A DNA stretch of 64,000 bases from Vallitaleaceae bacterium 9-2 (lineage in GTDB: Bacteria > Bacillota > Clostridia > Lachnospirales > Vallitaleaceae). A model generated the notes under the pieces. It searched no databases, was not told the DNA's origin, and saw nothing but the letters and a program-made list of their open reading frames with translations. This document shows positions 1-64,000 of this stretch, piece after piece; the stretch's first letter is position 1; the number at the start of each line of letters is the position of its first letter. The stretch spans positions 2,356,001-2,420,000 of the forward strand of contig CP121691.1 of NCBI GenBank assembly GCA_038396585.1, in the 5' to 3' direction. Both the position numbers and the translations under genes were made by a program.

Positions 1-695
1 CGTCCGTATTGGTCAACAAATCCACGTAAAATCGAATGTGTCAGCGGATTGCCTGACGTTTTGACTTCATATCCTCTAAAAATAAAATTATGCTCGATTT
101 GTGCTGCTCGAATGGCATTAAGCATCACCGTGATATCGCCTCCTGTCGGATTTTTCATCCCTACGGGGATATCTAATCCACTCACGGTCAGACGATGCTG
201 TTGGTTTTCAACACTTCTAGCCCCAATAGCTACATAACTTAGTATATCATCAAGATATGCATAGTTTTCCGGATACAGCATCTCATCTGCACTGGTCATG
301 CCTGATATCTCAGCTGCTTTGATGTGGAGATGACGAATTGCTTTGATTCCGCCAACCATATCTGAACCTTTTAACGGATTTGGCTGATGTAGCATCCCTT
401 TATAGCCTTCTCCTGTCGTTCTTGGCTTATTGGTATATATTCTCGGAATAATAATAACCTTATCCTCAACTTTTTCTTGAAGCGTCGTTAAACGTTCAAT
501 ATAGTCAAGCACTGCACTTTCATTATCTGCAGAACAAGGTCCAACAATCAAGATAAACTTGTCACTATCTCCGACAAATACATCTTTAATTGCTTGATCT
601 CGCTCAGCTTTTTTAGCCTTAATTGCATCAGATACTGGTAATTCTTCCATAATTTCTTTTGGACTTGGAAGTTCTATAATATAATCTAAACTCAT
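1..695 (-). CDS. aroF: 3-deoxy-7-phosphoheptulonate (DAHP) synthase, type I, partial
   Basis: This enzyme condenses phosphoenolpyruvate and erythrose 4-phosphate, the first step of the shikimate pathway to aromatic amino acids. The reading frame is open to the left window edge, so only about the first 231 residues are present. Recognisable segments are GPCSADN at residues 52-58 and PRIYTNKPRTTGEGYKG at 84-100, typical of the AroF/AroG/AroH (type I alpha) class. The ATG at 695-693 follows a GGAGGA ribosome binding site. A promoter-like TTGACA (752-747), 17-base spacer and TAAAGT (729-724) lie just upstream, so the gene seems to be transcribed separately from phoR. Which feedback type it is (Phe, Tyr or Trp) cannot be told from this part. 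Confidence 0.9.
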   Translation of the reverse strand, partial: MSLDYIIELPSPKEIMEELPVSDAIKAKKAERDQAIKDVFVGDSDKFILIVGPCSADNESAVLDYIERLTTLQEKVEDKVIIIPRIYTNKPRTTGEGYKGMLHQPNPLKGSDMVGGIKAIRHLHIKAAEISGMTSADEMLYPENYAYLDDILSYVAIGARSVENQQHRLTVSGLDIPVGMKNPTGGDITVMLNAIRAAQIEHNFIFRGYEVKTSGNPLTHSILRGFVDQYG

Positions 696-723
696 TTCTT
701 TTCCTCCATTTTATACTGTCTAT

Positions 724-752
724 ACTTTATATGAGAAAAAAGAATTTGTCAA
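724..752 (-). promoter_or_regulatory. Putative sigma-A promoter of the DAHP synthase gene
   Basis: On the minus strand TTGACA (752-747) is followed after 17 bases by TAAAGT (729-724). The -35 is perfect and the -10 matches at four of six positions. It ends 28 bases before the ATG. No terminator hairpin was seen between phoR and this promoter. Confidence 0.5.
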
Positions 753-799
753 CCCTTTGTTACTATACCACTTTAAACCAAGAAAGCCATCGTTTTTAT

Positions 800-2560
800 C
801 TAGAGTTTAAACGGTAACTTGACTTTCATTGTTGTGCCATGTCCCACTTGGCTCTTCACACTTATTTTACCATGGTAAAGTTCAACGATATGCTTAACAA
901 TCGATAGCCCAAGCCCGGTACCGCCTTGTTTTCTAGACCGTCCTTTGTCCACACGATAAAACCGCTCAAATAGACGCTCCAGATGTTCTTGTTCAATTCC
1001 TATACCTGTATCGGTGATCTCAATATTTAGATGTTGATAATCCCTTGAACTAGTGCATGCTATATGAACTGAACCTTCTTCCGTATATTTAATACTATTG
1101 TCTATAAGATTAATCAACAATTGCTTCATTCGATTTTTATTACACTCCAAGTTCGGCAAATCTTCTTGAACATTAACCTCTAACTTCAATCCTTTTTTTT
1201 GTGCTTTCATCGATAGAATGTCAACGACTTCGTCAATAATGGTTGCCACAGAATATGTGTCCACTTGTCGGTCAATTTTCATGCTTTCGATTTCAGATAA
1301 TAAAAGAATGTCCTCGATAAGTAGGGCCAAACGTTCGGCCTCAATATCAATGATGTCTAAAAAGCGTTCAGCTACGTCCGGGTCTTGCATCGCACCATGT
1401 TTTAATGTATCTACAAATCCCTTAATGGATGTTAGAGGTGTCTTAAGTTCGTGGGTGACATTTGATACAAATTCCTGGCGGATAAGCTCCAGCTTACGTA
1501 TTTTCGTCACATCTTCTATAATAATCAAAATTCCATGTAAGGTGTTTTGGCTTGTACGACTTTTAATAGGCGAAGCAGAGATTTTTAAAACAATCGTATC
1601 TGCCCCTTGACTAATTGTCGTTTCTTCTTCGATGTATTCACCCTCTTCAATAGACTGCTCTATGACTTTAAACATATGGGTATTACGAATGACTTCATAG
1701 AAAAGCTTGCCTTCAATTTCTGGATTAATCCCAAGTATTTCACTAAACGGTTGGTTGGAAAATACGATTTTGTAGGACTCATCAATAGCTGCTAATCCCA
1801 AGTCCATGCTGACTAAAATAGATTCTAGCTCGGCATTTTTTTGTTCAATCTGCCACATGTTTTTGCGCATGGTAAACGTCATCAGATTAAATGCATCTGC
1901 AAGTTTTCCCAATTGATGTCGATCATCTACATAGACTTTGTGGTCATAATCTCCGGATGTGATTTTTTCTGCAACTTGGGTCAATTCATTAATCGGCTGC
2001 ATTAGACGTCGTATAAAAAAATAAGCTGCAATCGACGAGAGGATTAATCCTAAAAATAACCCAATGACCACAGATTGAAGTAAATCTTTGACAAGGTCTT
2101 GAATATTATCTGCCGGAACAGATATTCTAAGGACCCCCTCCATATCTTCATACTCAAATGTTTTGGTAAAATAATATAGATAGGCTCCCATGGTACTACT
2201 ATAACGAAGCTCAGGCTCTAAAATCCCACGTAGCGCATTCTTAAACTCAGTACGGTTTCGATGGTTTTCCATCGTTTTTGGGTCGTTAAGTGAATCTGCC
2301 AATACCACACCATCATCATTAATCAATGTAATCCGTACATTGGTTTGTTCTCCGTAAGCTATGACAATCTCTTGCAGCGTTTGGTTCGACGTCATCAGTT
2401 CATACTTGATGAGACGGTCAATAAGAACTATTTTTTCTTGAGATTCTTGTGATGTTTGTTCAAAAAAATGACGGTTTACCTTTTGCCATGAAAACAAAAC
2501 CGTCACGAGCATTGTAATTGCTACAATAGATATATATGTTATGACTAATTTTTTACCCAT
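800..2560 (-). CDS. phoR: Phosphate-regulon sensor histidine kinase PhoR
   Basis: Membrane histidine kinase of 586 residues. Order of domains: membrane segment about 5-24, extracytoplasmic sensor region about 30-160, second membrane segment about 161-183, HAMP linker about 184-237, PAS domain about 247-350, then HisKA with the phosphoacceptor His370 in VTHELKTPLTS. The ATPase domain has N-box LLINLIDNSIKY, DTGIGI and GGTGLGLSIVKH. It starts nine bases after the stop of the response regulator gene, in the same operon as phoU and pstB. That context makes phosphate sensing the likely role rather than the similar WalK function. The PAS domain between HAMP and HisKA fits the PhoR family. The ATG is preceded by AGAGGTGG. 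Confidence 0.88.
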   Translation of the reverse strand: MGKKLVITYISIVAITMLVTVLFSWQKVNRHFFEQTSQESQEKIVLIDRLIKYELMTSNQTLQEIVIAYGEQTNVRITLINDDGVVLADSLNDPKTMENHRNRTEFKNALRGILEPELRYSSTMGAYLYYFTKTFEYEDMEGVLRISVPADNIQDLVKDLLQSVVIGLFLGLILSSIAAYFFIRRLMQPINELTQVAEKITSGDYDHKVYVDDRHQLGKLADAFNLMTFTMRKNMWQIEQKNAELESILVSMDLGLAAIDESYKIVFSNQPFSEILGINPEIEGKLFYEVIRNTHMFKVIEQSIEEGEYIEEETTISQGADTIVLKISASPIKSRTSQNTLHGILIIIEDVTKIRKLELIRQEFVSNVTHELKTPLTSIKGFVDTLKHGAMQDPDVAERFLDIIDIEAERLALLIEDILLLSEIESMKIDRQVDTYSVATIIDEVVDILSMKAQKKGLKLEVNVQEDLPNLECNKNRMKQLLINLIDNSIKYTEEGSVHIACTSSRDYQHLNIEITDTGIGIEQEHLERLFERFYRVDKGRSRKQGGTGLGLSIVKHIVELYHGKISVKSQVGHGTTMKVKLPFKL

Positions 2561-2569
2561 AATCCACCT

Positions 2570-3283
2570 CTACTTAAACTTATACCCCACACCGCGAACT
2601 GTTTTTATAAACTGGGGATTTTTATCATCCAATTCTATTTTTTTTCTAAGGTTACGAATATGTACATCTACCGTTCTGGTTTCTCCATAATACTCATAAC
2701 CCCATATTTTCTCGAGCAAGTATTCTCGGTCAAACACACGCCCTTTATTCTTTGCCAACAAGTATAAAAGTTCAAACTCTTTAAGCGGAAGTTCAATGCG
2801 TTCTCCACGAACAATAATCTCATGGGTCGATCTGTTGATCTCGATGCCTTCCACACTGATGACTTCATCTGTAGAGTCTATCTTTTGTTGACGCATTTTA
2901 TTCAGTTCGCTTGTTCTTCGAAAAACAGCTTTCATGCGTGCAATGAGCTCATGATTGCCAAAGGGCTTGCCAATATAGTCATCTGCCCCCATCTCCAAAC
3001 CTAAAACTGTATCGATCTCTTCGCTTTTTGCCGTCAACATAATTACGGGTATTTGTTTAAAACGTTCATCCGTACGAATTTTGCGCAAAACTTCTAAGCC
3101 ATCGATTCCAGGCAACATCAAATCCAGTAAAACCAAATCCACAGCATTTTTTTCAAGAAGCTCAAGTCCGGTTTCTCCATCAAGTGCCTGTAGTACATGG
3201 TATCCATTTTTTTCAAGATTATATCGGATGAGTTCAAGAATATGTTCTTCATCATCAATTGTCAAAATAGTATTTGTTGCCAT
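2570..3283 (-). CDS. phoP: Phosphate response regulator PhoP/PhoB (OmpR family)
   Basis: Response regulator of 237 residues. The receiver domain has acidic DDE at 10-12, phosphoacceptor Asp54 in LLDLMLPG and the conserved Lys in MLTAKSEE. The C-terminal half is an OmpR/PhoB winged helix ending in the characteristic RTVDVHIRNLRKKI and TVRGVGYKF. It should be phosphorylated by the adjacent PhoR and bind PhoP boxes, and a candidate array of such boxes lies upstream of pstB in this same operon. A good ribosome site (GGAGG) precedes the ATG. It lies 15 bases after phoU. Confidence 0.9.
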   Translation of the reverse strand: MATNTILTIDDEEHILELIRYNLEKNGYHVLQALDGETGLELLEKNAVDLVLLDLMLPGIDGLEVLRKIRTDERFKQIPVIMLTAKSEEIDTVLGLEMGADDYIGKPFGNHELIARMKAVFRRTSELNKMRQQKIDSTDEVISVEGIEINRSTHEIIVRGERIELPLKEFELLYLLAKNKGRVFDREYLLEKIWGYEYYGETRTVDVHIRNLRKKIELDDKNPQFIKTVRGVGYKFK

Positions 3284-3298
3284 GATATCCTCCGCTTG

Positions 3299-3946
3299 CT
3301 ATTGCAATTTTCCGGTTCCGTAATAGATAATCCACTCTGCAATATTGGTCGCATGATCTGCCATGCGTTCAAGGTATTTATTAATTAATATATAATTTGT
3401 CGAATCTTGAATCAACTCGCTGTCTTCTTGCATCAGTTGAATCAGTTTTTCCATGAGTTGATTAAAATAATTATCAATCACATCATCACGTTGAATGATT
3501 TCCCTGGCCAAGTCAAGGTCTTTACGTATATATGCATTAATCGTATCAGAAATCATTAAACTTACAGCATCTGCCATTGCCGGTAATATTTCCAACTTTA
3601 AAAACGGTTGTTTTTCTGTGAGGCGAACAACATATTCACTAATGTCTTCACAATGGTCAGCAATACGCTCTAAATCCGTAACAATTTTTAATATGGATAC
3701 GATATCACGTAAATCCGTAGCTATGGGCTGCTGTCTTGCTACAATAATCAAACATTCACGCTCAATCTTTCGTTCCATTTCATCAATCAAATCATCTTTT
3801 TTGATAACATGCATGGCAAGTTCTTTGTCACGCGTTTTTAGCGCTTTTATCATGTCTTGAATCGACTCTTCGATAAATGCGCCCATTTTTATAATATCTT
3901 TATGTAAACGGTTTAATTCCTTTTCAAATTCATACCTTACTGGCAT
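3299..3946 (-). CDS. phoU: Phosphate-specific transport accessory protein PhoU
   Basis: PhoU of 215 residues, the usual family length, made of two homologous three-helix repeats. Each repeat carries the acidic metal-binding type motif: ATDLRDIVSILKIVTDLERIAD in the first half and NKYLERMADHATNIAEW in the second. PhoU links the state of the Pst transporter to the PhoR kinase and restrains phosphate uptake in the cytoplasm. It lies between pstB (58 bases upstream) and phoP (15 bases downstream), the classical gene order. GGAGG precedes the ATG. Confidence 0.93.
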   Translation of the reverse strand: MPVRYEFEKELNRLHKDIIKMGAFIEESIQDMIKALKTRDKELAMHVIKKDDLIDEMERKIERECLIIVARQQPIATDLRDIVSILKIVTDLERIADHCEDISEYVVRLTEKQPFLKLEILPAMADAVSLMISDTINAYIRKDLDLAREIIQRDDVIDNYFNQLMEKLIQLMQEDSELIQDSTNYILINKYLERMADHATNIAEWIIYYGTGKLQ

Positions 3947-4004
3947 AATATTTCCTCCACAACACTTTTTATTTTACGCTAAATACACCATCATTGCAAT
4001 CGTA

Positions 4005-4763
4005 TCATCCAAAACGACCGGTAATATAATCTTCTGTCTTCTTATTTTGAGGATCTCTAAAGATTTTTTCTGTTTTTCCAAATTCCAGCAGTTCACCTAG
4101 TAGGAAAAAAGCAGTTCGATCAGATATCCTTGCGGCTTGTTGCATATTATGGGTTACCATTATAATTGTATATTTTTCTTTAAGTTCTGACGCCAAATCT
4201 TCTATCTTCAATGTTGATATAGGGTCCAGTGCAGACGTTGGCTCATCCATTAATAAAACATCTGGTTCTACCGCCAATGCTCTTGCAATACATATTCTTT
4301 GTTGCTGACCACCTGAGACACCTAACGCACTTTTTTTTACGCGATCTTTGACTTCATCCCAAATAGCTGCTTGACGAAGGCTACGCTCTACAATGTCATC
4401 TAACTGAGACTTTCTTTTTATTCCGTGCATTCTGGGTCCATACGCTACATTGTCATAGATGCTCATAGGAAAAGGATTTGGCTTTTGAAAAACCATACCA
4501 ACTCTTGAGCGCAAGCTAATAACGTCAATATTGCCATATATGTCCTGATTGTCTAAGAGTACCTTGCCATCAACTCTAACGCCTTCAATCAAATCGTTCA
4601 TACGATTTAATGTCCGCAAAAAAGTTGATTTACCACAACCGGATGGTCCGATAAATGCTGTTATCTCATTGGCTTTAATTTCTAGATTCACTTTTTTTAG
4701 CGCTTGAAAATCACCGTAATATAAATCAAGATCTTCCACTTTAAACTTTGTCTGATTCGCCAT
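4005..4763 (-). CDS. pstB: Phosphate ABC transporter ATP-binding protein PstB
   Basis: ATPase subunit of the high-affinity phosphate importer, 252 residues. Walker [10 protein letters not shown] is at 39-47, then the Q-loop FQKPNPFP that typifies PstB, signature VSGGQQQR (usually LSGGQQQR), and Walker [12 protein letters not shown]. It is the first gene of a pstB-phoU-phoP-phoR operon. Its partners pstS, pstC and pstA are not upstream: the gene before it is deoD, which ends in its own terminator. The transporter's other subunits must be elsewhere in the genome. The ATG follows AAGAGGT. Confidence 0.93.
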
Positions 4764-4795
4764 TATTACACCTCTTAATTGTATTTTCTATGAAA

Positions 4796-4849
4796 ACTAT
4801 ATCATTTTTTGGTTAAGTCCATATACGCCTCATGTTAAGTTTGTGTAAA
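4796..4849 (-). promoter_or_regulatory. Candidate PhoP-box array and promoter of pstB-phoU-phoPR
   Basis: Read on the minus strand, hexamers lie in an 11-base register: TTTACA (4849-4844), TTAACA (4838-4833), a poor CGTATA (4827-4822) and TTAACC (4816-4811). Bacillus PhoP boxes are TT(A/T/C)ACA repeats spaced by about five bases. A -10-like TATAGT (4801-4796) follows nine bases after the last repeat, and no good -35 exists, as expected for a PhoP-activated promoter. This is inference from pattern; three of four hexamers fit. Confidence 0.6.
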
Positions 4850-4855
4850 GTCAGC

Positions 4856-4890
4856 TCACAAAAAGGCATTGCTCATTTGAGCAATGCCTT
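4856..4890 (-). terminator. Terminator after deoD
   Basis: A 13-base perfect stem (4863-4875 with 4878-4890) is followed on the minus strand by five U. It lies just beyond the deoD stop and separates the purine operon from pstB. Confidence 0.85.
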
Positions 4891-4918
4891 AGTATGTTAA
4901 GTTTAACTATGATTTTAT

Positions 4919-5635
4919 TTATTCTGCTGCTTCCAGCGCAATTTCCATCATTTTTGTAAATGCGTTTTGTCGCTCTTCACTTGTCGTTATCTCTCCATTA
5001 ACCAATGAATCCGATACTGTTAGTAAACACGCAGCTTTTTTTCCAAGGATTTTAGCATTTGCAAATAATGCAAAGGCTTCCATCTCAACGGCTGTACATC
5101 CTTCTTCATCACGAATGCGTTCAAATTCTTTGTGATTTTCTCGATAAAACACATCCGAAGAATGAATACGTGTACGTGTAAGTGGAATATTAAGTTCTTT
5201 GGCATACGTTTCCAATTGGCTATTTAACTCTTTATCCGCTTCTATCGTTGGTTCTAAATACCCACTTTGAACTTTTGCATATGTTGATTCTGACCATACG
5301 TCTTGAGCAAGCAATACATCATATACATGTAATTTGTCTGAATAAGCTCCGCATGAGCCAATACGAATGATTTTTTCCACATCATAAAACTTATACAGTT
5401 CATAAGAATAGATTCCTATACTTGGCATCCCCATCCCTGAACCAAAGACAGATATTCTCCGTCCTTTGTATGTTCCTGTAAAAGCCAATGCATTTCTAAC
5501 GCTATTGACTTGTACAACATCTTCTAAAAAAGTCTCAGCAATAAACTTAGCGCGTAAAGGGTCACCTGGCATAAGTACTGTTTTGGCAAAGTCCTCTTTG
5601 TTCGTTACCTCAATATGTGGTGTTGGTATTCCCAT
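4919..5635 (-). CDS. deoD: Purine nucleoside phosphorylase, DeoD type
   Basis: Cytoplasmic hexameric-type phosphorylase of 238 residues that splits purine nucleosides with phosphate to base plus (deoxy)ribose 1-phosphate, for salvage. Family features are the start MGIPTPHIE, phosphate-binding MPGDPLRAK, GSGMGMPSIGIYSYEL, IRIGSCGAY, the ribose-binding VEMEAFALF and the catalytic Asp in LTVSDSLV. It follows guaB by 23 bases and is the last gene before a terminator, so it probably belongs to the guaB transcript; both act in purine nucleotide supply. Confidence 0.94.
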   Translation of the reverse strand: MGIPTPHIEVTNKEDFAKTVLMPGDPLRAKFIAETFLEDVVQVNSVRNALAFTGTYKGRRISVFGSGMGMPSIGIYSYELYKFYDVEKIIRIGSCGAYSDKLHVYDVLLAQDVWSESTYAKVQSGYLEPTIEADKELNSQLETYAKELNIPLTRTRIHSSDVFYRENHKEFERIRDEEGCTAVEMEAFALFANAKILGKKAACLLTVSDSLVNGEITTSEERQNAFTKMMEIALEAAE

Positions 5636-5658
5636 AATCTTCTCCTTTTCTCCTGTGC

Positions 5659-7152
<1,494 letters not shown>

Positions 7153-7175
7153 TTACTTTTAAGTTATATGAGAGT

Positions 7176-8258
7176 TTAGCAAAAATCCTCTTTGTTGTCA
7201 ATATCTATCTCATCATCAATCATGACAGATAAGTCTTGAGATAAATCCACTTCTGCAAGAACCATCTGAATATTTTCAGCATCAACCACACGAATAACTG
7301 GTCGAGTCGGCATATTTTCATTGAGTTTTGCAACGACACCAATACGTCCATCACTTAAGCGCACACCTAGTCCAATAGGGTATGGCGATACGGAGCTTCT
7401 AAATATACGTACAATTTCCGGATCAAACCATGTATATGCTCGTGAGACGATTAACTCAATAATCTCATAATGCTTCATACGTTGTGTTAACGAATTATTA
7501 TATAATAAGTTATCATATTCATTTGCGATAGCAACAATTCTCGAAAATTCATGAATGTTCTCATTTTTTTTGCCTAATGGAAATCCGGTTCCATCAAACA
7601 TCTCATGATGCGTTAATGCAACATTCGCCGCCAAAAGAGAGCTTCCCGGAATAGACTTTATCAGTTCATATCCTAACCGAACATGATCGCGGTAAAGGGC
7701 TAATTCTTGAGGCGTATATTGCTCTCGATATCTCGTGGCGTCAAACTCTTTAATCTGAGTTTTTCCTAAGTCATGTAAAAGGGCTCCTAGAGCCAAATGT
7801 TTGAGTTGTGTATTATTATAGCCCTTTTTTTTGGCAATAAACAACGCAATAATACATACATTGATTGAATGCATGTATAAATAATCACTTTTGTTGCGGA
7901 TTTCTTGTAAACTAATCATTACCCTTGGATTTTCCAGGACTTCTGTAATAATTGTTTCAACATTATTTACGATCATTTCATTAACTGAAAAATGACCGTC
8001 TTCAATTTTTCGAATACTCTCTTGTAAGACACGTTTTGTTTCTGCTTTTGTTTCTTCAGATACAAGTTCATCAATCTCGATACCTTGAGATATCTCATCT
8101 TGAATATAAATGTATGCTAAATCAAGCTGTTTTATCTTTTCGATATAGTTTTGTGTCAGATTCGTCCCATCTCTTAATAAAATCACACCATTATTAGCAT
8201 AGATAGGCTTTGCCAACTCCATGCCTGCTTTTAATCTGGAAACATTTATTCTTCTCAT
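7176..8258 (-). CDS. HD-GYP domain protein, probable cyclic-di-GMP phosphodiesterase
   Basis: Protein of 360 residues. Residues 1-60 resemble the DUF3391-like N-terminal region often found before HD-GYP domains. The HD-GYP core follows: His130, HDLGK at 162-166, HHE at 217-219 and DGTGFP at 222-227 (canonical DGxGYP). All metal ligands look intact, so hydrolysis of cyclic di-GMP to pGpG or GMP is likely. It has no membrane segment or receiver domain. It lies 22 bases after a small membrane protein gene and 56 before guaB, so it may be co-transcribed with GMP synthesis and salvage genes. Which process it controls cannot be told. Confidence 0.82.
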   Translation of the reverse strand: MRRINVSRLKAGMELAKPIYANNGVILLRDGTNLTQNYIEKIKQLDLAYIYIQDEISQGIEIDELVSEETKAETKRVLQESIRKIEDGHFSVNEMIVNNVETIITEVLENPRVMISLQEIRNKSDYLYMHSINVCIIALFIAKKKGYNNTQLKHLALGALLHDLGKTQIKEFDATRYREQYTPQELALYRDHVRLGYELIKSIPGSSLLAANVALTHHEMFDGTGFPLGKKNENIHEFSRIVAIANEYDNLLYNNSLTQRMKHYEIIELIVSRAYTWFDPEIVRIFRSSVSPYPIGLGVRLSDGRIGVVAKLNENMPTRPVIRVVDAENIQMVLAEVDLSQDLSVMIDDEIDIDNKEDFC

Positions 8259-8280
8259 ACGAATCTTCCTCTAAACCAAT

Positions 8281-8799
8281 TTATTTTTTCACTTTACGAG
8301 GTATATACATTTTTATGCCATCAATCAAAGTGTCATTTGGTTCCATTAGTAGCATCGTTCGCTTACCTTCATGATCAAGTATGGCTGCATATAACTGGTC
8401 GCTTTCGACACCTGAACTAAAGTCTAACACTTTTTGTACATTGCTTGTCTCTTGCTTGTAGTCCGGATGCTTTGCATGAATCATTACATGAATAGAACGT
8501 ACTTCAATTGAAATTGCACGTTTTCTTTTACTTTTATTAAATATTCGATCAATATCAAGTTCACCATTTGTAAAAATATATTCATATTCTAAGTTCAAGC
8601 GTCGAACCAAAACGATGGCTACCCATCCTATAAGAACAATTAGTGGTAACAATAATCCCAGGCCTGTTATAATCGGAATCATTGATGCGATAAACACAAG
8701 AACAATCGCACCTGCAATAATTCCTATTTTTTTCATCATATCTTTCCCATTATTTTCTCTCTTTACCAGTTGTTCCTTAAACACGTCATTATAAGCCAT
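8281..8799 (-). CDS. Small membrane protein, DUF6106-like
   Basis: Protein of 172 residues beginning MAYNDVFKEQLVKR. A hydrophobic hairpin at about residues 24-64 predicts two membrane segments. The rest is a cytoplasmic, beta-rich region that resembles a bacterial PH-like fold (IFTNGELDIDRIFNK followed by strands and a closing helix). It resembles a family of unknown function frequent in Lachnospirales (I believe DUF6106), but I am not certain of the number. The start is the ATG at 8799 because GGAGGAAAAGA lies directly before it. It is the first gene after a TATAAT promoter and leads the HD-GYP/guaB/deoD group. Confidence 0.65.
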   Translation of the reverse strand: MAYNDVFKEQLVKRENNGKDMMKKIGIIAGAIVLVFIASMIPIITGLGLLLPLIVLIGWVAIVLVRRLNLEYEYIFTNGELDIDRIFNKSKRKRAISIEVRSIHVMIHAKHPDYKQETSNVQKVLDFSSGVESDQLYAAILDHEGKRTMLLMEPNDTLIDGIKMYIPRKVKK

Positions 8800-8838
8800 T
8801 CTTTTCCTCCTGTAGTATATTACCAAAACTTTAACTCT

Positions 8839-8867
8839 ATTATAACGAATATCCTACGTTTAAACAA
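8839..8867 (-). promoter_or_regulatory. Putative sigma-A promoter of the HD-GYP/guaB/deoD group
   Basis: TTGTTT (8867-8862), a 17-base spacer and a perfect TATAAT (8844-8839) on the minus strand, 40 bases before the first ATG and immediately after the groEL terminator. Confidence 0.6.
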
Positions 8868-8870
8868 GTA

Positions 8871-8904
8871 AAAAAGAAGTTGTTGTATACAACAACTTCT
8901 TTTT
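8871..8904 (-). terminator. Terminator after groEL
   Basis: A perfect 34-base palindrome (8871-8887 with 8888-8904) rich in GTTGTT/AACAAC and flanked by A and T runs on both sides. It would fold into a long hairpin with a U-run just past the groEL stop. Confidence 0.85.
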
Positions 8905-8920
8905 ATATATAATATTTGTC

Positions 8921-10585
<1,665 letters not shown>

Positions 10586-10607
10586 TCACATAAAATGTTA
10601 TTAAATA

Positions 10608-10904
<297 letters not shown>

Positions 10905-10931
10905 TTAATCATTAACAAATATTTTCTTTTG

Positions 10932-10958
10932 TTAGCACTCATCAAGTTTGAGTGCTAA
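10932..10958. promoter_or_regulatory. CIRCE element (HrcA operator)
   Basis: TTAGCACTC (10932-10940), nine bases, GAGTGCTAA (10950-10958): a perfect match to the CIRCE consensus. It lies just downstream of the groESL -10, where bound HrcA would block transcription. Confidence 0.97.
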
Positions 10959-10967
10959 TCTATATAT

Positions 10968-10996
10968 ATAATATACGATTCTTTTTTATTTTGCAA
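10968..10996 (-). promoter_or_regulatory. groESL promoter
   Basis: Minus strand TTGCAA (10996-10991), 17-base spacer, TATTAT (10973-10968); the CIRCE element starts about ten bases downstream. Confidence 0.75.
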
Positions 10997-11012
10997 GTCC
11001 ATTTTTACATTT

Positions 11013-11870
11013 TTATAGAATTTTTATCATTTGTCGTCCATATTCAAAAATGTATTGTTGAGCTATGCCTGCATATACTCCAAACAGCTTTTCACCAAAT
11101 TGCTGTATGTGGATATCCTTGGTTTTTGCATCAAGCGTGTCATACAAGTACACCATTGTTTTTCGCATCCATACATCCACCGGAAAAGCTTCCATATAGC
11201 CCAATCCAAATAATGCGACACACGATGCCACTTTATCGCCTACACCTTTAATCTGCTTTAACATTTCCATGGTTTGATTGGCGTCTAAACTTGCATTCAA
11301 ATCAAGCACCACTTTACCTTCACATACCTGCTTAATGGCATCAACAAGATATGGCGCTCTATAGCCAAACTTCATAGCACGAAACTGTTCTTGTGTAATC
11401 TCTTGCAATGCATGGCTGGTTGGAAAAGCATATATCGGTCTAGATTCGACTTCACCTAGGTACTGTCCATATTGATCTGAGAGCGCATTAACGAGCTTAC
11501 GAATCTGAGGAATCGCCTTTGATTGGGATATAATAAAGGTCAAAAGCATCTCAAATGGATCTTGGCGAAGGATTCTTAAGCCTTTTTGCTCCTGTATAAC
11601 CGCTTCTAAACGTGGGTCGGCCTTAATAATTGCTTGATTAATCTCTTGATAATTTAAATCAAGCGCCAAATATAGCGACCATACTGTATAAAATTCTTGT
11701 TCCTCACAATAAAAGTGATAACCACCTTCGACTTTTTTTACATGCACATAATGATTTTGATAAATTAAGACATAGTCTTTTTCTGATATGACCTCATAAC
11801 GAAAGACTTGACCGCTTTGCAAAATTTTATATATATCCAACTCCTCATAAGGAATTTTTAACACATACAT
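11013..11870 (-). CDS. ogg: OGG1-type DNA glycosylase (8-oxoguanine DNA glycosylase)
   Basis: Base-excision repair enzyme of 285 residues. It has the three-part OGG1 architecture: N-terminal beta domain (about 1-95), an all-helical domain with FIISQSKAIPQIRKLV (112-127), and the helix-hairpin-helix LKQIKGVGDKVASC ending in the catalytic Lys213. It is followed by Asp232 in PVDVWMRK. Lysine at the hairpin position indicates a bifunctional glycosylase/AP-lyase rather than AlkA. It would remove oxidised guanine. The ATG follows AAGGAGGCC. The gene is divergent from the DUF6062 gene and is not part of groESL. Confidence 0.88.
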   Translation of the reverse strand: MYVLKIPYEELDIYKILQSGQVFRYEVISEKDYVLIYQNHYVHVKKVEGGYHFYCEEQEFYTVWSLYLALDLNYQEINQAIIKADPRLEAVIQEQKGLRILRQDPFEMLLTFIISQSKAIPQIRKLVNALSDQYGQYLGEVESRPIYAFPTSHALQEITQEQFRAMKFGYRAPYLVDAIKQVCEGKVVLDLNASLDANQTMEMLKQIKGVGDKVASCVALFGLGYMEAFPVDVWMRKTMVYLYDTLDAKTKDIHIQQFGEKLFGVYAGIAQQYIFEYGRQMIKIL

Positions 11871-11883
11871 TTTGGCCTCCTTA

Positions 11884-11892
11884 TGTTATAAT
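11884..11892 (+). promoter_or_regulatory. Extended -10 promoter of the DUF6062 gene
   Basis: TG-T-TATAAT at 11884-11892 on the plus strand. No good -35 is visible because that position falls in the start of the divergent glycosylase gene. The ATG is 59 bases downstream. Confidence 0.5.
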
Positions 11893-11950
11893 ACTCATGA
11901 CGCATGATAATCATAACATACATTAGACTTAAAATATAGAAGGAGTTCTT

Positions 11951-12670
11951 ATGGCAAAGGAAGAAATATATACGATACCCTTATGGGACGCAGTTAAAGA
12001 TGACGGCGAATGCCCTTTTTGTTTTCTTGAAAAAAAGCTAGAAAAAGATTTAATTGATTTTTGTTTAAGTGATGCTTATATGCAAAAAGATTTTCGTCAA
12101 ACGACCAACAAGATTGGTTTTTGCCGCAACCACTTCACGCAGCTTTTCCAATCCCCAAATCGTCTTGGCTTGACCCTTGTAAATCAAAGCCATACAATGG
12201 AGATGCTAGAAACATTTAAGCAAGCTACTGAAAATTTGAAAAGCACAAAAAAACTATTCAAGAAAAAAGCAGACACGAATACATCTTTACACCATTTATA
12301 CGATTTACTTACAAAAGATTGTTATATTTGCGGACGCATCGAGGAAACAATGACACGCTATTATGAAACCTTTTTTTATCTCTATAAAAAGGACGATTCT
12401 TTTAAAGCATTTATTCCCAACACAAAAAGTTTTTGTATGCCGCATTATATTAAGCTAATTGAAACTGGACAGGCAAGTATTTCTGCTTCTGTTTTTGAAG
12501 AGTTCATTAACGATACGCGCCCACATTTTATAAAAAATATGGAGCGTGTCCTTGACGATATGCAATGGTTTGTCAATAAATATGATTATCGTTATGAAAA
12601 AGAACCTTGGAAAGATGCAAAGGATGCTCCAAAGCGTTCTATACAAAAAATCAACGGAACCGTTCTATAA
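11951..12670 (+). CDS. DUF6062 family protein (cysteine-rich, unknown function)
   Basis: Protein of 239 residues with no signal peptide or membrane segment. It opens MAKEEIYTIPLWDAVKD and has a CPFC pair at 21-24, then GFCRNHF, CYICG and FCMPHY. These Cys/His pairs could form one or two metal sites. It resembles the DUF6062 family of Clostridia, whose function is unknown. The rest is helical. It is a single-gene unit with an AGGAG site before the ATG and a terminator after the stop. The convergent neighbour also carries CxxC pairs, but that need not mean a shared function. Confidence 0.75.
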   Translation: MAKEEIYTIPLWDAVKDDGECPFCFLEKKLEKDLIDFCLSDAYMQKDFRQTTNKIGFCRNHFTQLFQSPNRLGLTLVNQSHTMEMLETFKQATENLKSTKKLFKKKADTNTSLHHLYDLLTKDCYICGRIEETMTRYYETFFYLYKKDDSFKAFIPNTKSFCMPHYIKLIETGQASISASVFEEFINDTRPHFIKNMERVLDDMQWFVNKYDYRYEKEPWKDAKDAPKRSIQKINGTVL

Positions 12671-12673
12671 AGC

Positions 12674-12709
12674 AAAAATCACAGCACTAACTTGGCTGTG
12701 ATTTTTTTT
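12674..12709. terminator. Bidirectional terminator between the DUF6062 and DUF2225 genes
   Basis: Eleven-base stem (12675-12685 with 12695-12705), with eight T on the plus side and five A on the other, so it serves both converging genes. The stop codon of the DUF2225 gene lies in the loop. Confidence 0.88.
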
Positions 12710-13550
12710 CTACTTGTTTTATATGTTCATTAATTAATTCTTTTACATCATATACTTTATCGCGTAATCGTTTAGACACATCTGGATGTCCTATAACTTT
12801 ACCCAACCATTGCTTCGCTATTCGCACATCGCCTAAGCGCCGCGCAAGTTCTGCAATAATATACTCCATCGTCATATCATCAATGCCCATAATCGGAAGT
12901 GTTTCATTTGAATAAGCCAACTTAAAACCTTCATAAGCCTTTTCAACAAAAACAATTTCGTAGGTTTTAAGTTTTTTTAGCAGCGCTTCATTTTGATTCT
13001 CAGACGCTTTGATTGATTCTTGCCATCCTCGATATAACCAGCTTATCTTAAGACAGATATACGCTTTAATCCCATTACCATCTCCACCGACTGCACTGTT
13101 AAGCAACACCAGCTTGTAGCGTTCAACCGCCTCTTCATAGGTAAGAATTTCATTGTACTTATGTCCAATATAATTACGTGTAATATTTTCAATGATGGCT
13201 CTTTTCTTAGCGTCACTTACGGTTTTAAAATATTTATTAATCGCAGCATATCCACAATAGTTACATACTGTTACTTCATAAGGTATCGGATCAAATCCCA
13301 TATATAACGGACGCAAATCTAACTCTGTTCCTTGAAATCTTACACGTCCGGTACGTACCGTTGATGTTTGAAAAGAATGCTTGCAGATAGGGCAGTCAAC
13401 TTTACGTTGATAAATGTACATTTGCGTTGTTGATGCTTTTACTTTCTCTTTTTTTTCTATGCTCTTCTTTTTTGTCTCGTCTTTGAACAAGTCTGCATCC
13501 GAAATATTCTTGAAGCCTAAGCCTTCAAGATCCTTAAAAATATTATCCAT
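12687..13550 (-). CDS. DUF2225 family protein (zinc-ribbon-like plus TPR-like region)
   Basis: Protein of 287 residues. An N-terminal charged stretch is followed by CPIC (about 53-56) and CNYCGYAA (about 97-104), which together look like a four-cysteine zinc site. The C-terminal two thirds is helical and TPR-like (repeated YKLVLLNSAV, ICLKISWLYRG, EKAYEGFKLAY). This is the DUF2225 family of Firmicutes, function unknown. I chose the ATG at 13550 because AAGGTGG lies five bases before it; a GTG three codons upstream has no ribosome site. It starts ten bases after the glnS stop, in the same operon. Confidence 0.8.
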   Translation of the reverse strand: MDNIFKDLEGLGFKNISDADLFKDETKKKSIEKKEKVKASTTQMYIYQRKVDCPICKHSFQTSTVRTGRVRFQGTELDLRPLYMGFDPIPYEVTVCNYCGYAAINKYFKTVSDAKKRAIIENITRNYIGHKYNEILTYEEAVERYKLVLLNSAVGGDGNGIKAYICLKISWLYRGWQESIKASENQNEALLKKLKTYEIVFVEKAYEGFKLAYSNETLPIMGIDDMTMEYIIAELARRLGDVRIAKQWLGKVIGHPDVSKRLRDKVYDVKELINEHIKQVEKKSQPS

Positions 13551-13560
13551 TCTTTCCACC

Positions 13561-15210
13561 TTATTTGTAAGAACTTTTTAATGAAACCGCTAGATTTAGC
13601 ACATATTTCTCGTCAGTTGTCTCTTTTGGATCAATATTAAAATATCCATGTCGAACAAATTGAAACTTGTCTTCCACGTTATATTCACGAATAATTGGCT
13701 CAACATACGCCTTTGGATAGATCACTTTTGAAAGCTCGTTAAACACAAGTGTATTCTCACCGTCGTTGTCTTGTTCAACAAATAATCGATCATACATATG
13801 AACTTCTGTTGCTACACCTTCTGTTGCAGAAACCCAATGAATAGTTCCTTTTGGTTTGCGTTCATTAAAGCCGCTTCCACTCTTGGTTGCCGGATCATAA
13901 GTACACTTTAATTCAATGACTTCGCCATTTTCATCTTTGACAATTTCTTCACATCGAATAAAATACGCATGCATCAGACGAACCTCAACTCCTGGAGAAA
14001 GGCGTCGATATTTTTTATTTGGAGGTGTCTCCATAAAGTCTTCACGTTCAATATATATCTCACGTGTGAACGGAATCTCATGCGAACCTAATTCTTCATT
14101 TTCTGTATTATTAACCGCCGGCAAGTATTCTACCTTACCTTCTTCATAATTGGTAATCGTAATCTTTAATGGATTGATGACAGCCATAATTCGAGGCACT
14201 TTAAGTTTCAAGTCTTCTCGAAGTGCATGTTCAAGCATTGCAATATCAACCTTTGACTTACTCTTAGACAATCCTACCATTTCAAAAAACTTGCGAATAG
14301 ACTCCTTGGTATAACCACGACGTCTTAATCCTCTAATTGTTGCCAAACGGGGATCATCCCAACCATCAATTAATCCTTCTTCAACGAGTGGACGGATACG
14401 GCGCTTTCCAAGAATGGTATGAGATAAACTCAACTCAGCAAACTCCACTTGTCGTGGTGGGTTTTTCCATTCAAGAGCTTCAAGTACCCAATCATATAGC
14501 GGACGATGATCTTCAAATTCCAATCCACATAGAGAATGGCTTACGCCTTCAATCGCATCCTCAATTGGATGTGCAAAGTCATACAAAGGATAAACGCACC
14601 ATTTATCTCCCGCTGCATAATGTTCCATATGGGATATACGGTATATACCCGGATCACGCATATTCATATTTGGTGAAGCCATATCAATTTTTGCACGTAG
14701 AATCTTGCTTCCATCTGGAAATTCACCATTTTTCATTCGCTCAAACAGATCTAGATTTTCTTCAACACTGCGGTTGCGATAGGGGCTCTCTTTACCTGCT
14801 TCTGTAAGGGTTCCTCGATACTCACGCATTTGTTCAGGCGTCAAGTCACATACATAGGCTTTACCCCTTTTAATTAATTCAATGGCTGCATCATATAATT
14901 GCTCGAAATAGCTAGACGCAAAAAAGATTCGATCTTCATAGTCTGCACCTAACCATGCCACATCTTCTTTTATACTTTCTACAAATTCGATTTTTTCTTT
15001 TGATGGATCCGTATCATCAAAACGAAGATTAAACTTTCCATTATATTTTTCTGCTATTGTATAATTAGTTGTAATCGCTTTTGCATGTCCAATATGCAAA
15101 TAACCATTGGGTTCTGGCGGAAACCGCGTTATGACCGTAGAAGTTCTGCCCTCTTCAATATCTTTATCAATAATATGTTCAATAAAACTTTTTGAAATTG
15201 TTTCTTCCAT
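13561..15210 (-). CDS. glnS: Glutaminyl-tRNA synthetase
   Basis: Class I aminoacyl-tRNA synthetase of 549 residues that charges tRNA-Gln with glutamine. HIGH motif PPEPNGYLHIGHAK lies near residues 34-47, then RFDDTDPSKE, and the GlnRS-type stretch EGWDDPRLATIRGLRRRG-like at 14300-14365, followed by the beta-barrel anticodon domain. The KMSKS-equivalent loop reads ILGKRR, with Gly where Ser is usual. The ATG at 15210 follows TTAGGAGG. A strong promoter and a GTATAC repeat lie just upstream; DUF2225 follows in the same transcript. Having GlnRS suggests tRNA-Gln need not be made only by amidotransferase. Confidence 0.93.
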   Translation of the reverse strand: MEETISKSFIEHIIDKDIEEGRTSTVITRFPPEPNGYLHIGHAKAITTNYTIAEKYNGKFNLRFDDTDPSKEKIEFVESIKEDVAWLGADYEDRIFFASSYFEQLYDAAIELIKRGKAYVCDLTPEQMREYRGTLTEAGKESPYRNRSVEENLDLFERMKNGEFPDGSKILRAKIDMASPNMNMRDPGIYRISHMEHYAAGDKWCVYPLYDFAHPIEDAIEGVSHSLCGLEFEDHRPLYDWVLEALEWKNPPRQVEFAELSLSHTILGKRRIRPLVEEGLIDGWDDPRLATIRGLRRRGYTKESIRKFFEMVGLSKSKSKVDIAMLEHALREDLKLKVPRIMAVINPLKITITNYEEGKVEYLPAVNNTENEELGSHEIPFTREIYIEREDFMETPPNKKYRRLSPGVEVRLMHAYFIRCEEIVKDENGEVIELKCTYDPATKSGSGFNERKPKGTIHWVSATEGVATEVHMYDRLFVEQDNDGENTLVFNELSKVIYPKAYVEPIIREYNVEDKFQFVRHGYFNIDPKETTDEKYVLNLAVSLKSSYK

Positions 15211-15229
15211 TAAAGGCCTCCTAAGTTTA

Positions 15230-15244
15230 GTATACACTGTATAC
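15230..15244. promoter_or_regulatory. GTATAC repeat in the glnS leader (possible operator)
   Basis: GTATAC, three bases, GTATAC. Each half is itself a palindrome, so the site is both a direct and an inverted repeat. It lies about 5-20 bases after the predicted transcription start, a typical repressor position. No regulator is known for it here. Confidence 0.4.
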
Positions 15245-15256
15245 AAAGTAAGAATA

Positions 15257-15285
15257 ATTGTATCACAGAGTTTGTTCGATATCAA
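15257..15285 (-). promoter_or_regulatory. Sigma-A promoter of glnS
   Basis: TTGATA (15285-15280), 17-base spacer, TACAAT (15262-15257) with an upstream TG one base before the -10 on the minus strand. Confidence 0.75.
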
Positions 15286-15301
15286 GGTTTCTCCCACTCT
15301 T

Positions 15302-15335
15302 AAAAAAAGGATATATACATTTTGTATACATCCTT
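15302..15335 (-). terminator. Terminator of the sucrose operon
   Basis: Twelve-base stem with one wobble pair (15307-15318 with 15324-15335) followed by a U-run on the minus strand. It follows the 77-residue protein gene and precedes the glnS promoter. Confidence 0.8.
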
Positions 15336-15368
15336 AGTCTTTTTTAATTGATTGTACTCGCCTGTCTG

Positions 15369-15602
15369 TTATCCTTGAACAAGATATTGCAATAATAACG
15401 CGATATCTTCCGGTTCTGACACAAGCAACTCAATTTCTTCTATTTTAGGATCTGAGAACATATTGGTCAGCGAAACATATTGAGACAATTTGGATTTTAA
15501 ATTCAATCGGTCTCCTTGTTTTGTTACCAGTTCAACACGTCCTTTACATTGGTCAACAGTTTCAAAAAAACGATCTACATTTTTGATATTTTTTATAATC
15601 AT
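15369..15602 (-). CDS. Small protein of unknown function
   Basis: Protein of 77 residues, mixed charge, no membrane segment or signal peptide: N-terminal strand-helix region, then acidic C-terminal half with PKIEEIELLVSEPEDIALLLQYLV. I do not recognise the family. It starts 45 bases after the fructokinase stop, has an AAGGAAGAG ribosome site, and is followed by a terminator, so it is the last gene of the sucrose transcript. Codon use and length look like a real gene rather than a chance frame. Confidence 0.6.
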   Translation of the reverse strand: MIIKNIKNVDRFFETVDQCKGRVELVTKQGDRLNLKSKLSQYVSLTNMFSDPKIEEIELLVSEPEDIALLLQYLVQG

Positions 15603-15647
15603 AGCGCTCTTCCTTTCCTCATATATTTTATTGATTTAATGGTACAC

Positions 15648-16613
15648 CTAATTAAGCTTTTCTGTCAAGCTGTAAATTTCTTGTACTTTTGCATAACTTG
15701 GCATGATAGCGGCACTTCCATATTGGGTTGTCACATAGGCTGCCATTGTATTTGCAAAACGTACAAATTCCTTGATTTTATCAAACTCAATATCCTCCGG
15801 GCGTCGACCATCTTCAATAATATGGTAAAGCATTGCACCTAAATGACTATCGCCTGCACCTGTGGTATCGACAGCTTGAACTTTTATACCAGCAATTACA
15901 GAAAATCTATCCGCTTGACGCACACCACAACCATTGGGTCCTAGTGTAACCAAGATAAGCGGTATCCTGTATTGTTCATACAGAAGCTTCGAACCCTGTT
16001 CAATATCTTGTTCTCCCGTTAAAAACAACAGTTCTTCCTCAGAAATTTTAAGGATATCCACTTGGTCCATAACCGATAGAATCGTTGTCTTTGCCACGTC
16101 CAACGATGACCATAATGGCGGACGTAGATTAGGGTCATAACTAATAATCATCTTCTTTTGCTTTGCCAGTTCAAGGCTCTTAAGCGTAGCCCCGCGAACA
16201 GGTTCATCCGTCAAGGAAAGGGAACCGAAATGAAAAATCGAAGCGTCCTCAAATATCTGGACATCTATATCTTCCTTGGAAAGCATTAAATCGGCGCCTG
16301 GGTTTCGATAAAAACTAAAGTCTCTATCACCATCATCTTTTAAGGCAACAAAGGCAAGTGTTGTTGGATATTCTGATGTCATCTTTAAGTACTGACTATC
16401 AATGTTACATGTCTCCAAAAAGCTTTTTAAATATGTACCAAACATATCTTGTCCGACACACCCTACAAATCGACTGCTGCGTCCTAGGCGTGTCACTGCT
16501 GCTAAAACATTTGCCGGTGCTCCTCCTGCATTGCGTTCAAAGGCTACCTTATCTGTCGCTTTAAGCGGCGTAAAATCTATAAGTAATTCTCCTAATGCTA
16601 CAATATCTGCCAT
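15648..16613 (-). CDS. scrK: Fructokinase (PfkB family)
   Basis: PfkB/ribokinase-fold sugar kinase of 321 residues that phosphorylates fructose with ATP. It has the N-terminal GELLIDFTP, substrate motif RNAGGAPANVLAAVTRLG and the C-terminal signature DTTGAGDSHLGAML; the residue after DS is His where Phe is usual. Aspartate of GAGD is the catalytic base. Placement behind a GH32 sucrose hydrolase and sugar importer points to the fructose released by sucrose or fructan cleavage. I chose the ATG at 16613, five bases after GGAGG; two in-frame ATGs upstream fit the ribosome site less well. The flavodiiron gene lies 23 bases upstream. Confidence 0.88.
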   Translation of the reverse strand: MADIVALGELLIDFTPLKATDKVAFERNAGGAPANVLAAVTRLGRSSRFVGCVGQDMFGTYLKSFLETCNIDSQYLKMTSEYPTTLAFVALKDDGDRDFSFYRNPGADLMLSKEDIDVQIFEDASIFHFGSLSLTDEPVRGATLKSLELAKQKKMIISYDPNLRPPLWSSLDVAKTTILSVMDQVDILKISEEELLFLTGEQDIEQGSKLLYEQYRIPLILVTLGPNGCGVRQADRFSVIAGIKVQAVDTTGAGDSHLGAMLYHIIEDGRRPEDIEFDKIKEFVRFANTMAAYVTTQYGSAAIMPSYAKVQEIYSLTEKLN

Positions 16614-16636
16614 CATAACCTCCATCTTTTGAGCAT

Positions 16637-17824
16637 TTATTTTAATAAACTTTCGACAAGATCTTTTGCCTTGACAAAATCATCTTCATCCGGATTCCAA
16701 AACGACTGAATTGATGCTTCTACGACTTCAAAACCAGCATCTGCCATACGTTCTTTGAGGACTTTAACCCCTTCTCCACTCCATCCATAACATCCAAAAG
16801 TGGCAGCTTTTTTATTTTTAAACTTTAGCGTTTTCAAAAAATGAATCCATCCATCCACACTTGATAGAATATCGTTCCCCATGGTTGGCGATCCGACAGC
16901 TACCGCACGGGACTTAAACACTTCGGTCATAATTTCATTTTTGTCTGCTTTGGCACAGTTAAATACTTTAACCACGGTATCTGGACTTAAATCTCTAGCG
17001 GCTTCGGCTATTTTATGGGCAATCTTTGTCGTTCCTTCCCACATGGTATCATAGACAATGGTCAATTGATTTTCTTGGTAATTATCCGACCACGCAACGT
17101 ATTTTTCAACAATTTGCATCGGGTTGTCACGCCATATCGCACCATGACTAGGCGCAATAATATCAATAGGTATATTTAATGCCACAATTTCTTCTATTTT
17201 TCTAGCTACCAACGGGGAAAAAGGATTTAAAATATTGGCATAGTATTTCATTGCCTCTTTTTCCAATAAACACTGGTCAGCTCGATCATTAAACAGCTCT
17301 TCTACTGCAAAGTGTTGTCCAAAGGCATCATTGGAAAATAAAATATTATCCCCTGTCATGTATGTAGCCATACTATCTGGCCAGTGCAGCATGCGCATTT
17401 CAACAAAAATTAATTGCTTTCCATTACCTATATCAACAGAATCCCCCGTTTTAACGATATTTAAGTTCCAATCATGCTTACCATACTGTCCTTCCAAACT
17501 TTTAACCGCATTGGCTGTACAATAAATCGGAGTATCTGGTATTTCTTTCATTAAATCCACAAGAGCCCCTGAATGGTCTACCTCTCCATGATTAACCACA
17601 ATAAAATCTATCTCCGACAAGTCAATCTCTTTTTTTAAGTTGTCAATAAACTCAAAGCGATGGGGAGCCCATACCGTATCAATAAGAACCGTTTTTTCCT
17701 CTTGAATCAAATATGCGTTTTGACTTGATCCATTATAAATCGAATAATCATCTCCATGAAAAGATTCAAGTTCCCAGTCGATATAACCAAGCCAGCTCAC
17801 ATTATTTTTCACCAATTGCTTCAT
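16637..17824 (-). CDS. fprA: Flavodiiron protein (A-type flavoprotein)
   Basis: Soluble protein of 395 residues that reduces oxygen (and often NO) to water in anaerobes. The metallo-beta-lactamase domain carries the diiron ligands His79, Glu81, Asp83 and His84 in NHGEVDHSG, a further His in MLHWPDSM, an Asp in FSNDAFGQH and a His in APSHGAIW. The flavodoxin domain starts about residue 253 (IVYDTMWEGTTKIA) with MGNDILSS and FGCYGWSGEG around the FMN. No rubredoxin domain is fused. It lies between the GH32 gene (66 bases) and fructokinase (23 bases), an unusual place for an oxygen-defence gene. AAGGAG precedes the ATG. Confidence 0.93.
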   Translation of the reverse strand: MKQLVKNNVSWLGYIDWELESFHGDDYSIYNGSSQNAYLIQEEKTVLIDTVWAPHRFEFIDNLKKEIDLSEIDFIVVNHGEVDHSGALVDLMKEIPDTPIYCTANAVKSLEGQYGKHDWNLNIVKTGDSVDIGNGKQLIFVEMRMLHWPDSMATYMTGDNILFSNDAFGQHFAVEELFNDRADQCLLEKEAMKYYANILNPFSPLVARKIEEIVALNIPIDIIAPSHGAIWRDNPMQIVEKYVAWSDNYQENQLTIVYDTMWEGTTKIAHKIAEAARDLSPDTVVKVFNCAKADKNEIMTEVFKSRAVAVGSPTMGNDILSSVDGWIHFLKTLKFKNKKAATFGCYGWSGEGVKVLKERMADAGFEVVEASIQSFWNPDEDDFVKAKDLVESLLK

Positions 17825-17884
17825 AACGTCACTCCTTATTTACTCATCCTAAGTCATGCATCAAAAAAATGCTGTAACGCCTTT

Positions 17885-17893
17885 ATTATATCA
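17885..17893 (-). promoter_or_regulatory. Possible internal extended -10 promoter for fprA
   Basis: TG-A-TATAAT on the minus strand (17893-17885). The TGA is the stop codon of the GH32 gene. No good -35 is present. It would allow fprA and fructokinase to be expressed without the rest of the operon. Confidence 0.35.
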
Positions 17894-19375
17894 TATCAAA
17901 CTATAAAACTCTACATTGTACAGCGTGGATTTGCCTCGGCTTGAAAACACAATATTTTCTCCATCTTCGTGAGGATCTATCAATGCTGTAAAGACACGTC
18001 TACCTCCATCAGCAAATATCTCTACACTATATCTATCCATTAGCACACGAACGTCCATGGTTTTTATAACACGCTCTTGACGGATTGTTCTTAGTCCATA
18101 CCACTGGTTGTTGGCCGTCATGGGCAACATGTTTTTTTCTCCATTATTACGACGGTCAAATATCCATTCTTGTCCTACCACATCATAAGTCAACGATGTC
18201 GTGCAGGCTTTTCCTTTGGCTATCTCTATACAAAATTCTCTAGCTTCGCTTATATCTACGGTAAAACTCAAATCAAAGTGTTGGCCGTTCATTGTGTCAA
18301 ATGCTTTGGATTCATTATAAAGCATTGCTTCTTGAATCCGAATTCCATCATCCTTACGAAGGTCCTTGATTGCTTCAACCGGCTGTTGTATCAACCATCC
18401 TTGATCTACACTTAATACTCTTGGAATAGACATTAATCCAGCCCATCCATTGTCAATACGAACCTCTTCGTCGCCGTCCCATGGACTAATCCAACCAATC
18501 ATAATACGTTCTCCTGACGGATCAACAAAGGTTTGAGGTGCATAAAAATTAAAACCACAGTCTAAGTCTCTTGTTGTATGCCAATCACCATGCGCCTCTT
18601 CCAAGTCCACTTTTCCAAGCTTGTATTCGGTCGGATGCATATTGGGGCGAACTGTTTTCCCATCATCCTTGGCCAATTCAATAATTGAATAGATAAGAAC
18701 CTCTTCTTGATTTAACGTCATTAAATCCGGACACTCCCATATCTCTTGCTTTCCTTGGTCACTTTTGGCAAGAACTCCTACATAGTCCCAATGTAACATA
18801 TCTTCGGAGCGATAGAGTAAAACAGCGCCTCCGACTTCTTCGGGTCGCCCAACAATCACCGACCAATAGGTATCCTTATATTTGAAGACTTTGGGGTCTC
18901 TAAAATCTTGAGCCAAAGCACCCTGAGGCAAATCCTTGGCATCTAAGACCGGATTGTCCGTATGTTTTTCAAAGGTTATTCCATCGTGACTGATGGCGAT
19001 GTTTTGATTTTGTAAGACCACACCCTCTCGGTCTAAGTGCCCTGTATACATAAGATATAGCTTATCGTCAATCTCGATTGCACTTCCGGAAAAACATCCA
19101 TCCAGCTCATATGCTTCCTCTGGTGCCAAAGCCACCGGGTGGTCTTGCCACTGAAGAAGGTCTCGAGACGTTGCATGTCCCCAATACATAAGGTCCCAAT
19201 GAATTTTATAAGGATTATGTTGATAGTATAGATGATATTCTCCATTGTAGTAACAAAGACCATTGGGGTCATTCATCCATCCAATAGGTGGGCTATAGTG
19301 AAATTTGGGATGGTTTTTTGTTCTGTCCTTGTTTTTTTGTATATATGCATTCGCATTATCTAGTAACTTACTCAT
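17891..19375 (-). CDS. scrB: Sucrose-6-phosphate hydrolase / beta-fructofuranosidase (GH32)
   Basis: Cytoplasmic GH32 glycosidase of 494 residues. The five-bladed propeller has the nucleophile Asp36 in WMNDPNG, transition-state Asp in RDP (159-161) and acid/base Glu214 in WECPD; a C-terminal beta-sandwich follows. No signal peptide, so it acts on imported substrate. Because uptake here is by an ABC importer, not a PTS, the true substrate is more likely free sucrose or short fructo-oligosaccharides than sucrose 6-phosphate. It follows the permease gene by 25 bases. Confidence 0.9.
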   Translation of the reverse strand: MSKLLDNANAYIQKNKDRTKNHPKFHYSPPIGWMNDPNGLCYYNGEYHLYYQHNPYKIHWDLMYWGHATSRDLLQWQDHPVALAPEEAYELDGCFSGSAIEIDDKLYLMYTGHLDREGVVLQNQNIAISHDGITFEKHTDNPVLDAKDLPQGALAQDFRDPKVFKYKDTYWSVIVGRPEEVGGAVLLYRSEDMLHWDYVGVLAKSDQGKQEIWECPDLMTLNQEEVLIYSIIELAKDDGKTVRPNMHPTEYKLGKVDLEEAHGDWHTTRDLDCGFNFYAPQTFVDPSGERIMIGWISPWDGDEEVRIDNGWAGLMSIPRVLSVDQGWLIQQPVEAIKDLRKDDGIRIQEAMLYNESKAFDTMNGQHFDLSFTVDISEAREFCIEIAKGKACTTSLTYDVVGQEWIFDRRNNGEKNMLPMTANNQWYGLRTIRQERVIKTMDVRVLMDRYSVEIFADGGRRVFTALIDPHEDGENIVFSSRGKSTLYNVEFYSLI

Positions 19376-19400
19376 GATAATTCCTTTCTCGTACGTTTAT

Positions 19401-20240
19401 TTATTTTATACCTGAACGCGCAACACCTTCGACAATCTGTTTTTGGAAAAACATATATAAGATGACAACCGGTAAGGTAACCAATGTTAAGGCAGCCATC
19501 GTATGGCTTGTGAATATATTGTAGGTATCACTAAAAATCGCATTAAGTGCCACTTGAACCGGCATCAATTCTGAATTGGACAACGCCATGACCGGCCATA
19601 AAAAGTCATTCCATGATGCTAAAAAGGTAATAATCCCAATGGTTACATATATGGGCTTGCTAATAGGAAAGACAATCTTATAGAACAATTTGAAGTGTCC
19701 CAACCCATCAATTCGAGCTGCTTCAGATAGTTCTTCAGGAAATGACAAGAAATATTGTCGAAACAAGAAAATATTCATCACATTCGCAATAAAGGGTAAT
19801 AAATATCCTGCGATGGTATTAATCAGTTTTATTCGAAAGACAACCATATATAAAGGTAAGATAGTTGCCTCTACCGGTACAATCATTAGCGCGATAATCA
19901 ACATCAACACTGCATTTTTAAACGGAAATTCAAACTTGGCTAAAGCATAACCTGCAAGGGAATTGACCATCAGGCCAAAAATGACTGTTAAGCTTGCATA
20001 GATCAGGCTGTTACCCATGTTTTTAAAGACATTGTACATACTTAGAAGCTCTCTATAGGGCTTTAAAGTCATATCACCCATTCGAGGTATAAAGGCAAAG
20101 ATGGTCCCTATATCTCGATAAATATGCTCATCGATTTTAAAAGACGATACAATCATCCACAACATTGGGAATATAAAAAGTAAGGACACGCAAGTAATAA
20201 GTATATAAAAAAGTAGCCTTGTTATTTTTTTCTTCGCCAT
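19401..20240 (-). CDS. Carbohydrate ABC transporter permease (MalG type)
   Basis: Inner-membrane permease of 279 residues with six predicted membrane segments, the first at about 10-30. The ATPase-contact EAA loop reads EAARIDGLGHFKLF. It pairs with the MalF-type permease encoded three bases upstream and with the lipoprotein binding protein. No ATPase gene is in the operon; a shared MsmX/MsmK-type ATPase elsewhere probably powers it, as is usual for this family in Firmicutes. GGAGG precedes the ATG. Confidence 0.9.
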   Translation of the reverse strand: MAKKKITRLLFYILITCVSLLFIFPMLWMIVSSFKIDEHIYRDIGTIFAFIPRMGDMTLKPYRELLSMYNVFKNMGNSLIYASLTVIFGLMVNSLAGYALAKFEFPFKNAVLMLIIALMIVPVEATILPLYMVVFRIKLINTIAGYLLPFIANVMNIFLFRQYFLSFPEELSEAARIDGLGHFKLFYKIVFPISKPIYVTIGIITFLASWNDFLWPVMALSNSELMPVQVALNAIFSDTYNIFTSHTMAALTLVTLPVVILYMFFQKQIVEGVARSGIK

Positions 20241-20242
20241 GA

Positions 20243-21133
20243 TTATTCCTCCTTAAGTACTTTTTTTATGAGTATGGATACAACGACCAAAAACAGGGTA
20301 AAAACAAGCGTAATGGCACTTACATAACCGACATTACGGTGCCTAAATCCATATTCATAAATGTATTGTAAAATTGTCATTGTCGAATAATCCGGACCGC
20401 CTCCAGTCATAACCATAGGTTGTACGATAAGTTTAAACGCTTGAATTGTTGTCGTAATAATCAAAAACATCGTCACCGGTCGTAATGAAGGTATGGTAAT
20501 ATGTAAAAATTTACTCCAATTATTGGCACCGTCGATTTCTGCTGCTTCATACAAACTATGCTCAATGTTTTTTAGCCCTGCCAAGAAGATAAGCATCTGA
20601 TATCCGCATCCTGACCATGCTGAGATGGCCACAATTGTTGGCATCGCTTGGGTGGTACTGGTTAAGAATTTTTGTCTGGGTATCCCAATCATTGTTAATA
20701 GTTCGTTGGCAAGTCCCGAAGATGGATTTAAAAGCACTGACCACAGAATCGAGATAACAACAAGTGACAAGACCGCTGGCGCAAAATAGGCCATACGAAA
20801 ATATCCGTTAAACTTTAATTTTTTGTTGACGATAAGTGCCAACACCAAGGCCATTCCCAGCTGAAGTGGAACAACAAGGACCACAAAATAAACTGTGTTT
20901 TTAAAAGTCTTTAATAGCAATGTATCTGATGTCATTCGAACAAAATTATCAATTCCAATGAACGTTTTTTCATCTGGTTTTAATAGGTAGTAATCTGTAA
21001 ATCCGTTAATAAATGCTGAAAATATCGGCAAAATGACAAATGTAAAGGCAAGAATTAATGCAGGCAATAAAAACGCATAGGCAGTTATGGATTCTTTGAA
21101 TGAATATTTAGGTTTTTGTTTTACTATTTCCAT
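20243..21133 (-). CDS. Carbohydrate ABC transporter permease (MalF type)
   Basis: Permease of 296 residues with six predicted membrane segments, the first at about 18-38, and EAA loop EAAEIDGANNWSKF. Partner of the MalG-type permease. I chose the ATG at 21133 with AAGGAA upstream; a GTG three codons earlier has no room for a ribosome site. A strong hairpin (21161-21187) separates it from the binding-protein gene. Confidence 0.88.
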   Translation of the reverse strand: MEIVKQKPKYSFKESITAYAFLLPALILAFTFVILPIFSAFINGFTDYYLLKPDEKTFIGIDNFVRMTSDTLLLKTFKNTVYFVVLVVPLQLGMALVLALIVNKKLKFNGYFRMAYFAPAVLSLVVISILWSVLLNPSSGLANELLTMIGIPRQKFLTSTTQAMPTIVAISAWSGCGYQMLIFLAGLKNIEHSLYEAAEIDGANNWSKFLHITIPSLRPVTMFLIITTTIQAFKLIVQPMVMTGGGPDYSTMTILQYIYEYGFRHRNVGYVSAITLVFTLFLVVVSILIKKVLKEE

Positions 21134-21160
21134 AGGTTTCACTTCCTTGTCTAAATAATC

Positions 21161-21187
21161 AGCTGCTGCAGCTATACTACAGCAGCT
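21161..21187 (-). other. Intercistronic hairpin after the binding-protein gene
   Basis: AGCTGCTG (21161-21168) pairs perfectly with CAGCAGCT (21180-21187). No U-run follows, so it is better explained as an mRNA-stabilising or partial-attenuation hairpin that raises binding-protein expression over the permeases. Confidence 0.6.
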
Positions 21188-21201
21188 ATTTTATTTATAG
21201 T

Positions 21202-22626
21202 TTATTTTCTATATTTTTCAAATTCAAAATCAATTTTTTTCATTGCATCATCGACATATTGTTCGATGGTCTCTGTATCGTTGATTTGGTTTTGAGCGAT
21301 GCGCATAATAATATCTCGGGCAAAGGTCTCTGAAAGATATGGATAGCCTACACTTATCGGACGCGCTTTATTGGTATTTTCCACTTGATATTTTAATACA
21401 TGCCACGCTTCGTTATGATATGGATTGTCTGTGTTCGTATCAATAACAGATACAGCATCGGTACGCCCTGGGATGGCGCCAATTGCATGATAATATTCCT
21501 TCGCCGCTTCATCATTAGTTAACCATGCCAAGACCTCTCCTACTTGCTCTGCTTTTTCGCTGCCAGCTTCTACCGTATCAGATGCAACAAAAGCCCAACT
21601 TCCTGATGGTGTATAGTTCCCTTCAAATTCTGCATCTATTTTTGGATAGCGCACGGAACGGAATTTTGTATTTGGATAGTTGCTGGTTAAATCATTAATA
21701 AACCAAAATCCACCAATCGCCATCGCTGCTTTTCCTGTATGAAAGCTTTTTTCAGGTTCTATGGCAAGAGCCAGTTCATCGGCGAAAAAGTCACCGAATA
21801 CTTTTAAGGATTCTATTGTCTCTGGACTATTCATATAACCATCGAGTGTCAAACCGTCCTCTGCAACAACATTTGCTCCATTAGACCAAAGCATTGGCAA
21901 CAAGAAATACATAGCAATCTCATACGCACCTTTTGGAATATCACTGGTTAAAAAGTCTACTGTCAATTCAAGCTTACTGATATGCTCATTATCTTCAAGA
22001 CTAGGATCATCGCGAAGCGCATCTATTGCTTGTGCGACTTGATAGAATTCAGCCCATGTCCAGTCTTCATCTGGTCCAGGAATCAAAGCCTTCACCTCGT
22101 CATCCAGTTCATTAATGACGTCTTCGTTATACATAACGACAACACCGGAGTCTTGATAACCTAGCGCATATAACTTTCCATCAACTGTTCCTTGACCTAA
22201 CATAGCATCTGTAAATCCATTAATAAACTCTTCGTCTAAGATATCATCTAAACTGCGAACAACACCTGCTTCGACATAGGACGCTACATCTGGGCCATCT
22301 AATGTAAAGATGTCTGGCATTTGATACGACGTAATAGCTGCATTAAGTTTATCAATATACCCTGAACCTGAACCTGCGCGAGTGAAGTTTTGTATCTCCA
22401 CTTGCATCGCATCTGGATTCGCCGCATTATAGGCCTCAATTCGGTCGGCAAACATTTTACCTTCTGGATGGTCTGGTGCTGCCTGTGTCCAAATCACAAT
22501 AGTTTCTTTGTCTTTGTTGTCATTGGACCCTTTTTCCCCTGTGTTCTCTTGTGTACCACTATTCCCGCAAGCTGTTGTCGATAAAATCAAAGCAAAAACT
22601 AAAAGCAACGATACAATTTTTTTCAT
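21202..22626 (-). CDS. Sugar ABC transporter substrate-binding lipoprotein (MalE type)
   Basis: Family-1 solute-binding protein of 474 residues. The lipoprotein signal peptide ends at Cys20 (ILSTTACGN), followed by a charged Gly/Asn/Lys linker and the two-lobed binding fold beginning ETIVIWTQAAP. It captures the sugar outside the membrane and delivers it to the two permeases downstream. The linked GH32 enzyme and fructokinase point to sucrose or fructo-oligosaccharides. I chose the ATG at 22626 because AAAAGGAG lies upstream; the in-frame ATG six codons earlier would contain that site. First gene of the operon; operator and promoter directly upstream. Confidence 0.9.
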   Translation of the reverse strand: MKKIVSLLLVFALILSTTACGNSGTQENTGEKGSNDNKDKETIVIWTQAAPDHPEGKMFADRIEAYNAANPDAMQVEIQNFTRAGSGSGYIDKLNAAITSYQMPDIFTLDGPDVASYVEAGVVRSLDDILDEEFINGFTDAMLGQGTVDGKLYALGYQDSGVVVMYNEDVINELDDEVKALIPGPDEDWTWAEFYQVAQAIDALRDDPSLEDNEHISKLELTVDFLTSDIPKGAYEIAMYFLLPMLWSNGANVVAEDGLTLDGYMNSPETIESLKVFGDFFADELALAIEPEKSFHTGKAAMAIGGFWFINDLTSNYPNTKFRSVRYPKIDAEFEGNYTPSGSWAFVASDTVEAGSEKAEQVGEVLAWLTNDEAAKEYYHAIGAIPGRTDAVSVIDTNTDNPYHNEAWHVLKYQVENTNKARPISVGYPYLSETFARDIIMRIAQNQINDTETIEQYVDDAMKKIDFEFEKYRK

Positions 22627-22660
22627 AACTTGACTCCTTTTCATTTTGAATTATAGCTTC

Positions 22661-22680
22661 TTGTGAATACGTATTCTCAA
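22661..22680. promoter_or_regulatory. LacI-family operator of the sucrose operon
   Basis: A near-perfect 20-base palindrome centred on GAATACGTATTC (22665-22676), matching its reverse complement at 18 of 20 bases. It sits over the predicted transcription start, where a bound repressor would block the operon. Confidence 0.8.
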
Positions 22681-22684
22681 TTGC

Positions 22685-22713
22685 ATTATATTCTTCCTTT
22701 AGTCATTTGTCAA
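22685..22713 (-). promoter_or_regulatory. Consensus sigma-A promoter of the sucrose operon
   Basis: Perfect TTGACA (22713-22708), 17-base spacer and perfect TATAAT (22690-22685) on the minus strand. Such a strong promoter needs a tight repressor, supplied by the divergent LacI-family gene. Confidence 0.9.
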
Positions 22714-22835
22714 TATAAAAACGAAAATATTTCCTGTATTTTTGTATGTTATGGCATATTTATTGGGCAAATATACAATAACACTTCCTTTTTTTTATGT
22801 TTTGTAGTATGCTTTAAATGTAAAAGACACCTAAT

Positions 22836-22853
22836 TAAGAATTCGTATTCTTA
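22836..22853. promoter_or_regulatory. Second LacI-type operator, near the repressor gene
   Basis: An 18-base palindrome with core GAATTCGTATTC, one base different from the operon operator. It lies 40 bases before the repressor ATG and suggests autoregulation or looping with the first site, about 174 bases away centre to centre. Confidence 0.65.
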
Positions 22854-22892
22854 TGCGTCGGTGTTTATAATCAAATTGAGGGAGATGATCTG

Positions 22893-23879
22893 ATGAAAAT
22901 GACAATGAAAGATATAGCCCGCTTGGCAAATGTATCTCAACCTACCGTATCCCGGGTGATAAATGGCAATCCTAATGTAGATAAAACGTTAGCTAAACGT
23001 GTTATGAAAGTGATTGAAGAATCTAATTTTACTGTAAACAAGGCTGCACAAACCCTAAAAAGCAGCCAATCATTCCTCGTCGGCGTGTGTGTGACCGATC
23101 TTGCAAACCCCTACTTTATGGAAGTGATTCAGGCTATGGAGCAAGAAGCTAGGGAAGATGGCTATAATATCATTATTCACAACAGTATGCATAACCCCAT
23201 CAAAGAGTGGGAAAACGTGCAAAATTTTTTATCCAGGCAAGTGGATGGTATATTGCTCGTCCCTTTTGGTGATTATAATATAGAAAAACTTAAAAAGCTC
23301 AATGTCCCCATCGTTATTACCACACAAATCAAAGACGCATTTGACAGTGTATCCGTATGTCATCGTGAAGGCGTTAAACTCGTTGCCGATCACCTTGTTT
23401 CACAAGGTCATCAAAAAATGGGCTATGTAGGCCCCCTTCATGATGAAAAACTCCGTTTTTTCAAAGAAGCACTCTACAACAACGGTATTCCATTTGATGA
23501 CAAACGAATTATACCTTTAACTGCAGGTCAAGAGTCTGCTTTTGATATTCATCAAAATATTGAACATTATCTGAATACACATAAGCATTTGGATATGTCT
23601 GCTGTATTTTGTTACAACGATGTCACGGCGCTTGAATTTATTCGACTTATCAATAAAAAAGGGATACATGTTCCTAATGACATCGCTGTGATTGGCTTTG
23701 ATGATTCGCTTATCTCAAAAATTTTTGAAATATCAAGTATTCATCAGCCCATTGAAGAAATGACAAAGACGGCTTTTAAGCTTCTCCTTGCACGTATAAA
23801 AGACCCGTCCATTGAACAAACATCTATCGAGTTGCCTCCAAAGCTTATTGTTCGAAAAAGTTCCATACAAAAACTCTAG
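22893..23879 (+). CDS. LacI-family transcriptional repressor of the sucrose operon
   Basis: Regulator of 328 residues. The N-terminal LacI helix-turn-helix reads MKDIARLANVSQPTVSRVING, followed by the hinge helix (NKAAQTLKSSQS) and a periplasmic-binding-like effector domain. It is divergent from the sucrose importer operon, with two near-identical palindromic operators in the intergenic region, so control of that operon and of itself is likely. The inducer is probably sucrose, fructose or a phosphorylated product. GAGGGAG lies eight bases before the ATG. Confidence 0.88.
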   Translation: MKMTMKDIARLANVSQPTVSRVINGNPNVDKTLAKRVMKVIEESNFTVNKAAQTLKSSQSFLVGVCVTDLANPYFMEVIQAMEQEAREDGYNIIIHNSMHNPIKEWENVQNFLSRQVDGILLVPFGDYNIEKLKKLNVPIVITTQIKDAFDSVSVCHREGVKLVADHLVSQGHQKMGYVGPLHDEKLRFFKEALYNNGIPFDDKRIIPLTAGQESAFDIHQNIEHYLNTHKHLDMSAVFCYNDVTALEFIRLINKKGIHVPNDIAVIGFDDSLISKIFEISSIHQPIEEMTKTAFKLLLARIKDPSIEQTSIELPPKLIVRKSSIQKL

Positions 23880-23893
23880 AAAAAAACAAGAAA

Positions 23894-23925
23894 AAAAAGA
23901 GACCGAAATCTTCGTGTCTCTTTTT
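23894..23925. terminator. Bidirectional terminator between lacI-type gene and truA
   Basis: Ten-base stem (23894-23903 with 23916-23925) with A-run on one side and T-run on the other, between converging genes. Confidence 0.8.
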
Positions 23926-23946
23926 CGCCTTTCACGATATGTTTTT

Positions 23947-24687
23947 TTAGTAAAACACTTCCTCTAAGGCTAATCCACTCGGTTCTACTAAAAATCCTGC
24001 TTCTGCACGTTCTTTATTTTCAAAAACTTGCACTATAGATGAAAGTTCGCGGGTATCTCTACCAACTTCAATAAGGGTTCCCATCAATATACGAATCATG
24101 TGATATAAAAAACCATCCCCAGTAAATATAAATTTTGTATAGTCTTCCTCGTCAATAATTTTAATGGATTCAATTGTTCGTACAGTCGATTTTTTCGTTT
24201 TGTCCGAAGAAAATCCGGCAAAGTCATGTGTTCCTTGTATTAGCTCAATTGCCTGACGTACTTTTTCCATATTTAACCGCTCATGAAGTGCTGTCATATA
24301 TTGGCGCCCAAAAATAGGCTTCACACCTTTATACGCTTTGTAAAATGTATACGAATATGTTTTTTTTACCGCATTAAATCGGCTATGAAACTGCTCAAAA
24401 ACTTCTTCCATATATACAATTGCAATATCTTCCGGTAAAAAAACATTAAGTTCTTGCCTACATTTTTGCAAATTTATCTTCTTGTCTTGAAGATGAAAGT
24501 TAGCAACCATTCCTTTTGCATGAACACCTTTGTCCGTTCTTCCGGCACCAATTACTTGTACTTTTTCTTCAAAGTATTTGCTTAAAGTTTCATCTAACTT
24601 ATGCTGAATTGTTTTTGATGCATTTTTGTTCCGTTGCCAGCCGCTGTATCTTGTTCCATCATAGGCTATACGCATTTTTATATTCAT
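23947..24687 (-). CDS. truA: tRNA pseudouridine synthase A
   Basis: Converts uridines 38-40 of the tRNA anticodon arm to pseudouridine. The protein is 246 residues. The catalytic Asp52 lies in the intact motif GAGRTDKGVHA; SYTFYKA and GDGFLYHMIRILMG are also present. This is the complete, canonical copy; a diverged second copy lies at 39091-39840. It starts nine bases after the membrane-protein gene, and AAGGAG precedes the ATG. Confidence 0.94.
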   Translation of the reverse strand: MNIKMRIAYDGTRYSGWQRNKNASKTIQHKLDETLSKYFEEKVQVIGAGRTDKGVHAKGMVANFHLQDKKINLQKCRQELNVFLPEDIAIVYMEEVFEQFHSRFNAVKKTYSYTFYKAYKGVKPIFGRQYMTALHERLNMEKVRQAIELIQGTHDFAGFSSDKTKKSTVRTIESIKIIDEEDYTKFIFTGDGFLYHMIRILMGTLIEVGRDTRELSSIVQVFENKERAEAGFLVEPSGLALEEVFY

Positions 24688-24696
24688 AATAGCTCC

Positions 24697-25146
24697 TTAC
24701 CCTCGGTGGGGTTCTTTTGCATACAAAATTGATAAGAATATTATAAGCACAACATTAATCACGAAGGAGATTCCTGAACTTATATAGCTTACATACATCA
24801 GAACTTCGCCTAAAGTTAGCGCCCCAAATATCGCCGGAATACCTGAATTAATAATTCTTTGTGTAAAGAACATTATTCCAAAGTCAAGTCCAATTTGAAG
24901 GATAACTAAGATTAAACTAATAACGCTTAAGATTTCGCGTCCCTTGGTCAGTGCCATTATAATTCCTATAACGATTCCAAGTGTTAATATCCAATAGACA
25001 ATTTGACTAAATTGCATGACCGGTACAATGTTATCATAAGCGATAACTCGAATAAGTAACTGCATTCCAAAATACTTTATAACAGAATAAATTACTCGAA
25101 CAATGATTAGTATTAATACCATCCTATATGCTTTTTTTCTAGACAT
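24697..25146 (-). CDS. Small integral membrane protein, unknown function
   Basis: Protein of 149 residues with four predicted membrane segments and short loops, beginning MSRKKAYRMVLIL. I do not recognise a family. The ATG at 25146 follows TAAGGAGAG; an in-frame upstream start lacks a ribosome site. It lies nine bases before truA and is probably co-transcribed with it. Confidence 0.65.
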   Translation of the reverse strand: MSRKKAYRMVLILIIVRVIYSVIKYFGMQLLIRVIAYDNIVPVMQFSQIVYWILTLGIVIGIIMALTKGREILSVISLILVILQIGLDFGIMFFTQRIINSGIPAIFGALTLGEVLMYVSYISSGISFVINVVLIIFLSILYAKEPHRG

Positions 25147-25249
25147 CTTTCTCTCCTTACATATCATAACTCTTGTGTCGCTTGTTTAACCTCTTCATTA
25201 TCTATGATAACTCATGCTTCGTCAAGGAAGCTTTGAATAATAACACAAT

Positions 25250-25281
25250 AAAGCAAGGAGTTTTATAAGACTCCTTGCTTT
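25250..25281 (-). terminator. Terminator of the PTS operon
   Basis: Twelve-base perfect stem (25250-25261 with 25270-25281) just past the HPr-like gene. The U-run is interrupted, so termination may be partial. Confidence 0.65.
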
Positions 25282-25284
25282 ATC

Positions 25285-25557
25285 CTACGCTTCATCAAAA
25301 TCACATGCTATTAATCTACTTAAGGCATCAATCGCCTCAGATTCATCGTCTCCATCTGCTTCGACCTCTATCTTCATCCCTGAACGAACGCTAAGCATAA
25401 GGACCGAGACAACATTTTTTGCATCCACCCTCAGCGTACTATCCATACGTTTTACCGTAACTTTCGCACCGAATTTTGCCGCCTCATGGCTAAATAGTGC
25501 TGCTGGACGAGCATGTAATCCATGCTTGTTTTTTATGATAAATTCTTTTGCAATCAT
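25285..25557 (-). CDS. HPr-family phosphocarrier protein, lacking the regulatory serine
   Basis: HPr-fold protein of 90 residues. The phosphorylatable His15 lies in NKHGLHARPA, so it can carry phosphate from enzyme I to a IIA protein. At the place of the HPr kinase target Ser46 (usual AKSIMG) it reads AKNVVS, so the serine is Asn48. It therefore should not act as the CcpA co-repressor or be shut down by HprK. It is the last gene of a PTS operon, 27 bases after the IIC gene. It is probably a dedicated phosphocarrier for this system; the general HPr would then be elsewhere. Confidence 0.85.
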   Translation of the reverse strand: MIAKEFIIKNKHGLHARPAALFSHEAAKFGAKVTVKRMDSTLRVDAKNVVSVLMLSVRSGMKIEVEADGDDESEAIDALSRLIACDFDEA

Positions 25558-25584
25558 ACATCATCGCCTTTATCTATCACTAAC

Positions 25585-26853
25585 CTACATAAATAGTTTA
25601 ACAATATTACCTATAATGATACCGATAATCCCAAAATCAGAGTCTCCAAAGGTTGTATTCGCATATCCCAATGCGCCAAGAACAGGTAAGAGCAATATCG
25701 GTAGGATGGTAATAATAAGCCCATTAACAAATGCTCCTATGACTGCACCGCGTCTACCACCGGTAGAGTTTCCAAAAACACCTGCTGTTGCTCCGGTAAA
25801 AAAGTGAGGAATAACCCCTGGAATAATTACTGTGGCACCCACGAGTGACAAAAGAAACATTCCTACAATTCCTGCTGCAAAACTAGCAATAAATCCAACA
25901 ATAACTGCTACAGGAGCAAATGGGAAAACCACTGGACAATCTAGCGCTGGTTTAGCATTGGGTACAATTTTATCTGCAATTCCTTTAAACGCAGGCACGA
26001 TTTCACTAATAATCATACGAACACCTGCAAGAACAATATAAACACCTGCTGCAAAAACCAAACTTTGCATAATTGCAAACATAATAAAATTCTGTCCGCC
26101 ACTGACTTGACTTTCTACAAATTCAGAACCAGCAAATAATACGGTTATCAAAAATAATATAAGCATTGTTAATCCAGTAGCAATCGTAGTATCTCTTAAG
26201 AACATCAATCCTTTAGGGAATTTCATGTTTTCTGTTGAATGTTCTTTGTTACCGACAAGTTTTCCTGTAAGGGCTGCTGCAACATAACCTGTGGTACCAA
26301 AGTGTCCAAGCGCAACATCATCAGATCCTGTAATCTCTTTCATAAAAGGTTGTGCCATTGCAGGGAAGATTACCATAACTATTCCCAATACCACCGAACC
26401 GATAATGACAAGAGGTACACCTTTTACACCTCCACCAACTAGAATTGCTGATAGCATTGCCGCCATAAACATTGTATGGTGCCCTGTCAAGAAAATATAC
26501 TTAAACGGGGTAAATCTGGCAAGCAAGATATTCATTAACATACCAAAAACCATAATCATTGCGGTCTCCGCACCAACAACTTCTTGAGCTAATGAAACAA
26601 TCGCCTCATTGTTTGGAATAACTCCTGTAATACTAAAAGCTTCCGTAAAAATCACACTAAAATGATTTAGCGCTCCAACTAAGGTTCCGGCACCTGCACC
26701 CAGAATCAAAAAGCCAATTGTTGCTTTAATGGATCCAGACACAACGTCTGCAGCTGATTTTTTCTGAGCCAACAATCCAACTAGTGCAAATAGTCCAATA
26801 AGAACTGCTGGTTGACTAAGTACCTCTGTCATTAAAAATTGTAATACGTTCAT
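25585..26853 (-). CDS. ulaA: PTS EIIC component, ascorbate (UlaA/SgaT) family
   Basis: Membrane transport subunit of 422 residues with about ten to eleven hydrophobic segments. Segments such as LAQKKSAADVVSGSIKATIG, FKYIFLTGHHTMFMAAM and LGHFGTTGYVAAALTGKLVG place it in the ascorbate-galactitol PTS family. The substrate may be L-ascorbate or a related sugar acid or pentitol, because no ulaD-G catabolic genes are next to it. I chose the second of two adjacent ATGs (26853), six bases after GGAGG. It follows the IIB gene by 31 bases. Confidence 0.86.
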   Translation of the reverse strand: MNVLQFLMTEVLSQPAVLIGLFALVGLLAQKKSAADVVSGSIKATIGFLILGAGAGTLVGALNHFSVIFTEAFSITGVIPNNEAIVSLAQEVVGAETAMIMVFGMLMNILLARFTPFKYIFLTGHHTMFMAAMLSAILVGGGVKGVPLVIIGSVVLGIVMVIFPAMAQPFMKEITGSDDVALGHFGTTGYVAAALTGKLVGNKEHSTENMKFPKGLMFLRDTTIATGLTMLILFLITVLFAGSEFVESQVSGGQNFIMFAIMQSLVFAAGVYIVLAGVRMIISEIVPAFKGIADKIVPNAKPALDCPVVFPFAPVAVIVGFIASFAAGIVGMFLLSLVGATVIIPGVIPHFFTGATAGVFGNSTGGRRGAVIGAFVNGLIITILPILLLPVLGALGYANTTFGDSDFGIIGIIIGNIVKLFM

Positions 26854-26884
26854 CATCTTCCTCCTTAAATATATATATTATTTT

Positions 26885-27166
26885 TTACCCTTCAAAGTTA
26901 GCTAATGCTTCTACAATTTTTTTCTTCATATCCTCCATATCCAAAATATTATTAAGTTCAACCAATTCTTTTGCATATCCGTTTAGTTGCCCCGTAATGT
27001 CTTTTGTCCCTACAATAATATCTGCCTTGTAACCTTTTGCCGAAGTCAAGTCGCAATGTTCCACTTCAACTTCTGCCCCAATCTCTTTAAGAACTTTTTT
27101 AATATTCATTTCCATTAAAAAGCTACTACCTAATCCATTACCACACACCACAAGAATTTTTAACAT
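26885..27166 (-). CDS. PTS EIIB component, ascorbate/galactitol type
   Basis: Cytoplasmic phosphotransfer protein of 93 residues with phosphorylatable Cys8 in LVVCGNGLGSSF. It accepts phosphate from the IIA protein encoded 28 bases upstream and passes it to the sugar at the membrane subunit. Length and motif match UlaB/SgaB. Confidence 0.9.
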   Translation of the reverse strand: MLKILVVCGNGLGSSFLMEMNIKKVLKEIGAEVEVEHCDLTSAKGYKADIIVGTKDITGQLNGYAKELVELNNILDMEDMKKKIVEALANFEG

Positions 27167-27194
27167 ATTGTTTTCCTCCTTTAATCTATCCCTT

Positions 27195-27644
27195 TTATGA
27201 ATGCTTGTTAATTATATCCACAATTTCATCAACATCATTTGTTGTAAATAAAACACTTAGGTCTTCTTTATTGGTCATAACACTCATCAATTGTTGAAGT
27301 GCGTTAAGATGACTTTGGCTATCTGTCGTTGCTAATGTAAAAACTAGAGAAACAGGGTCATTGTCTTCATGACCAAAAGCAACCGGTTCTTTAAGGCGAA
27401 TCAAGCTCATCGATGTGTGGTTCACTCCATTTTCAGGTCTTGCATGAGAAAGTGCAATTCCAGGTGCAATGACAATATATGGACCCAGTTCATTTTTTGT
27501 TCTTTTGACTGCTTCAATATAGGATTGTTCAATCAGATTTTCTTGAAGTAAAATATCGCCACCAAGGTCAATTGCCTTTTCCCAATCTTTTGCTTCGACA
27601 TTGACCTGTATATGACTTTTTGTAAGCATTTCATTTAATAACAT
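27195..27644 (-). CDS. PTS EIIA component (fructose/mannitol-ascorbate type)
   Basis: Phosphotransfer protein of 149 residues. The active His67 lies in APGIALSHARPENGV. It is the first gene of the minus-strand PTS operon. Its sequence is closely similar to the C-terminal domain of the divergent regulator, sharing GPYIVIAPGIA and MSLIRL, so both may compete for the same phosphocarrier. AAGGTGG precedes the ATG. Confidence 0.9.
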   Translation of the reverse strand: MLLNEMLTKSHIQVNVEAKDWEKAIDLGGDILLQENLIEQSYIEAVKRTKNELGPYIVIAPGIALSHARPENGVNHTSMSLIRLKEPVAFGHEDNDPVSLVFTLATTDSQSHLNALQQLMSVMTNKEDLSVLFTTNDVDEIVDIINKHS

Positions 27645-27692
27645 ATCTAACCACCTTTAATTTTTCAAATCTTCAGCAACTGTTCTATATCT

Positions 27693-27698
27693 ATTGTA
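27693..27698 (-). promoter_or_regulatory. Putative -10 of the PTS operon
   Basis: TACAAT (27698-27693) on the minus strand. The -35 region (TAGCAC) is poor, which fits a promoter that needs an activator such as the divergent PRD regulator. Confidence 0.4.
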
Positions 27699-27787
27699 TC
27701 CTACCTTTATTTTTTGTGCTATCTTTAAACGATGCAATGTTTTTCCAAATCAATTCTGCACTTTTGTACAATTGGAATATTATTTCC

Positions 27788-27816
27788 TTGAATAAATATG
27801 TGAGTTATGTTTAAAT
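27788..27816 (+). promoter_or_regulatory. Putative promoter of the PRD regulator gene
   Basis: TTGAAT (27788-27793), 17-base spacer, TTAAAT (27811-27816) with TG upstream of the -10. Confidence 0.45.
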
Positions 27817-27850
27817 ATAGAGAGTTATCATAAAGAATGGAGGACTTGAT

Positions 27851-29944
27851 ATGTCATTAAGCAAACGTTGCAAAAGTATACTGATACAATTTGTCACCTC
27901 TGCTGATCCCAAATCAATTGAAACCCTAACTTCACATTACAAAGTCTCTGAACGAACAATTCGCTATGATATCAAGGATATAGAATATTGGTTAAAACAG
28001 CATCAATTGGGTTCCATAAGCACTGTATATGGGAAGGGTTTTTTGCTTTCTAGTTCCAAATCACAGAAAAAAATATTACTCGACCAGCTTCAAGAATATA
28101 AACCAATGGAAAACTATTATTCCAGCGAAGAACGCCAAAAAATACTACTTCTTGAATTGCTTAATTCTGAAGAACCGATAAAATCTGAATATCTACAAAA
28201 CAAAGTCAAAGTTAGCCGTGGAACTATCTTAAAGGAATTAAAATTTGTCGAACAGTGGCTTGATAAATATAAACTCACTTTAATCAAAAAGCCAAATTAT
28301 GGAATTAAAATCGAGGGAAATGAGTCATCAAAAAGAAATGCATTAATCGGACTTGCTAGAGATTATATGTCCACCGAACAAATACTTGGTGTCATCAAGT
28401 CTATAGAATCTAACACGAAACGACCGAATCCCTCCTATAACTATTTGTATCGCGATATGCTAATGTCCACAGTCGATTTAGAACTCCTCGAAAAATCTCT
28501 ATACCAATTACAAGATTTACTCGGTGTTCAATTAGGTGACAACTCATTTGCAAGCCTTTTTACTCATCTTGCTATCGCTATACAGCGCATACAAATGGGA
28601 AAAAACATCTTCTTTCCACCAGAAGATTTAATTCTTTTAGAAAAAACAGATGCGTTTAAAACCTGTGAAGTTTTTGCCCAAATATTAAACGATACTTTTA
28701 ATGTCACTATCCCAAAGCCTGAAATAGGCTATATTACACTGCATATCCTCGCAGCCCAGCTCCATAAAAAAAGTATCGCAGATATTAAAAATGCCTCACC
28801 TTCACTTACGCGTGCCAATCTTCTTATAAATGCCACGAATTTATTACTTAATGATGAACAGATTAATTTTATGGAAATGGCTGTGGATATCACGAATTCT
28901 ATTAAGACTCAACTAGGCATCGAATTTGAAAATGAAGATCAGATGCTTCTTGACTTGTGTATTCATCTTAAGCCCGCCATACATCGGTGTAAGTACAAAA
29001 TGTTTTTAACCAATCCATTGTTAGATGATATTAAAAAAAATTACTATCGTCTATTTCTTATTGTTAAAGAAGCCTTGTTGCTTTTACACTTTAAATACCC
29101 TATTGAAATGGATGATCACGAGATTTCTTATATTACTTTACATTTTGCCGCTGAGATTGAAAAAGGAAAGGTCCTTTTTTCAAAAAAACTCAATGTGTTA
29201 TTGGTCTGTGCCAGCGGATTAGGTACTGCCAAAATGCTTCATAATCGAATTCTCACCAATTTTAGCGATTTAAATATTATTGATTCTATCTCCTACCTTG
29301 ACTATTTTAAGCAATCCTCTTTGTCGGTGGATTTGGTTATAAGTACCATTCCCCTTAAACAGTCCCAACACCCATGTATTGTCGTCAATCCTTTATTAAA
29401 AAAAGAGGATATTGAGCGTATTGAAACCTTTATCTTTGAGCATCATGCACCTACAACCCATTCACCGGTTAAGGATACCTCTTTATCTATAGCCTCTAAA
29501 GCCGAGACTAGTCTAGCACAGCTATTGACGCCGGAACATATTCGTCTTGATGTTAGTGCCTCTTCTTGGCAAGAAGCCTTACATTTAGGTGCTGATATTT
29601 TACTCGAAAACGATTACATTACACCGGAGTATACAAAACAGATCATCGAAAACATTCATAAGCTTGGTCCATATATCGTCATTGCACCGGGAATAGCTTT
29701 TTCACATGCATCCTATAAAGTCGGGGTCAAAAAGCTGGGTATGAGTCTAATTCGCTTACAAGAAGCCGTTGAATTTGGTCACGAGAAAAACGACCCTGTA
29801 AAACTGATTTTTACACTTGCCCCTTCCGATAAAACAAGTCACTATGATGCACTGACAACATTGATGAATATACTCTTAGACCCTCGTGAACTTAATATTC
29901 TCTTCAATTCAAAAAACATGGATGAAATCCTTAAAATACTGTGA
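27851..29944 (+). CDS. PRD-containing PTS-controlled transcriptional activator (LicR/MtlR type)
   Basis: Regulator of 697 residues. In order: two helix-turn-helix regions (VSERTIRYDIKDIEYWLK and VSRGTILKELKFVEQWL), PRD1 with FTHLAIAIQR and ITLHILAAQL, PRD2 with CIHLKPAIHR and ITLHFAAEIE, a IIB-like domain with Cys453 in LVCASGLGT, and a IIA-like domain with His619 in GIAFSHASYKV. All PTS phosphorylation sites appear intact, so activity should depend on transport state. It is divergent from the ascorbate-type PTS and probably activates it. It lacks the sigma-54 interaction domain of LevR. GGAGG precedes the ATG. Confidence 0.9.
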   Translation: MSLSKRCKSILIQFVTSADPKSIETLTSHYKVSERTIRYDIKDIEYWLKQHQLGSISTVYGKGFLLSSSKSQKKILLDQLQEYKPMENYYSSEERQKILLLELLNSEEPIKSEYLQNKVKVSRGTILKELKFVEQWLDKYKLTLIKKPNYGIKIEGNESSKRNALIGLARDYMSTEQILGVIKSIESNTKRPNPSYNYLYRDMLMSTVDLELLEKSLYQLQDLLGVQLGDNSFASLFTHLAIAIQRIQMGKNIFFPPEDLILLEKTDAFKTCEVFAQILNDTFNVTIPKPEIGYITLHILAAQLHKKSIADIKNASPSLTRANLLINATNLLLNDEQINFMEMAVDITNSIKTQLGIEFENEDQMLLDLCIHLKPAIHRCKYKMFLTNPLLDDIKKNYYRLFLIVKEALLLLHFKYPIEMDDHEISYITLHFAAEIEKGKVLFSKKLNVLLVCASGLGTAKMLHNRILTNFSDLNIIDSISYLDYFKQSSLSVDLVISTIPLKQSQHPCIVVNPLLKKEDIERIETFIFEHHAPTTHSPVKDTSLSIASKAETSLAQLLTPEHIRLDVSASSWQEALHLGADILLENDYITPEYTKQIIENIHKLGPYIVIAPGIAFSHASYKVGVKKLGMSLIRLQEAVEFGHEKNDPVKLIFTLAPSDKTSHYDALTTLMNILLDPRELNILFNSKNMDEILKIL

Positions 29945-30032
29945 TGCTATTTTAAGGCTTTTGCCTTATTCCTTTTCCCTTTTACAAGGCTTATAATTAA
30001 AAGGAAGACAACGTTTTTTTAGGAGGGATCTT

Positions 30033-30554
30033 ATGGAGATTACAACGACACTTCCCACCATTGACCTTACAGATAATGAAACCGGTTGTTGTCCACGCTT
30101 TCACCCTGAACTATGGGATGAAAAGATTTTCACCTTTAGCGACATACAATTTGCACGAACCACTTCCAAGAATATACTTCATATCCCCATAAACCTAGGC
30201 AAGGTCATGGCTCAATCTATGGAGCGCATTGACGGTGTCGGAGCAATGAAAAAAGAACAGTACTTGATACTTTCTAGAGATTTAAGCCCATGGAAAAGCG
30301 AGCATTTATTTGCTGTCACAAAAAAAGTTCCTGGCATGAAAATGGTTTCACTCACCGGAACTTTTTATGCTAAAGTCTATGATGGTCCTTATAAAGACAT
30401 GCCAAAACTCATGAAAGATTTTCAGTTACATGCTAAAAGCAAGGGGATGGCAATCTCAAAAAACATTTATGTTTTTTATACAACATGTCCAAAATGTGCC
30501 AAATACTATAAACATAACTATATGGTTCTTTTTAGCAAAAACAAGCCTTACTAA
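30033..30554 (+). CDS. GyrI-like small-molecule-binding family protein (unknown function)
   Basis: Protein of 173 residues with the conserved opening TGCCPRFHPELWDEK, a central beta-rich GyrI/SOUL-like region, GTFYAKVYDGPYKDMPKLM, and the terminal YTTCPKCAKYY. The family is widespread in bacteria and often labelled hydrolase without evidence; ligand binding of the BmrR/GyrI type is the better guess. AGGAGGG precedes the ATG. Its stop codon overlaps that of the converging kinase gene inside a terminator hairpin. Confidence 0.6.
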   Translation: MEITTTLPTIDLTDNETGCCPRFHPELWDEKIFTFSDIQFARTTSKNILHIPINLGKVMAQSMERIDGVGAMKKEQYLILSRDLSPWKSEHLFAVTKKVPGMKMVSLTGTFYAKVYDGPYKDMPKLMKDFQLHAKSKGMAISKNIYVFYTTCPKCAKYYKHNYMVLFSKNKPY

Positions 30555-30571
30555 GTTGTAAGGCTTGTTTT
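30538..30571. terminator. Bidirectional terminator holding both stop codons
   Basis: Fourteen-base perfect stem (30538-30551 with 30558-30571) with a six-base loop. The plus-strand stop TAA (30552-30554) and minus-strand stop TAG (30553-30551) both fall at the loop. A and T runs flank both sides. Confidence 0.88.
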
Positions 30572-32521
30572 AAATAAATCTCCGTCAATTTCAATTTCTA
30601 ATTTTAATCCTAGTGCTTTTGCCAAGCTTCCAGCAATTGAAAGGCCTAAGCCGCTTCCTTCTGTATTTCTTGAAGTATCTCCTCGTACAAATCTCTCCAT
30701 CAACGAAGCTGAATCAATATTTAGAGGCTCTTTTGATATGTTCTTCATCTCAATAATAACGCGTTCTTGGTCATGACCTAAATTAATATAAACCCTTGAA
30801 CCGTTCATACTATATTTATATATATTCGTCACCAGATTCTCAATGATACGATACATAATTTTACTATCGGTCTCAATAGTAATTGGTTCTTTATCTATTT
30901 GTGTAATCACTTCCAAGTTGGATGCATGAAACTCATCTTCATACTCAGCTAAAATCTGTTGCATCAATTGGCGCACATCAATAGTTTCTTTTGTGATTTC
31001 AATATTGCCACTGCTTGCTTTTGATGCCTCCACCACATGACTTATCAGATCCTTTAACCGTATTGACTTATCCTCTAACACTGCGATATATTTTTTTGCT
31101 TCTTCACTCGCCATCTCTTCTTTTTTTAATAAGTCCACATAATTGATAATAGATGTTAAAGGGTTTTTTAAATCATGAGTAACATTTGTAATCAATTCCG
31201 TCTTCATTCGTTCTCCTCGCATTGCTTCGTCCAAGGCAGACTTTAGCCCTGACTGCATGGCATTTAAGTCTGCACCAAAGTCACGAAAAGCTTCCGGCAG
31301 TTCTTCAATATTAAGTGGATATTCAAGGCTTCCTCTTGCTCTTGCTCGAGCAGCATCCATAAGACTTTGTAGTCCTCGCAAATACTTCACTAATACTTTT
31401 AGAACCAATAAGTTAAACAAAACAAATACAGCGAAAATTGAAAAGGGTCCCGAAGGAACAATAAGTACAAAAATCATATTAATCAAGCAAACACCAAAAA
31501 AAGCAATAATCAACCATGGCTTATAACTTTTAATCATGTTTTTAAACAGATTAACAATCTCCATACCTATGCGAATACATAATATGTTATATACAAACCG
31601 ATGATTTCTAATATTACGTATAACCGATAGCAATATATGTATGGCCAGTAGTACCCAGATATTCATACTGATACATAGAAGAACCAACAGAACAGTATTT
31701 TCCTCCGGATTATATATTGAAGAGGTTATTCCCATAGGCACAAGGGATGTTAAGAGTAAAAACAAGATTTGAAACTCATAAAAGACCCGATCAAGCCAAC
31801 AAAGCTTTATATTATTTCTATTTGGTCCTTTTCCCGTATGCATCCCCAGGTAAACAACCTCTCCTACGCCTAATACCAAGGAAGCAATCAATATGGAATA
31901 ATAGATTTTTTCCATTTCTTTTGCCTGCTGATAATTTTTATAGGGTATCGTAAAAAACGGATCTTGAATATTCTCATCAAATCCAGTTAGCAGACGGTAT
32001 GGTCCCGTCTTAAGCATTGAAAAAATCCCTTCACTGGTATATGAATATCCCCATTCAATATCTCTGCCAAAAGAGGTTGCTTCTAAGAGACTTTTTCCTG
32101 GAAAGGCAATCTGTTCTGGATTCCATTGAATTGCCGTCTCATAATTATTAAACATGCTCTCTTTTGCATTAGAAAAATTGCTCTTAGTTTCCATTGTTTG
32201 GGTATTAATCAATAAAAAGCGAAAACTTTTTGCCTTATCTAGATTACGGTTGATTTGTCGTAACCGACTAAGTTTTTCTATTTTTTCCTTTTCATCTTCA
32301 ACTGTTTTTTCTATGTGCGCTTCATCAATTAATTCCAATTCTTTTTCTAATATATTATGCACTAATCGTGTATAATTGCTTTCAAACTCCCATGTGTCAT
32401 AATAGCTTTCTTGTGTCAAATATTCCCACGCCGTACCGATTTGATATCCTGACCATAAGAATCCCGTACCGGCAAGAAGGATTATTATGTGTGCAATAAA
32501 TTTAAATTGCCATTTACTCAT
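30551..32521 (-). CDS. Membrane sensor histidine kinase with multi-helix sensor region
   Basis: Kinase of 656 residues. A first membrane segment near residue 10 is followed by an extracytoplasmic region of about 180 residues, then about five further hydrophobic segments, a HAMP-like linker, HisKA with His in VTHDLKNPLTS and the ATPase domain. The N-box reads IIENLVTNIYKYS and the last glycine box EGSGLGLSIAGSLA. The usual DxGxG box is replaced by MKNIS, as in a subgroup of Clostridia kinases whose regulators resemble VanR. It overlaps the response regulator gene by eight bases; coupling explains the weak ribosome site at the ATG (32521). The signal sensed is unknown. Confidence 0.85.
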   Translation of the reverse strand: MSKWQFKFIAHIIILLAGTGFLWSGYQIGTAWEYLTQESYYDTWEFESNYTRLVHNILEKELELIDEAHIEKTVEDEKEKIEKLSRLRQINRNLDKAKSFRFLLINTQTMETKSNFSNAKESMFNNYETAIQWNPEQIAFPGKSLLEATSFGRDIEWGYSYTSEGIFSMLKTGPYRLLTGFDENIQDPFFTIPYKNYQQAKEMEKIYYSILIASLVLGVGEVVYLGMHTGKGPNRNNIKLCWLDRVFYEFQILFLLLTSLVPMGITSSIYNPEENTVLLVLLCISMNIWVLLAIHILLSVIRNIRNHRFVYNILCIRIGMEIVNLFKNMIKSYKPWLIIAFFGVCLINMIFVLIVPSGPFSIFAVFVLFNLLVLKVLVKYLRGLQSLMDAARARARGSLEYPLNIEELPEAFRDFGADLNAMQSGLKSALDEAMRGERMKTELITNVTHDLKNPLTSIINYVDLLKKEEMASEEAKKYIAVLEDKSIRLKDLISHVVEASKASSGNIEITKETIDVRQLMQQILAEYEDEFHASNLEVITQIDKEPITIETDSKIMYRIIENLVTNIYKYSMNGSRVYINLGHDQERVIIEMKNISKEPLNIDSASLMERFVRGDTSRNTEGSGLGLSIAGSLAKALGLKLEIEIDGDLFKTSLTT

Positions 32522-33224
32522 TGTATTTTTCGATTTTGTAGCCAATGCCCCACACCACCTTTAAGTATTTTGGATTTTTAGGGTCAATCTCTATTTTTTC
32601 CCGCATACGTCGAATATGTACTGCTACAGTGTTTTCTGCACCATAGGCTTCTTCTTCCCACACATATTCATAAATCTCTTGGATTGAATAGACCTTGCCC
32701 ATATGTTGCATAAGTAAAGTTAGTATTTTAAGCTCTGTGGGTGTTAATGCAATATTCTCTCCATCGATACTCGTCTCTTTAGTATCTAGATTCAAGACTA
32801 AGCCTCCCGTTACACAAAGATGCTTTTTTTTCTCTAGACTTCCAAGCATCGTATATCTTCGGAGTTGAGATTTCACTCTGGCAATAAGCTCCAATGGATT
32901 AAAAGGCTTTGTCAAATAATCGTCTGCACCAAAGTTTAGACCAATAATCTTATCCGTATCTTCGGACTTTGCAGAGACCAAAATAATTGGAATATTATAA
33001 TCATTGCGGATTTTTAACGTTGATTGCAATCCATCTAGCTTTGGCATCATAATATCTAAAATGACTAAGTGCACCTTTTGGCGCTCCAACATTTCAAGCA
33101 CCTGCAATCCGTCATACGCTTTAAATATATTATACCCTTCCTGCGATAAAAAAATACTAATCGCTTCAACGATATCAACGTCATCATCACATACAAGAAT
33201 ATTCATTTCATTTTCCTTCAACAT
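32514..33224 (-). CDS. OmpR-family response regulator (VanR/SrrA-like)
   Basis: Regulator of 236 residues. The receiver has CDDD near residue 15, phosphoacceptor Asp in LVILDIMMPKLDG and Lys in LVSAKSED; the winged-helix domain ends VHIRRMREKIEIDPKNPKYLKVVWGIGY. It should be phosphorylated by the overlapping kinase. I chose the ATG at 33224 (AAAGGTGG upstream); a second ATG six codons later also has a plausible site (AAGGA). No obvious target genes: the pair lies between a GyrI-like gene and a sugar importer operon ended by its own terminator. Confidence 0.88.
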   Translation of the reverse strand: MLKENEMNILVCDDDVDIVEAISIFLSQEGYNIFKAYDGLQVLEMLERQKVHLVILDIMMPKLDGLQSTLKIRNDYNIPIILVSAKSEDTDKIIGLNFGADDYLTKPFNPLELIARVKSQLRRYTMLGSLEKKKHLCVTGGLVLNLDTKETSIDGENIALTPTELKILTLLMQHMGKVYSIQEIYEYVWEEEAYGAENTVAVHIRRMREKIEIDPKNPKYLKVVWGIGYKIEKYNE

Positions 33225-33352
33225 GTTCACCACCTTTCACCATTCTCTATGCATTTTATGAACATCTCTTGGATTGTTCTTTCTGCTTCCATTATTATAC
33301 ACATTTTTCCCACATATACATAACTTTTATTACAAAAACTACTATAACAAAC

Positions 33353-33390
33353 AAAAAGAAAGAACTTCTTATTGAAATTCTTTCTTTTTT
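33353..33390 (-). terminator. Terminator of the second sugar importer operon
   Basis: AT-rich twelve-base stem (33353-33364 with 33378-33389) with a U-run on the minus strand, 47 bases past the permease stop. Confidence 0.7.
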
Positions 33391-33436
33391 CTTACAATGC
33401 ACCAAGTGCGCTTGACACTATGGACTTTTGTATACA

Positions 33437-34270
33437 TTACTCTTTAACCGCCCCAGCTGCTACACCCGATAAAATATATTTTTGGAAAAAAATGTATAAT
33501 AGTATAGTCGGAATCATTACAACAATGATTCCCGCTGCCAGCACTTGCCATGATCCTTGTTGTGCATTGGCAAAATTCATTAAGTATGTTGTCAATGTTC
33601 TCAAACTATTTTTGGGCATATATAAGTATGGGATGTACATGTCATTAATGATTACAATTGACTTGATAATACACACTGTTGCTGTTGCCGGCGCCAGTAG
33701 TGGAAAAATAATTTGTCCAAAAAGCTTAAAATATGAACATCCATCAATAAGCGCCGCTTCATCTAATGCCACAGGAATCCTTGAAATAAACTGGCGATAA
33801 ATATATAGTTGCATCAAATCCGACGCCACATAGATAACAATTGGCGCACCGATTGTATTATACAACCCTAATCCTTGTATAATTTTAAATCTTGCAATTT
33901 CTGTCACAAAAGTTGGAATCAACATGCCTAGAAAAAACAAACCTACAACAATTTTCTTTCCACGAAAAGTAAAGCGTTCAATAATATAAGCCGTTATTGT
34001 TCCAAATAAAACATTAAAGATGAGTGACATTATCAGAATAAATCCTGTATTCTTGAAACCAATATATAAGTACTTATCACCTAATACATGACGAAAGTTC
34101 TCCAGTGTAATACGCTGAAATTCAGGTAGCCACAATGGTGACGTATTGGCCATATCTCCTCGTGTTTTTAGCGCCGCAAAAAAAGTCAATAGTATAGGTG
34201 CAAGAACAATGAAAACCATAGCAATACACAATACTTGCTTAACTAGTTGTCCACATATTCGCTTAAACAT
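33437..34270 (-). CDS. Carbohydrate ABC transporter permease (MalG type), second importer
   Basis: Permease of 277 residues with six predicted membrane segments (first at about 13-34) and EAA loop DEAALIDGCSYFKLFGQ. The ATG at 34270 overlaps the end of the MalF-type gene by eight bases and has AGGGGTG upstream; a GTG three codons earlier is less likely. Last gene of a three-gene importer operon that includes no hydrolase or ATPase. Confidence 0.88.
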   Translation of the reverse strand: MFKRICGQLVKQVLCIAMVFIVLAPILLTFFAALKTRGDMANTSPLWLPEFQRITLENFRHVLGDKYLYIGFKNTGFILIMSLIFNVLFGTITAYIIERFTFRGKKIVVGLFFLGMLIPTFVTEIARFKIIQGLGLYNTIGAPIVIYVASDLMQLYIYRQFISRIPVALDEAALIDGCSYFKLFGQIIFPLLAPATATVCIIKSIVIINDMYIPYLYMPKNSLRTLTTYLMNFANAQQGSWQVLAAGIIVVMIPTILLYIFFQKYILSGVAAGAVKE

Positions 34271-35165
34271 TTTTCTCACCCCTATCTTTAAAAATCAATT
34301 TATGTATAATATTATTTTGAACCATATAAATAATTACAATCATCACCATAATTGCAATGGCCATGGTCGAAGCCAAACCAAAATTTGAAAACGAAAATGC
34401 CGTCTTTATTGTATACAACGTAAACGTCGACGATGCATATCCAGGCCCACCTGCAGTCATAACAAATGGAATATCAAACACTTGTAACGCCCCACGAATA
34501 TTATCAAACAGAACGAAATCAACCATTAACATAATACTTGGAATTTGAATATATCTAAACAGATGCCACCCATTTGCTCCATCAACTTTTGCAGCTTCTT
34601 CTATATCCTTTGGAATCGATTGTAAGGCCGCTAAAAAGAGGATGACATGATAGCCGCTGAATCTCCAAACGGAAACCGATGCTAAGACATAGTTGACAAT
34701 CTTAGGGTCTGAAAGCCAGCTTCGTATCCATGATTCAAGCTGGAGTAATTCAAGAATTGAATTAAAAGCACCATTGATAGGTGAATAAAAATATGAAAAC
34801 GCATATGCAATAGCCACACCATTGATAATATATGGCATAAATACCATGGTCTTATAGAATTTTGCCCCTTTTAATTTGCTGTTTAATAATACAGCAAAGC
34901 CTAATTCCACAAAAATCATAATAAAATGTACCACAAAATAGACGGAGTTATTCTTCAGCGAAAGCCATAAGTCTTTGTTTTTAAACATGGAGATGTAATT
35001 TGCAAATCCTATAAACCGACTATCTGCAGAATATCCATCCCATTCGATAAAGCTCATTCTAAAAAGATCGACTGCCGGCAATACAACAAATCCGATAAGC
35101 AATAACATCGGCACAATTAGTGATGCTCCTATAAATATTTTTCTTTTTTTATTTAGTGACTGCAT
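34263..35165 (-). CDS. Carbohydrate ABC transporter permease (MalF type), second importer
   Basis: Permease of 300 residues, six predicted membrane segments (first at about 10-30), EAA loop EEAAKVDGANGWHLF. Partner of the overlapping MalG-type permease and the upstream binding lipoprotein. GGAGG precedes the ATG. A hairpin (35184-35213) separates it from the binding-protein gene. Confidence 0.9.
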   Translation of the reverse strand: MQSLNKKRKIFIGASLIVPMLLLIGFVVLPAVDLFRMSFIEWDGYSADSRFIGFANYISMFKNKDLWLSLKNNSVYFVVHFIMIFVELGFAVLLNSKLKGAKFYKTMVFMPYIINGVAIAYAFSYFYSPINGAFNSILELLQLESWIRSWLSDPKIVNYVLASVSVWRFSGYHVILFLAALQSIPKDIEEAAKVDGANGWHLFRYIQIPSIMLMVDFVLFDNIRGALQVFDIPFVMTAGGPGYASSTFTLYTIKTAFSFSNFGLASTMAIAIMVMIVIIYMVQNNIIHKLIFKDRGEKNV

Positions 35166-35183
35166 TCTTTACCTCCGATATAA

Positions 35184-35213
35184 TAATGGGGATGTTTATG
35201 TCCACCCCCATTA
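35184..35213 (-). other. Intercistronic hairpin after the second binding-protein gene
   Basis: TAATGGGG (35184-35191) pairs with CCCCATTA (35206-35213), with possible extra pairs inside. No U-run follows on the minus strand. It sits between stop of the binding protein and start of the permease. Confidence 0.6.
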
Positions 35214-35223
35214 ATCCTACATT

Positions 35224-36579
35224 CTAGTCAACGTTCAGTTTTTTTCTAGCTTCTGTCCATCGTTGGTTTAAATCTTCAAATACTGTATCAACGTCAAATC
35301 CGTCAATAAGCATCTCCGCACCAAGTTTTTTATAGTCAAATGTTGTCTCATTTTGAATTGAAGAAAAATCATCGTTACCGCCATTGTACATAACCCATTG
35401 AATCTCTGAAGCCGTTTGGTCTGCTTGAGCTAAAACCGGATCTTTTTCTTTTGGAAAATTCTTCATTGATGAATCTGAGGACACATAATTAATATAGTCC
35501 GGATACCACTCATCTGAGTAGAACCACTCCACAAAAGCAACTGCTGCTTCTGGAATTTTTGAATGTGTTGTTACGCCCATAAACGAGTCTCCTTGTACAA
35601 TCACGTTATAAGGATCATCAACACTATTGCGTGTTGGTAAATAAAACGTTCCAAGTTCCGAGATATCTTCTGCACCTGCAACAATATTTTGCAATCCCCA
35701 ATCTCCTAATGCAATCATTGCTGCACCTTTTGTTGCAAAAATCGACGTTGCTTGATCATTACCTATACCCAGTGGATCTCTTCCTAGAACACCTGAGTTA
35801 AAAAATGTATAAATCTTTGTATAGGCTTCATAGATATCTTGTCCTTTTTCAAATGGACGATCTTGGGTTGCCATATGGTTCCAGTTTTCGCCATTGCCTG
35901 ATTCTAATGCCGGCATAAATTCCATAAATGGATAGTTGGGCCATTCATCTTTAAGCCCCATCGCTAACGCCATAAAATCCGGGTTATCTTTTCCATAATA
36001 TGCTTGCAACGATAAACTTGCCTGTTCAAGTTCTTCCCATGTTGTAGGAACTTCAACATTTGCTTCCTCAAACAAGTCCTTCCAATAGTATACATACTCA
36101 TAACCTGATGTCATAGGAACGCCAAGGATTTTACCTTCAACGGCGTATCCTTCGGCAAGCAGATTGTTCTTTGCCGCTGTCGTATCACTAATATCTAATA
36201 GGAAATCTTTAAATCTTGATAGTGTAAACGGTTTGTTGAACATAATATCCGGAAGCTGATTTGCCGAAGCACGCATCTTCATCGCATTCCAATATTCTGA
36301 GTCATCTTTAATCTTTTCTACTTCAATGTCTACATCTGGATAATGTTTTTGAAATTTTCCTACCATATCATTTTCTTCAATGAATGTATTCAAATTATTA
36401 TCCCATATTGCAAATGTTAATGTACCACTTAATTCACTTTCTTTCCCTGCGCCTGCGCCTGTGTCTGTTTCTTCTTTAACCATGTTCTCATCATTAGGTT
36501 CTTGCTTTGTACATCCCCCGACAAATAACATTAATACAATAAGTAATCCTGTGAAAATGATACTACTTTTTTGTTTCAT
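35224..36579 (-). CDS. Sugar ABC transporter substrate-binding lipoprotein, second importer
   Basis: Family-1 binding protein of 451 residues. Signal peptide ends at Cys23 (LMLFVGGC), followed by an acidic linker and the two-lobed fold beginning GTLTFAIWDNN. The nearby AraC-type membrane regulator (YesN-like output domain) resembles systems for plant cell-wall oligosaccharides such as YtcQ/YesO-type importers, but no enzyme gene is present to fix the substrate. GGAGG precedes the ATG. Confidence 0.88.
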   Translation of the reverse strand: MKQKSSIIFTGLLIVLMLFVGGCTKQEPNDENMVKEETDTGAGAGKESELSGTLTFAIWDNNLNTFIEENDMVGKFQKHYPDVDIEVEKIKDDSEYWNAMKMRASANQLPDIMFNKPFTLSRFKDFLLDISDTTAAKNNLLAEGYAVEGKILGVPMTSGYEYVYYWKDLFEEANVEVPTTWEELEQASLSLQAYYGKDNPDFMALAMGLKDEWPNYPFMEFMPALESGNGENWNHMATQDRPFEKGQDIYEAYTKIYTFFNSGVLGRDPLGIGNDQATSIFATKGAAMIALGDWGLQNIVAGAEDISELGTFYLPTRNSVDDPYNVIVQGDSFMGVTTHSKIPEAAVAFVEWFYSDEWYPDYINYVSSDSSMKNFPKEKDPVLAQADQTASEIQWVMYNGGNDDFSSIQNETTFDYKKLGAEMLIDGFDVDTVFEDLNQRWTEARKKLNVD

Positions 36580-36761
36580 TTTATTTCCTCCTTTTATTTA
36601 GTATTGTGCCCTCATCATAGCATCCTCTCCTGACATTTTTCCATCTCATAAAACTATTTTCCTTGATAATATGTTATATTAACCTGTAATCACATTTGAT
36701 ATATTGTTATTTTTCATGTTACAAAGTTATTATTCACATATATTTTTGCCCAATACACTAG

Positions 36762-36796
36762 AAAAAGAACAGTACAAATAGCTTGTACTGTTCTTT
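36762..36796 (-). terminator. Terminator after the membrane AraC-type regulator
   Basis: Thirteen-base perfect stem (36764-36776 with 36784-36796) followed by U-rich sequence on the minus strand. It lies between the regulator gene and the promoter region of the second importer. Confidence 0.85.
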
Positions 36797-36806
36797 AATA
36801 TATACC

Positions 36807-39071
36807 TTATTGTTTTCGATATTGCATCGGACTGATTCCCACATGCTTTTTAAATACGCGGCTAAAGTGCTCTGCATTTTGATAGCCTACCATCTCTGCG
36901 ATTTCATATACTTTAAATGTTGTTGATTTTAATAGCTCTTTTGCTTTTTCAATTCGGAGTGAAGTAATATATGCTGTGATTGTTTCTCCGGCTTCTTTAC
37001 TAAAGCGATGGGTAAAATACTTTTCATTAAGCCCCACTTCATTGGCTATATCCAATAAGTTTAAGTTCGGATTTTCGTAGTGTTCAACGATATATCGTTT
37101 TGCCCTTATAATCGGATTGTTCTCTGTCACATGTAATCGTGATGCAGAGTAGTCCATAATCCATGACAAAAAGTTTGTTACCCATAATTTTAGGCTACGC
37201 ACATCCTGAATCCGCATGATTTTTTCACTATAGCTATACTCTTTTCCAAATATATCAACAAGCGAAGCATTGTCACGTTCAAAATATCTCCCTATGGCAA
37301 TAATCATCGCACATATATCTTTCTGACTCTCTCGGAGTTTTTCAAACTGAAAAGTATTTAATAGTTCTTCACGTAAATGCAAAATATTTTTTTCATCTGC
37401 AATATAAAGTGCCTGAGCCAATTCATCATATGATGTAACCCTCTCCAGAATTTCATTCATAACTGTTTCTCTTTTTGACCAATCAATAATTGCTTGACTA
37501 CCTTCCAAACGTCTGAACTCAATTCCCTTAGTTACTTGCTCAAAACACGCATTGAATTGTTCTGCTTGTGTAGCTAATTCACTAATACACACCGCTACAT
37601 CCACACCATAATCTTTTCGAATATGCTGTTGTATCTCACTGATTAAAAACTGTAGCGAGCTTTCACTATTTTCTTGACGATGTAATTGATAGAATCCATA
37701 GAAGCTATTAATTGTATCTTTTGCAAGAATACAATGGGATGCAAAGCGAGGATTCGACAAAAAGCCTTGCACTATTTGATCATGCATTTTATTTTGATCT
37801 TGATGCGCTTTTGATAAATCAAGAAAAAAGCATATGACTTTATACGGTCCAATAAAAAAATCATTTGTACGGCTATGAATTTCTTGAGCTGTCATCCTTT
37901 TTTTCACAAGTAAGCTCAAATATTCTTCCGGACGCTTTTCTAGGCTACGAACACGTTTTTCATAATCCCCAATCAATGTTCTTTGTTGCCTCACCATTGC
38001 GTTAAACTGGGTTGTAACCATCTGAAGTTCTTGTTGACCGCCCGGTTTAATATATACATCCAAGTTGCCTTCTCGTATTTGATACAAACCACTATTTATC
38101 GCTTCAATCGGCTGAATAATCCGCTTCATAAAGACGCCAAAATATATTGCACCAAGGATAAGGATAACCCCTGCACTTGCAAGAACCCAAATAGCTTGCT
38201 TCCAAAACTCAGTGGTAAGCTCTCTTGTCTCTATCAAACTCTCAATATACCATGTTGTCCCACCAATATGTACGGGAGTTTTAACAACTGTATATCGATC
38301 CATCTGATTATTTGCCGTTTCCCAATACCGCGGATTCACATCAAACACTGTTACTCCAAAGGTATCAACGATTCGCGTTAATCCTAATTTATTGCCTTGT
38401 TTTAAAAAAGTTTCATTATATTTTTTTATACGTTCTGCCGCATCTGTTGATTGGAACAAGGTGACCATCTCAACGGTTTGAGAACGATCTGTTGACACAT
38501 CCGGCGCCAATGCAAATATAAGGATAAGCATGTCCTGCATACCTCCAGAATATAAGTCATTGATCTGTTGATTTTGATAGGCACCTAACTCAACTGTATT
38601 TGGATTTTTCAAGGCTTCTTGATACCACAGTTGGCTACGAATTTCTTCTCCACTTCTATGAATATTCATTTTTACGTATACATCTTGTCCTTGTTTCATG
38701 TAAAAGCCAACCGAAACGACTTCTTTAACTGGTTCCAAAGCAATATTAACAACTTTTGCCAGTTGCTGTTCAAATTGATATCGCGCTGTGATATCTTCGT
38801 TATTTGTTTTAGCTGCATTTTTTAGTATTTCATTATCATTTGTATAGATTAAATGTGATAAGCGCATCGACATCATACTAATGTCTGTTTCCAAGTCTGT
38901 CACAATATTTTCTTGTGCTCGTTCAATATTTTCAATAGCTTGGCGACGAAATTGTACATTCATTACGGATAAAGCTACAAAAAGCACAATGAAGATAGGA
39001 ATAACAATAAGTATTAAGAACATCGTATAATAACTTGTTTTTAATGTCACATTTTTTTGTTTCCACAACAT
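36807..39071 (-). CDS. Membrane-anchored AraC-family regulator (sensor-HTH fusion)
   Basis: Protein of 754 residues. Membrane segment about 13-35, extracytoplasmic Cache-like sensor to about 290, second membrane segment about 293-314, HAMP-like linker (PIEAINSGLYQIREGNLD), a middle region of about 250 residues, and a C-terminal AraC double helix-turn-helix (LLDIANEVGLNEKYFTHRFSK; VYEIAEMVGYQNAEHFSRVFK). It senses an extracellular signal and binds DNA directly without a separate kinase. The adjacent importer operon is its likely target. ATG at 39071 follows GGAGG. It starts 19 bases after a TruA-like gene, an unexpected partner. Confidence 0.85.
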   Translation of the reverse strand: MLWKQKNVTLKTSYYTMFLILIVIPIFIVLFVALSVMNVQFRRQAIENIERAQENIVTDLETDISMMSMRLSHLIYTNDNEILKNAAKTNNEDITARYQFEQQLAKVVNIALEPVKEVVSVGFYMKQGQDVYVKMNIHRSGEEIRSQLWYQEALKNPNTVELGAYQNQQINDLYSGGMQDMLILIFALAPDVSTDRSQTVEMVTLFQSTDAAERIKKYNETFLKQGNKLGLTRIVDTFGVTVFDVNPRYWETANNQMDRYTVVKTPVHIGGTTWYIESLIETRELTTEFWKQAIWVLASAGVILILGAIYFGVFMKRIIQPIEAINSGLYQIREGNLDVYIKPGGQQELQMVTTQFNAMVRQQRTLIGDYEKRVRSLEKRPEEYLSLLVKKRMTAQEIHSRTNDFFIGPYKVICFFLDLSKAHQDQNKMHDQIVQGFLSNPRFASHCILAKDTINSFYGFYQLHRQENSESSLQFLISEIQQHIRKDYGVDVAVCISELATQAEQFNACFEQVTKGIEFRRLEGSQAIIDWSKRETVMNEILERVTSYDELAQALYIADEKNILHLREELLNTFQFEKLRESQKDICAMIIAIGRYFERDNASLVDIFGKEYSYSEKIMRIQDVRSLKLWVTNFLSWIMDYSASRLHVTENNPIIRAKRYIVEHYENPNLNLLDIANEVGLNEKYFTHRFSKEAGETITAYITSLRIEKAKELLKSTTFKVYEIAEMVGYQNAEHFSRVFKKHVGISPMQYRKQ

Positions 39072-39090
39072 TTTGTAGCCTCCATACACT

Positions 39091-39840
39091 TTATTCGAAT
39101 TCTACATCGACAAGGGTTAATGCACTTGCCATTGCCTTATGTCCAGCATCCTTATTATTCATTGATTTAAATGCACGCTTTATTGTTTCTTCGTGGCGTT
39201 CTCCCAGTCCTATCTGAATCAACGTTCCAACTATAATTCTTTCCATATTTAGTAAAAATCCATCTGCGCTTATGGCAATGATGATTTCTTCTTCAGTCTC
39301 ATATATATCTAGGGCTGTCACTGTTTTCACAGAACTCTTCACCTTTGCCTTGGTTGAAAAAGCCATAAACTCATGTTCGCCCAAAAAAAGTTTTGCCCCA
39401 TGGCGCATAGCCTCAACATCAAGAACACCTTCTACCAGATTAACTCGCTGGCGTTCATAAAGCGGGCGTGTTGGAGCGTCCTTCTTCCATATGCGATATT
39501 CATAAGTAAGTTCTTTAACGTTATAGCGACTATGAAACCGATCATCAACTACTTCAACATCATAAGTAATAATATCATCCGGTAGATATTCTTCAAAATA
39601 TTGTCGAATAGAAGAAGGATCTGCTTTTTGTTCTGGTACTTTAAAGTTAACCACTTGACATGTCGCATTGACCCCTGCATCTGTATTTACTGCACTGATG
39701 ACCTCAATATCTTCTTCGTATTTCTTTTTTAATATTGCCTCTAACTTTCCCTGTATTGTTTTGTCTGCATTTGCCTTTGTTTTTCGATATCCTTTGTAGC
39801 GTCTTCCATCATATCCGATGGTCATCTTATAATTGATCAT
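39091..39840 (-). CDS. TruA-like pseudouridine synthase paralogue with altered active site
   Basis: Protein of 249 residues with the overall TruA fold: GYDGRRYKGY, FHSRYNVKELTYEYRIW, GEHEFMAFS, and MERIIVGTLIQIG. The motif around the catalytic aspartate, GRTDKGVHA in canonical enzymes, reads VNTDAGVNA: Asp54 is kept, but Arg, Lys and His are replaced by Asn, Ala and Asn. It may act on another RNA site or be catalytically altered. Such second TruA proteins are known in Firmicutes. It lies 19 bases before the membrane AraC-type regulator and is probably co-transcribed. Of two adjacent ATGs, 39840 has the better spacing to GGAGG. Confidence 0.82.
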   Translation of the reverse strand: MINYKMTIGYDGRRYKGYRKTKANADKTIQGKLEAILKKKYEEDIEVISAVNTDAGVNATCQVVNFKVPEQKADPSSIRQYFEEYLPDDIITYDVEVVDDRFHSRYNVKELTYEYRIWKKDAPTRPLYERQRVNLVEGVLDVEAMRHGAKLFLGEHEFMAFSTKAKVKSSVKTVTALDIYETEEEIIIAISADGFLLNMERIIVGTLIQIGLGERHEETIKRAFKSMNNKDAGHKAMASALTLVDVEFE

Positions 39841-39926
39841 CATCTGCCTCCAATATTCTTAAAAATGATTTCATTAAATTACTATATCACTAAATAACAA
39901 AAATGTATATATATTTACTTAAGCCT

Positions 39927-39955
39927 AAAAAAAGAGAGATACCGAAGTATCTCTC
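39927..39955 (-). terminator. Terminator after the LysM/nucleotidase gene
   Basis: Nine-base stem (39934-39942 with 39947-39955) capped, on the minus strand, by a stable UUCG tetraloop and followed by seven U. Confidence 0.92.
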
Positions 39956-39967
39956 AATATCTTAAGC

Positions 39968-42900
39968 TTAGGATGCGATTTTGAATACATCAACAAGCAT
40001 CGACATTGCTTGACCTGCAATATCTTTGATACGACCTGTTAAAGCACCTTTTTCAGTACCATTGGCATTGATATAGTCTGTCAAGACTTCATCCATTGCA
40101 CCAAATTCTGCAACAACTTTTTTGTCAGTAAACATTGTATATCCATCGCCACCAGCAACCAGATAGTCATTCGTTGCAAGGGTATATGTTGCATTATCAA
40201 CAATTTGCACACCATCAATCATCGCACTAACGACACGATCTCCAGCCATCTTTGATGAATCAAACTCAACTGTCATCCCTGCGATGTGCGGGAATGCTCC
40301 TTTGGCTTCTGGATAATCGGATATACCATTTTCAATTGCAGCAACAAGGTCTGCACCTGTCACTTCGATAACTCTTACAGTATTGCCATAAGGTAGTACG
40401 GTAAGGATTTCTCCTTTTGTAATCTCTCCTGCATCAATAGATGCTCTGATTCCTCCTCCATTTGTTAAGGCTACATCAGCCCCACTAATATCAAGAAGTG
40501 ATTCCACAATTAAGTTTCCTAAGTTTGTTTCGCCTGTACGCACATCACCACGTTCTCCAACAAGAATTTCTGGAGTGGTTGCTACGACCTCTTGCTCAAT
40601 AATTGCATTAGCTTCCTGAATCGCTTCTACAATAGCCATGACTTCGGCATCAGCTTCTATATTCATCGACTCTGCTTTGGTAAATAGATGCGCATCTGTT
40701 GAGATAACGTCACCATCCATTAATGAAAATTCAACAACACCGACATTTTTTGTTTTTTCACCTGTGCTTACAATAAGTGTGTCATTAACTTTACTTCCAT
40801 ATGGATACATTGAATGGCTATGTCCATCAATAATCAAGTCAAGACCTTCAACTTCATTTGCTAAATCAATACTTGTTGCTGCTGCCGTTCCTTCATCTCC
40901 AAGATGCACAAGCGCAATAACAACATCTGCTTCATCATGAAGCATCGGCACTAAATCTGCTGCAACAGCAATTGGATCTTCAAAAACCAACCCTTTTGAG
41001 TTGTCCGGATGACTTAAGAATGTTGTATCTGGCGTTAACAATCCAAAAATTGCAACTTCCATACCATCAACTTCTTTAATAACATAAGGCGTTAAAAAAT
41101 CTGTTCCATCTTCATATTTTACATTGGCTGCCATAATTGGAAACTTAGCCATCTCTGCATTGTTCAATAACGGTTCTTGACCATAATCAAACTCATGATT
41201 ACCTGTAGTCATTGCATCATAACCTAGCGCATTCATAACTTCAATAGCTTTTTCACCTTCTGATAACGTAACCAAATTTGCACCTTGTGTTGCATCACCA
41301 GCGTCCAATACCAACGTGCTGTCATTCATTGAACGATACATGTCAAACACAGTTTTTAACTTTGCTGCACCCATACCATCATAGGCACCTTCAACAAAAA
41401 ATCCATGCATATCATTCGTATGAAGAACAGTCAGTGCATCATAGTCTGGGAAATACCCATCCTTAATTAAATCATAGACATTAATAGATTTTACATTTGG
41501 TGTACGACCATCTTCACTTGTCGCAATTTCAACCTCACCCGAAACCACTAAATCCAATGCTGCATCTTTTAATGGATGTTCAAATGTATTTCCAACAATT
41601 TTCCAATTATTGTCTACTGTTGGGGTTGCTACGCCACCTTTTTCTTCATTAATGTATTTGATGATTAAATCACGTATACGCCCTGCATCTTGCATTTGGG
41701 CATAGGAATCATAGTACTTGTCTTCTTCTGTCACAAGCTCAAGTCCAAGCAATGTTCCAAAGCGATAATTATTGACTGCCAGCTTATATTCTTTTTCATC
41801 TTCTATCGCCATTCCATCCATAAGTAGGTTCGTAATACGGCTACCCACCGGCTGACTTATATCTATATCGTAAGTGACGCCTGAGAACATATCATAGTTA
41901 TATCCACGAATATTTTCATCAAAACTAACGGTCACATCGCCTGGCACATATGTGTTATAATATGCTGCAGACCACTCCATATAAGCTTTTAGGTTTGCAC
42001 CTGTAATATGAACACCTACAAGTGTATTTGGATATTTATAAATATTGGCTACATCTTTTTTCTTAAAGTCTCCTGCTACTAAATTCATATCATTTTTGAA
42101 TGTTGCCGCTGAACTAATCTCTGACTCTGTATAGAACATTTGAACATCATTAATGAGATCAATCAACGCAGTATCCATAACTTGTGATGTAGGCATTGTT
42201 GTAACATTTGCTTCACCGGTAATATAGTCAACGCCCTCGATATAGTCGCTTGTAACTTCTCCAACAACCGTATTTGCATCTTCTAAGGAAGCCTCATGAA
42301 CGTATTTGAATTCTTCAAGCATATCTGCATCGGCTTCAACTTCATACGTTTCAATATTTGCTGTAGTTACGGATGCTACATCAAATCCATCTGCAGTTTT
42401 CGTCAACTCAACTGTAGCTTTTGACAATGCCCATCCATAACTTCCCGGTTCAACCAACTTAACTCCATTGACTTCTGCTTCACTAACTTTTGAGTGTGCA
42501 TGTCCCATAAAAATAACATCAAACTCAGGGAGTGCATTCGCTATTGCTGCTGCTCCTTCATAAGCATGGTCATCGTCTTGCCCTAAGTGAAATGCACCTA
42601 CAAGAACATCATATTTTCCAGCAAGATCAGCCACAGCTTTTTTTGCACCTTCAACTGTTCCACCAAAAGTAAGCCCTTCAAAGTGCTCCGGTGATGAAGC
42701 TTCCCACGTTGGAATGTGTGGTGGTAATAGACCTACAATAGCTACGCGGATGCCATTTTTCTCAATAACCGTATACGGTTTTACAAAATAACTTCCGTCC
42801 GTTTTGTAGGTATTGGCAGATAAGACATCCCCTTCAAACGTCGCAATATTTTTTTCTAAGAATGCTTTTTCGAAGTTGAACTCATGGTTACCAATAGTCC

Positions 42901-43441
42901 ATGTATCATAATTCATATAGTTGAGCGCTTTGATCATTGGATGGATTGGGTCTGAATTAAAAAGTTCAGCACTGTTGTCTTGCACCGTGTCTCCAAGGTC
43001 CATCAAAATCACATTGTCACTTGCCGCTCTTTCGGCTTTGACCAAGGTCTGAATTTTTGCAATTCCAGCATCCATATCTTCTGAATCAATGGCATATTCA
43101 TATGGATAAATACGTCCATGCAAATCACTCGTTGCTAACAAGGTAAGTGACATATCCGTCATTGGTGTGACGTTACCATCATCCTTGTCCTTATCTGTCT
43201 CATCAACAACGACATCGCCTGTCATCGGAATTTTTAATTGTTGTCCAACATAAATCAAATTTGGATTATCGAGTTGATTATACTCTGCGAGTTGTTCCCA
43301 TTCAAGGTCATATTGTTCAGCTATTTGCCACAACACATCCCCTGCTTTAACCGTATACACAGATTCGGCAGATACCCCCACTTGCAATACCATCGTCATC
43401 AGTAGTACAAATGTAATCAAAATACTTAGTCTTTTTTTCAC
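39968..43441 (-). CDS. LysM-anchored double 5'-nucleotidase / 2',3'-cyclic phosphodiesterase
   Basis: Secreted protein of 1157 residues. Signal peptide about 1-25, one LysM peptidoglycan-binding domain about 28-72, then two complete UshA/CpdB-type modules. Module 1 (from about 98) has TSDLHGRIYP, MDLGDTVQDN and GNHEFNFE and a 5'-nucleotidase C-terminal domain. Module 2 (from about 670) has LHTNDMHGFF, LDAGDATQGA, GNHEFDYG, DGHSHS and TNGGGIRAS, ending GDGYTMF. It would hydrolyse extracellular nucleotides, cyclic nucleotides or related phosphate esters at the wall for phosphate and nucleoside salvage. There is no LPXTG signal. The start is GTG at 43441, eight bases after GGAGG. Confidence 0.9.
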   Translation of the reverse strand: MKKRLSILITFVLLMTMVLQVGVSAESVYTVKAGDVLWQIAEQYDLEWEQLAEYNQLDNPNLIYVGQQLKIPMTGDVVVDETDKDKDDGNVTPMTDMSLTLLATSDLHGRIYPYEYAIDSEDMDAGIAKIQTLVKAERAASDNVILMDLGDTVQDNSAELFNSDPIHPMIKALNYMNYDTWTIGNHEFNFEKAFLEKNIATFEGDVLSANTYKTDGSYFVKPYTVIEKNGIRVAIVGLLPPHIPTWEASSPEHFEGLTFGGTVEGAKKAVADLAGKYDVLVGAFHLGQDDDHAYEGAAAIANALPEFDVIFMGHAHSKVSEAEVNGVKLVEPGSYGWALSKATVELTKTADGFDVASVTTANIETYEVEADADMLEEFKYVHEASLEDANTVVGEVTSDYIEGVDYITGEANVTTMPTSQVMDTALIDLINDVQMFYTESEISSAATFKNDMNLVAGDFKKKDVANIYKYPNTLVGVHITGANLKAYMEWSAAYYNTYVPGDVTVSFDENIRGYNYDMFSGVTYDIDISQPVGSRITNLLMDGMAIEDEKEYKLAVNNYRFGTLLGLELVTEEDKYYDSYAQMQDAGRIRDLIIKYINEEKGGVATPTVDNNWKIVGNTFEHPLKDAALDLVVSGEVEIATSEDGRTPNVKSINVYDLIKDGYFPDYDALTVLHTNDMHGFFVEGAYDGMGAAKLKTVFDMYRSMNDSTLVLDAGDATQGANLVTLSEGEKAIEVMNALGYDAMTTGNHEFDYGQEPLLNNAEMAKFPIMAANVKYEDGTDFLTPYVIKEVDGMEVAIFGLLTPDTTFLSHPDNSKGLVFEDPIAVAADLVPMLHDEADVVIALVHLGDEGTAAATSIDLANEVEGLDLIIDGHSHSMYPYGSKVNDTLIVSTGEKTKNVGVVEFSLMDGDVISTDAHLFTKAESMNIEADAEVMAIVEAIQEANAIIEQEVVATTPEILVGERGDVRTGETNLGNLIVESLLDISGADVALTNGGGIRASIDAGEITKGEILTVLPYGNTVRVIEVTGADLVAAIENGISDYPEAKGAFPHIAGMTVEFDSSKMAGDRVVSAMIDGVQIVDNATYTLATNDYLVAGGDGYTMFTDKKVVAEFGAMDEVLTDYINANGTEKGALTGRIKDIAGQAMSMLVDVFKIAS

Positions 43442-43477
43442 TTGTTACTCCTCCTTTATCTGATGTTATTTTTCCTT

Positions 43478-43517
43478 GCATTCAAGCTCCCAGTAAAGAC
43501 CGAGAGCTCGAATACGC
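43478..43517 (-). other. Long imperfect hairpin in the leader of the LysM/nucleotidase gene
   Basis: Bases 43478-43489 pair with 43504-43517, with wobble pairs and a small bulge; the loop can form a short inner stem. There is no U-run, and it lies 37 bases before the GTG. It could be an mRNA-stabilising element or a protein-binding site. Confidence 0.4.
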
Positions 43518-43674
43518 ATCCCACTATTTAAGTGTATCACATACATCCATTGATATGCATGGGACATTGTAAAATCATGTTATAGTAGATTCATATACAA
43601 GGCGTAAACACCTGATTTTAAAGGGTTTTCTTTTTATTTCTAGGGTGAAATAGGACTAAATGACTATATGCTCC

Positions 43675-44757
43675 TCACGCATCGTTCAATAATTTTTCTA
43701 ATTGTTGAACAAAACCGTCAATTTCTTGTTGTTTAAGTTGCAATATTGCGTCGCCAATAGATACTTCAAAATTACACACATTCTCATTTTTTTCTTTAAC
43801 ATAACCGGTCAGCCCTATTCCTGTCGAATGATATACGTTCTGTAAAATCTTAGTAAGTTTTTTACTTGAACACTCTACCGATACATGGAACATATTTGAC
43901 ACGGGAATATGTGGGTGTGTATTAATTTTCGGAACTTTATTCAATAGGCCAGCCATCTCTTTAGCTTTTTCATAATACATCCCCATACGCGGACGTCGAC
44001 GTTCCATATGGTATTTTGCCGGAATAATATATGGGTACAAACTAATTAGGTCTCCACCATAACGACGTTTCCAGACTTTGGCTTCCTTGCAAAAGAATTC
44101 ATCCGCCAAAAGGATAGCTCCTGCAACCGCTCCAATACCTTTGTAAAATGATAGATACACGCTATCAAACAAATCACATATTTCTTTAAGCGTTTTTTGA
44201 TAATAAGGAAGCACTTCAAACAATCTAGCACCATCAAGATGAAGGTGAATACCTTGCTGTTTACAATATGTGGATATTTCAACCAGTTCTTTAAATTCAG
44301 GAAGGTATCCTCCCATCTCGCGTTGGGGCAGTTCTAAAAGCAAGGAGCCGATGGGTTCTTTAACAGATACAATATCGTCGAAGTTCAACAAATGCTCCTG
44401 GTCTCCTAATAAAATAGTTTTTATGTGATGCAGTTTCTTTAGGCCATCTTGCTCATGAATCTCCAGATGTGCCAATGGGTGATATGCAACTGTATATATA
44501 TTTTTTTGATCACATGCGATACGAAGGGCAATCTGCTGCGCCATGGTTCCACTCGGAAAAAAAATCCCCGCTTCTTTACCTGCCTCTAGCGCCAACTCTT
44601 CTTGAAATATATCAATCCATGCACCTTCTCCATATATATCACTCATTGTATGTATATCCACATTTTCAAAGGCCTCCATTAGAATGGATACCTCTCTAGG
44701 ACCATGCCCGCCAATATACTTTTTACACTCTAAATAGGCTTTTTTTAATTCATCCAT
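43675..44757 (-). CDS. Threonine aldolase-like PLP enzyme (beta-eliminating lyase family)
   Basis: Fold-type I PLP enzyme of 360 residues. It resembles low-specificity threonine aldolases: FPSGTMAQQIALRI (cofactor phosphate region), LHLDGARLFE (Asp pairing with the pyridine nitrogen) and the Schiff-base lysine in LSFYKGIGAVAGAIL. The N-terminal 25 residues are longer than usual, and the family also holds phenylserine aldolases and tyrosine phenol-lyase-like enzymes, so the substrate is open. It overlaps the oxidoreductase gene by 13 bases, which suggests translational coupling. Confidence 0.8.
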   Translation of the reverse strand: MDELKKAYLECKKYIGGHGPREVSILMEAFENVDIHTMSDIYGEGAWIDIFQEELALEAGKEAGIFFPSGTMAQQIALRIACDQKNIYTVAYHPLAHLEIHEQDGLKKLHHIKTILLGDQEHLLNFDDIVSVKEPIGSLLLELPQREMGGYLPEFKELVEISTYCKQQGIHLHLDGARLFEVLPYYQKTLKEICDLFDSVYLSFYKGIGAVAGAILLADEFFCKEAKVWKRRYGGDLISLYPYIIPAKYHMERRRPRMGMYYEKAKEMAGLLNKVPKINTHPHIPVSNMFHVSVECSSKKLTKILQNVYHSTGIGLTGYVKEKNENVCNFEVSIGDAILQLKQQEIDGFVQQLEKLLNDA

Positions 44758-45659
44758 GTACTCTCCTCAAATTCCATCACTAAATATTCACACACTTCAT
44801 GGGTACGAAGTGATAATTCAAGGGCTTCTAATGACGCATCCGGGGTATTCGTCCATGCTAAAAATTGATGTATTAATTCTTCAAATCCTCTTTTATTAAG
44901 CGTCGGCGTCCAATCATCATAGTCTACAAGCGTCTTTTTATTGTCCGTATAGACCCACTCATAATCCAGATTCTCAATACAATGCTTTTCATTAGCACTA
45001 ATATATTCAATCTTTTCTTCTTTTATACCCGACATCCGGTTCATACTTCCAAAGGCTGTGGCACCTTCTCCTTGCAAAATCAATGCTAAACTTTGTAATT
45101 GATTATCTATAATACGCCCATTATAATCGAATTCCTTTTCTTGATTTTGGAAAAGGTATAACAACGTATCAACTACATGAATAAAGTCATCATAGATAAA
45201 CTGACGAATATCTCCCGGAAGATTATGACGATTTTTTTGTATAATCAGTGTAGAAGGCTTTTCTAGTTCCAGCAAATTCTTGACCTTTGGGCTATACCTT
45301 CGATTAAATCCAACCATTAATACCAGCCCTTTGTCTTTGGCCAATTCATAAACTTCCATAGTTTCTTCTAAATACCAAGAGATCGGCTTATCGACAAACA
45401 CATGGATATTATGTTCTAGGAAAAACTTTATCATACTATAGTGACTCGACGATGCTGCATGGATAAACACTGCATCCACAGCATGCTCTAAAAGCTCCTT
45501 ATAGTCAAAACAATACTCTTTAATTCTATATTGTTTTGCTATGGCTATGGTAACGTCTTGCGTACGACTACACAAAACAATTTCATGTGACATCGATGTA
45601 ATAATGGGTAAATATGCCTTTGTTGCAATATCTCCCAAGCCGATAATTCCTACTTTCAT
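44745..45659 (-). CDS. Gfo/Idh/MocA-family oxidoreductase
   Basis: NAD(P)-dependent oxidoreductase of 304 residues, shorter than most of the family. Rossmann start MKVGIIGLGDIATKAYLP, then AAS.SHY and VDKPISWYLEE (the usual EKP lysine motif, here DKP) and GFNRRYSPKV. The substrate is unknown. It sits between a MYG1-type gene (23 bases upstream) and the threonine aldolase-like gene (13-base overlap), so the three probably work together. GGTGG precedes the ATG. Confidence 0.82.
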   Translation of the reverse strand: MKVGIIGLGDIATKAYLPIITSMSHEIVLCSRTQDVTIAIAKQYRIKEYCFDYKELLEHAVDAVFIHAASSSHYSMIKFFLEHNIHVFVDKPISWYLEETMEVYELAKDKGLVLMVGFNRRYSPKVKNLLELEKPSTLIIQKNRHNLPGDIRQFIYDDFIHVVDTLLYLFQNQEKEFDYNGRIIDNQLQSLALILQGEGATAFGSMNRMSGIKEEKIEYISANEKHCIENLDYEWVYTDNKKTLVDYDDWTPTLNKRGFEELIHQFLAWTNTPDASLEALELSLRTHEVCEYLVMEFEESTWMN

Positions 45660-45682
45660 GGTACCACCTTGACCCTTTCTTC

Positions 45683-46573
45683 TTAATATATTAATGCAAG
45701 TTCAGCCATTTTTATTGCACTTGACAAGGACTTGGTCCCGGCTATGAAGCCGCCTGGATGCACAAAAATCGCATCATCAATCTCCACCAAATCATTAATT
45801 GTCTCTGGGGATTTTCCAGCCCATTCTCTTGGAAATTCTTTAATTGTCACTTGCGAATCTGGTTCCGAGACCGCCTGAACCCGATATCCATTGACCAAAT
45901 CTTTGAAAATCACATAGATAATACTTCCTTCTTCGTCATAGGTTTGAAGGTGACGCTTCCATGGACAAAATTTGTCTAACACAAGAATATTTTCTATTTC
46001 GCGCCGTTCATACGCCTCTTTTACAATCTTTTCTGCTTCAATGGATGCAACCGAACCTTGTATTGCATTTAAAAGTATTGGTGTAGTAAACTCCACTGCT
46101 TTATGAAACTGCTCATCCGGGTCTTCATCGGAGTTCCAGTTTGGATTAAAACTCTTAACGATTTGATTTAGGGTCGGCATATGTACCTCAGCTTTTTCGA
46201 TAAAATAGCCATTATCAATGGCGTCAATGCTTTCAATAATTGATTTGTCCACACTATAAAAAACTTCCTCTACCTGTTCCTTTGTAAACGATGGCTTTAT
46301 CTTTTGAATGAGCTTTGGACCATACACTCGCCAAATCAAGCCACATGCTGCATAGGGTACTCCACTATCCCTGTATTCTTTATAATCACTGTGATGATCA
46401 AACTCGCCACCACCAACATCAAAAACAATATCTGCCTTATCAAAATCTTCTTGGCTTCGACTACGAATAATAGTCACTTCATCATATAGCTGGATTAATA
46501 TTGCAGATGCCATTACTTCGTCCGCATGAAAAAACCCACTATGGGTAACGGCTACTATTTTTTCACTTCTCAT
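45683..46573 (-). CDS. MYG1 / UPF0160 family protein (DHH-like phosphoesterase)
   Basis: Protein of 296 residues of the MYG1 family, related to DHH phosphoesterases. It has THSGFFHADEVMASAIL near the start, IVFDVGGGEFDHHSDYKEYRDSG with the DHH motif, and the C-terminal WAGKSPETINDL and FVHPGGFIAGTKSL. Eukaryotic MYG1 is a 3'-5' RNA exonuclease; bacterial function is not established. All metal-binding residues seem present. The ATG at 46573 follows GGAAGG; a GTG five codons earlier would lie over that site. First gene of the three-gene group. Confidence 0.85.
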   Translation of the reverse strand: MRSEKIVAVTHSGFFHADEVMASAILIQLYDEVTIIRSRSQEDFDKADIVFDVGGGEFDHHSDYKEYRDSGVPYAACGLIWRVYGPKLIQKIKPSFTKEQVEEVFYSVDKSIIESIDAIDNGYFIEKAEVHMPTLNQIVKSFNPNWNSDEDPDEQFHKAVEFTTPILLNAIQGSVASIEAEKIVKEAYERREIENILVLDKFCPWKRHLQTYDEEGSIIYVIFKDLVNGYRVQAVSEPDSQVTIKEFPREWAGKSPETINDLVEIDDAIFVHPGGFIAGTKSLSSAIKMAELALIY

Positions 46574-46651
46574 TGTTTTTCCTTCCACTTCTTTATTTTA
46601 TACCTTTGCTATTATGCCATACTTCTTTTAAAAAAACTAGATGTATGCCCC

Positions 46652-46680
46652 TTGACATTCCCTAAAATATAAAATAAAAT
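46652..46680 (+). promoter_or_regulatory. Sigma-A promoter of the EamA transporter gene
   Basis: Perfect TTGACA (46652-46657), 17-base spacer and TAAAAT (46675-46680), 28 bases before the ATG. Confidence 0.8.
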
Positions 46681-46707
46681 GAACAAATTATGTTTTGAGA
46701 GGTGTCG

Positions 46708-47565
46708 ATGATGCATTATTGGTTATTATTCGCTTTATTGTCTGGAATTATTCTAGGTTTTTTTGATATTTTTAAAAAGATGGCCACGCAAAAACTTTCT
46801 GTCATTAACGTGCTATCTTTTTATTCTCTGTTCAGTTTTCTACTCTTGGCCTATGACTACAAAAACGCTTTTAGTATAGACTTTCAATGGTTTCCAATCA
46901 TTGTCTTAAAGTCTGTAATTATTTACTTTTGTTGGATCTTAGGCTTTGTGGCTTTTAAGTACTTACCAATTAGTTTGGTTAGCCCTTTAAAAACCTTGAC
47001 GCCACTTTTCACCTTAATCTTTGGTGTACTGCTTCTTGGCGAAAGCCTCAGCTTTTTACAAGTTCTTGGGTTTGCTATCATCCTTGGCGCTTATTATTTT
47101 ATCGGAAAATCAGGTACTCATGACCTTCTTGCCTTTTTGAAGAACAAATACCTGTATCTCATGCTCTTAAGCGCCTTTCTAAGTGCGTTAAGCGGACTTA
47201 TCGACAAGGTTGCACTGCGTCATATTAACGCCGGTCAAATGCAGTTTTGGTTTATGTTCTTGTTAACGATTTTTTATACACTGACTTTTTTCATAACAAG
47301 TTACCGTAAGCAGCAACGTTTTGCCCCAGGATTTCATTACACTATCCTACTCACTAGCTTGGCAATTGTTCTATCCGACCGATTATACTTTATGGCTGTT
47401 GCAATGCCCCAAAGTCAAATCTCTGTCATCATGCCTATACGCTTTGTCTCCGTTTTTGTATCTGTCATTCTCGGCGGATATATTTTTAAAGAGTCGCACC
47501 TACGTGGCAAACTTATCGGTACGTGCAATATGCTTATCGGTGTCATCTTAATCTTTTTAGGATGA
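46708..47565 (+). CDS. EamA/DMT-family transporter
   Basis: Membrane protein of 285 residues with about ten hydrophobic segments in two EamA repeats (about 1-135 and 150-285). The typical repeat end is LISPLKTLTPLF-like at 46975-47010 and ISVIMPIRFVSVFVSVILGG in the second half. Family members export amino acids, nucleobases or other metabolites; the substrate cannot be told. I chose the ATG at 46708 with AGAGG five bases upstream. Its 3' end overlaps the converging ArsC-like gene by nine bases. Confidence 0.82.
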   Translation: MMHYWLLFALLSGIILGFFDIFKKMATQKLSVINVLSFYSLFSFLLLAYDYKNAFSIDFQWFPIIVLKSVIIYFCWILGFVAFKYLPISLVSPLKTLTPLFTLIFGVLLLGESLSFLQVLGFAIILGAYYFIGKSGTHDLLAFLKNKYLYLMLLSAFLSALSGLIDKVALRHINAGQMQFWFMFLLTIFYTLTFFITSYRKQQRFAPGFHYTILLTSLAIVLSDRLYFMAVAMPQSQISVIMPIRFVSVFVSVILGGYIFKESHLRGKLIGTCNMLIGVILIFLG

Positions 47566-47898
47566 TGCCAGCCATGCTTTCCATGTCTCAGGAGCATAGC
47601 CTATGGTTGCTTTTTTTCCATTCCGCACAATCGGTGTTTTATACACTGACGGTGTATCTAAAAGTTTTTCCTCACGATGAGAGGCAACCAAATATTTTAT
47701 CATCGCATACTCTTTCGCCTCTTCATCAAGAAGGGCTTCTAAGCTTCCTACCGAACTAACCACTGAGCGTAGCTCGCCCTTACTCAGCCCTTTATCCAGT
47801 ATATCGACCCGTTGATATTTCACCCCGCGCTCTTTAAAAAAACGCTCCGCTTTTTTAGTATCAAAACACTTCTTTTTTCCAAATATTTGAATTGTCAA
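47557..47898 (-). CDS. ArsC/Spx-family thioredoxin-fold protein
   Basis: Protein of 113 residues with thioredoxin-like start TIQIFGKKKCFDTKKAERFFKERG and C-terminal TPIVRNGKKATIGYAPETWKAWL. It has one cysteine (Cys11), not the CxxC of Spx, and the arsenate-reductase arginine pattern is not clear. It may be a glutaredoxin-like reductase; arsenate reduction is not supported, and no ars genes are nearby. GAGG precedes the ATG. Confidence 0.78.
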   Translation of the reverse strand: MTIQIFGKKKCFDTKKAERFFKERGVKYQRVDILDKGLSKGELRSVVSSVGSLEALLDEEAKEYAMIKYLVASHREEKLLDTPSVYKTPIVRNGKKATIGYAPETWKAWLASS

Positions 47899-47924
47899 AT
47901 CTATATACCTCCTCTTTATCGCTG

Positions 47925-48476
47925 TTATGAATACGCCAAGACTTGTTTAATTAGACTTTGAATTTCCTCTGGTAACTCCTGTTCCAGCGCACGGTTTAAT
48001 AGAAGCCTATTTGCCCCTCCTTGCCTTTCAAAATACGACCGAATCATCTCAACCTTTGCCTGGCGTCCTTCCATTAAGGCATAAGCTACCAGCCAGTCTT
48101 CAAGGCGTGTATAGGCGAGCATCGGCTGTCCTTCTTCTTGACTTTTCACAATCGAATGCTTATCAAAAATAAAGTCATAGTTCCCCTTATGATGGCGAAT
48201 ACGAAAATTCACCATGATATCGATACTTATGTTCTCCATGGCATACACATAAAAGTGTTCTGTCAGATATTCTTTTTTTTCAGGGATAGCTTGTCGCTCT
48301 GCCATCATATCTAAGAGATTAAGTGCTTTATCAATGTCTTTTTTATCAATGATAATATCAATATCTCTGGCTTGTTTGACAAGATCATAATGCTTAAGCA
48401 GTAAGGAGCCGCCAATCCCCCATTGTATGTTTTCTTGAGCAAAAACCTGTGCAATTTTAAATAACACCTGTTCCAT
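47925..48476 (-). CDS. Nucleotidyltransferase-fold protein
   Basis: Protein of 183 residues. IGGSLLLKHYDLVKQARDIDIII shows the Gly-Ser and Asp-x-Asp of the polymerase-beta-like nucleotidyltransferase fold (the run is split here as GGSLLLKH and ARDIDIII). This type covers AbiEii toxins and house-keeping enzymes. No AbiEi antitoxin partner lies beside it, so an abortive-infection role is not supported. ATG at 48476 with GAGG upstream; it starts 27 bases before the ArsC-like gene. Confidence 0.68.
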   Translation of the reverse strand: MEQVLFKIAQVFAQENIQWGIGGSLLLKHYDLVKQARDIDIIIDKKDIDKALNLLDMMAERQAIPEKKEYLTEHFYVYAMENISIDIMVNFRIRHHKGNYDFIFDKHSIVKSQEEGQPMLAYTRLEDWLVAYALMEGRQAKVEMIRSYFERQGGANRLLLNRALEQELPEEIQSLIKQVLAYS

Positions 48477-48550
48477 GATTAACCTCATACTTTCCTCGGC
48501 TTTTGATTGTTAATTATAGATATTATCACACACACGTCTTAAAATTGCAA

Positions 48551-48601
48551 AAAAAATCCTATATATAAACTCAAACTTATTTGTTCAAGTTATATGTAGG
48601 A
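48551..48601 (-). terminator. Terminator of the sialic-acid operon
   Basis: Imperfect stem of about 19 pairs (48557-48576 with 48583-48601) followed by six U on the minus strand, just past nanA. Confidence 0.8.
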
Positions 48602-48633
48602 CTTAAAATGATTTTATGGCATACGAATATGTT

Positions 48634-49551
48634 TTACATATTTTTTAGACTTTCTTTTGCTGTTTGAATATCCGAATATAATTTTATCAATTCAAGGTTT
48701 TCTGTACTAACAGGTAAGAAAGGTAGACGTGGATTTCCTATATCACACCCATCTAGCTTCAAAATAGCCTTTACTGCACCATAAAGAGATTCGAAACTAC
48801 ATAATCGATACACAAAATCCGTTATTATTTTTTGCGCTTCAATCGCCTTATCAATTTCACCCTTTCGAATCAACTTTTCAAGTGCTATGTATAGTTCTGG
48901 CATTGCTCCATAGGTTCCTCCTATTCCAGCATCCGCTCCCATAACACGACCGGCCAAATACTGTTCATCTGGTCCGTTAAATACTAGAAACTCTTTTCCG
49001 CCAGCCTGTTTAAAACGCATAATGTCGTGGGCAGGTTCTGATGAACATTTGATGCCAATCACTTTTTCATTTTCAATTAAACGTTGAAAAAGTGGCATTG
49101 ATAAATTAAAGCCTGTCAATTGAGGTATGTTATAGATAATAAAAGGCAAGTCTGAAGCCTCCATAATCTTGGTCCAGTGTTGAAAAACACTTTCTTCGCC
49201 TAAGCGGTAATACACTGATGGAACCGCTGAAATTGCATCGGCACCAACGGACTGTGCATGTTCTGCCAAGTGTGCAGATAACTTTGTCGACGCTGTTCCC
49301 ACATGGACAATAATTTTCATATCATCGCCCGCAGCTTCTATAGCCGCTTCAACAATTTGTTTGCGTTCTTCTATACTTAAAAGAAAACCTTCTCCAGTGC
49401 TCCCACAGACATACAGGCTCTTAACGCCTTTATTTTTCATATACCTTACAAGTTTTTTGGTTCCTTCAACATCAATCTCTTCATTCGCCATAAATGGTGT
49501 ATTTAATGCAACAGTAATTTCTTTAAACGGTTCAATATCGTATTTTAGCAT
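48634..49551 (-). CDS. nanA: N-acetylneuraminate lyase (DapA/NanA family)
   Basis: TIM-barrel class I aldolase of 305 residues that splits sialic acid to N-acetylmannosamine and pyruvate. It has the substrate loop GSTGEGF, the catalytic Tyr in FIIYNIPQLTG, the Schiff-base Lys in VIGIKCSS and the lyase-type GIGGTYGAMPELYI. Clustering with nanE, nanK and a nanQ-like gene supports NanA over dihydrodipicolinate synthase. The start is uncertain: ATG at 49551 has no normally spaced ribosome site, but AAAGGAAG lies behind a perfect hairpin. A TTG at 49575 in the hairpin loop is the alternative and would add eight residues. Confidence 0.87.
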   Translation of the reverse strand: MLKYDIEPFKEITVALNTPFMANEEIDVEGTKKLVRYMKNKGVKSLYVCGSTGEGFLLSIEERKQIVEAAIEAAGDDMKIIVHVGTASTKLSAHLAEHAQSVGADAISAVPSVYYRLGEESVFQHWTKIMEASDLPFIIYNIPQLTGFNLSMPLFQRLIENEKVIGIKCSSEPAHDIMRFKQAGGKEFLVFNGPDEQYLAGRVMGADAGIGGTYGAMPELYIALEKLIRKGEIDKAIEAQKIITDFVYRLCSFESLYGAVKAILKLDGCDIGNPRLPFLPVSTENLELIKLYSDIQTAKESLKNM

Positions 49552-49560
49552 ATGTTTTTT

Positions 49561-49590
49561 ATGCTCATTACCCAATGAGCATCTTCCTTT
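49561..49590 (-). promoter_or_regulatory. Hairpin between Shine-Dalgarno and start codon of nanA
   Basis: On the minus strand AAAGGAAG (49590-49583) is directly followed by a perfect nine-base stem with four-base loop GGGT (49582-49561), then nine bases, then ATG (49551). Folding would bring the ribosome site to about nine bases from the ATG. The loop also holds a TTG that could be a start. Confidence 0.55.
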
Positions 49591-49593
49591 CAC

Positions 49594-50520
49594 CTATGAT
49601 ATATTTATATAATTTTTTACGGCTCCAATCATACCTGCATTATTATCCAATTGGACCGATTGAATCACTAACTTTTTTGCAAATGCAGGCATTAGCTTCT
49701 GCATTGTTTGTTTTCGTATCGGTTCTATTAAGGCACGGTCTTGGGAAGAGACACCTCCACCGATAAGTATTGCTTCTGGATTTAGAACGTGCACCAAATT
49801 AGTAATACCCGTGGCATGAAAATCAACAAACTGTTTCAAGAGTTTTTCTAAAGGCTCTTCATGATAATTTACGCGTTCAAAAAACTCAAGACCGCTACCG
49901 ACCTCCTTGCTAATCATTTGCATATGATTCGCCTGTTTGAGCAATGCTGTCGTCGATCCATACTGCTCAAAACATCCCCGGTTGCCGCATGTACAGCTTT
50001 TTCCATGCATATCGATAATCATATGACCAATTTCTCCCGCAATCCCCAAATGTCCAGAGTATATTTGACCGTTAAGAATAATACCTGCCCCAATACCCGT
50101 TCCGATTGTATAGACAATCAGGTTGTCATATCCTCTCCCACGACCAATCCAGTGCTCTGCAATAGCCGCACAGTTTGCATCATTTTCAACAGTAACACTT
50201 TTATCAAATATCGCTTCAAGAGTCTTTTTTAAATTCGCCCCAATCCAACCGGGAATATTGCCACAGGTACCAATGATTGTACCCGTCGCTTTATCGACTT
50301 GCCCTGTTGCCGAAACTCCAACACCTTCAATATAATGGTGGTTTTCCTTTGCATATACATCAATCAATTTCGCAACTTTTTTCACCTGGTCAAGCAAAGG
50401 GACTTTATAGTCATCAATATTTGCTTTTTCTACATTACAATAGAGTATTTGGCCCTTTTCATCAAAAATTCCATATTTTATGGATGTCCCACCAATATCC
50501 ATACCAATATATTTTTTCAT
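49594..50520 (-). CDS. nanK: ROK-family kinase, probable N-acetylmannosamine kinase
   Basis: ROK sugar kinase of 308 residues. N-terminal ATP motif GMDIGGTSIKYGIF, catalytic Asp in VENDANCAAIAEH, GTGIGAGII, and the ROK zinc site GKSCTCGNRGCFEQYGS. ROK proteins also include glucokinases and repressors; there is no helix-turn-helix here, and the place between nanE (4 bases upstream) and nanA indicates phosphorylation of N-acetylmannosamine released by NanA. Confidence 0.88.
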   Translation of the reverse strand: MKKYIGMDIGGTSIKYGIFDEKGQILYCNVEKANIDDYKVPLLDQVKKVAKLIDVYAKENHHYIEGVGVSATGQVDKATGTIIGTCGNIPGWIGANLKKTLEAIFDKSVTVENDANCAAIAEHWIGRGRGYDNLIVYTIGTGIGAGIILNGQIYSGHLGIAGEIGHMIIDMHGKSCTCGNRGCFEQYGSTTALLKQANHMQMISKEVGSGLEFFERVNYHEEPLEKLLKQFVDFHATGITNLVHVLNPEAILIGGGVSSQDRALIEPIRKQTMQKLMPAFAKKLVIQSVQLDNNAGMIGAVKNYINIS

Positions 50521-50524
50521 CGTC

Positions 50525-51244
50525 TTACGCCTCTTTTTCCTTAATCGCTGTCCAAAATCGATAGGTGATTTCTTGCGGACGCGTAATAGCGCCGCCTACA
50601 ACTACGGCATACGCTCCTGCTTTAATGGCCTCTTTGGCCTGTTCGGGGTAATGAATTTTTCCTTCGGCAATAATGGGAATATGCATTGATTGAGATAACT
50701 TTCTAATTAAGTTCATGTCCGGCCCCTGGTCCTGCCTGGAATAATCGGTATAACCGCTTAAAGTGGTCCCCACAAAATCGACCCCTGCTTTATAAGCATT
50801 GACGCCTTCTTCCAATGTTGATATATCCGCCATTAACAATTGATCAGGATATTTTTCTTTGATCTGACGAATATATTCATTCACTGTGTATCCATCGCCT
50901 CTTGGGCGCAAAGTCGCGTCAAATGCGATGATATCTGTCCCAACACTCACCAATTGATCCACTTCATCCATGGTTGCCGTAATGTATTGAGCAAAATTTT
51001 CATAGCTTTTTTTTATAATACCGATGATTGGCAGGTCAACTTTTTTCTTAATCTGCAGGATGTCGCGCACCCCATTGGCACGTATCCCTACTGCATGCGA
51101 TTGTCTTGCCGCTTCTGCCATCAAAGGCATAATACCACCTTCTTCTAGGTATAAAGGTTCAGTTTCTAACGCTTGGCAAGATACAATCAAACCATTTTTT
51201 AAACACTCAATTATTTTCTGGTTTATCTGCTTATTGTTATCCAT
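50525..51244 (-). CDS. nanE: N-acetylmannosamine-6-phosphate 2-epimerase
   Basis: TIM-barrel epimerase of 239 residues turning ManNAc-6-phosphate into GlcNAc-6-phosphate. Family marks are [15 protein letters not shown] at the N-terminus, the Lys of [39 protein letters not shown], and the catalytic-type [13 protein letters not shown] followed by [14 protein letters not shown]. It overlaps the oxidoreductase gene by eight bases and precedes nanK by four. Confidence 0.95.
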
Positions 51245-52346
51245 GATATATTTCCGTTAAAGCCACCTTTCGATTTTCTTGCAACGATAGTGTCAGTGCA
51301 TCAGCTGTTGCTATCGCCATCCTTGCCGCTTCTCCTGTTAAGAGCGGTTTAAACTCGTCGTCAACTTCTTTTCCATGCATCAGTTCATTAAAAAATTTCA
51401 TTTCATTTTTCATTATTCCATGTAACCACATTGGAGGTTTTTTGCCCGGTTGACCATACATAATGGCTCCATCCATTTCTAATCCTTTATAAATACGAGT
51501 CCGATCATCATCTTCTTCCTGCGTTTCATGAACCAAGAAATATTCTTCTGAATCCCCTATTTTCAAGGTCATCTTTACATCTTGCATATCAATGCGTATT
51601 GCTCCTTTTGTCCCTTGAATCAACACATAGTGTTCACTCCATCGAAATGCCGAACCATATTCCAGCAAAGCATATCGCTTATTTTCAAATTCTAAGTTGA
51701 TAAATAACATATCATCCTCATCACCATAACCTTCACCATGATGGGCAACATTCCCACCGGTCATAACCACATTTTGAGGTTGTCCCATTATAAATTGAAT
51801 ACAATCAAGTTCATGAATGTGATGGTATAAATGTCCTCCTGATTTTTCTCGGTTTTTTTTCCAGCTGATATTCGGTTGCTTTTCTTCCCAGCCATTACGT
51901 GCTGCGTGACAATATAGAATATCTCCTATAACTCCATCATTAATAAGTTTTTTGGCATGCCTTACACCTCGAAAAAAGTTCATCACATGTCCTGCCATAA
52001 AAATCACATTATGTTCATCACACGCATTAACCATGGAATCACAGTCACTATATGAGAGTGCAATAGGTTTTTCACAAAATACATGCACACCATGCTTTGC
52101 CGCTTTAATAACCGGCTCTTTATGCAAATAATTTGGAGAGGCTACAATAACGGCTTCTACATCTTGACGTGAAAAGAGACAATCCAGATCCGTTTCCACA
52201 TCACATTGTAGCTCTTTGGCTACTACGTCGCCATTATCAGGATCATACACCGCCACAATTTTTGCTCCTTCTAAGCTTTCCATAATTCTTCCTAATTCTG
52301 CTCCAAAATATCCTGTTCCTACAATTGCATATCCAATAGTTTTCAT
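51237..52346 (-). CDS. Gfo/Idh/MocA oxidoreductase of the sialic-acid operon (NanOx/YjhC-like)
   Basis: NAD-dependent oxidoreductase of 369 residues: Rossmann motif [22 protein letters not shown] with the conserved Lys, and [14 protein letters not shown] with the catalytic-type His. Length and place between the importer and nanE match the enzymes (Ruminococcus gnavus NanOx, E. coli YjhC) that convert 2,7-anhydro-Neu5Ac to Neu5Ac. This assignment is from context and family; other members of the family act on different sugars. The ATG at 52346 follows GGAGTG; an ATG six codons earlier would contain that site. Confidence 0.8.
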
Positions 52347-52390
52347 TTTATTCACTCCAAACATTTATAGTATTGTTATATTTGTTAATA

Positions 52391-53227
52391 TTATTTTACT
52401 GATCCTTCTGCTAATCCTCCTGCAATCCTTTTTTGAATAATACTAAAGAAAATTACGGAAGGTATAACAACTAGAGCCGAGGCCGCCATCATATCGCCCC
52501 AAACTAATATTTCTGCACCTTCAAGTGATTTTAAAGCTACTGCGACTGTCATTTTATCAGTGCTATTAATTAAAATCAGTGCATATAAGAACTCATTCCA
52601 CACATTGATAAAGGTATAGATAGCCGTTGCAACAATCCCTGGTGCAACCAATGGCAATACAATGCGAATAAACACTTCGAATTTGTTGGCGCCGTCGACG
52701 CGAGCTGCTTCTTCAATACCAATAGGCACTGTTTTAAAAAAACCAACCAATATCCACACGGCATAGGGTACACTGAAGGATAAATATACAATGATAAGCC
52801 CTAAGCGTGTATTAACCAATCCAGCTTTTGCCATTACCAACGAATACGGGATCGCTAATAAAATAGGCGGAAACATATAAGTCATAATGAGCGCTTTAGA
52901 CATTAGGTTCCCAAATTTTGGAAAGAATCGTACGATTCCATAAGCCGCCATGGCAGAAATTGTAATGGCAATAACAGTTGTTGCTAAGGCAATCAAAATA
53001 CTATTGCTAATATTTCGAGCAAATCCTAAATCATTTAACACATGTATATAATTGCTTAATGTAAAAGATTTTGGCCAAAACGATGTTGGATTGGAAGTTA
53101 ATTCTCCTGTTTCTTTAACGGACGACAATATTATCCAAACCAAAGGAAAACCTGCAATAATCGTTAAGAAAATGAGATATATATGACACATAAAATTCCC
53201 AAGGATAGTTTTTTTGTTTTTTTCCAT
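52391..53227 (-). CDS. ABC transporter permease (MalG type), sialic-acid operon
   Basis: Permease of 278 residues with six predicted membrane segments (first about 12-34) and EAA loop EEAARVDGANKFEVF. The ATG at 53227 follows AAGGAGG and lies one base before the stop of the partner permease on the same strand. It forms the importer channel with that protein. No ATPase gene is present in the operon, so a shared MsmK-type ATPase is expected. Confidence 0.88.
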   Translation of the reverse strand: MEKNKKTILGNFMCHIYLIFLTIIAGFPLVWIILSSVKETGELTSNPTSFWPKSFTLSNYIHVLNDLGFARNISNSILIALATTVIAITISAMAAYGIVRFFPKFGNLMSKALIMTYMFPPILLAIPYSLVMAKAGLVNTRLGLIIVYLSFSVPYAVWILVGFFKTVPIGIEEAARVDGANKFEVFIRIVLPLVAPGIVATAIYTFINVWNEFLYALILINSTDKMTVAVALKSLEGAEILVWGDMMAASALVVIPSVIFFSIIQKRIAGGLAEGSVK

Positions 53228-53228
53228 T

Positions 53229-54116
53229 TTAACTTTCCTCCTTTTCCCATTTTCGTATAACTGTAAAATAAACACCTGTGACTACAAGTAAAAACAGCAA
53301 AAGTAATATTGTAACCGCTGATGAACGTCCTAAGAATTTAGTTCCCCATCCCATATTGTATGCGTAAATCGGAAGTGTCGTTGTTAGATTTGCCGGTCCA
53401 CCTCCTGTTAGCAAGTAAATAATATCAAAATTATTAAATACCCAAATTGTTCGCAAAACGACAAGTAATCCAACAACTATTTTAATATGAGGTAAAGTAA
53501 TATGTACAAAAGACTGCCACCGTTTTGCTCCATCAATTTTCGCTGCTTCGTACTGATCTTTAGGAATTGTTTGCAGTGCTGATAATATATTGACCATAAT
53601 CATCGGAGCTCCAAACCACACATTAATAAAAACCAAAGTCATAAATACGAGATTTGCGTCGCTAAAAAACTGCAATCGTTCTGTCGTTAATCCTAGATCA
53701 AATAAGAGATTAGGTACATATCCATATACACCATTCAAAATCCATTTCCATGAAAGTGCAATTACAATCGATGGAAATGCCCATGGAATAATCAATAACG
53801 TCCTATATATTCCTTTAAATTTAACAACTCGATGTAACGCTAATGCTGCTGAAAACCCTATCAATATTTGTCCAGTCAAGGATAAAACAGTCCATTTTAT
53901 GGAATTTAATAAAGCAACATAAAATGCTGAGTCTTGTAGAACATATATATAGTTCTTAAATCCAATAAATGAATAACTTTGTTTTATTAAATGCTTTGAT
54001 GTCAAACTATAATATATGCTGGAAAATACTGGATATATTAATAACATTCCAACAACTAGTAAAGCCGGAAGGACAAATATCCATCTCGTTAAATTACGTT
54101 CTTTTTTCACAAACAT
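53229..54116 (-). CDS. ABC transporter permease (MalF type), sialic-acid operon
   Basis: Permease of 295 residues, six predicted membrane segments (first about 12-34), EAA loop YEAAKIDGAKRWQSF. Partner of the next permease. ATG at 54116 follows GGTGG; a GTG at codon 3 is a weaker alternative. A very stable hairpin (54141-54175) separates it from the binding-protein gene. Confidence 0.88.
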   Translation of the reverse strand: MFVKKERNLTRWIFVLPALLVVGMLLIYPVFSSIYYSLTSKHLIKQSYSFIGFKNYIYVLQDSAFYVALLNSIKWTVLSLTGQILIGFSAALALHRVVKFKGIYRTLLIIPWAFPSIVIALSWKWILNGVYGYVPNLLFDLGLTTERLQFFSDANLVFMTLVFINVWFGAPMIMVNILSALQTIPKDQYEAAKIDGAKRWQSFVHITLPHIKIVVGLLVVLRTIWVFNNFDIIYLLTGGGPANLTTTLPIYAYNMGWGTKFLGRSSAVTILLLLFLLVVTGVYFTVIRKWEKEES

Positions 54117-54140
54117 TCCTAACCACCTATCATTCTATTT

Positions 54141-54175
54141 TTTATAGAAGGGATAGAATCCATCCCTTCTATAAA
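54141..54175 (-). other. Very stable intercistronic hairpin after the sialic-acid binding-protein gene
   Basis: Fourteen perfect base pairs (54141-54154 with 54162-54175) and a seven-base loop, starting six bases past the stop codon on the minus strand. No U-run follows, so it is not a classical terminator. Confidence 0.7.
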
Positions 54176-54180
54176 ATAAA

Positions 54181-55563
54181 TTATTGCATCATTTCAAATG
54201 ATTCATTAAGTTCATCTTCCGCTTTTTGAGCCGCCGTCTCAACGTCTACTCCTCCAACTAAAATGGATTGAAACATATTTTCTATAATTGATTGTGAAGC
54301 CAGTAAGCCCGCTTCAACACTTGGTCCATGTTCAAAACCGATTGCTGTTCCTTTTCCAACAGCCTCACTAATAACATCAACTTCATCTGCAAATTGTTGT
54401 ATTGTCTCATTTTCCATATATTTTTCACTGTCTTTAATTCCCGCAATAGCAGGTAACATTCCAACAGGAACAGATTCTAAGAATTCAATATAAATATCTT
54501 CATTATAAATATACTCAATAAATGCTTTTGCAATTTCAGGATACTCTGTATTTTTCCACAAAACAATTGGAATATTTGATGTTTCAATTCCATACTCTGG
54601 ATCATTTGCATTTATTTTTGGAATCGGAGCACATGAAATATCATCTAATAAATCTGGTGAGTTATTAGCTATACCTCCAACGTGAAATCCACTGTTGAAA
54701 TCAAATGCCATTTTACCCTGATAAAATAAATTTGCTTGATCTAAAACTTTATAGTTAACTGAATCTTTTGGTGATGTTTCATTATAGAGTTTTGCCCAAT
54801 ACTTTATCCCGTCTATAGCTAAATCACTGGTTAAATTTGCTTTTAAATCTTCTGTTAATAAACTACCGCCACCACTACGTACATAAAAATTCAAAAAACG
54901 CGTTCCCATCAAGTCACCGGATCCAGTAGGAACTGAAATACCATAAACATCATCTGTTGTTAATTTTACAGCCGCTTCATAAAATTCATCCCATGTTGTC
55001 GGAACCTCTATCCCTGCTTCATCTAATAAATCTTTTCTATACCACATTACCTGTGCATGTGAATATAATGGAACCGAATAATTATTCCCATCTAAAGTTC
55101 CTTCACCAAGTGTCGCTTCTGCAAATTTATTTCTACCTATAGCATCGACGACATCATTTAAAGGCATTAAAGCTTCTGCATCAATCATTTCTACTACATG
55201 TCCAGGAAGCGCTGTACTTATATCCGGAATATTTCCAGAAGCAAGTCCAGTTGTCCACTTAGTATAAAAATCCCCCCAAGAATAAGTTTCAATAATAATA
55301 TTGACTTTTGGGTTCTGTTGCATAAATTCATCCGCCGCTTTTTGTATAACGTCTAGTCTTTGCCCCTGTGTAAACGAGTGCCAAAAAGTAATCTCTCCTT
55401 CAAGCTCTTGAATCTCTTCACTACCTGTATTTTCTGTTTGTGCGGTCTCTGTGTTTTCGGAACTATCTTGACTCTGCGTCTCTGGTTCTTCGTTCAAACT
55501 ACATCCCATTAATGTTATCCCCATCATAACAACAATTAGTACACTGCTTAAGAACTTTTTCAT
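54181..55563 (-). CDS. Substrate-binding lipoprotein of the sialic-acid importer
   Basis: Family-1 solute-binding protein of 460 residues with a lipoprotein signal peptide ending in GITLMGC, an acidic Gln/Glu/Ser/Thr-rich linker (about 22-55) and the binding fold from ELEGEITFWHSFTQG. It resembles the SatA/SP1683-type sialic-acid binding proteins in operon position, with two permeases directly downstream. Specificity for Neu5Ac or 2,7-anhydro-Neu5Ac is inferred from context. ATG at 55563 follows AGGAGG; longer in-frame starts lack a ribosome site. First gene of the operon. Confidence 0.85.
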   Translation of the reverse strand: MKKFLSSVLIVVMMGITLMGCSLNEEPETQSQDSSENTETAQTENTGSEEIQELEGEITFWHSFTQGQRLDVIQKAADEFMQQNPKVNIIIETYSWGDFYTKWTTGLASGNIPDISTALPGHVVEMIDAEALMPLNDVVDAIGRNKFAEATLGEGTLDGNNYSVPLYSHAQVMWYRKDLLDEAGIEVPTTWDEFYEAAVKLTTDDVYGISVPTGSGDLMGTRFLNFYVRSGGGSLLTEDLKANLTSDLAIDGIKYWAKLYNETSPKDSVNYKVLDQANLFYQGKMAFDFNSGFHVGGIANNSPDLLDDISCAPIPKINANDPEYGIETSNIPIVLWKNTEYPEIAKAFIEYIYNEDIYIEFLESVPVGMLPAIAGIKDSEKYMENETIQQFADEVDVISEAVGKGTAIGFEHGPSVEAGLLASQSIIENMFQSILVGGVDVETAAQKAEDELNESFEMMQ

Positions 55564-55614
55564 AACACATTTCCTCCTAATTTTGATATGGCATTTTTTG
55601 CTTCCCATACACGT

Positions 55615-55649
55615 ATTATAAGATGATTTTTTATGCATTTATACATAAA
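55615..55649 (-). promoter_or_regulatory. Promoter and inverted repeat of the sialic-acid operon
   Basis: TATAAT (55620-55615) on the minus strand has no good -35. Over the -35 position lies an imperfect 20-base palindrome (55630-55649, 16 of 20 positions symmetric, outer TTTATG/CATAAA). It is a candidate site for the adjacent AraC-family regulator acting as activator. Confidence 0.5.
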
Positions 55650-55691
55650 TTCCAACTAATAGTAGCATATTACGACCATTAATCAGTCATT

Positions 55692-56573
55692 TCATCTAAA
55701 TTCATGTGCTGTAAATCTATACTGTCTCGGGGTCATCCCAAATGCTTTTTTAAAGAGACGTATAAAATAATTAGCATCTTCAAATCCAACTTCATAGGCA
55801 ATATCATTTATATTATCATCAGTCACTAAGAGAAGGCGTGCCGCTGTTGTCAAACGAATCTCTTTAATAAATTGTATGGGTGACTTTCCTGTCTGTTTTT
55901 TAAAGAGCCGACGAAAGGTAGTTTCCGCTAGTCCAGACATGATACTTAGCTGGTTAGATGTATATTTTTCTGTCGGATGGGACACGATATAATCAATAAC
56001 CACCCGAATCCTAGGATCTTCCATTAGATCTTGAGTCTTTGCTCGTCGTCGAATCTCTTCTAAAGAAAACACATTTTTTTCATAGGTACGAATATTACGT
56101 TCAACTTCCGGCTTTTGACGAGATGTTTTTTCAATAATGCTTGCAATAATTAATTCTAAGTTTCCATGCATTCTTAACATTCTTGACATATCCTGTTTTT
56201 GTATACTTTCATAGGTTTCATAAAAGTAGTGTTTTAACTGCTGATCTCCCTCAATAATTTTAGGAATCCCATAATATTGAGTTAAAAAATCTGCACCTTC
56301 AAAAAAAACAGATGTAGAAAAACGTATACTAATAAATGTAAAATTATCTTCAAGCGCCTTGCAGGACATAAGGCTTCGTTCCGGTATATAGGCAATTTGT
56401 CCCTTTTTTATAATGTACTTTTCGCCTGCAATATCAAACTCACCACTTCCTTCTACAATATATCTCAACAAACTATATGGAATCACACTTTCTTGATACA
56501 CCCAAGTTCGTCCAAATCGATATTTATCAACATACAAAAAATTAAATTTTACTGAATCTTCAAATGCACCCAT
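55692..56573 (-). CDS. AraC-family transcriptional regulator of the sialic-acid cluster
   Basis: Cytoplasmic regulator of 293 residues. N-terminal cupin-type ligand domain (YIVEGSGEFDIAGEKYIIKKGQI around 55-75, shown here only in part) and C-terminal AraC double helix-turn-helix (NQLSIMSGLAETTFRRLFK; INDIAYEVGFEDANYFIRLFK). It lies directly before the importer operon and is divergent from the nanQ-like gene. The inducer may be Neu5Ac, ManNAc or a phosphate derivative. ATG at 56573 follows GGAGG. Confidence 0.86.
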   Translation of the reverse strand: MGAFEDSVKFNFLYVDKYRFGRTWVYQESVIPYSLLRYIVEGSGEFDIAGEKYIIKKGQIAYIPERSLMSCKALEDNFTFISIRFSTSVFFEGADFLTQYYGIPKIIEGDQQLKHYFYETYESIQKQDMSRMLRMHGNLELIIASIIEKTSRQKPEVERNIRTYEKNVFSLEEIRRRAKTQDLMEDPRIRVVIDYIVSHPTEKYTSNQLSIMSGLAETTFRRLFKKQTGKSPIQFIKEIRLTTAARLLLVTDDNINDIAYEVGFEDANYFIRLFKKAFGMTPRQYRFTAHEFR

Positions 56574-56732
56574 TTTTTTACCTCCAATCAATTATATGAA
56601 CATATTTTACGCGAAAACTTACTGATTCACAATAAAAAAAGTCGTATTATGCTATTATCGGTCTTTTATCACATTTAATAGTTGCATAGCATTTTATATA
56701 ATGAGGCTATTAATTTTTGGAGGTCATCATAT

Positions 56733-57182
56733 ATGCTATACGATTCAATCTATACTACGAATTATTCCACTAGTTTGGAAAAGATAAGTCAAGTCCTTAA
56801 ATATTTGTACACATTATCAACCAACGACCTACCCCTAAATCCTATTGTATTAATCGATAACGAAGTTTATGGGAATATCGTGGAACTTGAAACAAGACCT
56901 GAAAATCAATGTATATTTGAAGCACATGAAACCCATATTGATATTCACTATATTCTAGAAGGTATCGAGGGGATTGCCCTTGCTCATAAAGAAAAACTTC
57001 AAAGACGCACAGCATATGATTGTAAAAAAGACATCGCCTTTTTTGATGGTTCTGAGGATGAAACCCTATTTCTTGGTCCTGGTGACTTTATAGTATGTTG
57101 GCCAAATGATGCCCATAAAGTTGGTATTATGGATCAAACCCCTTCTTTCGTCAAAAAAATCGTCTTTAAAATCAAACTATAA
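56733..57182 (+). CDS. nanQ: YhcH/YjgK/YiaL family protein, NanQ-like
   Basis: Cupin-fold protein of 149 residues with the family's conserved metal-binding stretch EAHETHIDIHYILEGIE and the C-terminal PGDFIVCWPNDAHKVG. E. coli YhcH (NanQ) speeds the anomerisation of sialic acid for the aldolase, and the gene is commonly linked to nan genes. Here it is divergent from the AraC regulator of the nan cluster, so a role in sialic-acid use is likely. ATG at 56733, nine bases after GGAGG. Confidence 0.85.
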   Translation: MLYDSIYTTNYSTSLEKISQVLKYLYTLSTNDLPLNPIVLIDNEVYGNIVELETRPENQCIFEAHETHIDIHYILEGIEGIALAHKEKLQRRTAYDCKKDIAFFDGSEDETLFLGPGDFIVCWPNDAHKVGIMDQTPSFVKKIVFKIKL

Positions 57183-57208
57183 CACTTATGTTTACATCAA
57201 GAATATGC

Positions 57209-57241
57209 AAAAAAAATCGCCCGATTAGTCGGGCGATTTTT
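57209..57241. terminator. Bidirectional terminator between nanQ-like gene and mgl operon
   Basis: Twelve-base GC-rich stem (57213-57224 with 57229-57240) with A-run and T-run on either side, between converging genes. Confidence 0.92.
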
Positions 57242-57272
57242 ATAAATCATACACTTAATTTCTATAAGATGA

Positions 57273-58367
57273 TCAAGTTTTCTTAAGGTATTTTCGTGTA
57301 TCAAGGGCTACCGCAAAGACAATGATAAAACCTTTGATAATGTTTTGGTATTCGAAGGAAATATTGGCAAAAATCATTCCATAACTCATAACGGTAAACA
57401 GTAATACCCCGGCAATGGCTCCAGATACTTTACCGACACCACCACTAAAAGAAATCCCACCAACAACACAGGCCGCGATTGCATCAAGCTCATAGTTAAA
57501 CCCTGAACTGTTATTGGCACTACCGATTCGACCGGCTTCTAAGAAACCACCTAATCCATAGAGCGCACCGGCTAACATATACACAAGTACAAATGTCTTA
57601 ACAACGTTAACACCAGACACAGCCGCAGCTTCCGGATTACCACCGACTGCAAACATATTCTTACCAAAAACGGTTTTGTTCCATAAAACCCATACAATCA
57701 CACTGACAATAATCGCATAGATGACCAACCATGGAATATAAAATCCTCCGGTAAATTCGATGGGACCAAGGGATGTAATACGTCCTTGTACAAAGCCTGA
57801 ATACGCTTTATCCAAACCTCCAATCGGTTGTCCACCTTGTTCTGGCGAGTTATAGTAAAGTGTTAATACTCCATATAGGAAAACGCTCATTCCTAAGGTA
57901 ACAATAAATGGATGCACCTTAAATATCGCAGCAACTAAACCGTTGATAATACTAAACACAGCACACACAGCCATTGCAATCAAAAGTGGAATGGCAAGAC
58001 GCACGACAACATGCGTATTCGTTAACCAAAGCTCTGGATAAAATCTTGATGCATAATTTGTTGCTTGTAAGAGAGAAGCCGAGATAACCATGGCAAAACC
58101 AACAGAGCGTCCAAGGGACAAGTCGGTACCTTGAAGGATAATAATCCCTCCAACCCCAAAGGCTAAAATAAGCTTAACTGATGATTGACTTAATACATTA
58201 ATTAATGTACTGATAGATAAGAAATTGGGTTCACGAACAATAACAATGGCAATCAGAACGGTCATTACCAAGTATATTGCATTGTTAATCAAGAAGTTCA
58301 ACCAATCGCGACCACTCATTTTTTTAAATCGTTCAATTCTGGTATTTACTCTTTTTGTAAAATTCAT
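57273..58367 (-). CDS. mglC: Galactose/methyl-galactoside ABC permease MglC
   Basis: Permease of 364 residues of the RbsC/XylH/MglC class, with about ten hydrophobic segments. Family stretches are GGIIILQGTDLSLGRSVG near the start and EAAAVSGVNVVKT, GGFLEAGRIGS and CVVGGISFSGG later. It forms the membrane channel of a ribose/galactose-type importer, with MglA (15 bases upstream) as ATPase. Last gene of the operon. Confidence 0.92.
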   Translation of the reverse strand: MNFTKRVNTRIERFKKMSGRDWLNFLINNAIYLVMTVLIAIVIVREPNFLSISTLINVLSQSSVKLILAFGVGGIIILQGTDLSLGRSVGFAMVISASLLQATNYASRFYPELWLTNTHVVVRLAIPLLIAMAVCAVFSIINGLVAAIFKVHPFIVTLGMSVFLYGVLTLYYNSPEQGGQPIGGLDKAYSGFVQGRITSLGPIEFTGGFYIPWLVIYAIIVSVIVWVLWNKTVFGKNMFAVGGNPEAAAVSGVNVVKTFVLVYMLAGALYGLGGFLEAGRIGSANNSSGFNYELDAIAACVVGGISFSGGVGKVSGAIAGVLLFTVMSYGMIFANISFEYQNIIKGFIIVFAVALDTRKYLKKT

Positions 58368-58382
58368 ATCATAACCACCCTA

Positions 58383-59885
58383 CTATAAAAATTTTGCTGA
58401 TAGCTTCAACAAATCATTTTGAGCCGCTTCTTTTGTATCCACAATGCCTGCCACATACCCTCGACTCATAATCATGATTCGATTAGTTACACCAAGAAGT
58501 TCTGGCATCTCTGAAGATACCATGATAATTGACTTCCCTTTATTGGCTAACTCAATCATCAAATTGTAAATATCATACTTCGCTCCAACATCAATACCTC
58601 GTGTTGGTTCGTCCAGTAGCAAAATATCCGGTTCTGTAACCAACCATCTTCCGATAATAACCTTCTGTTGATTTCCTCCGCTAAGTTCACGAATCAACGA
58701 TTCTTGACTAAAGGTTTTAATGCTCATATTTTTAATCTGTTCATCTGTATCTTTGAACATTTTCTTTTCGCTAAGTAAGCCAAATTTTCCAACATAGCTT
58801 CGAATATGGGCGCTACAGGTATTAAAGCGAATATTGGCTATATCAAAGATACCCGTTGCTCGGCGTTCTTCGGTAACCAGGGCTAACTTGCTTTCAATAG
58901 TCTTATGCGGGCTTGAATTGTTTAAGGGTTTTCCGTCAACAAAGATTTCTCCACTTTCAATCGTTCGCAGACCAAAAATAGCTTCCAACAATTCGGTACG
59001 CCTTGCGCCAACTAGACCATAGATTCCAAGTATCTCACCTTTTCGAAGTTCAAAACTGGCATCATAGACCTTGGGCTCATACCTCGTTTTTAATTTCTTA
59101 ACCTCCATCTTCACTTCTCCGGGTACATTTGTAACCGGTGGAAAACGGTGGCTGAGGTCGCGACCGACCATCATGTTTATTATCTTATCCATATCCAATT
59201 CTTCAATATTTTTGGTTCCAATATATTGACCATCTCGTAATACAGTAACTTCATCAGATATAGCAAATATCTCATCCATTTTGTGTGAAATATAGATGAT
59301 TCCACATCCTTGTTCTTTAAGTGTTGCAATAATTTCAAATAACTTGTTAACTTCTTGTTCTGTGAGTGAGCTGGTAGGTTCGTCTAATACAATAACGTTC
59401 GCATCATAGCTTATGGCTTTGACAATCTCAACCATCTGACGCTTGGATACGGACAGTTCACTGAGCCTTGTATCCGGGTCAATATCATTAATTTTGATTC
59501 GATCAAAAAGGGCTTTGGTATCTTCATACATTTTTTTCTCATCAATAAACCCTCTTTTGGTTGGATATCTTCCCAGCCAAATATTTTCACTAACTGTTCG
59601 TGCAATAACTTGGTTGAGCTCTTGATGTACCATCGAAACACCATTTTCCAATGCGTGTTTTGGATCAGTAAAATCCACTTGGTTTCCTTTTAGATAAAAA
59701 GTACCTTCATCCTGCTTATATATTCCGAACAGGCATTTCATTAACGTTGATTTTCCTGCACCATTCTCACCCATTAATGAATGTACAGTCCCGGGTTTAA
59801 CCTCAAGACATATTTTATCTAATACTTTTACACCCGAAAAAGATTTAGATACATTTTCAATTGATAATATACTTTGCTTGTCCAT
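58383..59885 (-). CDS. mglA: Galactose/methyl-galactoside ABC ATPase MglA
   Basis: Double ABC ATPase of 500 residues. Domain 1: Walker A GENGAGKST, signature LSVSKRQ, Walker B VIVLDEPTSSL. Domain 2: the degenerate GLVGARRTELLE in place of Walker A, typical of sugar-class MglA/RbsA, then ELSGGNQQKVIIGRWL and LLLDEPTRGIDVGAK. It drives the importer made with MglC and MglB. Confidence 0.94.
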   Translation of the reverse strand: MDKQSILSIENVSKSFSGVKVLDKICLEVKPGTVHSLMGENGAGKSTLMKCLFGIYKQDEGTFYLKGNQVDFTDPKHALENGVSMVHQELNQVIARTVSENIWLGRYPTKRGFIDEKKMYEDTKALFDRIKINDIDPDTRLSELSVSKRQMVEIVKAISYDANVIVLDEPTSSLTEQEVNKLFEIIATLKEQGCGIIYISHKMDEIFAISDEVTVLRDGQYIGTKNIEELDMDKIINMMVGRDLSHRFPPVTNVPGEVKMEVKKLKTRYEPKVYDASFELRKGEILGIYGLVGARRTELLEAIFGLRTIESGEIFVDGKPLNNSSPHKTIESKLALVTEERRATGIFDIANIRFNTCSAHIRSYVGKFGLLSEKKMFKDTDEQIKNMSIKTFSQESLIRELSGGNQQKVIIGRWLVTEPDILLLDEPTRGIDVGAKYDIYNLMIELANKGKSIIMVSSEMPELLGVTNRIMIMSRGYVAGIVDTKEAAQNDLLKLSAKFL

Positions 59886-59945
59886 TTTTTCACCTAACCT
59901 TAGACTATATTGTTACAGACTATGCATCTTTTTTACAAAATGCTA

Positions 59946-59966
59946 CCAATGCCTTATCGGCATTGG
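59946..59966 (-). other. Intercistronic hairpin between mglB and mglA
   Basis: CCAATGCC (59946-59953) pairs perfectly with GGCATTGG (59959-59966) around a five-base loop. No U-run follows directly. It probably raises mglB over mglA-mglC, as the downstream genes must still be expressed. Confidence 0.65.
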
Positions 59967-59994
59967 CGCATATATTTACACTTCGTATAATTAT

Positions 59995-61083
59995 TTATTG
60001 AAAGTCTTGATAATTATCTTTTGTTACTGCAACATAAGGAACACGAACCGCTTTGACTTCATCAAGTGTCCACTCTGTATCTGCAATAGGATCCTTACCG
60101 TTTGCAATATTTGCCGCTAAATCGATAACAGCTTTTGCTTGGTTATTACCATCATTAAGAACAGTACCATTCATTTCATCATCTGCAACGTGGTTAAGTG
60201 CTTGCGCAAGCGCATCAACACCATATACAGGAATCTCTACCCCTTGTTCTTTCATGGCATTAATCGCACCAAATGCCATTCCATCGTTGTTACAGATAAC
60301 TAATTCAATGCTATCGCCATAAGATGCTAACCATGTTGTCATCTTGTCATAACCACCATCCGTTGACCACTTTGGATCTGGTTGCATTGCAAGTTCTTCT
60401 ACCGCAATCCCTGCTTCATCAAATGCTTTTACAGAATATTCTGTTCTTGCTTCAGCATCTGGATGTCCTGGTTCTCCTTTTAGTAAAACGTATTGAACCG
60501 TTCCATCACCATTTTTATCCCACTCTGGGTTTGCTTGCCAGTCCGAAACCATCATTTCACCTTGAATAATTCCGGCGTCTTTTGAAGCTGTTCCTACATA
60601 CCATACTTTGTCATATGTATCCATAATGCCTTCTTCTGTTGCTTCTTTGTTAAAAAGAATCAAAGGAATATCCGCATCTTTTGCTTTTTGAATAATTGTT
60701 CCTGCAGATGCCGGATCCACTAAGTTAATTGCCAAAATATCTACGCCTTGACCGATGAAGATATCTACCTGGTCATTTAATTTATTTTGTTGATTCTCTG
60801 AGTCAACAATATTAATGGTAATGCCTGCTGCGCCTGCGTGCTCTTTTAATGCTGGCGATACAACACCATTCATAAAGTTATCAGCAAAGTTATAAATATT
60901 CGCTCCAATAGTTATTTCTTTCATTTCAGAGCTGTCTTGCTCAGTCTCATCACTTCCTGAAGCCTCTTGATTGGTTGACGTATCGTCATTTGTCGTTGTG
61001 TCATCAGCTGCTTCATCACTTGAACATGCTGCTAAAGATAAAACCATCACTAATACAAGAATCATACTTAATAATTTTCTCAT
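59995..61083 (-). CDS. mglB: Galactose/glucose-binding lipoprotein MglB
   Basis: Substrate-binding lipoprotein of 362 residues. Signal peptide ends at Cys20 (VLSLAACSS), followed by a linker rich in Asp, Thr and Ser. The two-lobed fold shows the calcium loop DKNGDGTVQY followed by LLKGEPGHPDAEART, as in E. coli galactose-binding protein, and ICNNDGMAFGAINAM. It captures galactose, glucose or methyl-galactoside for MglAC. A paralogue lies directly upstream (61261-62265). Confidence 0.92.
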   Translation of the reverse strand: MRKLLSMILVLVMVLSLAACSSDEAADDTTTNDDTSTNQEASGSDETEQDSSEMKEITIGANIYNFADNFMNGVVSPALKEHAGAAGITINIVDSENQQNKLNDQVDIFIGQGVDILAINLVDPASAGTIIQKAKDADIPLILFNKEATEEGIMDTYDKVWYVGTASKDAGIIQGEMMVSDWQANPEWDKNGDGTVQYVLLKGEPGHPDAEARTEYSVKAFDEAGIAVEELAMQPDPKWSTDGGYDKMTTWLASYGDSIELVICNNDGMAFGAINAMKEQGVEIPVYGVDALAQALNHVADDEMNGTVLNDGNNQAKAVIDLAANIANGKDPIADTEWTLDEVKAVRVPYVAVTKDNYQDFQ

Positions 61084-61103
61084 TTTCTCTTCCTTCCCCG
61101 TGT

Positions 61104-61109
61104 ATTATA
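61104..61109 (-). promoter_or_regulatory. Possible second -10 of mglB
   Basis: TATAAT (61109-61104) close to the mglB ribosome site, with a poor -35. It would give a very short leader; weaker evidence than the TG-A-TATACT site at 61170-61178. Confidence 0.25.
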
Positions 61110-61169
61110 TACACTTATATGATATTTTGTTATTTTGCACAATTTTTTGTGCTATCTACTACGTTTTTT

Positions 61170-61178
61170 AGTATATCA
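61170..61178 (-). promoter_or_regulatory. Putative extended -10 promoter of mglBAC
   Basis: TG-A-TATACT (61178-61170) on the minus strand, with no good -35 but two TGTG-type palindromes just upstream (61198-61235). This fits a promoter switched on by a response regulator. Confidence 0.5.
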
Positions 61179-61197
61179 TATGGGTTTTTTAAGAAAA

Positions 61198-61235
61198 TGT
61201 GAATTTTCACAGTCCTTTTTGTGTTTTCTTACACA
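61198..61235. promoter_or_regulatory. Tandem inverted repeats upstream of mglB
   Basis: TGTGAA, two bases, TTCACA (61198-61211) and TGTGT, six bases, ACACA (61220-61235). On the minus strand both begin ACTGTG, 24 bases apart. They lie about 20 bases before the -10 and are candidate sites for the response regulator of the upstream kinase, or for another activator. Confidence 0.45.
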
Positions 61236-61260
61236 GTTTGGTTTTTTTGCATATATTTAT

Positions 61261-62265
61261 TCAATCAAACACAAAGTTTTTATACGGAATCCATATATAC
61301 TTATCGTCTTCAAGATTATAATTCAGTTTTTTATCAGGATTTTCAATAATATATTCTGTGAGTTCCAAGATTGCATTAGCCATATTATTCCCGTCATTAA
61401 GAATCGTTCCATACATATAGCCATTTTTGATAAAGTCAATCGCTTCACTTAATCCATCAATTCCGACAATGACAAAAGGGACTTCGATAACCGTCCCGCG
61501 CATCTGCTGTCCAAAGTATCCATTATCCATTAAGTATTTTGTCGCTCCGATAGCCATGGCATCGTTATTTGAAATAAGTAATTCAATGGCGTCTCCATAT
61601 TGAAGCATGATTTCTTCCATGTCCCGGTAGGCCTCATTTTCATTCCAATTTGCCACTTGGGTCATTAATACTTCGACTTGATATCCCTCACGTTCAAGTG
61701 CATCAATAACGACTGTCGTTCGCTCTTCCGCATCCTGATGTCCCTGCTCTCCCTTGAAGATAACACATTGAATAATATTATCCCCATTGGTATCATACGC
61801 ATTAAGATTCTCTGTCGAGCCCCCAAATGCTTCAGCAATCATTTCCGCCTGCATGGCACCTGATTCTGTCGCATTGGCTCCGACATAATAGACATCATCC
61901 ATGGCATCAAGGTCTTCTTTTAAGGGCTCTCGGTTAAAAAAGATAATAGGCACATCTTCCTGGATGGATTTTTCCACAAAAATATATGAACTTAAACGTT
62001 CAACCGGATTGATGATTAAAAGGTCTATCCCTTCATCATATAGTTGTTCTGCGATTTCATTTTGTACAATTTGCGATTTTTTACTATCATAAATTCGGAT
62101 GTTTATTTCATCGTTTTGATATTCTTGTAAATATTGTCCCACAGAATAAATAAACGGATCACTATTATCATAAAGTAATACGGCAACTTCTGTCTCGCCT
62201 TTTTCACATCCAACAAGGGTTATGCTACATACGAATAGAGCTACAACTAACATGATTTTTTTCAT
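61261..62265 (-). CDS. MglB-like sensory sugar-binding lipoprotein coupled to a histidine kinase
   Basis: Lipoprotein of 334 residues with signal peptide ending at Cys20 (SITLVGCEK) and the galactose-binding-protein fold: calcium loop DTNGDNIIQC then FKGEQGHQDAEERT, and LISNNDAMAIGATKYL. It is clearly homologous to MglB. Its ATG overlaps the kinase stop by four bases and its GGAGG lies inside the kinase gene, so the two are made together. Unlike the transport binding proteins here, it is not followed by a hairpin. The likely job is to bind sugar and signal to the kinase, as the XylFII-LytS pair does for xylose in Clostridium. Confidence 0.82.
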   Translation of the reverse strand: MKKIMLVVALFVCSITLVGCEKGETEVAVLLYDNSDPFIYSVGQYLQEYQNDEINIRIYDSKKSQIVQNEIAEQLYDEGIDLLIINPVERLSSYIFVEKSIQEDVPIIFFNREPLKEDLDAMDDVYYVGANATESGAMQAEMIAEAFGGSTENLNAYDTNGDNIIQCVIFKGEQGHQDAEERTTVVIDALEREGYQVEVLMTQVANWNENEAYRDMEEIMLQYGDAIELLISNNDAMAIGATKYLMDNGYFGQQMRGTVIEVPFVIVGIDGLSEAIDFIKNGYMYGTILNDGNNMANAILELTEYIIENPDKKLNYNLEDDKYIWIPYKNFVFD

Positions 62266-63992
62266 TCTTGTTCCTCCAACTTTGCCTTTGCAATGATAAT
62301 GCTTATGGTTGTACTTTCATCCAATTCACTTTCAATATGTATGCGTGCTTGATCACCATAAAAAAGTTTGATGCGCTGATATACATTTTTCATCCCAATA
62401 CTGCCTTTAGCATTTCCCTCTTCCATTCCTTTATAGATTTCTTGAATTTTAGACGCACTGATGCCATATCCATTGTTCGTTACACTAAGAAATACATTTT
62501 CATTTTGTTCATAAATATTGACATGGATATAGCCATCGTCCTCATCTTTGTCAATACCATGATAGATTGCATTTTCTACCAGGGGCTGGAGTAATAGTTT
62601 CATAATCTTTAATTTTTCAAGTTGTGCTTCACAAGTAATAGTATATTCAAATATATCATTATAACGCATCGTCTGGATGAGCATATAACTTTCAATATGC
62701 TTTAATTCTTCCGATATGGGAATAAACTGTTTTCCCTTAGAAAGGCTCACTCTAAAATATGTCGATAGCGCATTCACTGTACTAACTAGGTCATCATTGC
62801 GCTTTTTTTCTGCCAACCAAATAATACAATCCAACGTATTGTATAGAAAGTGCGGATTGATTTGATTTTGTAAAACGCTGATTTCTGTATGGCGCTTTCC
62901 TTCTTGCTCTTTGACCACTTCATCCATGAGGCGTTGAATTTCATCAATCATATCATTAAACCCCTGACTGACAATCTTGACTTCTTTTTGTCCTTCAATA
63001 GCAACTTTGGTCGTGTAATTCCCATGTTGAAAATCGATAATCGCATTGTCCAGCTTTGTAAGTGGATCTGTTATTTTTCTAGCGACAAAAGAAGCGATTA
63101 AAATTGTACTAATAATAGCAACAATCCCCAGTCCAACCACCATCAAAAGCGCTTGATTCATTCCATCATTAACTGAATCAATGTTTTGAAATGTTGCGAT
63201 TCTCCACCTTGTTGAACTAATGGTATTAATGTTCATCGCCATACTTGTCCCATTAATCGTCGCCGTAGCACGTCCAAATATTTTTTCTTTTATCAACGTA
63301 TAACTTTTACTTTTTGTATTATGGTTTTGCCTGTCTGAAGAATAGATGAGATTATCATTATCATCAACGATAAGTATATGCCCGGTCTCGCCTAGATTCG
63401 TAATCTTTGATAAGGAGTCCAGACTTTCAAAGTTCATATCAATAAGCAATACACCATTTTTCGTCATACCTTCATCTACATATTTAATTTCTTTTGACGC
63501 AGTAATTACCTCATCGCTTTGTATTTCAAAAATATCCTGTTCATGAGGTGCACTAAAATGAATAATATCATCTTCGTAAATAGCATTTCGAAACCAGTTT
63601 TTAACAGCAATTTTTTTACTATCTTTTCCAATGGTCTGGGTTGAGACAATAACTTCACCGGAATTATCAAATAATGCGATAGCTTCTATATCCGGCTCAA
63701 TTTCCTCTAAGTTTAGAAAAAACTCGCGTAATGTAGTATATTCATTCTTAGCGTCGATCATAATTACACGTTTTTGTATGCGGGTCATAATATCTTTAAC
63801 CCCGTTGGTATAATTTTCATAATTGAGAACAATTTGCTTATTAATTTCACTGGCTTGATCATAAACTAATGCTTTGGTCTTTGATGTAATGATATTAAAG
63901 ATAATAAATACAGACAAACACACCGCTATGACTAATATGATCGATATGGTTGTAATGATTGTTGTACGTATGGAAAATTCTTTAATTTTCAT
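62262..63992 (-). CDS. LytS/YesM-type sensor histidine kinase for the mgl operon
   Basis: Kinase of 576 residues. Membrane segment about 11-33, extracytoplasmic Cache-like region to about 270, second membrane segment about 277-300, HAMP with DFQHGNYTTKV, His_kinase domain with QNQINPHFLYNTLD (His about 380), and ATPase with PLVENAIYHG and GSIGMKNVYQRI. A YesN-type regulator gene would be expected just outside the right edge. The ATG at 63992 is eight bases from the window end; the frame stays open to the edge, so a longer N-terminus is possible and the ribosome site cannot be judged. Confidence 0.85.
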   Translation of the reverse strand: MKIKEFSIRTTIITTISIILVIAVCLSVFIIFNIITSKTKALVYDQASEINKQIVLNYENYTNGVKDIMTRIQKRVIMIDAKNEYTTLREFFLNLEEIEPDIEAIALFDNSGEVIVSTQTIGKDSKKIAVKNWFRNAIYEDDIIHFSAPHEQDIFEIQSDEVITASKEIKYVDEGMTKNGVLLIDMNFESLDSLSKITNLGETGHILIVDDNDNLIYSSDRQNHNTKSKSYTLIKEKIFGRATATINGTSMAMNINTISSTRWRIATFQNIDSVNDGMNQALLMVVGLGIVAIISTILIASFVARKITDPLTKLDNAIIDFQHGNYTTKVAIEGQKEVKIVSQGFNDMIDEIQRLMDEVVKEQEGKRHTEISVLQNQINPHFLYNTLDCIIWLAEKKRNDDLVSTVNALSTYFRVSLSKGKQFIPISEELKHIESYMLIQTMRYNDIFEYTITCEAQLEKLKIMKLLLQPLVENAIYHGIDKDEDDGYIHVNIYEQNENVFLSVTNNGYGISASKIQEIYKGMEEGNAKGSIGMKNVYQRIKLFYGDQARIHIESELDESTTISIIIAKAKLEEQE

Positions 63993-64000
63993 ATGTATTA

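Follow-up and report, generated by a model that had tools for sequence, protein, structure and literature searches.

Can a bacterium that carries genes for handling 2,7-anhydro-Neu5Ac use this sugar without a sialidase of its own? The question is raised by a gene cluster of Vallitaleaceae bacterium 9-2, which lies within the window analysed here (the whole stretch of 64,000 nucleotides from contig CP121691.1; positions below are those of the window). The initial annotation had proposed that the organism may scavenge (anhydro)sialic acids released by others. The identity of the oxidoreductase, an importer linked to its gene and the lack of a GH33 match in the genome support that proposal, and the block very probably serves to take up and metabolize 2,7-anhydro-Neu5Ac set free by other organisms, a substrate that we infer from the genes.

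Organization of the cluster

The minus strand carries, in order of transcription, genes for an AraC-family regulator (araC, 55692–56573), a satX-like solute-binding lipoprotein of 460 amino acids with the lipobox LMGC (54181–55563), satY-like (53229–54116) and satZ-like (52391–53227) permeases of a CUT1 ABC importer, nanOx (51237–52346), nanE (50525–51244), nanK (49594–50520) and nanA (48634–49593); a nanQ-like gene (56733–57182) is divergent, on the plus strand. All nine genes recognized in the initial annotation lie inside its span of 48634–57182, and their families agree in Pfam and NCBIfam: DHDPS/NanA (Pfam DHDPS, 223 bits), ROK (228 bits), NanE, Gfo/Idh/MocA, BPD_transp_1 for both permeases, SBP_bac_1 (165 bits), AraC HTH_18 (90 bits, with AraC_binding at 30 bits) and DUF386/YhcH. 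Gene starts were corrected from ribosome-binding sites, relative to a program-made list of open reading frames. The corrected starts are ATG 56733 for the nanQ-like gene (preceded by GGAGG; TTG 56682 in the list), ATG 56573 for araC, ATG 55563 for satX, ATG 53227 for the second permease gene and ATG 52346 for nanOx (longer in the list, 52364), while that of nanA is ambiguous between GTG 49593, TTG 49575 and ATG 49551.

The oxidoreductase is of the NanOx type

The nanOx product was 77% identical over 370 amino acids to the chain of 6z3c, which we take to be the structure of RgNanOx. Residue numbering in that structure agrees with the text of PMC7535918, where K93, K163, H175, H176 and H178 are given as the catalytic residues of RgNanOx. 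All five are kept in the window's protein, under the same numbers, as is the HxxH motif of this type of Gfo/Idh/MocA-family protein. In phmmer searches the score was 677 bits with 6z3c, 502 bits with YjhC of E. coli (6o15) and 80 bits with the next PDB family; a nanOx tree placed the protein within the clade holding RgNanOx (support 99/97). The suggestion that it belongs to the NanOx/YjhC group, which a grouping away from these proteins would have contradicted, therefore holds. Overall, the interpretation in the initial annotation is largely right. The enzyme is an oxidoreductase of the NanOx type, with interconversion of 2,7-anhydro-Neu5Ac and Neu5Ac as its putative activity; conversion to Neu5Ac would proceed through NAD-cycled oxidation, elimination, hydration and reduction.

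The importer is conserved next to nanOx

The importer, of the SAT2/ST7/SatXYZ type, consists of three genes, has no ATPase gene of its own and is linked to nanOx. Among 21 related loci searched, the satZ-like permease was matched in 20 (61–78% identity in 18; partial matches in L035, 81% over 118 amino acids, and L053, 70% over 209 amino acids) and the satY-like permease in 19 (55–78% identity, some loci being cut). The satX-like protein was 53–68% identical to nanOx-linked binding proteins in 13 of the 21, a count in which L006 covers 157 amino acids only and several of the remaining loci end before satX; eight sequences entered its alignment, A1. Its best PDB match had an E-value of 3.6e-29, and hence it has no close solved relative. 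A tree of 13 binding proteins did not resolve its position. Orthology to the R. gnavus type was judged by proxy: locus L034 of genome G346, whose NanOx is 91–92% identical to the 6z3c chain, stood in for R. gnavus in the binding-protein comparison because nanOx in the genus of G346 (20 genomes searched, six with a nanOx match) is up to 92% identical to that chain. The satX-like protein and the L034 binding protein share 63% identity. The order araC, binding protein, two permeases, nanOx is the same in the 10 related loci in which the whole stretch is intact, and the importer adjoins nanOx in all relatives long enough, except L035, which retains a permease remnant only. The lipoprotein and permeases would import 2,7-anhydro-Neu5Ac, probably driven by a shared MalK/MsmK-type ATPase; two MalK-type ATPases are encoded elsewhere in the genome.

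Enzymes for Neu5Ac catabolism

For NanA, the best NCBIfam model was N-acetylneuraminate lyase (228 versus a cut-off of 281) and the best PDB match was 6rab, a putative N-acetylneuraminate lyase (E 1.5e-72). The best NCBIfam model for NanK, ROK_glcA_fam, scored below its cut-off, as did the N-acetylmannosamine kinase models, and the best PDB match was the N-acetylmannosamine kinase 5nck (E 1.1e-51). The nanQ-like protein belongs to the DUF386/YhcH family (Pfam DUF386, 110 bits versus a cut-off of 26.5) and reached 79 bits (78.8) with the NCBIfam N-acetylneuraminate anomerase model, below the equivalog cut-off of 160. Because these scores lie below the curated equivalog cut-offs, the names NanA, NanK and NanQ are taken from context. 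NanE, the ManNAc-6-P 2-epimerase, scored 308 bits with NCBIfam PRK01130 (cut-off 189) and 248 bits with Pfam NanE. Adjacent nagA and nagB genes, the latter an intact frame of 242 amino acids, lie elsewhere in the source genome (G000:225190-227101). All five Neu5Ac catabolic enzymes (NanA, NanK, NanE, NagA and NagB) are thus encoded, the substrates of NanA and the kinase being assigned by context. NanA would cleave Neu5Ac to ManNAc and pyruvate, NanK would phosphorylate ManNAc, NanE would yield GlcNAc-6-P, and NagA and NagB would pass this to glycolysis; the NanQ-like protein may help the sugar ring to equilibrate faster.

A conserved candidate operator with constant spacing to a TATAAT-like box

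A 22-bp motif lies upstream of satX (55656–55677, minus strand) and of nanQ (56640–56661, plus strand); these are the two matches to the operator pattern in the window, where 0.03 were expected. The motif recurs in relatives, in which the satX copy is conserved. Each copy starts 57 nucleotides from a TATAAT box (55615–55620, minus strand, for satX; 56697–56702, plus strand, for nanQ), and a TATAAT-like box was found 57–58 nucleotides from the operator start at 16 of 20 sites examined, against a background rate of 3.1%. Of 12 related loci, 10 had a leave-one-out matrix score above those of 60 shuffles, with a slim margin in L031, L033 and L035; in L008 and L036 the operator was weak and scored below the shuffles. 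No operator was seen in the 236 bp covered of L004, or at the nagAB locus, where the best site had 15 of 21 letters. Of the 21 related loci searched, many end before araC, and 11 gave a match to it. Consensus scans performed at chance level (35 versus 38.8 for promoters, 6 versus 4.9 for terminators), and the operator with its spacing is therefore the basis of the promoter claim. For nanQ the scan listed a TTAATA hexamer, 16 nucleotides ahead of the TATAAT box; for satX it gave nothing resembling a -35 hexamer. In R. gnavus, a promoter with -35, -10 and ribosome-binding site is described upstream of RUMGNA_02701 in the text consulted (PMC3808388).

We consider the 22-bp motif and TATAAT box a candidate AraC-controlled promoter, with putative binding of AraC to the conserved site. 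Taking TATAAT as the -10 box, the operator would occupy about -69 to -48, a position that suits an AraC-type activator. The AraC-family protein most likely activates the satX and nanQ promoters from this operator, presumably in response to an inducer. The pathway itself is already known; the control site common to relatives is new here. An AraC operator for this regulon was not found in the available portions of the literature searched, which included PMC7535918, PMC10955332, PMC12323340, PMC4510645, PMC10017367, PMC5583593 and PMC3808388.

Substrate, source and regulator

DUF386/NanQ anomerases act on free Neu5Ac, and it is conceivable that the importer serves mainly for free Neu5Ac (or Neu5Ac2en), NanOx being a minor salvage enzyme for any anhydro form that enters. 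Transporters of such range are described, namely ABC importers of the SAT3 type and SiaX transporters, whose substrates are Neu5Ac or both forms (PMC10955332 and PMC7535918, in part). The contiguity of the importer genes with nanOx, L035 excepted, argues against this reading, however, as do two reports on R. gnavus, in which the SAT2 binding protein bound 2,7-anhydro-Neu5Ac with no interaction with Neu5Ac (sections of a review, PMC10017367) and strains with this ABC importer grew on 2,7-anhydro-Neu5Ac and not on Neu5Ac (PMC7535918, in part). We thus think it improbable, and prefer import of the anhydro form. As to the source of that sugar, sialidase families other than GH33 exist, PF13088 and PF13859 were the only models searched, and relatives L031 and L034 have a GH33 gene directly 3' of nanOx; the organism might accordingly possess a sialidase outside these models, or have lost one recently, and not be a pure scavenger. 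Neither PF13859 nor PF13088 (at E 0.1) gave a match in the genome, a single contig of 3.81 Mb, so the absence of a sialidase first noted at the cluster extends genome-wide for the two GH33 models, and the nanH of an R. gnavus-type operon that both produces and uses the sugar has no counterpart by them. PF13088 recovers the nanOx-adjacent GH33 genes of L003, L031 and L034, whereas PF13859 recovers only that of L003 in a whole-genome search. Moreover, the 8-bp overlap of nanOx with nanE leaves no remnant at the R. gnavus nanH position, and among 17 genomes that have this type of NanOx (some of them drafts or metagenome bins) 11 gave no PF13088 match; the sialidase-free state is therefore not unusual. 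We accordingly give little credence to a hidden or recently lost sialidase. Gut genome surveys likewise list many Neu5Ac users without a sialidase (PMC10017367 and PMC5583593, in part).

It is also possible, though unlikely, that another regulator, for example an RpiR-type NanR, acts at the 22-bp motif and that araC is a mere neighbour. In L009 the operator is strong and the stretch covered gave no AraC match, and an RpiR-type gene is present in the L034 cluster. In all other motif loci, on the other hand, an AraC gene lies beside the motif, and the loci with the two weakest motifs, L008 and L036, also have the AraC proteins that diverge most (38% identity). The position of the motif relative to the -10 box also speaks for the AraC-type activator that we favour.

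Presence of the block varies between strains

A 13-bp direct repeat, TGCAAAAAAAATC, brackets the cluster at 48546–48558 and 57206–57218, its only exact plus-strand matches in the window. In the same-species genome G011, flanks of 98.4–98.7% identity are joined without the cluster, and this empty site retains one repeat copy, with 7 A instead of 8. The right copy leads into a hairpin resembling a terminator, and the empty site has this hairpin too. The cluster is thus a strain-variable block. In the nanOx tree the window groups apart from the two sequences of its own family, those of G020 and G021, which points to a possible horizontal gain. The fork of the window and Lachnoanaerobaculum has support of only 88/86, and base composition does not differ between the block (36.0%) and the rest of the window (36.9%), both of which count against a clear case of such gain.

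Relation to known systems

On balance, we lean towards a broader picture in which an AraC-family activator and one conserved 22-bp operator 57–58 nucleotides before the -10 box define an anhydro-sialic acid regulon common to different Clostridia with or without a sialidase. Its genes, satXYZ-nanOx and nanQ and in relatives also esterases presumed to deacetylate sialic acids, would travel from strain to strain as a compact block free of a sialidase, and scavenging would be the pathway's more common form in the group. Outside R. gnavus, dependence on the anhydro-sialic acid of neighbours may be common, given the share of NanOx-type genomes lacking a PF13088 match. The operator and promoter geometry offers a sequence handle for finding regulon members, unlinked genes included, and for studying AraC sensing, and the strain pair with the block present or absent at one site is a natural, clean comparison.

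The initial annotation likened the set and order of genes to the R. gnavus cluster. In strain ATCC 29149 the nan operon spans RUMGNA_02701 to 02691 (PMC12323340 and PMC3808388, in part). The gene set does correspond: the AraC regulator, binding protein, two permeases, NanOx, NanE, NanA and NanK are found in both, and the sugar isomerase gene 02700 is taken as the nanQ counterpart, while nanH, encoding an IT-sialidase, and RUMGNA_02701, of unknown function, have no counterpart here. The order differs in part: nanA and nanK have changed places, and nanQ, which belongs to the operon in R. gnavus, is divergent here. The nanXY (yjhBC) system of E. coli, for which sialidase-free scavenging is published, likewise has a NanOx homologue for 2,7-anhydro-Neu5Ac in a host without an IT-sialidase (PMC7535918, in part). 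It differs in its MFS transporter (an ABC importer here), in NanR control and in an operon separate from nanA, nanK and nanE; the present case would add the anhydro form, taken up by an ABC importer, to the known sialidase-free use of Neu5Ac. The loci of Lachnoanaerobaculum saburreum and oral taxon 107 (L001 and L002) share the order of AraC, binding protein, permeases and NanOx (79–80% identical), in genomes without a PF13088 or PF13859 match, but have nanA and nanK upstream, nanE not matched within the stretch and two operator copies 150 bp apart. The Blautia-type locus L034 (genus tentative) has the same importer and NanOx core and differs in the GH33 sialidase directly after nanOx and in a GDSL esterase under an operator copy. 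The RpiR-type gene of L034 is the last of its cluster.

Oxidoreductase identity and gene layout

Judged from its sequence, the nine-gene block (approximately 48634-57182) is a predicted 2,7-anhydro-Neu5Ac scavenging set of known kind. The initial annotation had implied a NanOx/YjhC type for its Gfo/Idh oxidoreductase, and this assignment was borne out by PDB matches, key residues and phylogeny. The protein scored 677 bits (77% identity across 370 residues) against the 6z3c chain, which we take to be RgNanOx, the R. gnavus enzyme interconverting 2,7-anhydro-Neu5Ac and Neu5Ac, and 502 bits against E. coli YjhC (6o15); the next-best PDB family reached only 80 bits. K93, K163, H175, H176 and H178 are all present in the block NanOx, and the residue numbering of 6z3c is consistent with these five RgNanOx residues. 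According to PMC7535918, mutation of these residues abolished RgNanOx activity. In a 22-row NanOx tree, a starred clade of 14 rows (99/97) united the window with RgNanOx, the oral Lachnospiraceae Lachnoanaerobaculum and two nanOx-bearing members of the window's own family, among others. Within this clade the window's nearest neighbour was Lachnoanaerobaculum, at an unstarred fork (88/86). The two family members sat in a starred six-row subset (100/99) that excludes the window.

On the minus strand the block reads araC, satX (the lipoprotein), permease, permease, nanOx, nanE, nanK and nanA, with nanOx and nanE overlapping by 8 bp; a nanQ-like DUF386 gene lies in the opposite orientation to these eight. 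In addition to the block's nanA, nanK and nanE, the genome encodes nagA (338 bits, cut-off 226) and nagB (304 bits, cut-off 237) side by side outside the block, the TAA of nagB being a terminal stop after 242 residues. A tandem nanOx pair, 66% and 62% identical to the window's gene, was seen at 10001-11110 and 11293-12390 of L008, a locus from a Propionibacteriaceae metagenome bin.

The importer

Among 16 related loci compared, the order AraC-binding protein-permease-permease-NanOx was found in all ten that cover it from end to end (L001, L002, L005, L007, L008, L031-L034 and L036). Contig ends interrupt the stretch in L003, L004, L006 and L010, and L009 has no AraC match within its available sequence. 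L035 (8329-11073) carries the AraC gene and operator, then only the last 118 permease residues, then nanOx; its lack of the binding protein and first permease reflects either deletion or assembly. For the R. gnavus binding protein of this kind, PMC10017367 describes binding to 2,7-anhydro-Neu5Ac and no interaction with Neu5Ac. A PDB search returned no close solved structure for the satX product (best E 3.6e-29). The nine block genes include no ATPase; genes for two MalK-type ATPases sit at other places in the genome.

Inspection by eye revealed two further CUT1-like sugar importers in the window (19401-22644, adjoining a GH32-like gene at 17891-19375, and 33437-36579), each with a binding protein and two permeases and no ATPase gene seen alongside, consistent with sharing of a MalK/MsmK-type ATPase. 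After the block, at 57273-62265, lies an ABC importer that by eye is of the galactose/ribose type, with a permease, a double ATPase and two similar binding proteins; its DNA is also present in G011, a genome of the same species.

Absence of GH33 sialidase and strain variation

The claim that no sialidase accompanies the cluster held genome-wide for the GH33 family: in the single-contig 3.81-Mb genome, GH33 was matched neither by PF13859 (E limit 0.001) nor by PF13088, even at E 0.1. We surveyed 18 genomes, 17 with nanOx plus G011 without it, using PF13088 (E limit 0.001). Of the nanOx carriers, six gave a hit and 11, including the window's genome, gave none, an absence that is softer in several of the 17 because they are drafts or metagenome bins. 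With PF13859 (E limit 0.001), 5/22 nanOx genomes were positive and none of the 11 PF13088-negative genomes was rescued; five genomes from the genus of G346, the source of L034, were searched with PF13859 only (G774, G776, G777, G780 and G781), G777 being positive. A GH33 gene lies inside the nanOx locus itself in L003, L031 and L034.

At E 1e-90, nanOx was found in one of four genomes of the genus (G000, the window's genome, among G000 and G010-G012), and, G000 included, in 3/22 of the family, 6/392 of the order and 2/391 of a class sample. In G011 the block flanks, 98.4-98.7% identical, are joined on one contig without the block. Copies of TGCAAAAAAAATC at 48546 and 57206, 8,660 bp apart, flank the block, and the empty site holds a single similar copy with seven A rather than eight. 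No integrase or transposase is encoded among the nine genes. The pathway is patchy among R. gnavus strains, and sialidase-free scavenging has already been published for E. coli, according to PMC12323340 and PMC7535918, respectively; what is new here is a sialidase-free ABC-type case with an exact empty site. Near the block, G011 is also ~218 bp shorter at 44507-44713, inside a threonine-aldolase-like gene (43675-44757, minus strand; by eye), and its junction has an 11-bp overlap, a second, small repeat-bounded difference.

A candidate operator and its promoter geometry

Near-identical candidate operators lie upstream of satX (GTCGTAATATGCTACTATTAG) and nanQ (GTCGTATTATGCTATTATCGG). Their common pattern, allowing up to three mismatches, matched only these two sites in the window (0.03 expected). 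We derived a weight matrix from 11 seeds, the two window sites plus a single site per locus from nine related loci, the latter selected upstream of satX for likeness to the window sites, and 15 related loci were scanned with the tested locus left out. Compared with 60 first-order shuffles each, the best whole-locus site exceeded all shuffles in 10 of 12 loci, narrowly in L031, L033 and L035. Those of L008 and L036 did not; these two loci have both the most divergent AraC proteins (38% identity) and the most divergent sites. No convincing site was found in L003, L004 or L006, the upstream region being absent from L003 and L006 and limited to 236 bp in L004. With a matrix lacking the window sites, the window's best site scored 20.2, the highest shuffle reaching 19.6, and in the matrix scan its two sites ranked top across 64 kb. 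The ten best sites precede satX, a GDSL esterase (L033, L034) or the L035 permease remnant; lesser sites precede nanQ-nanE-nanK in L035 and an AXE1-like esterase in L005.

Twenty sites, picked from matrix scans for their position beside genes of the set, were checked for a -10 box, the spacing having first been spotted when eight of these upstream regions were aligned. A TATAAT match (at least 5/6) was present at 16 of the 20, beginning 57 nt after the motif start at 11 of them and 58 nt after it at five. The 20 sites come from related loci and so are not independent of each other; the background rate near the same sites is 3.1% (318/10,260 positions). Non-seed sites had the box in six of nine cases, the weak L036 site included. 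The box is missing at four sites: the distal copies in L001 and L002, the one before satX in L034, and the weak L008 site. We infer a conserved activator-type promoter that the AraC protein would bind and activate; no earlier report of this candidate operator and promoter geometry was found in the literature searched, and we consider both new. In both oral Lachnospiraceae loci, two operator copies precede satX at a spacing of exactly 150 bp (L001, 6552 and 6702; L002, 6571 and 6721), with a -10 box at +57 for the proximal copy only, and DNA looping between them is possible.
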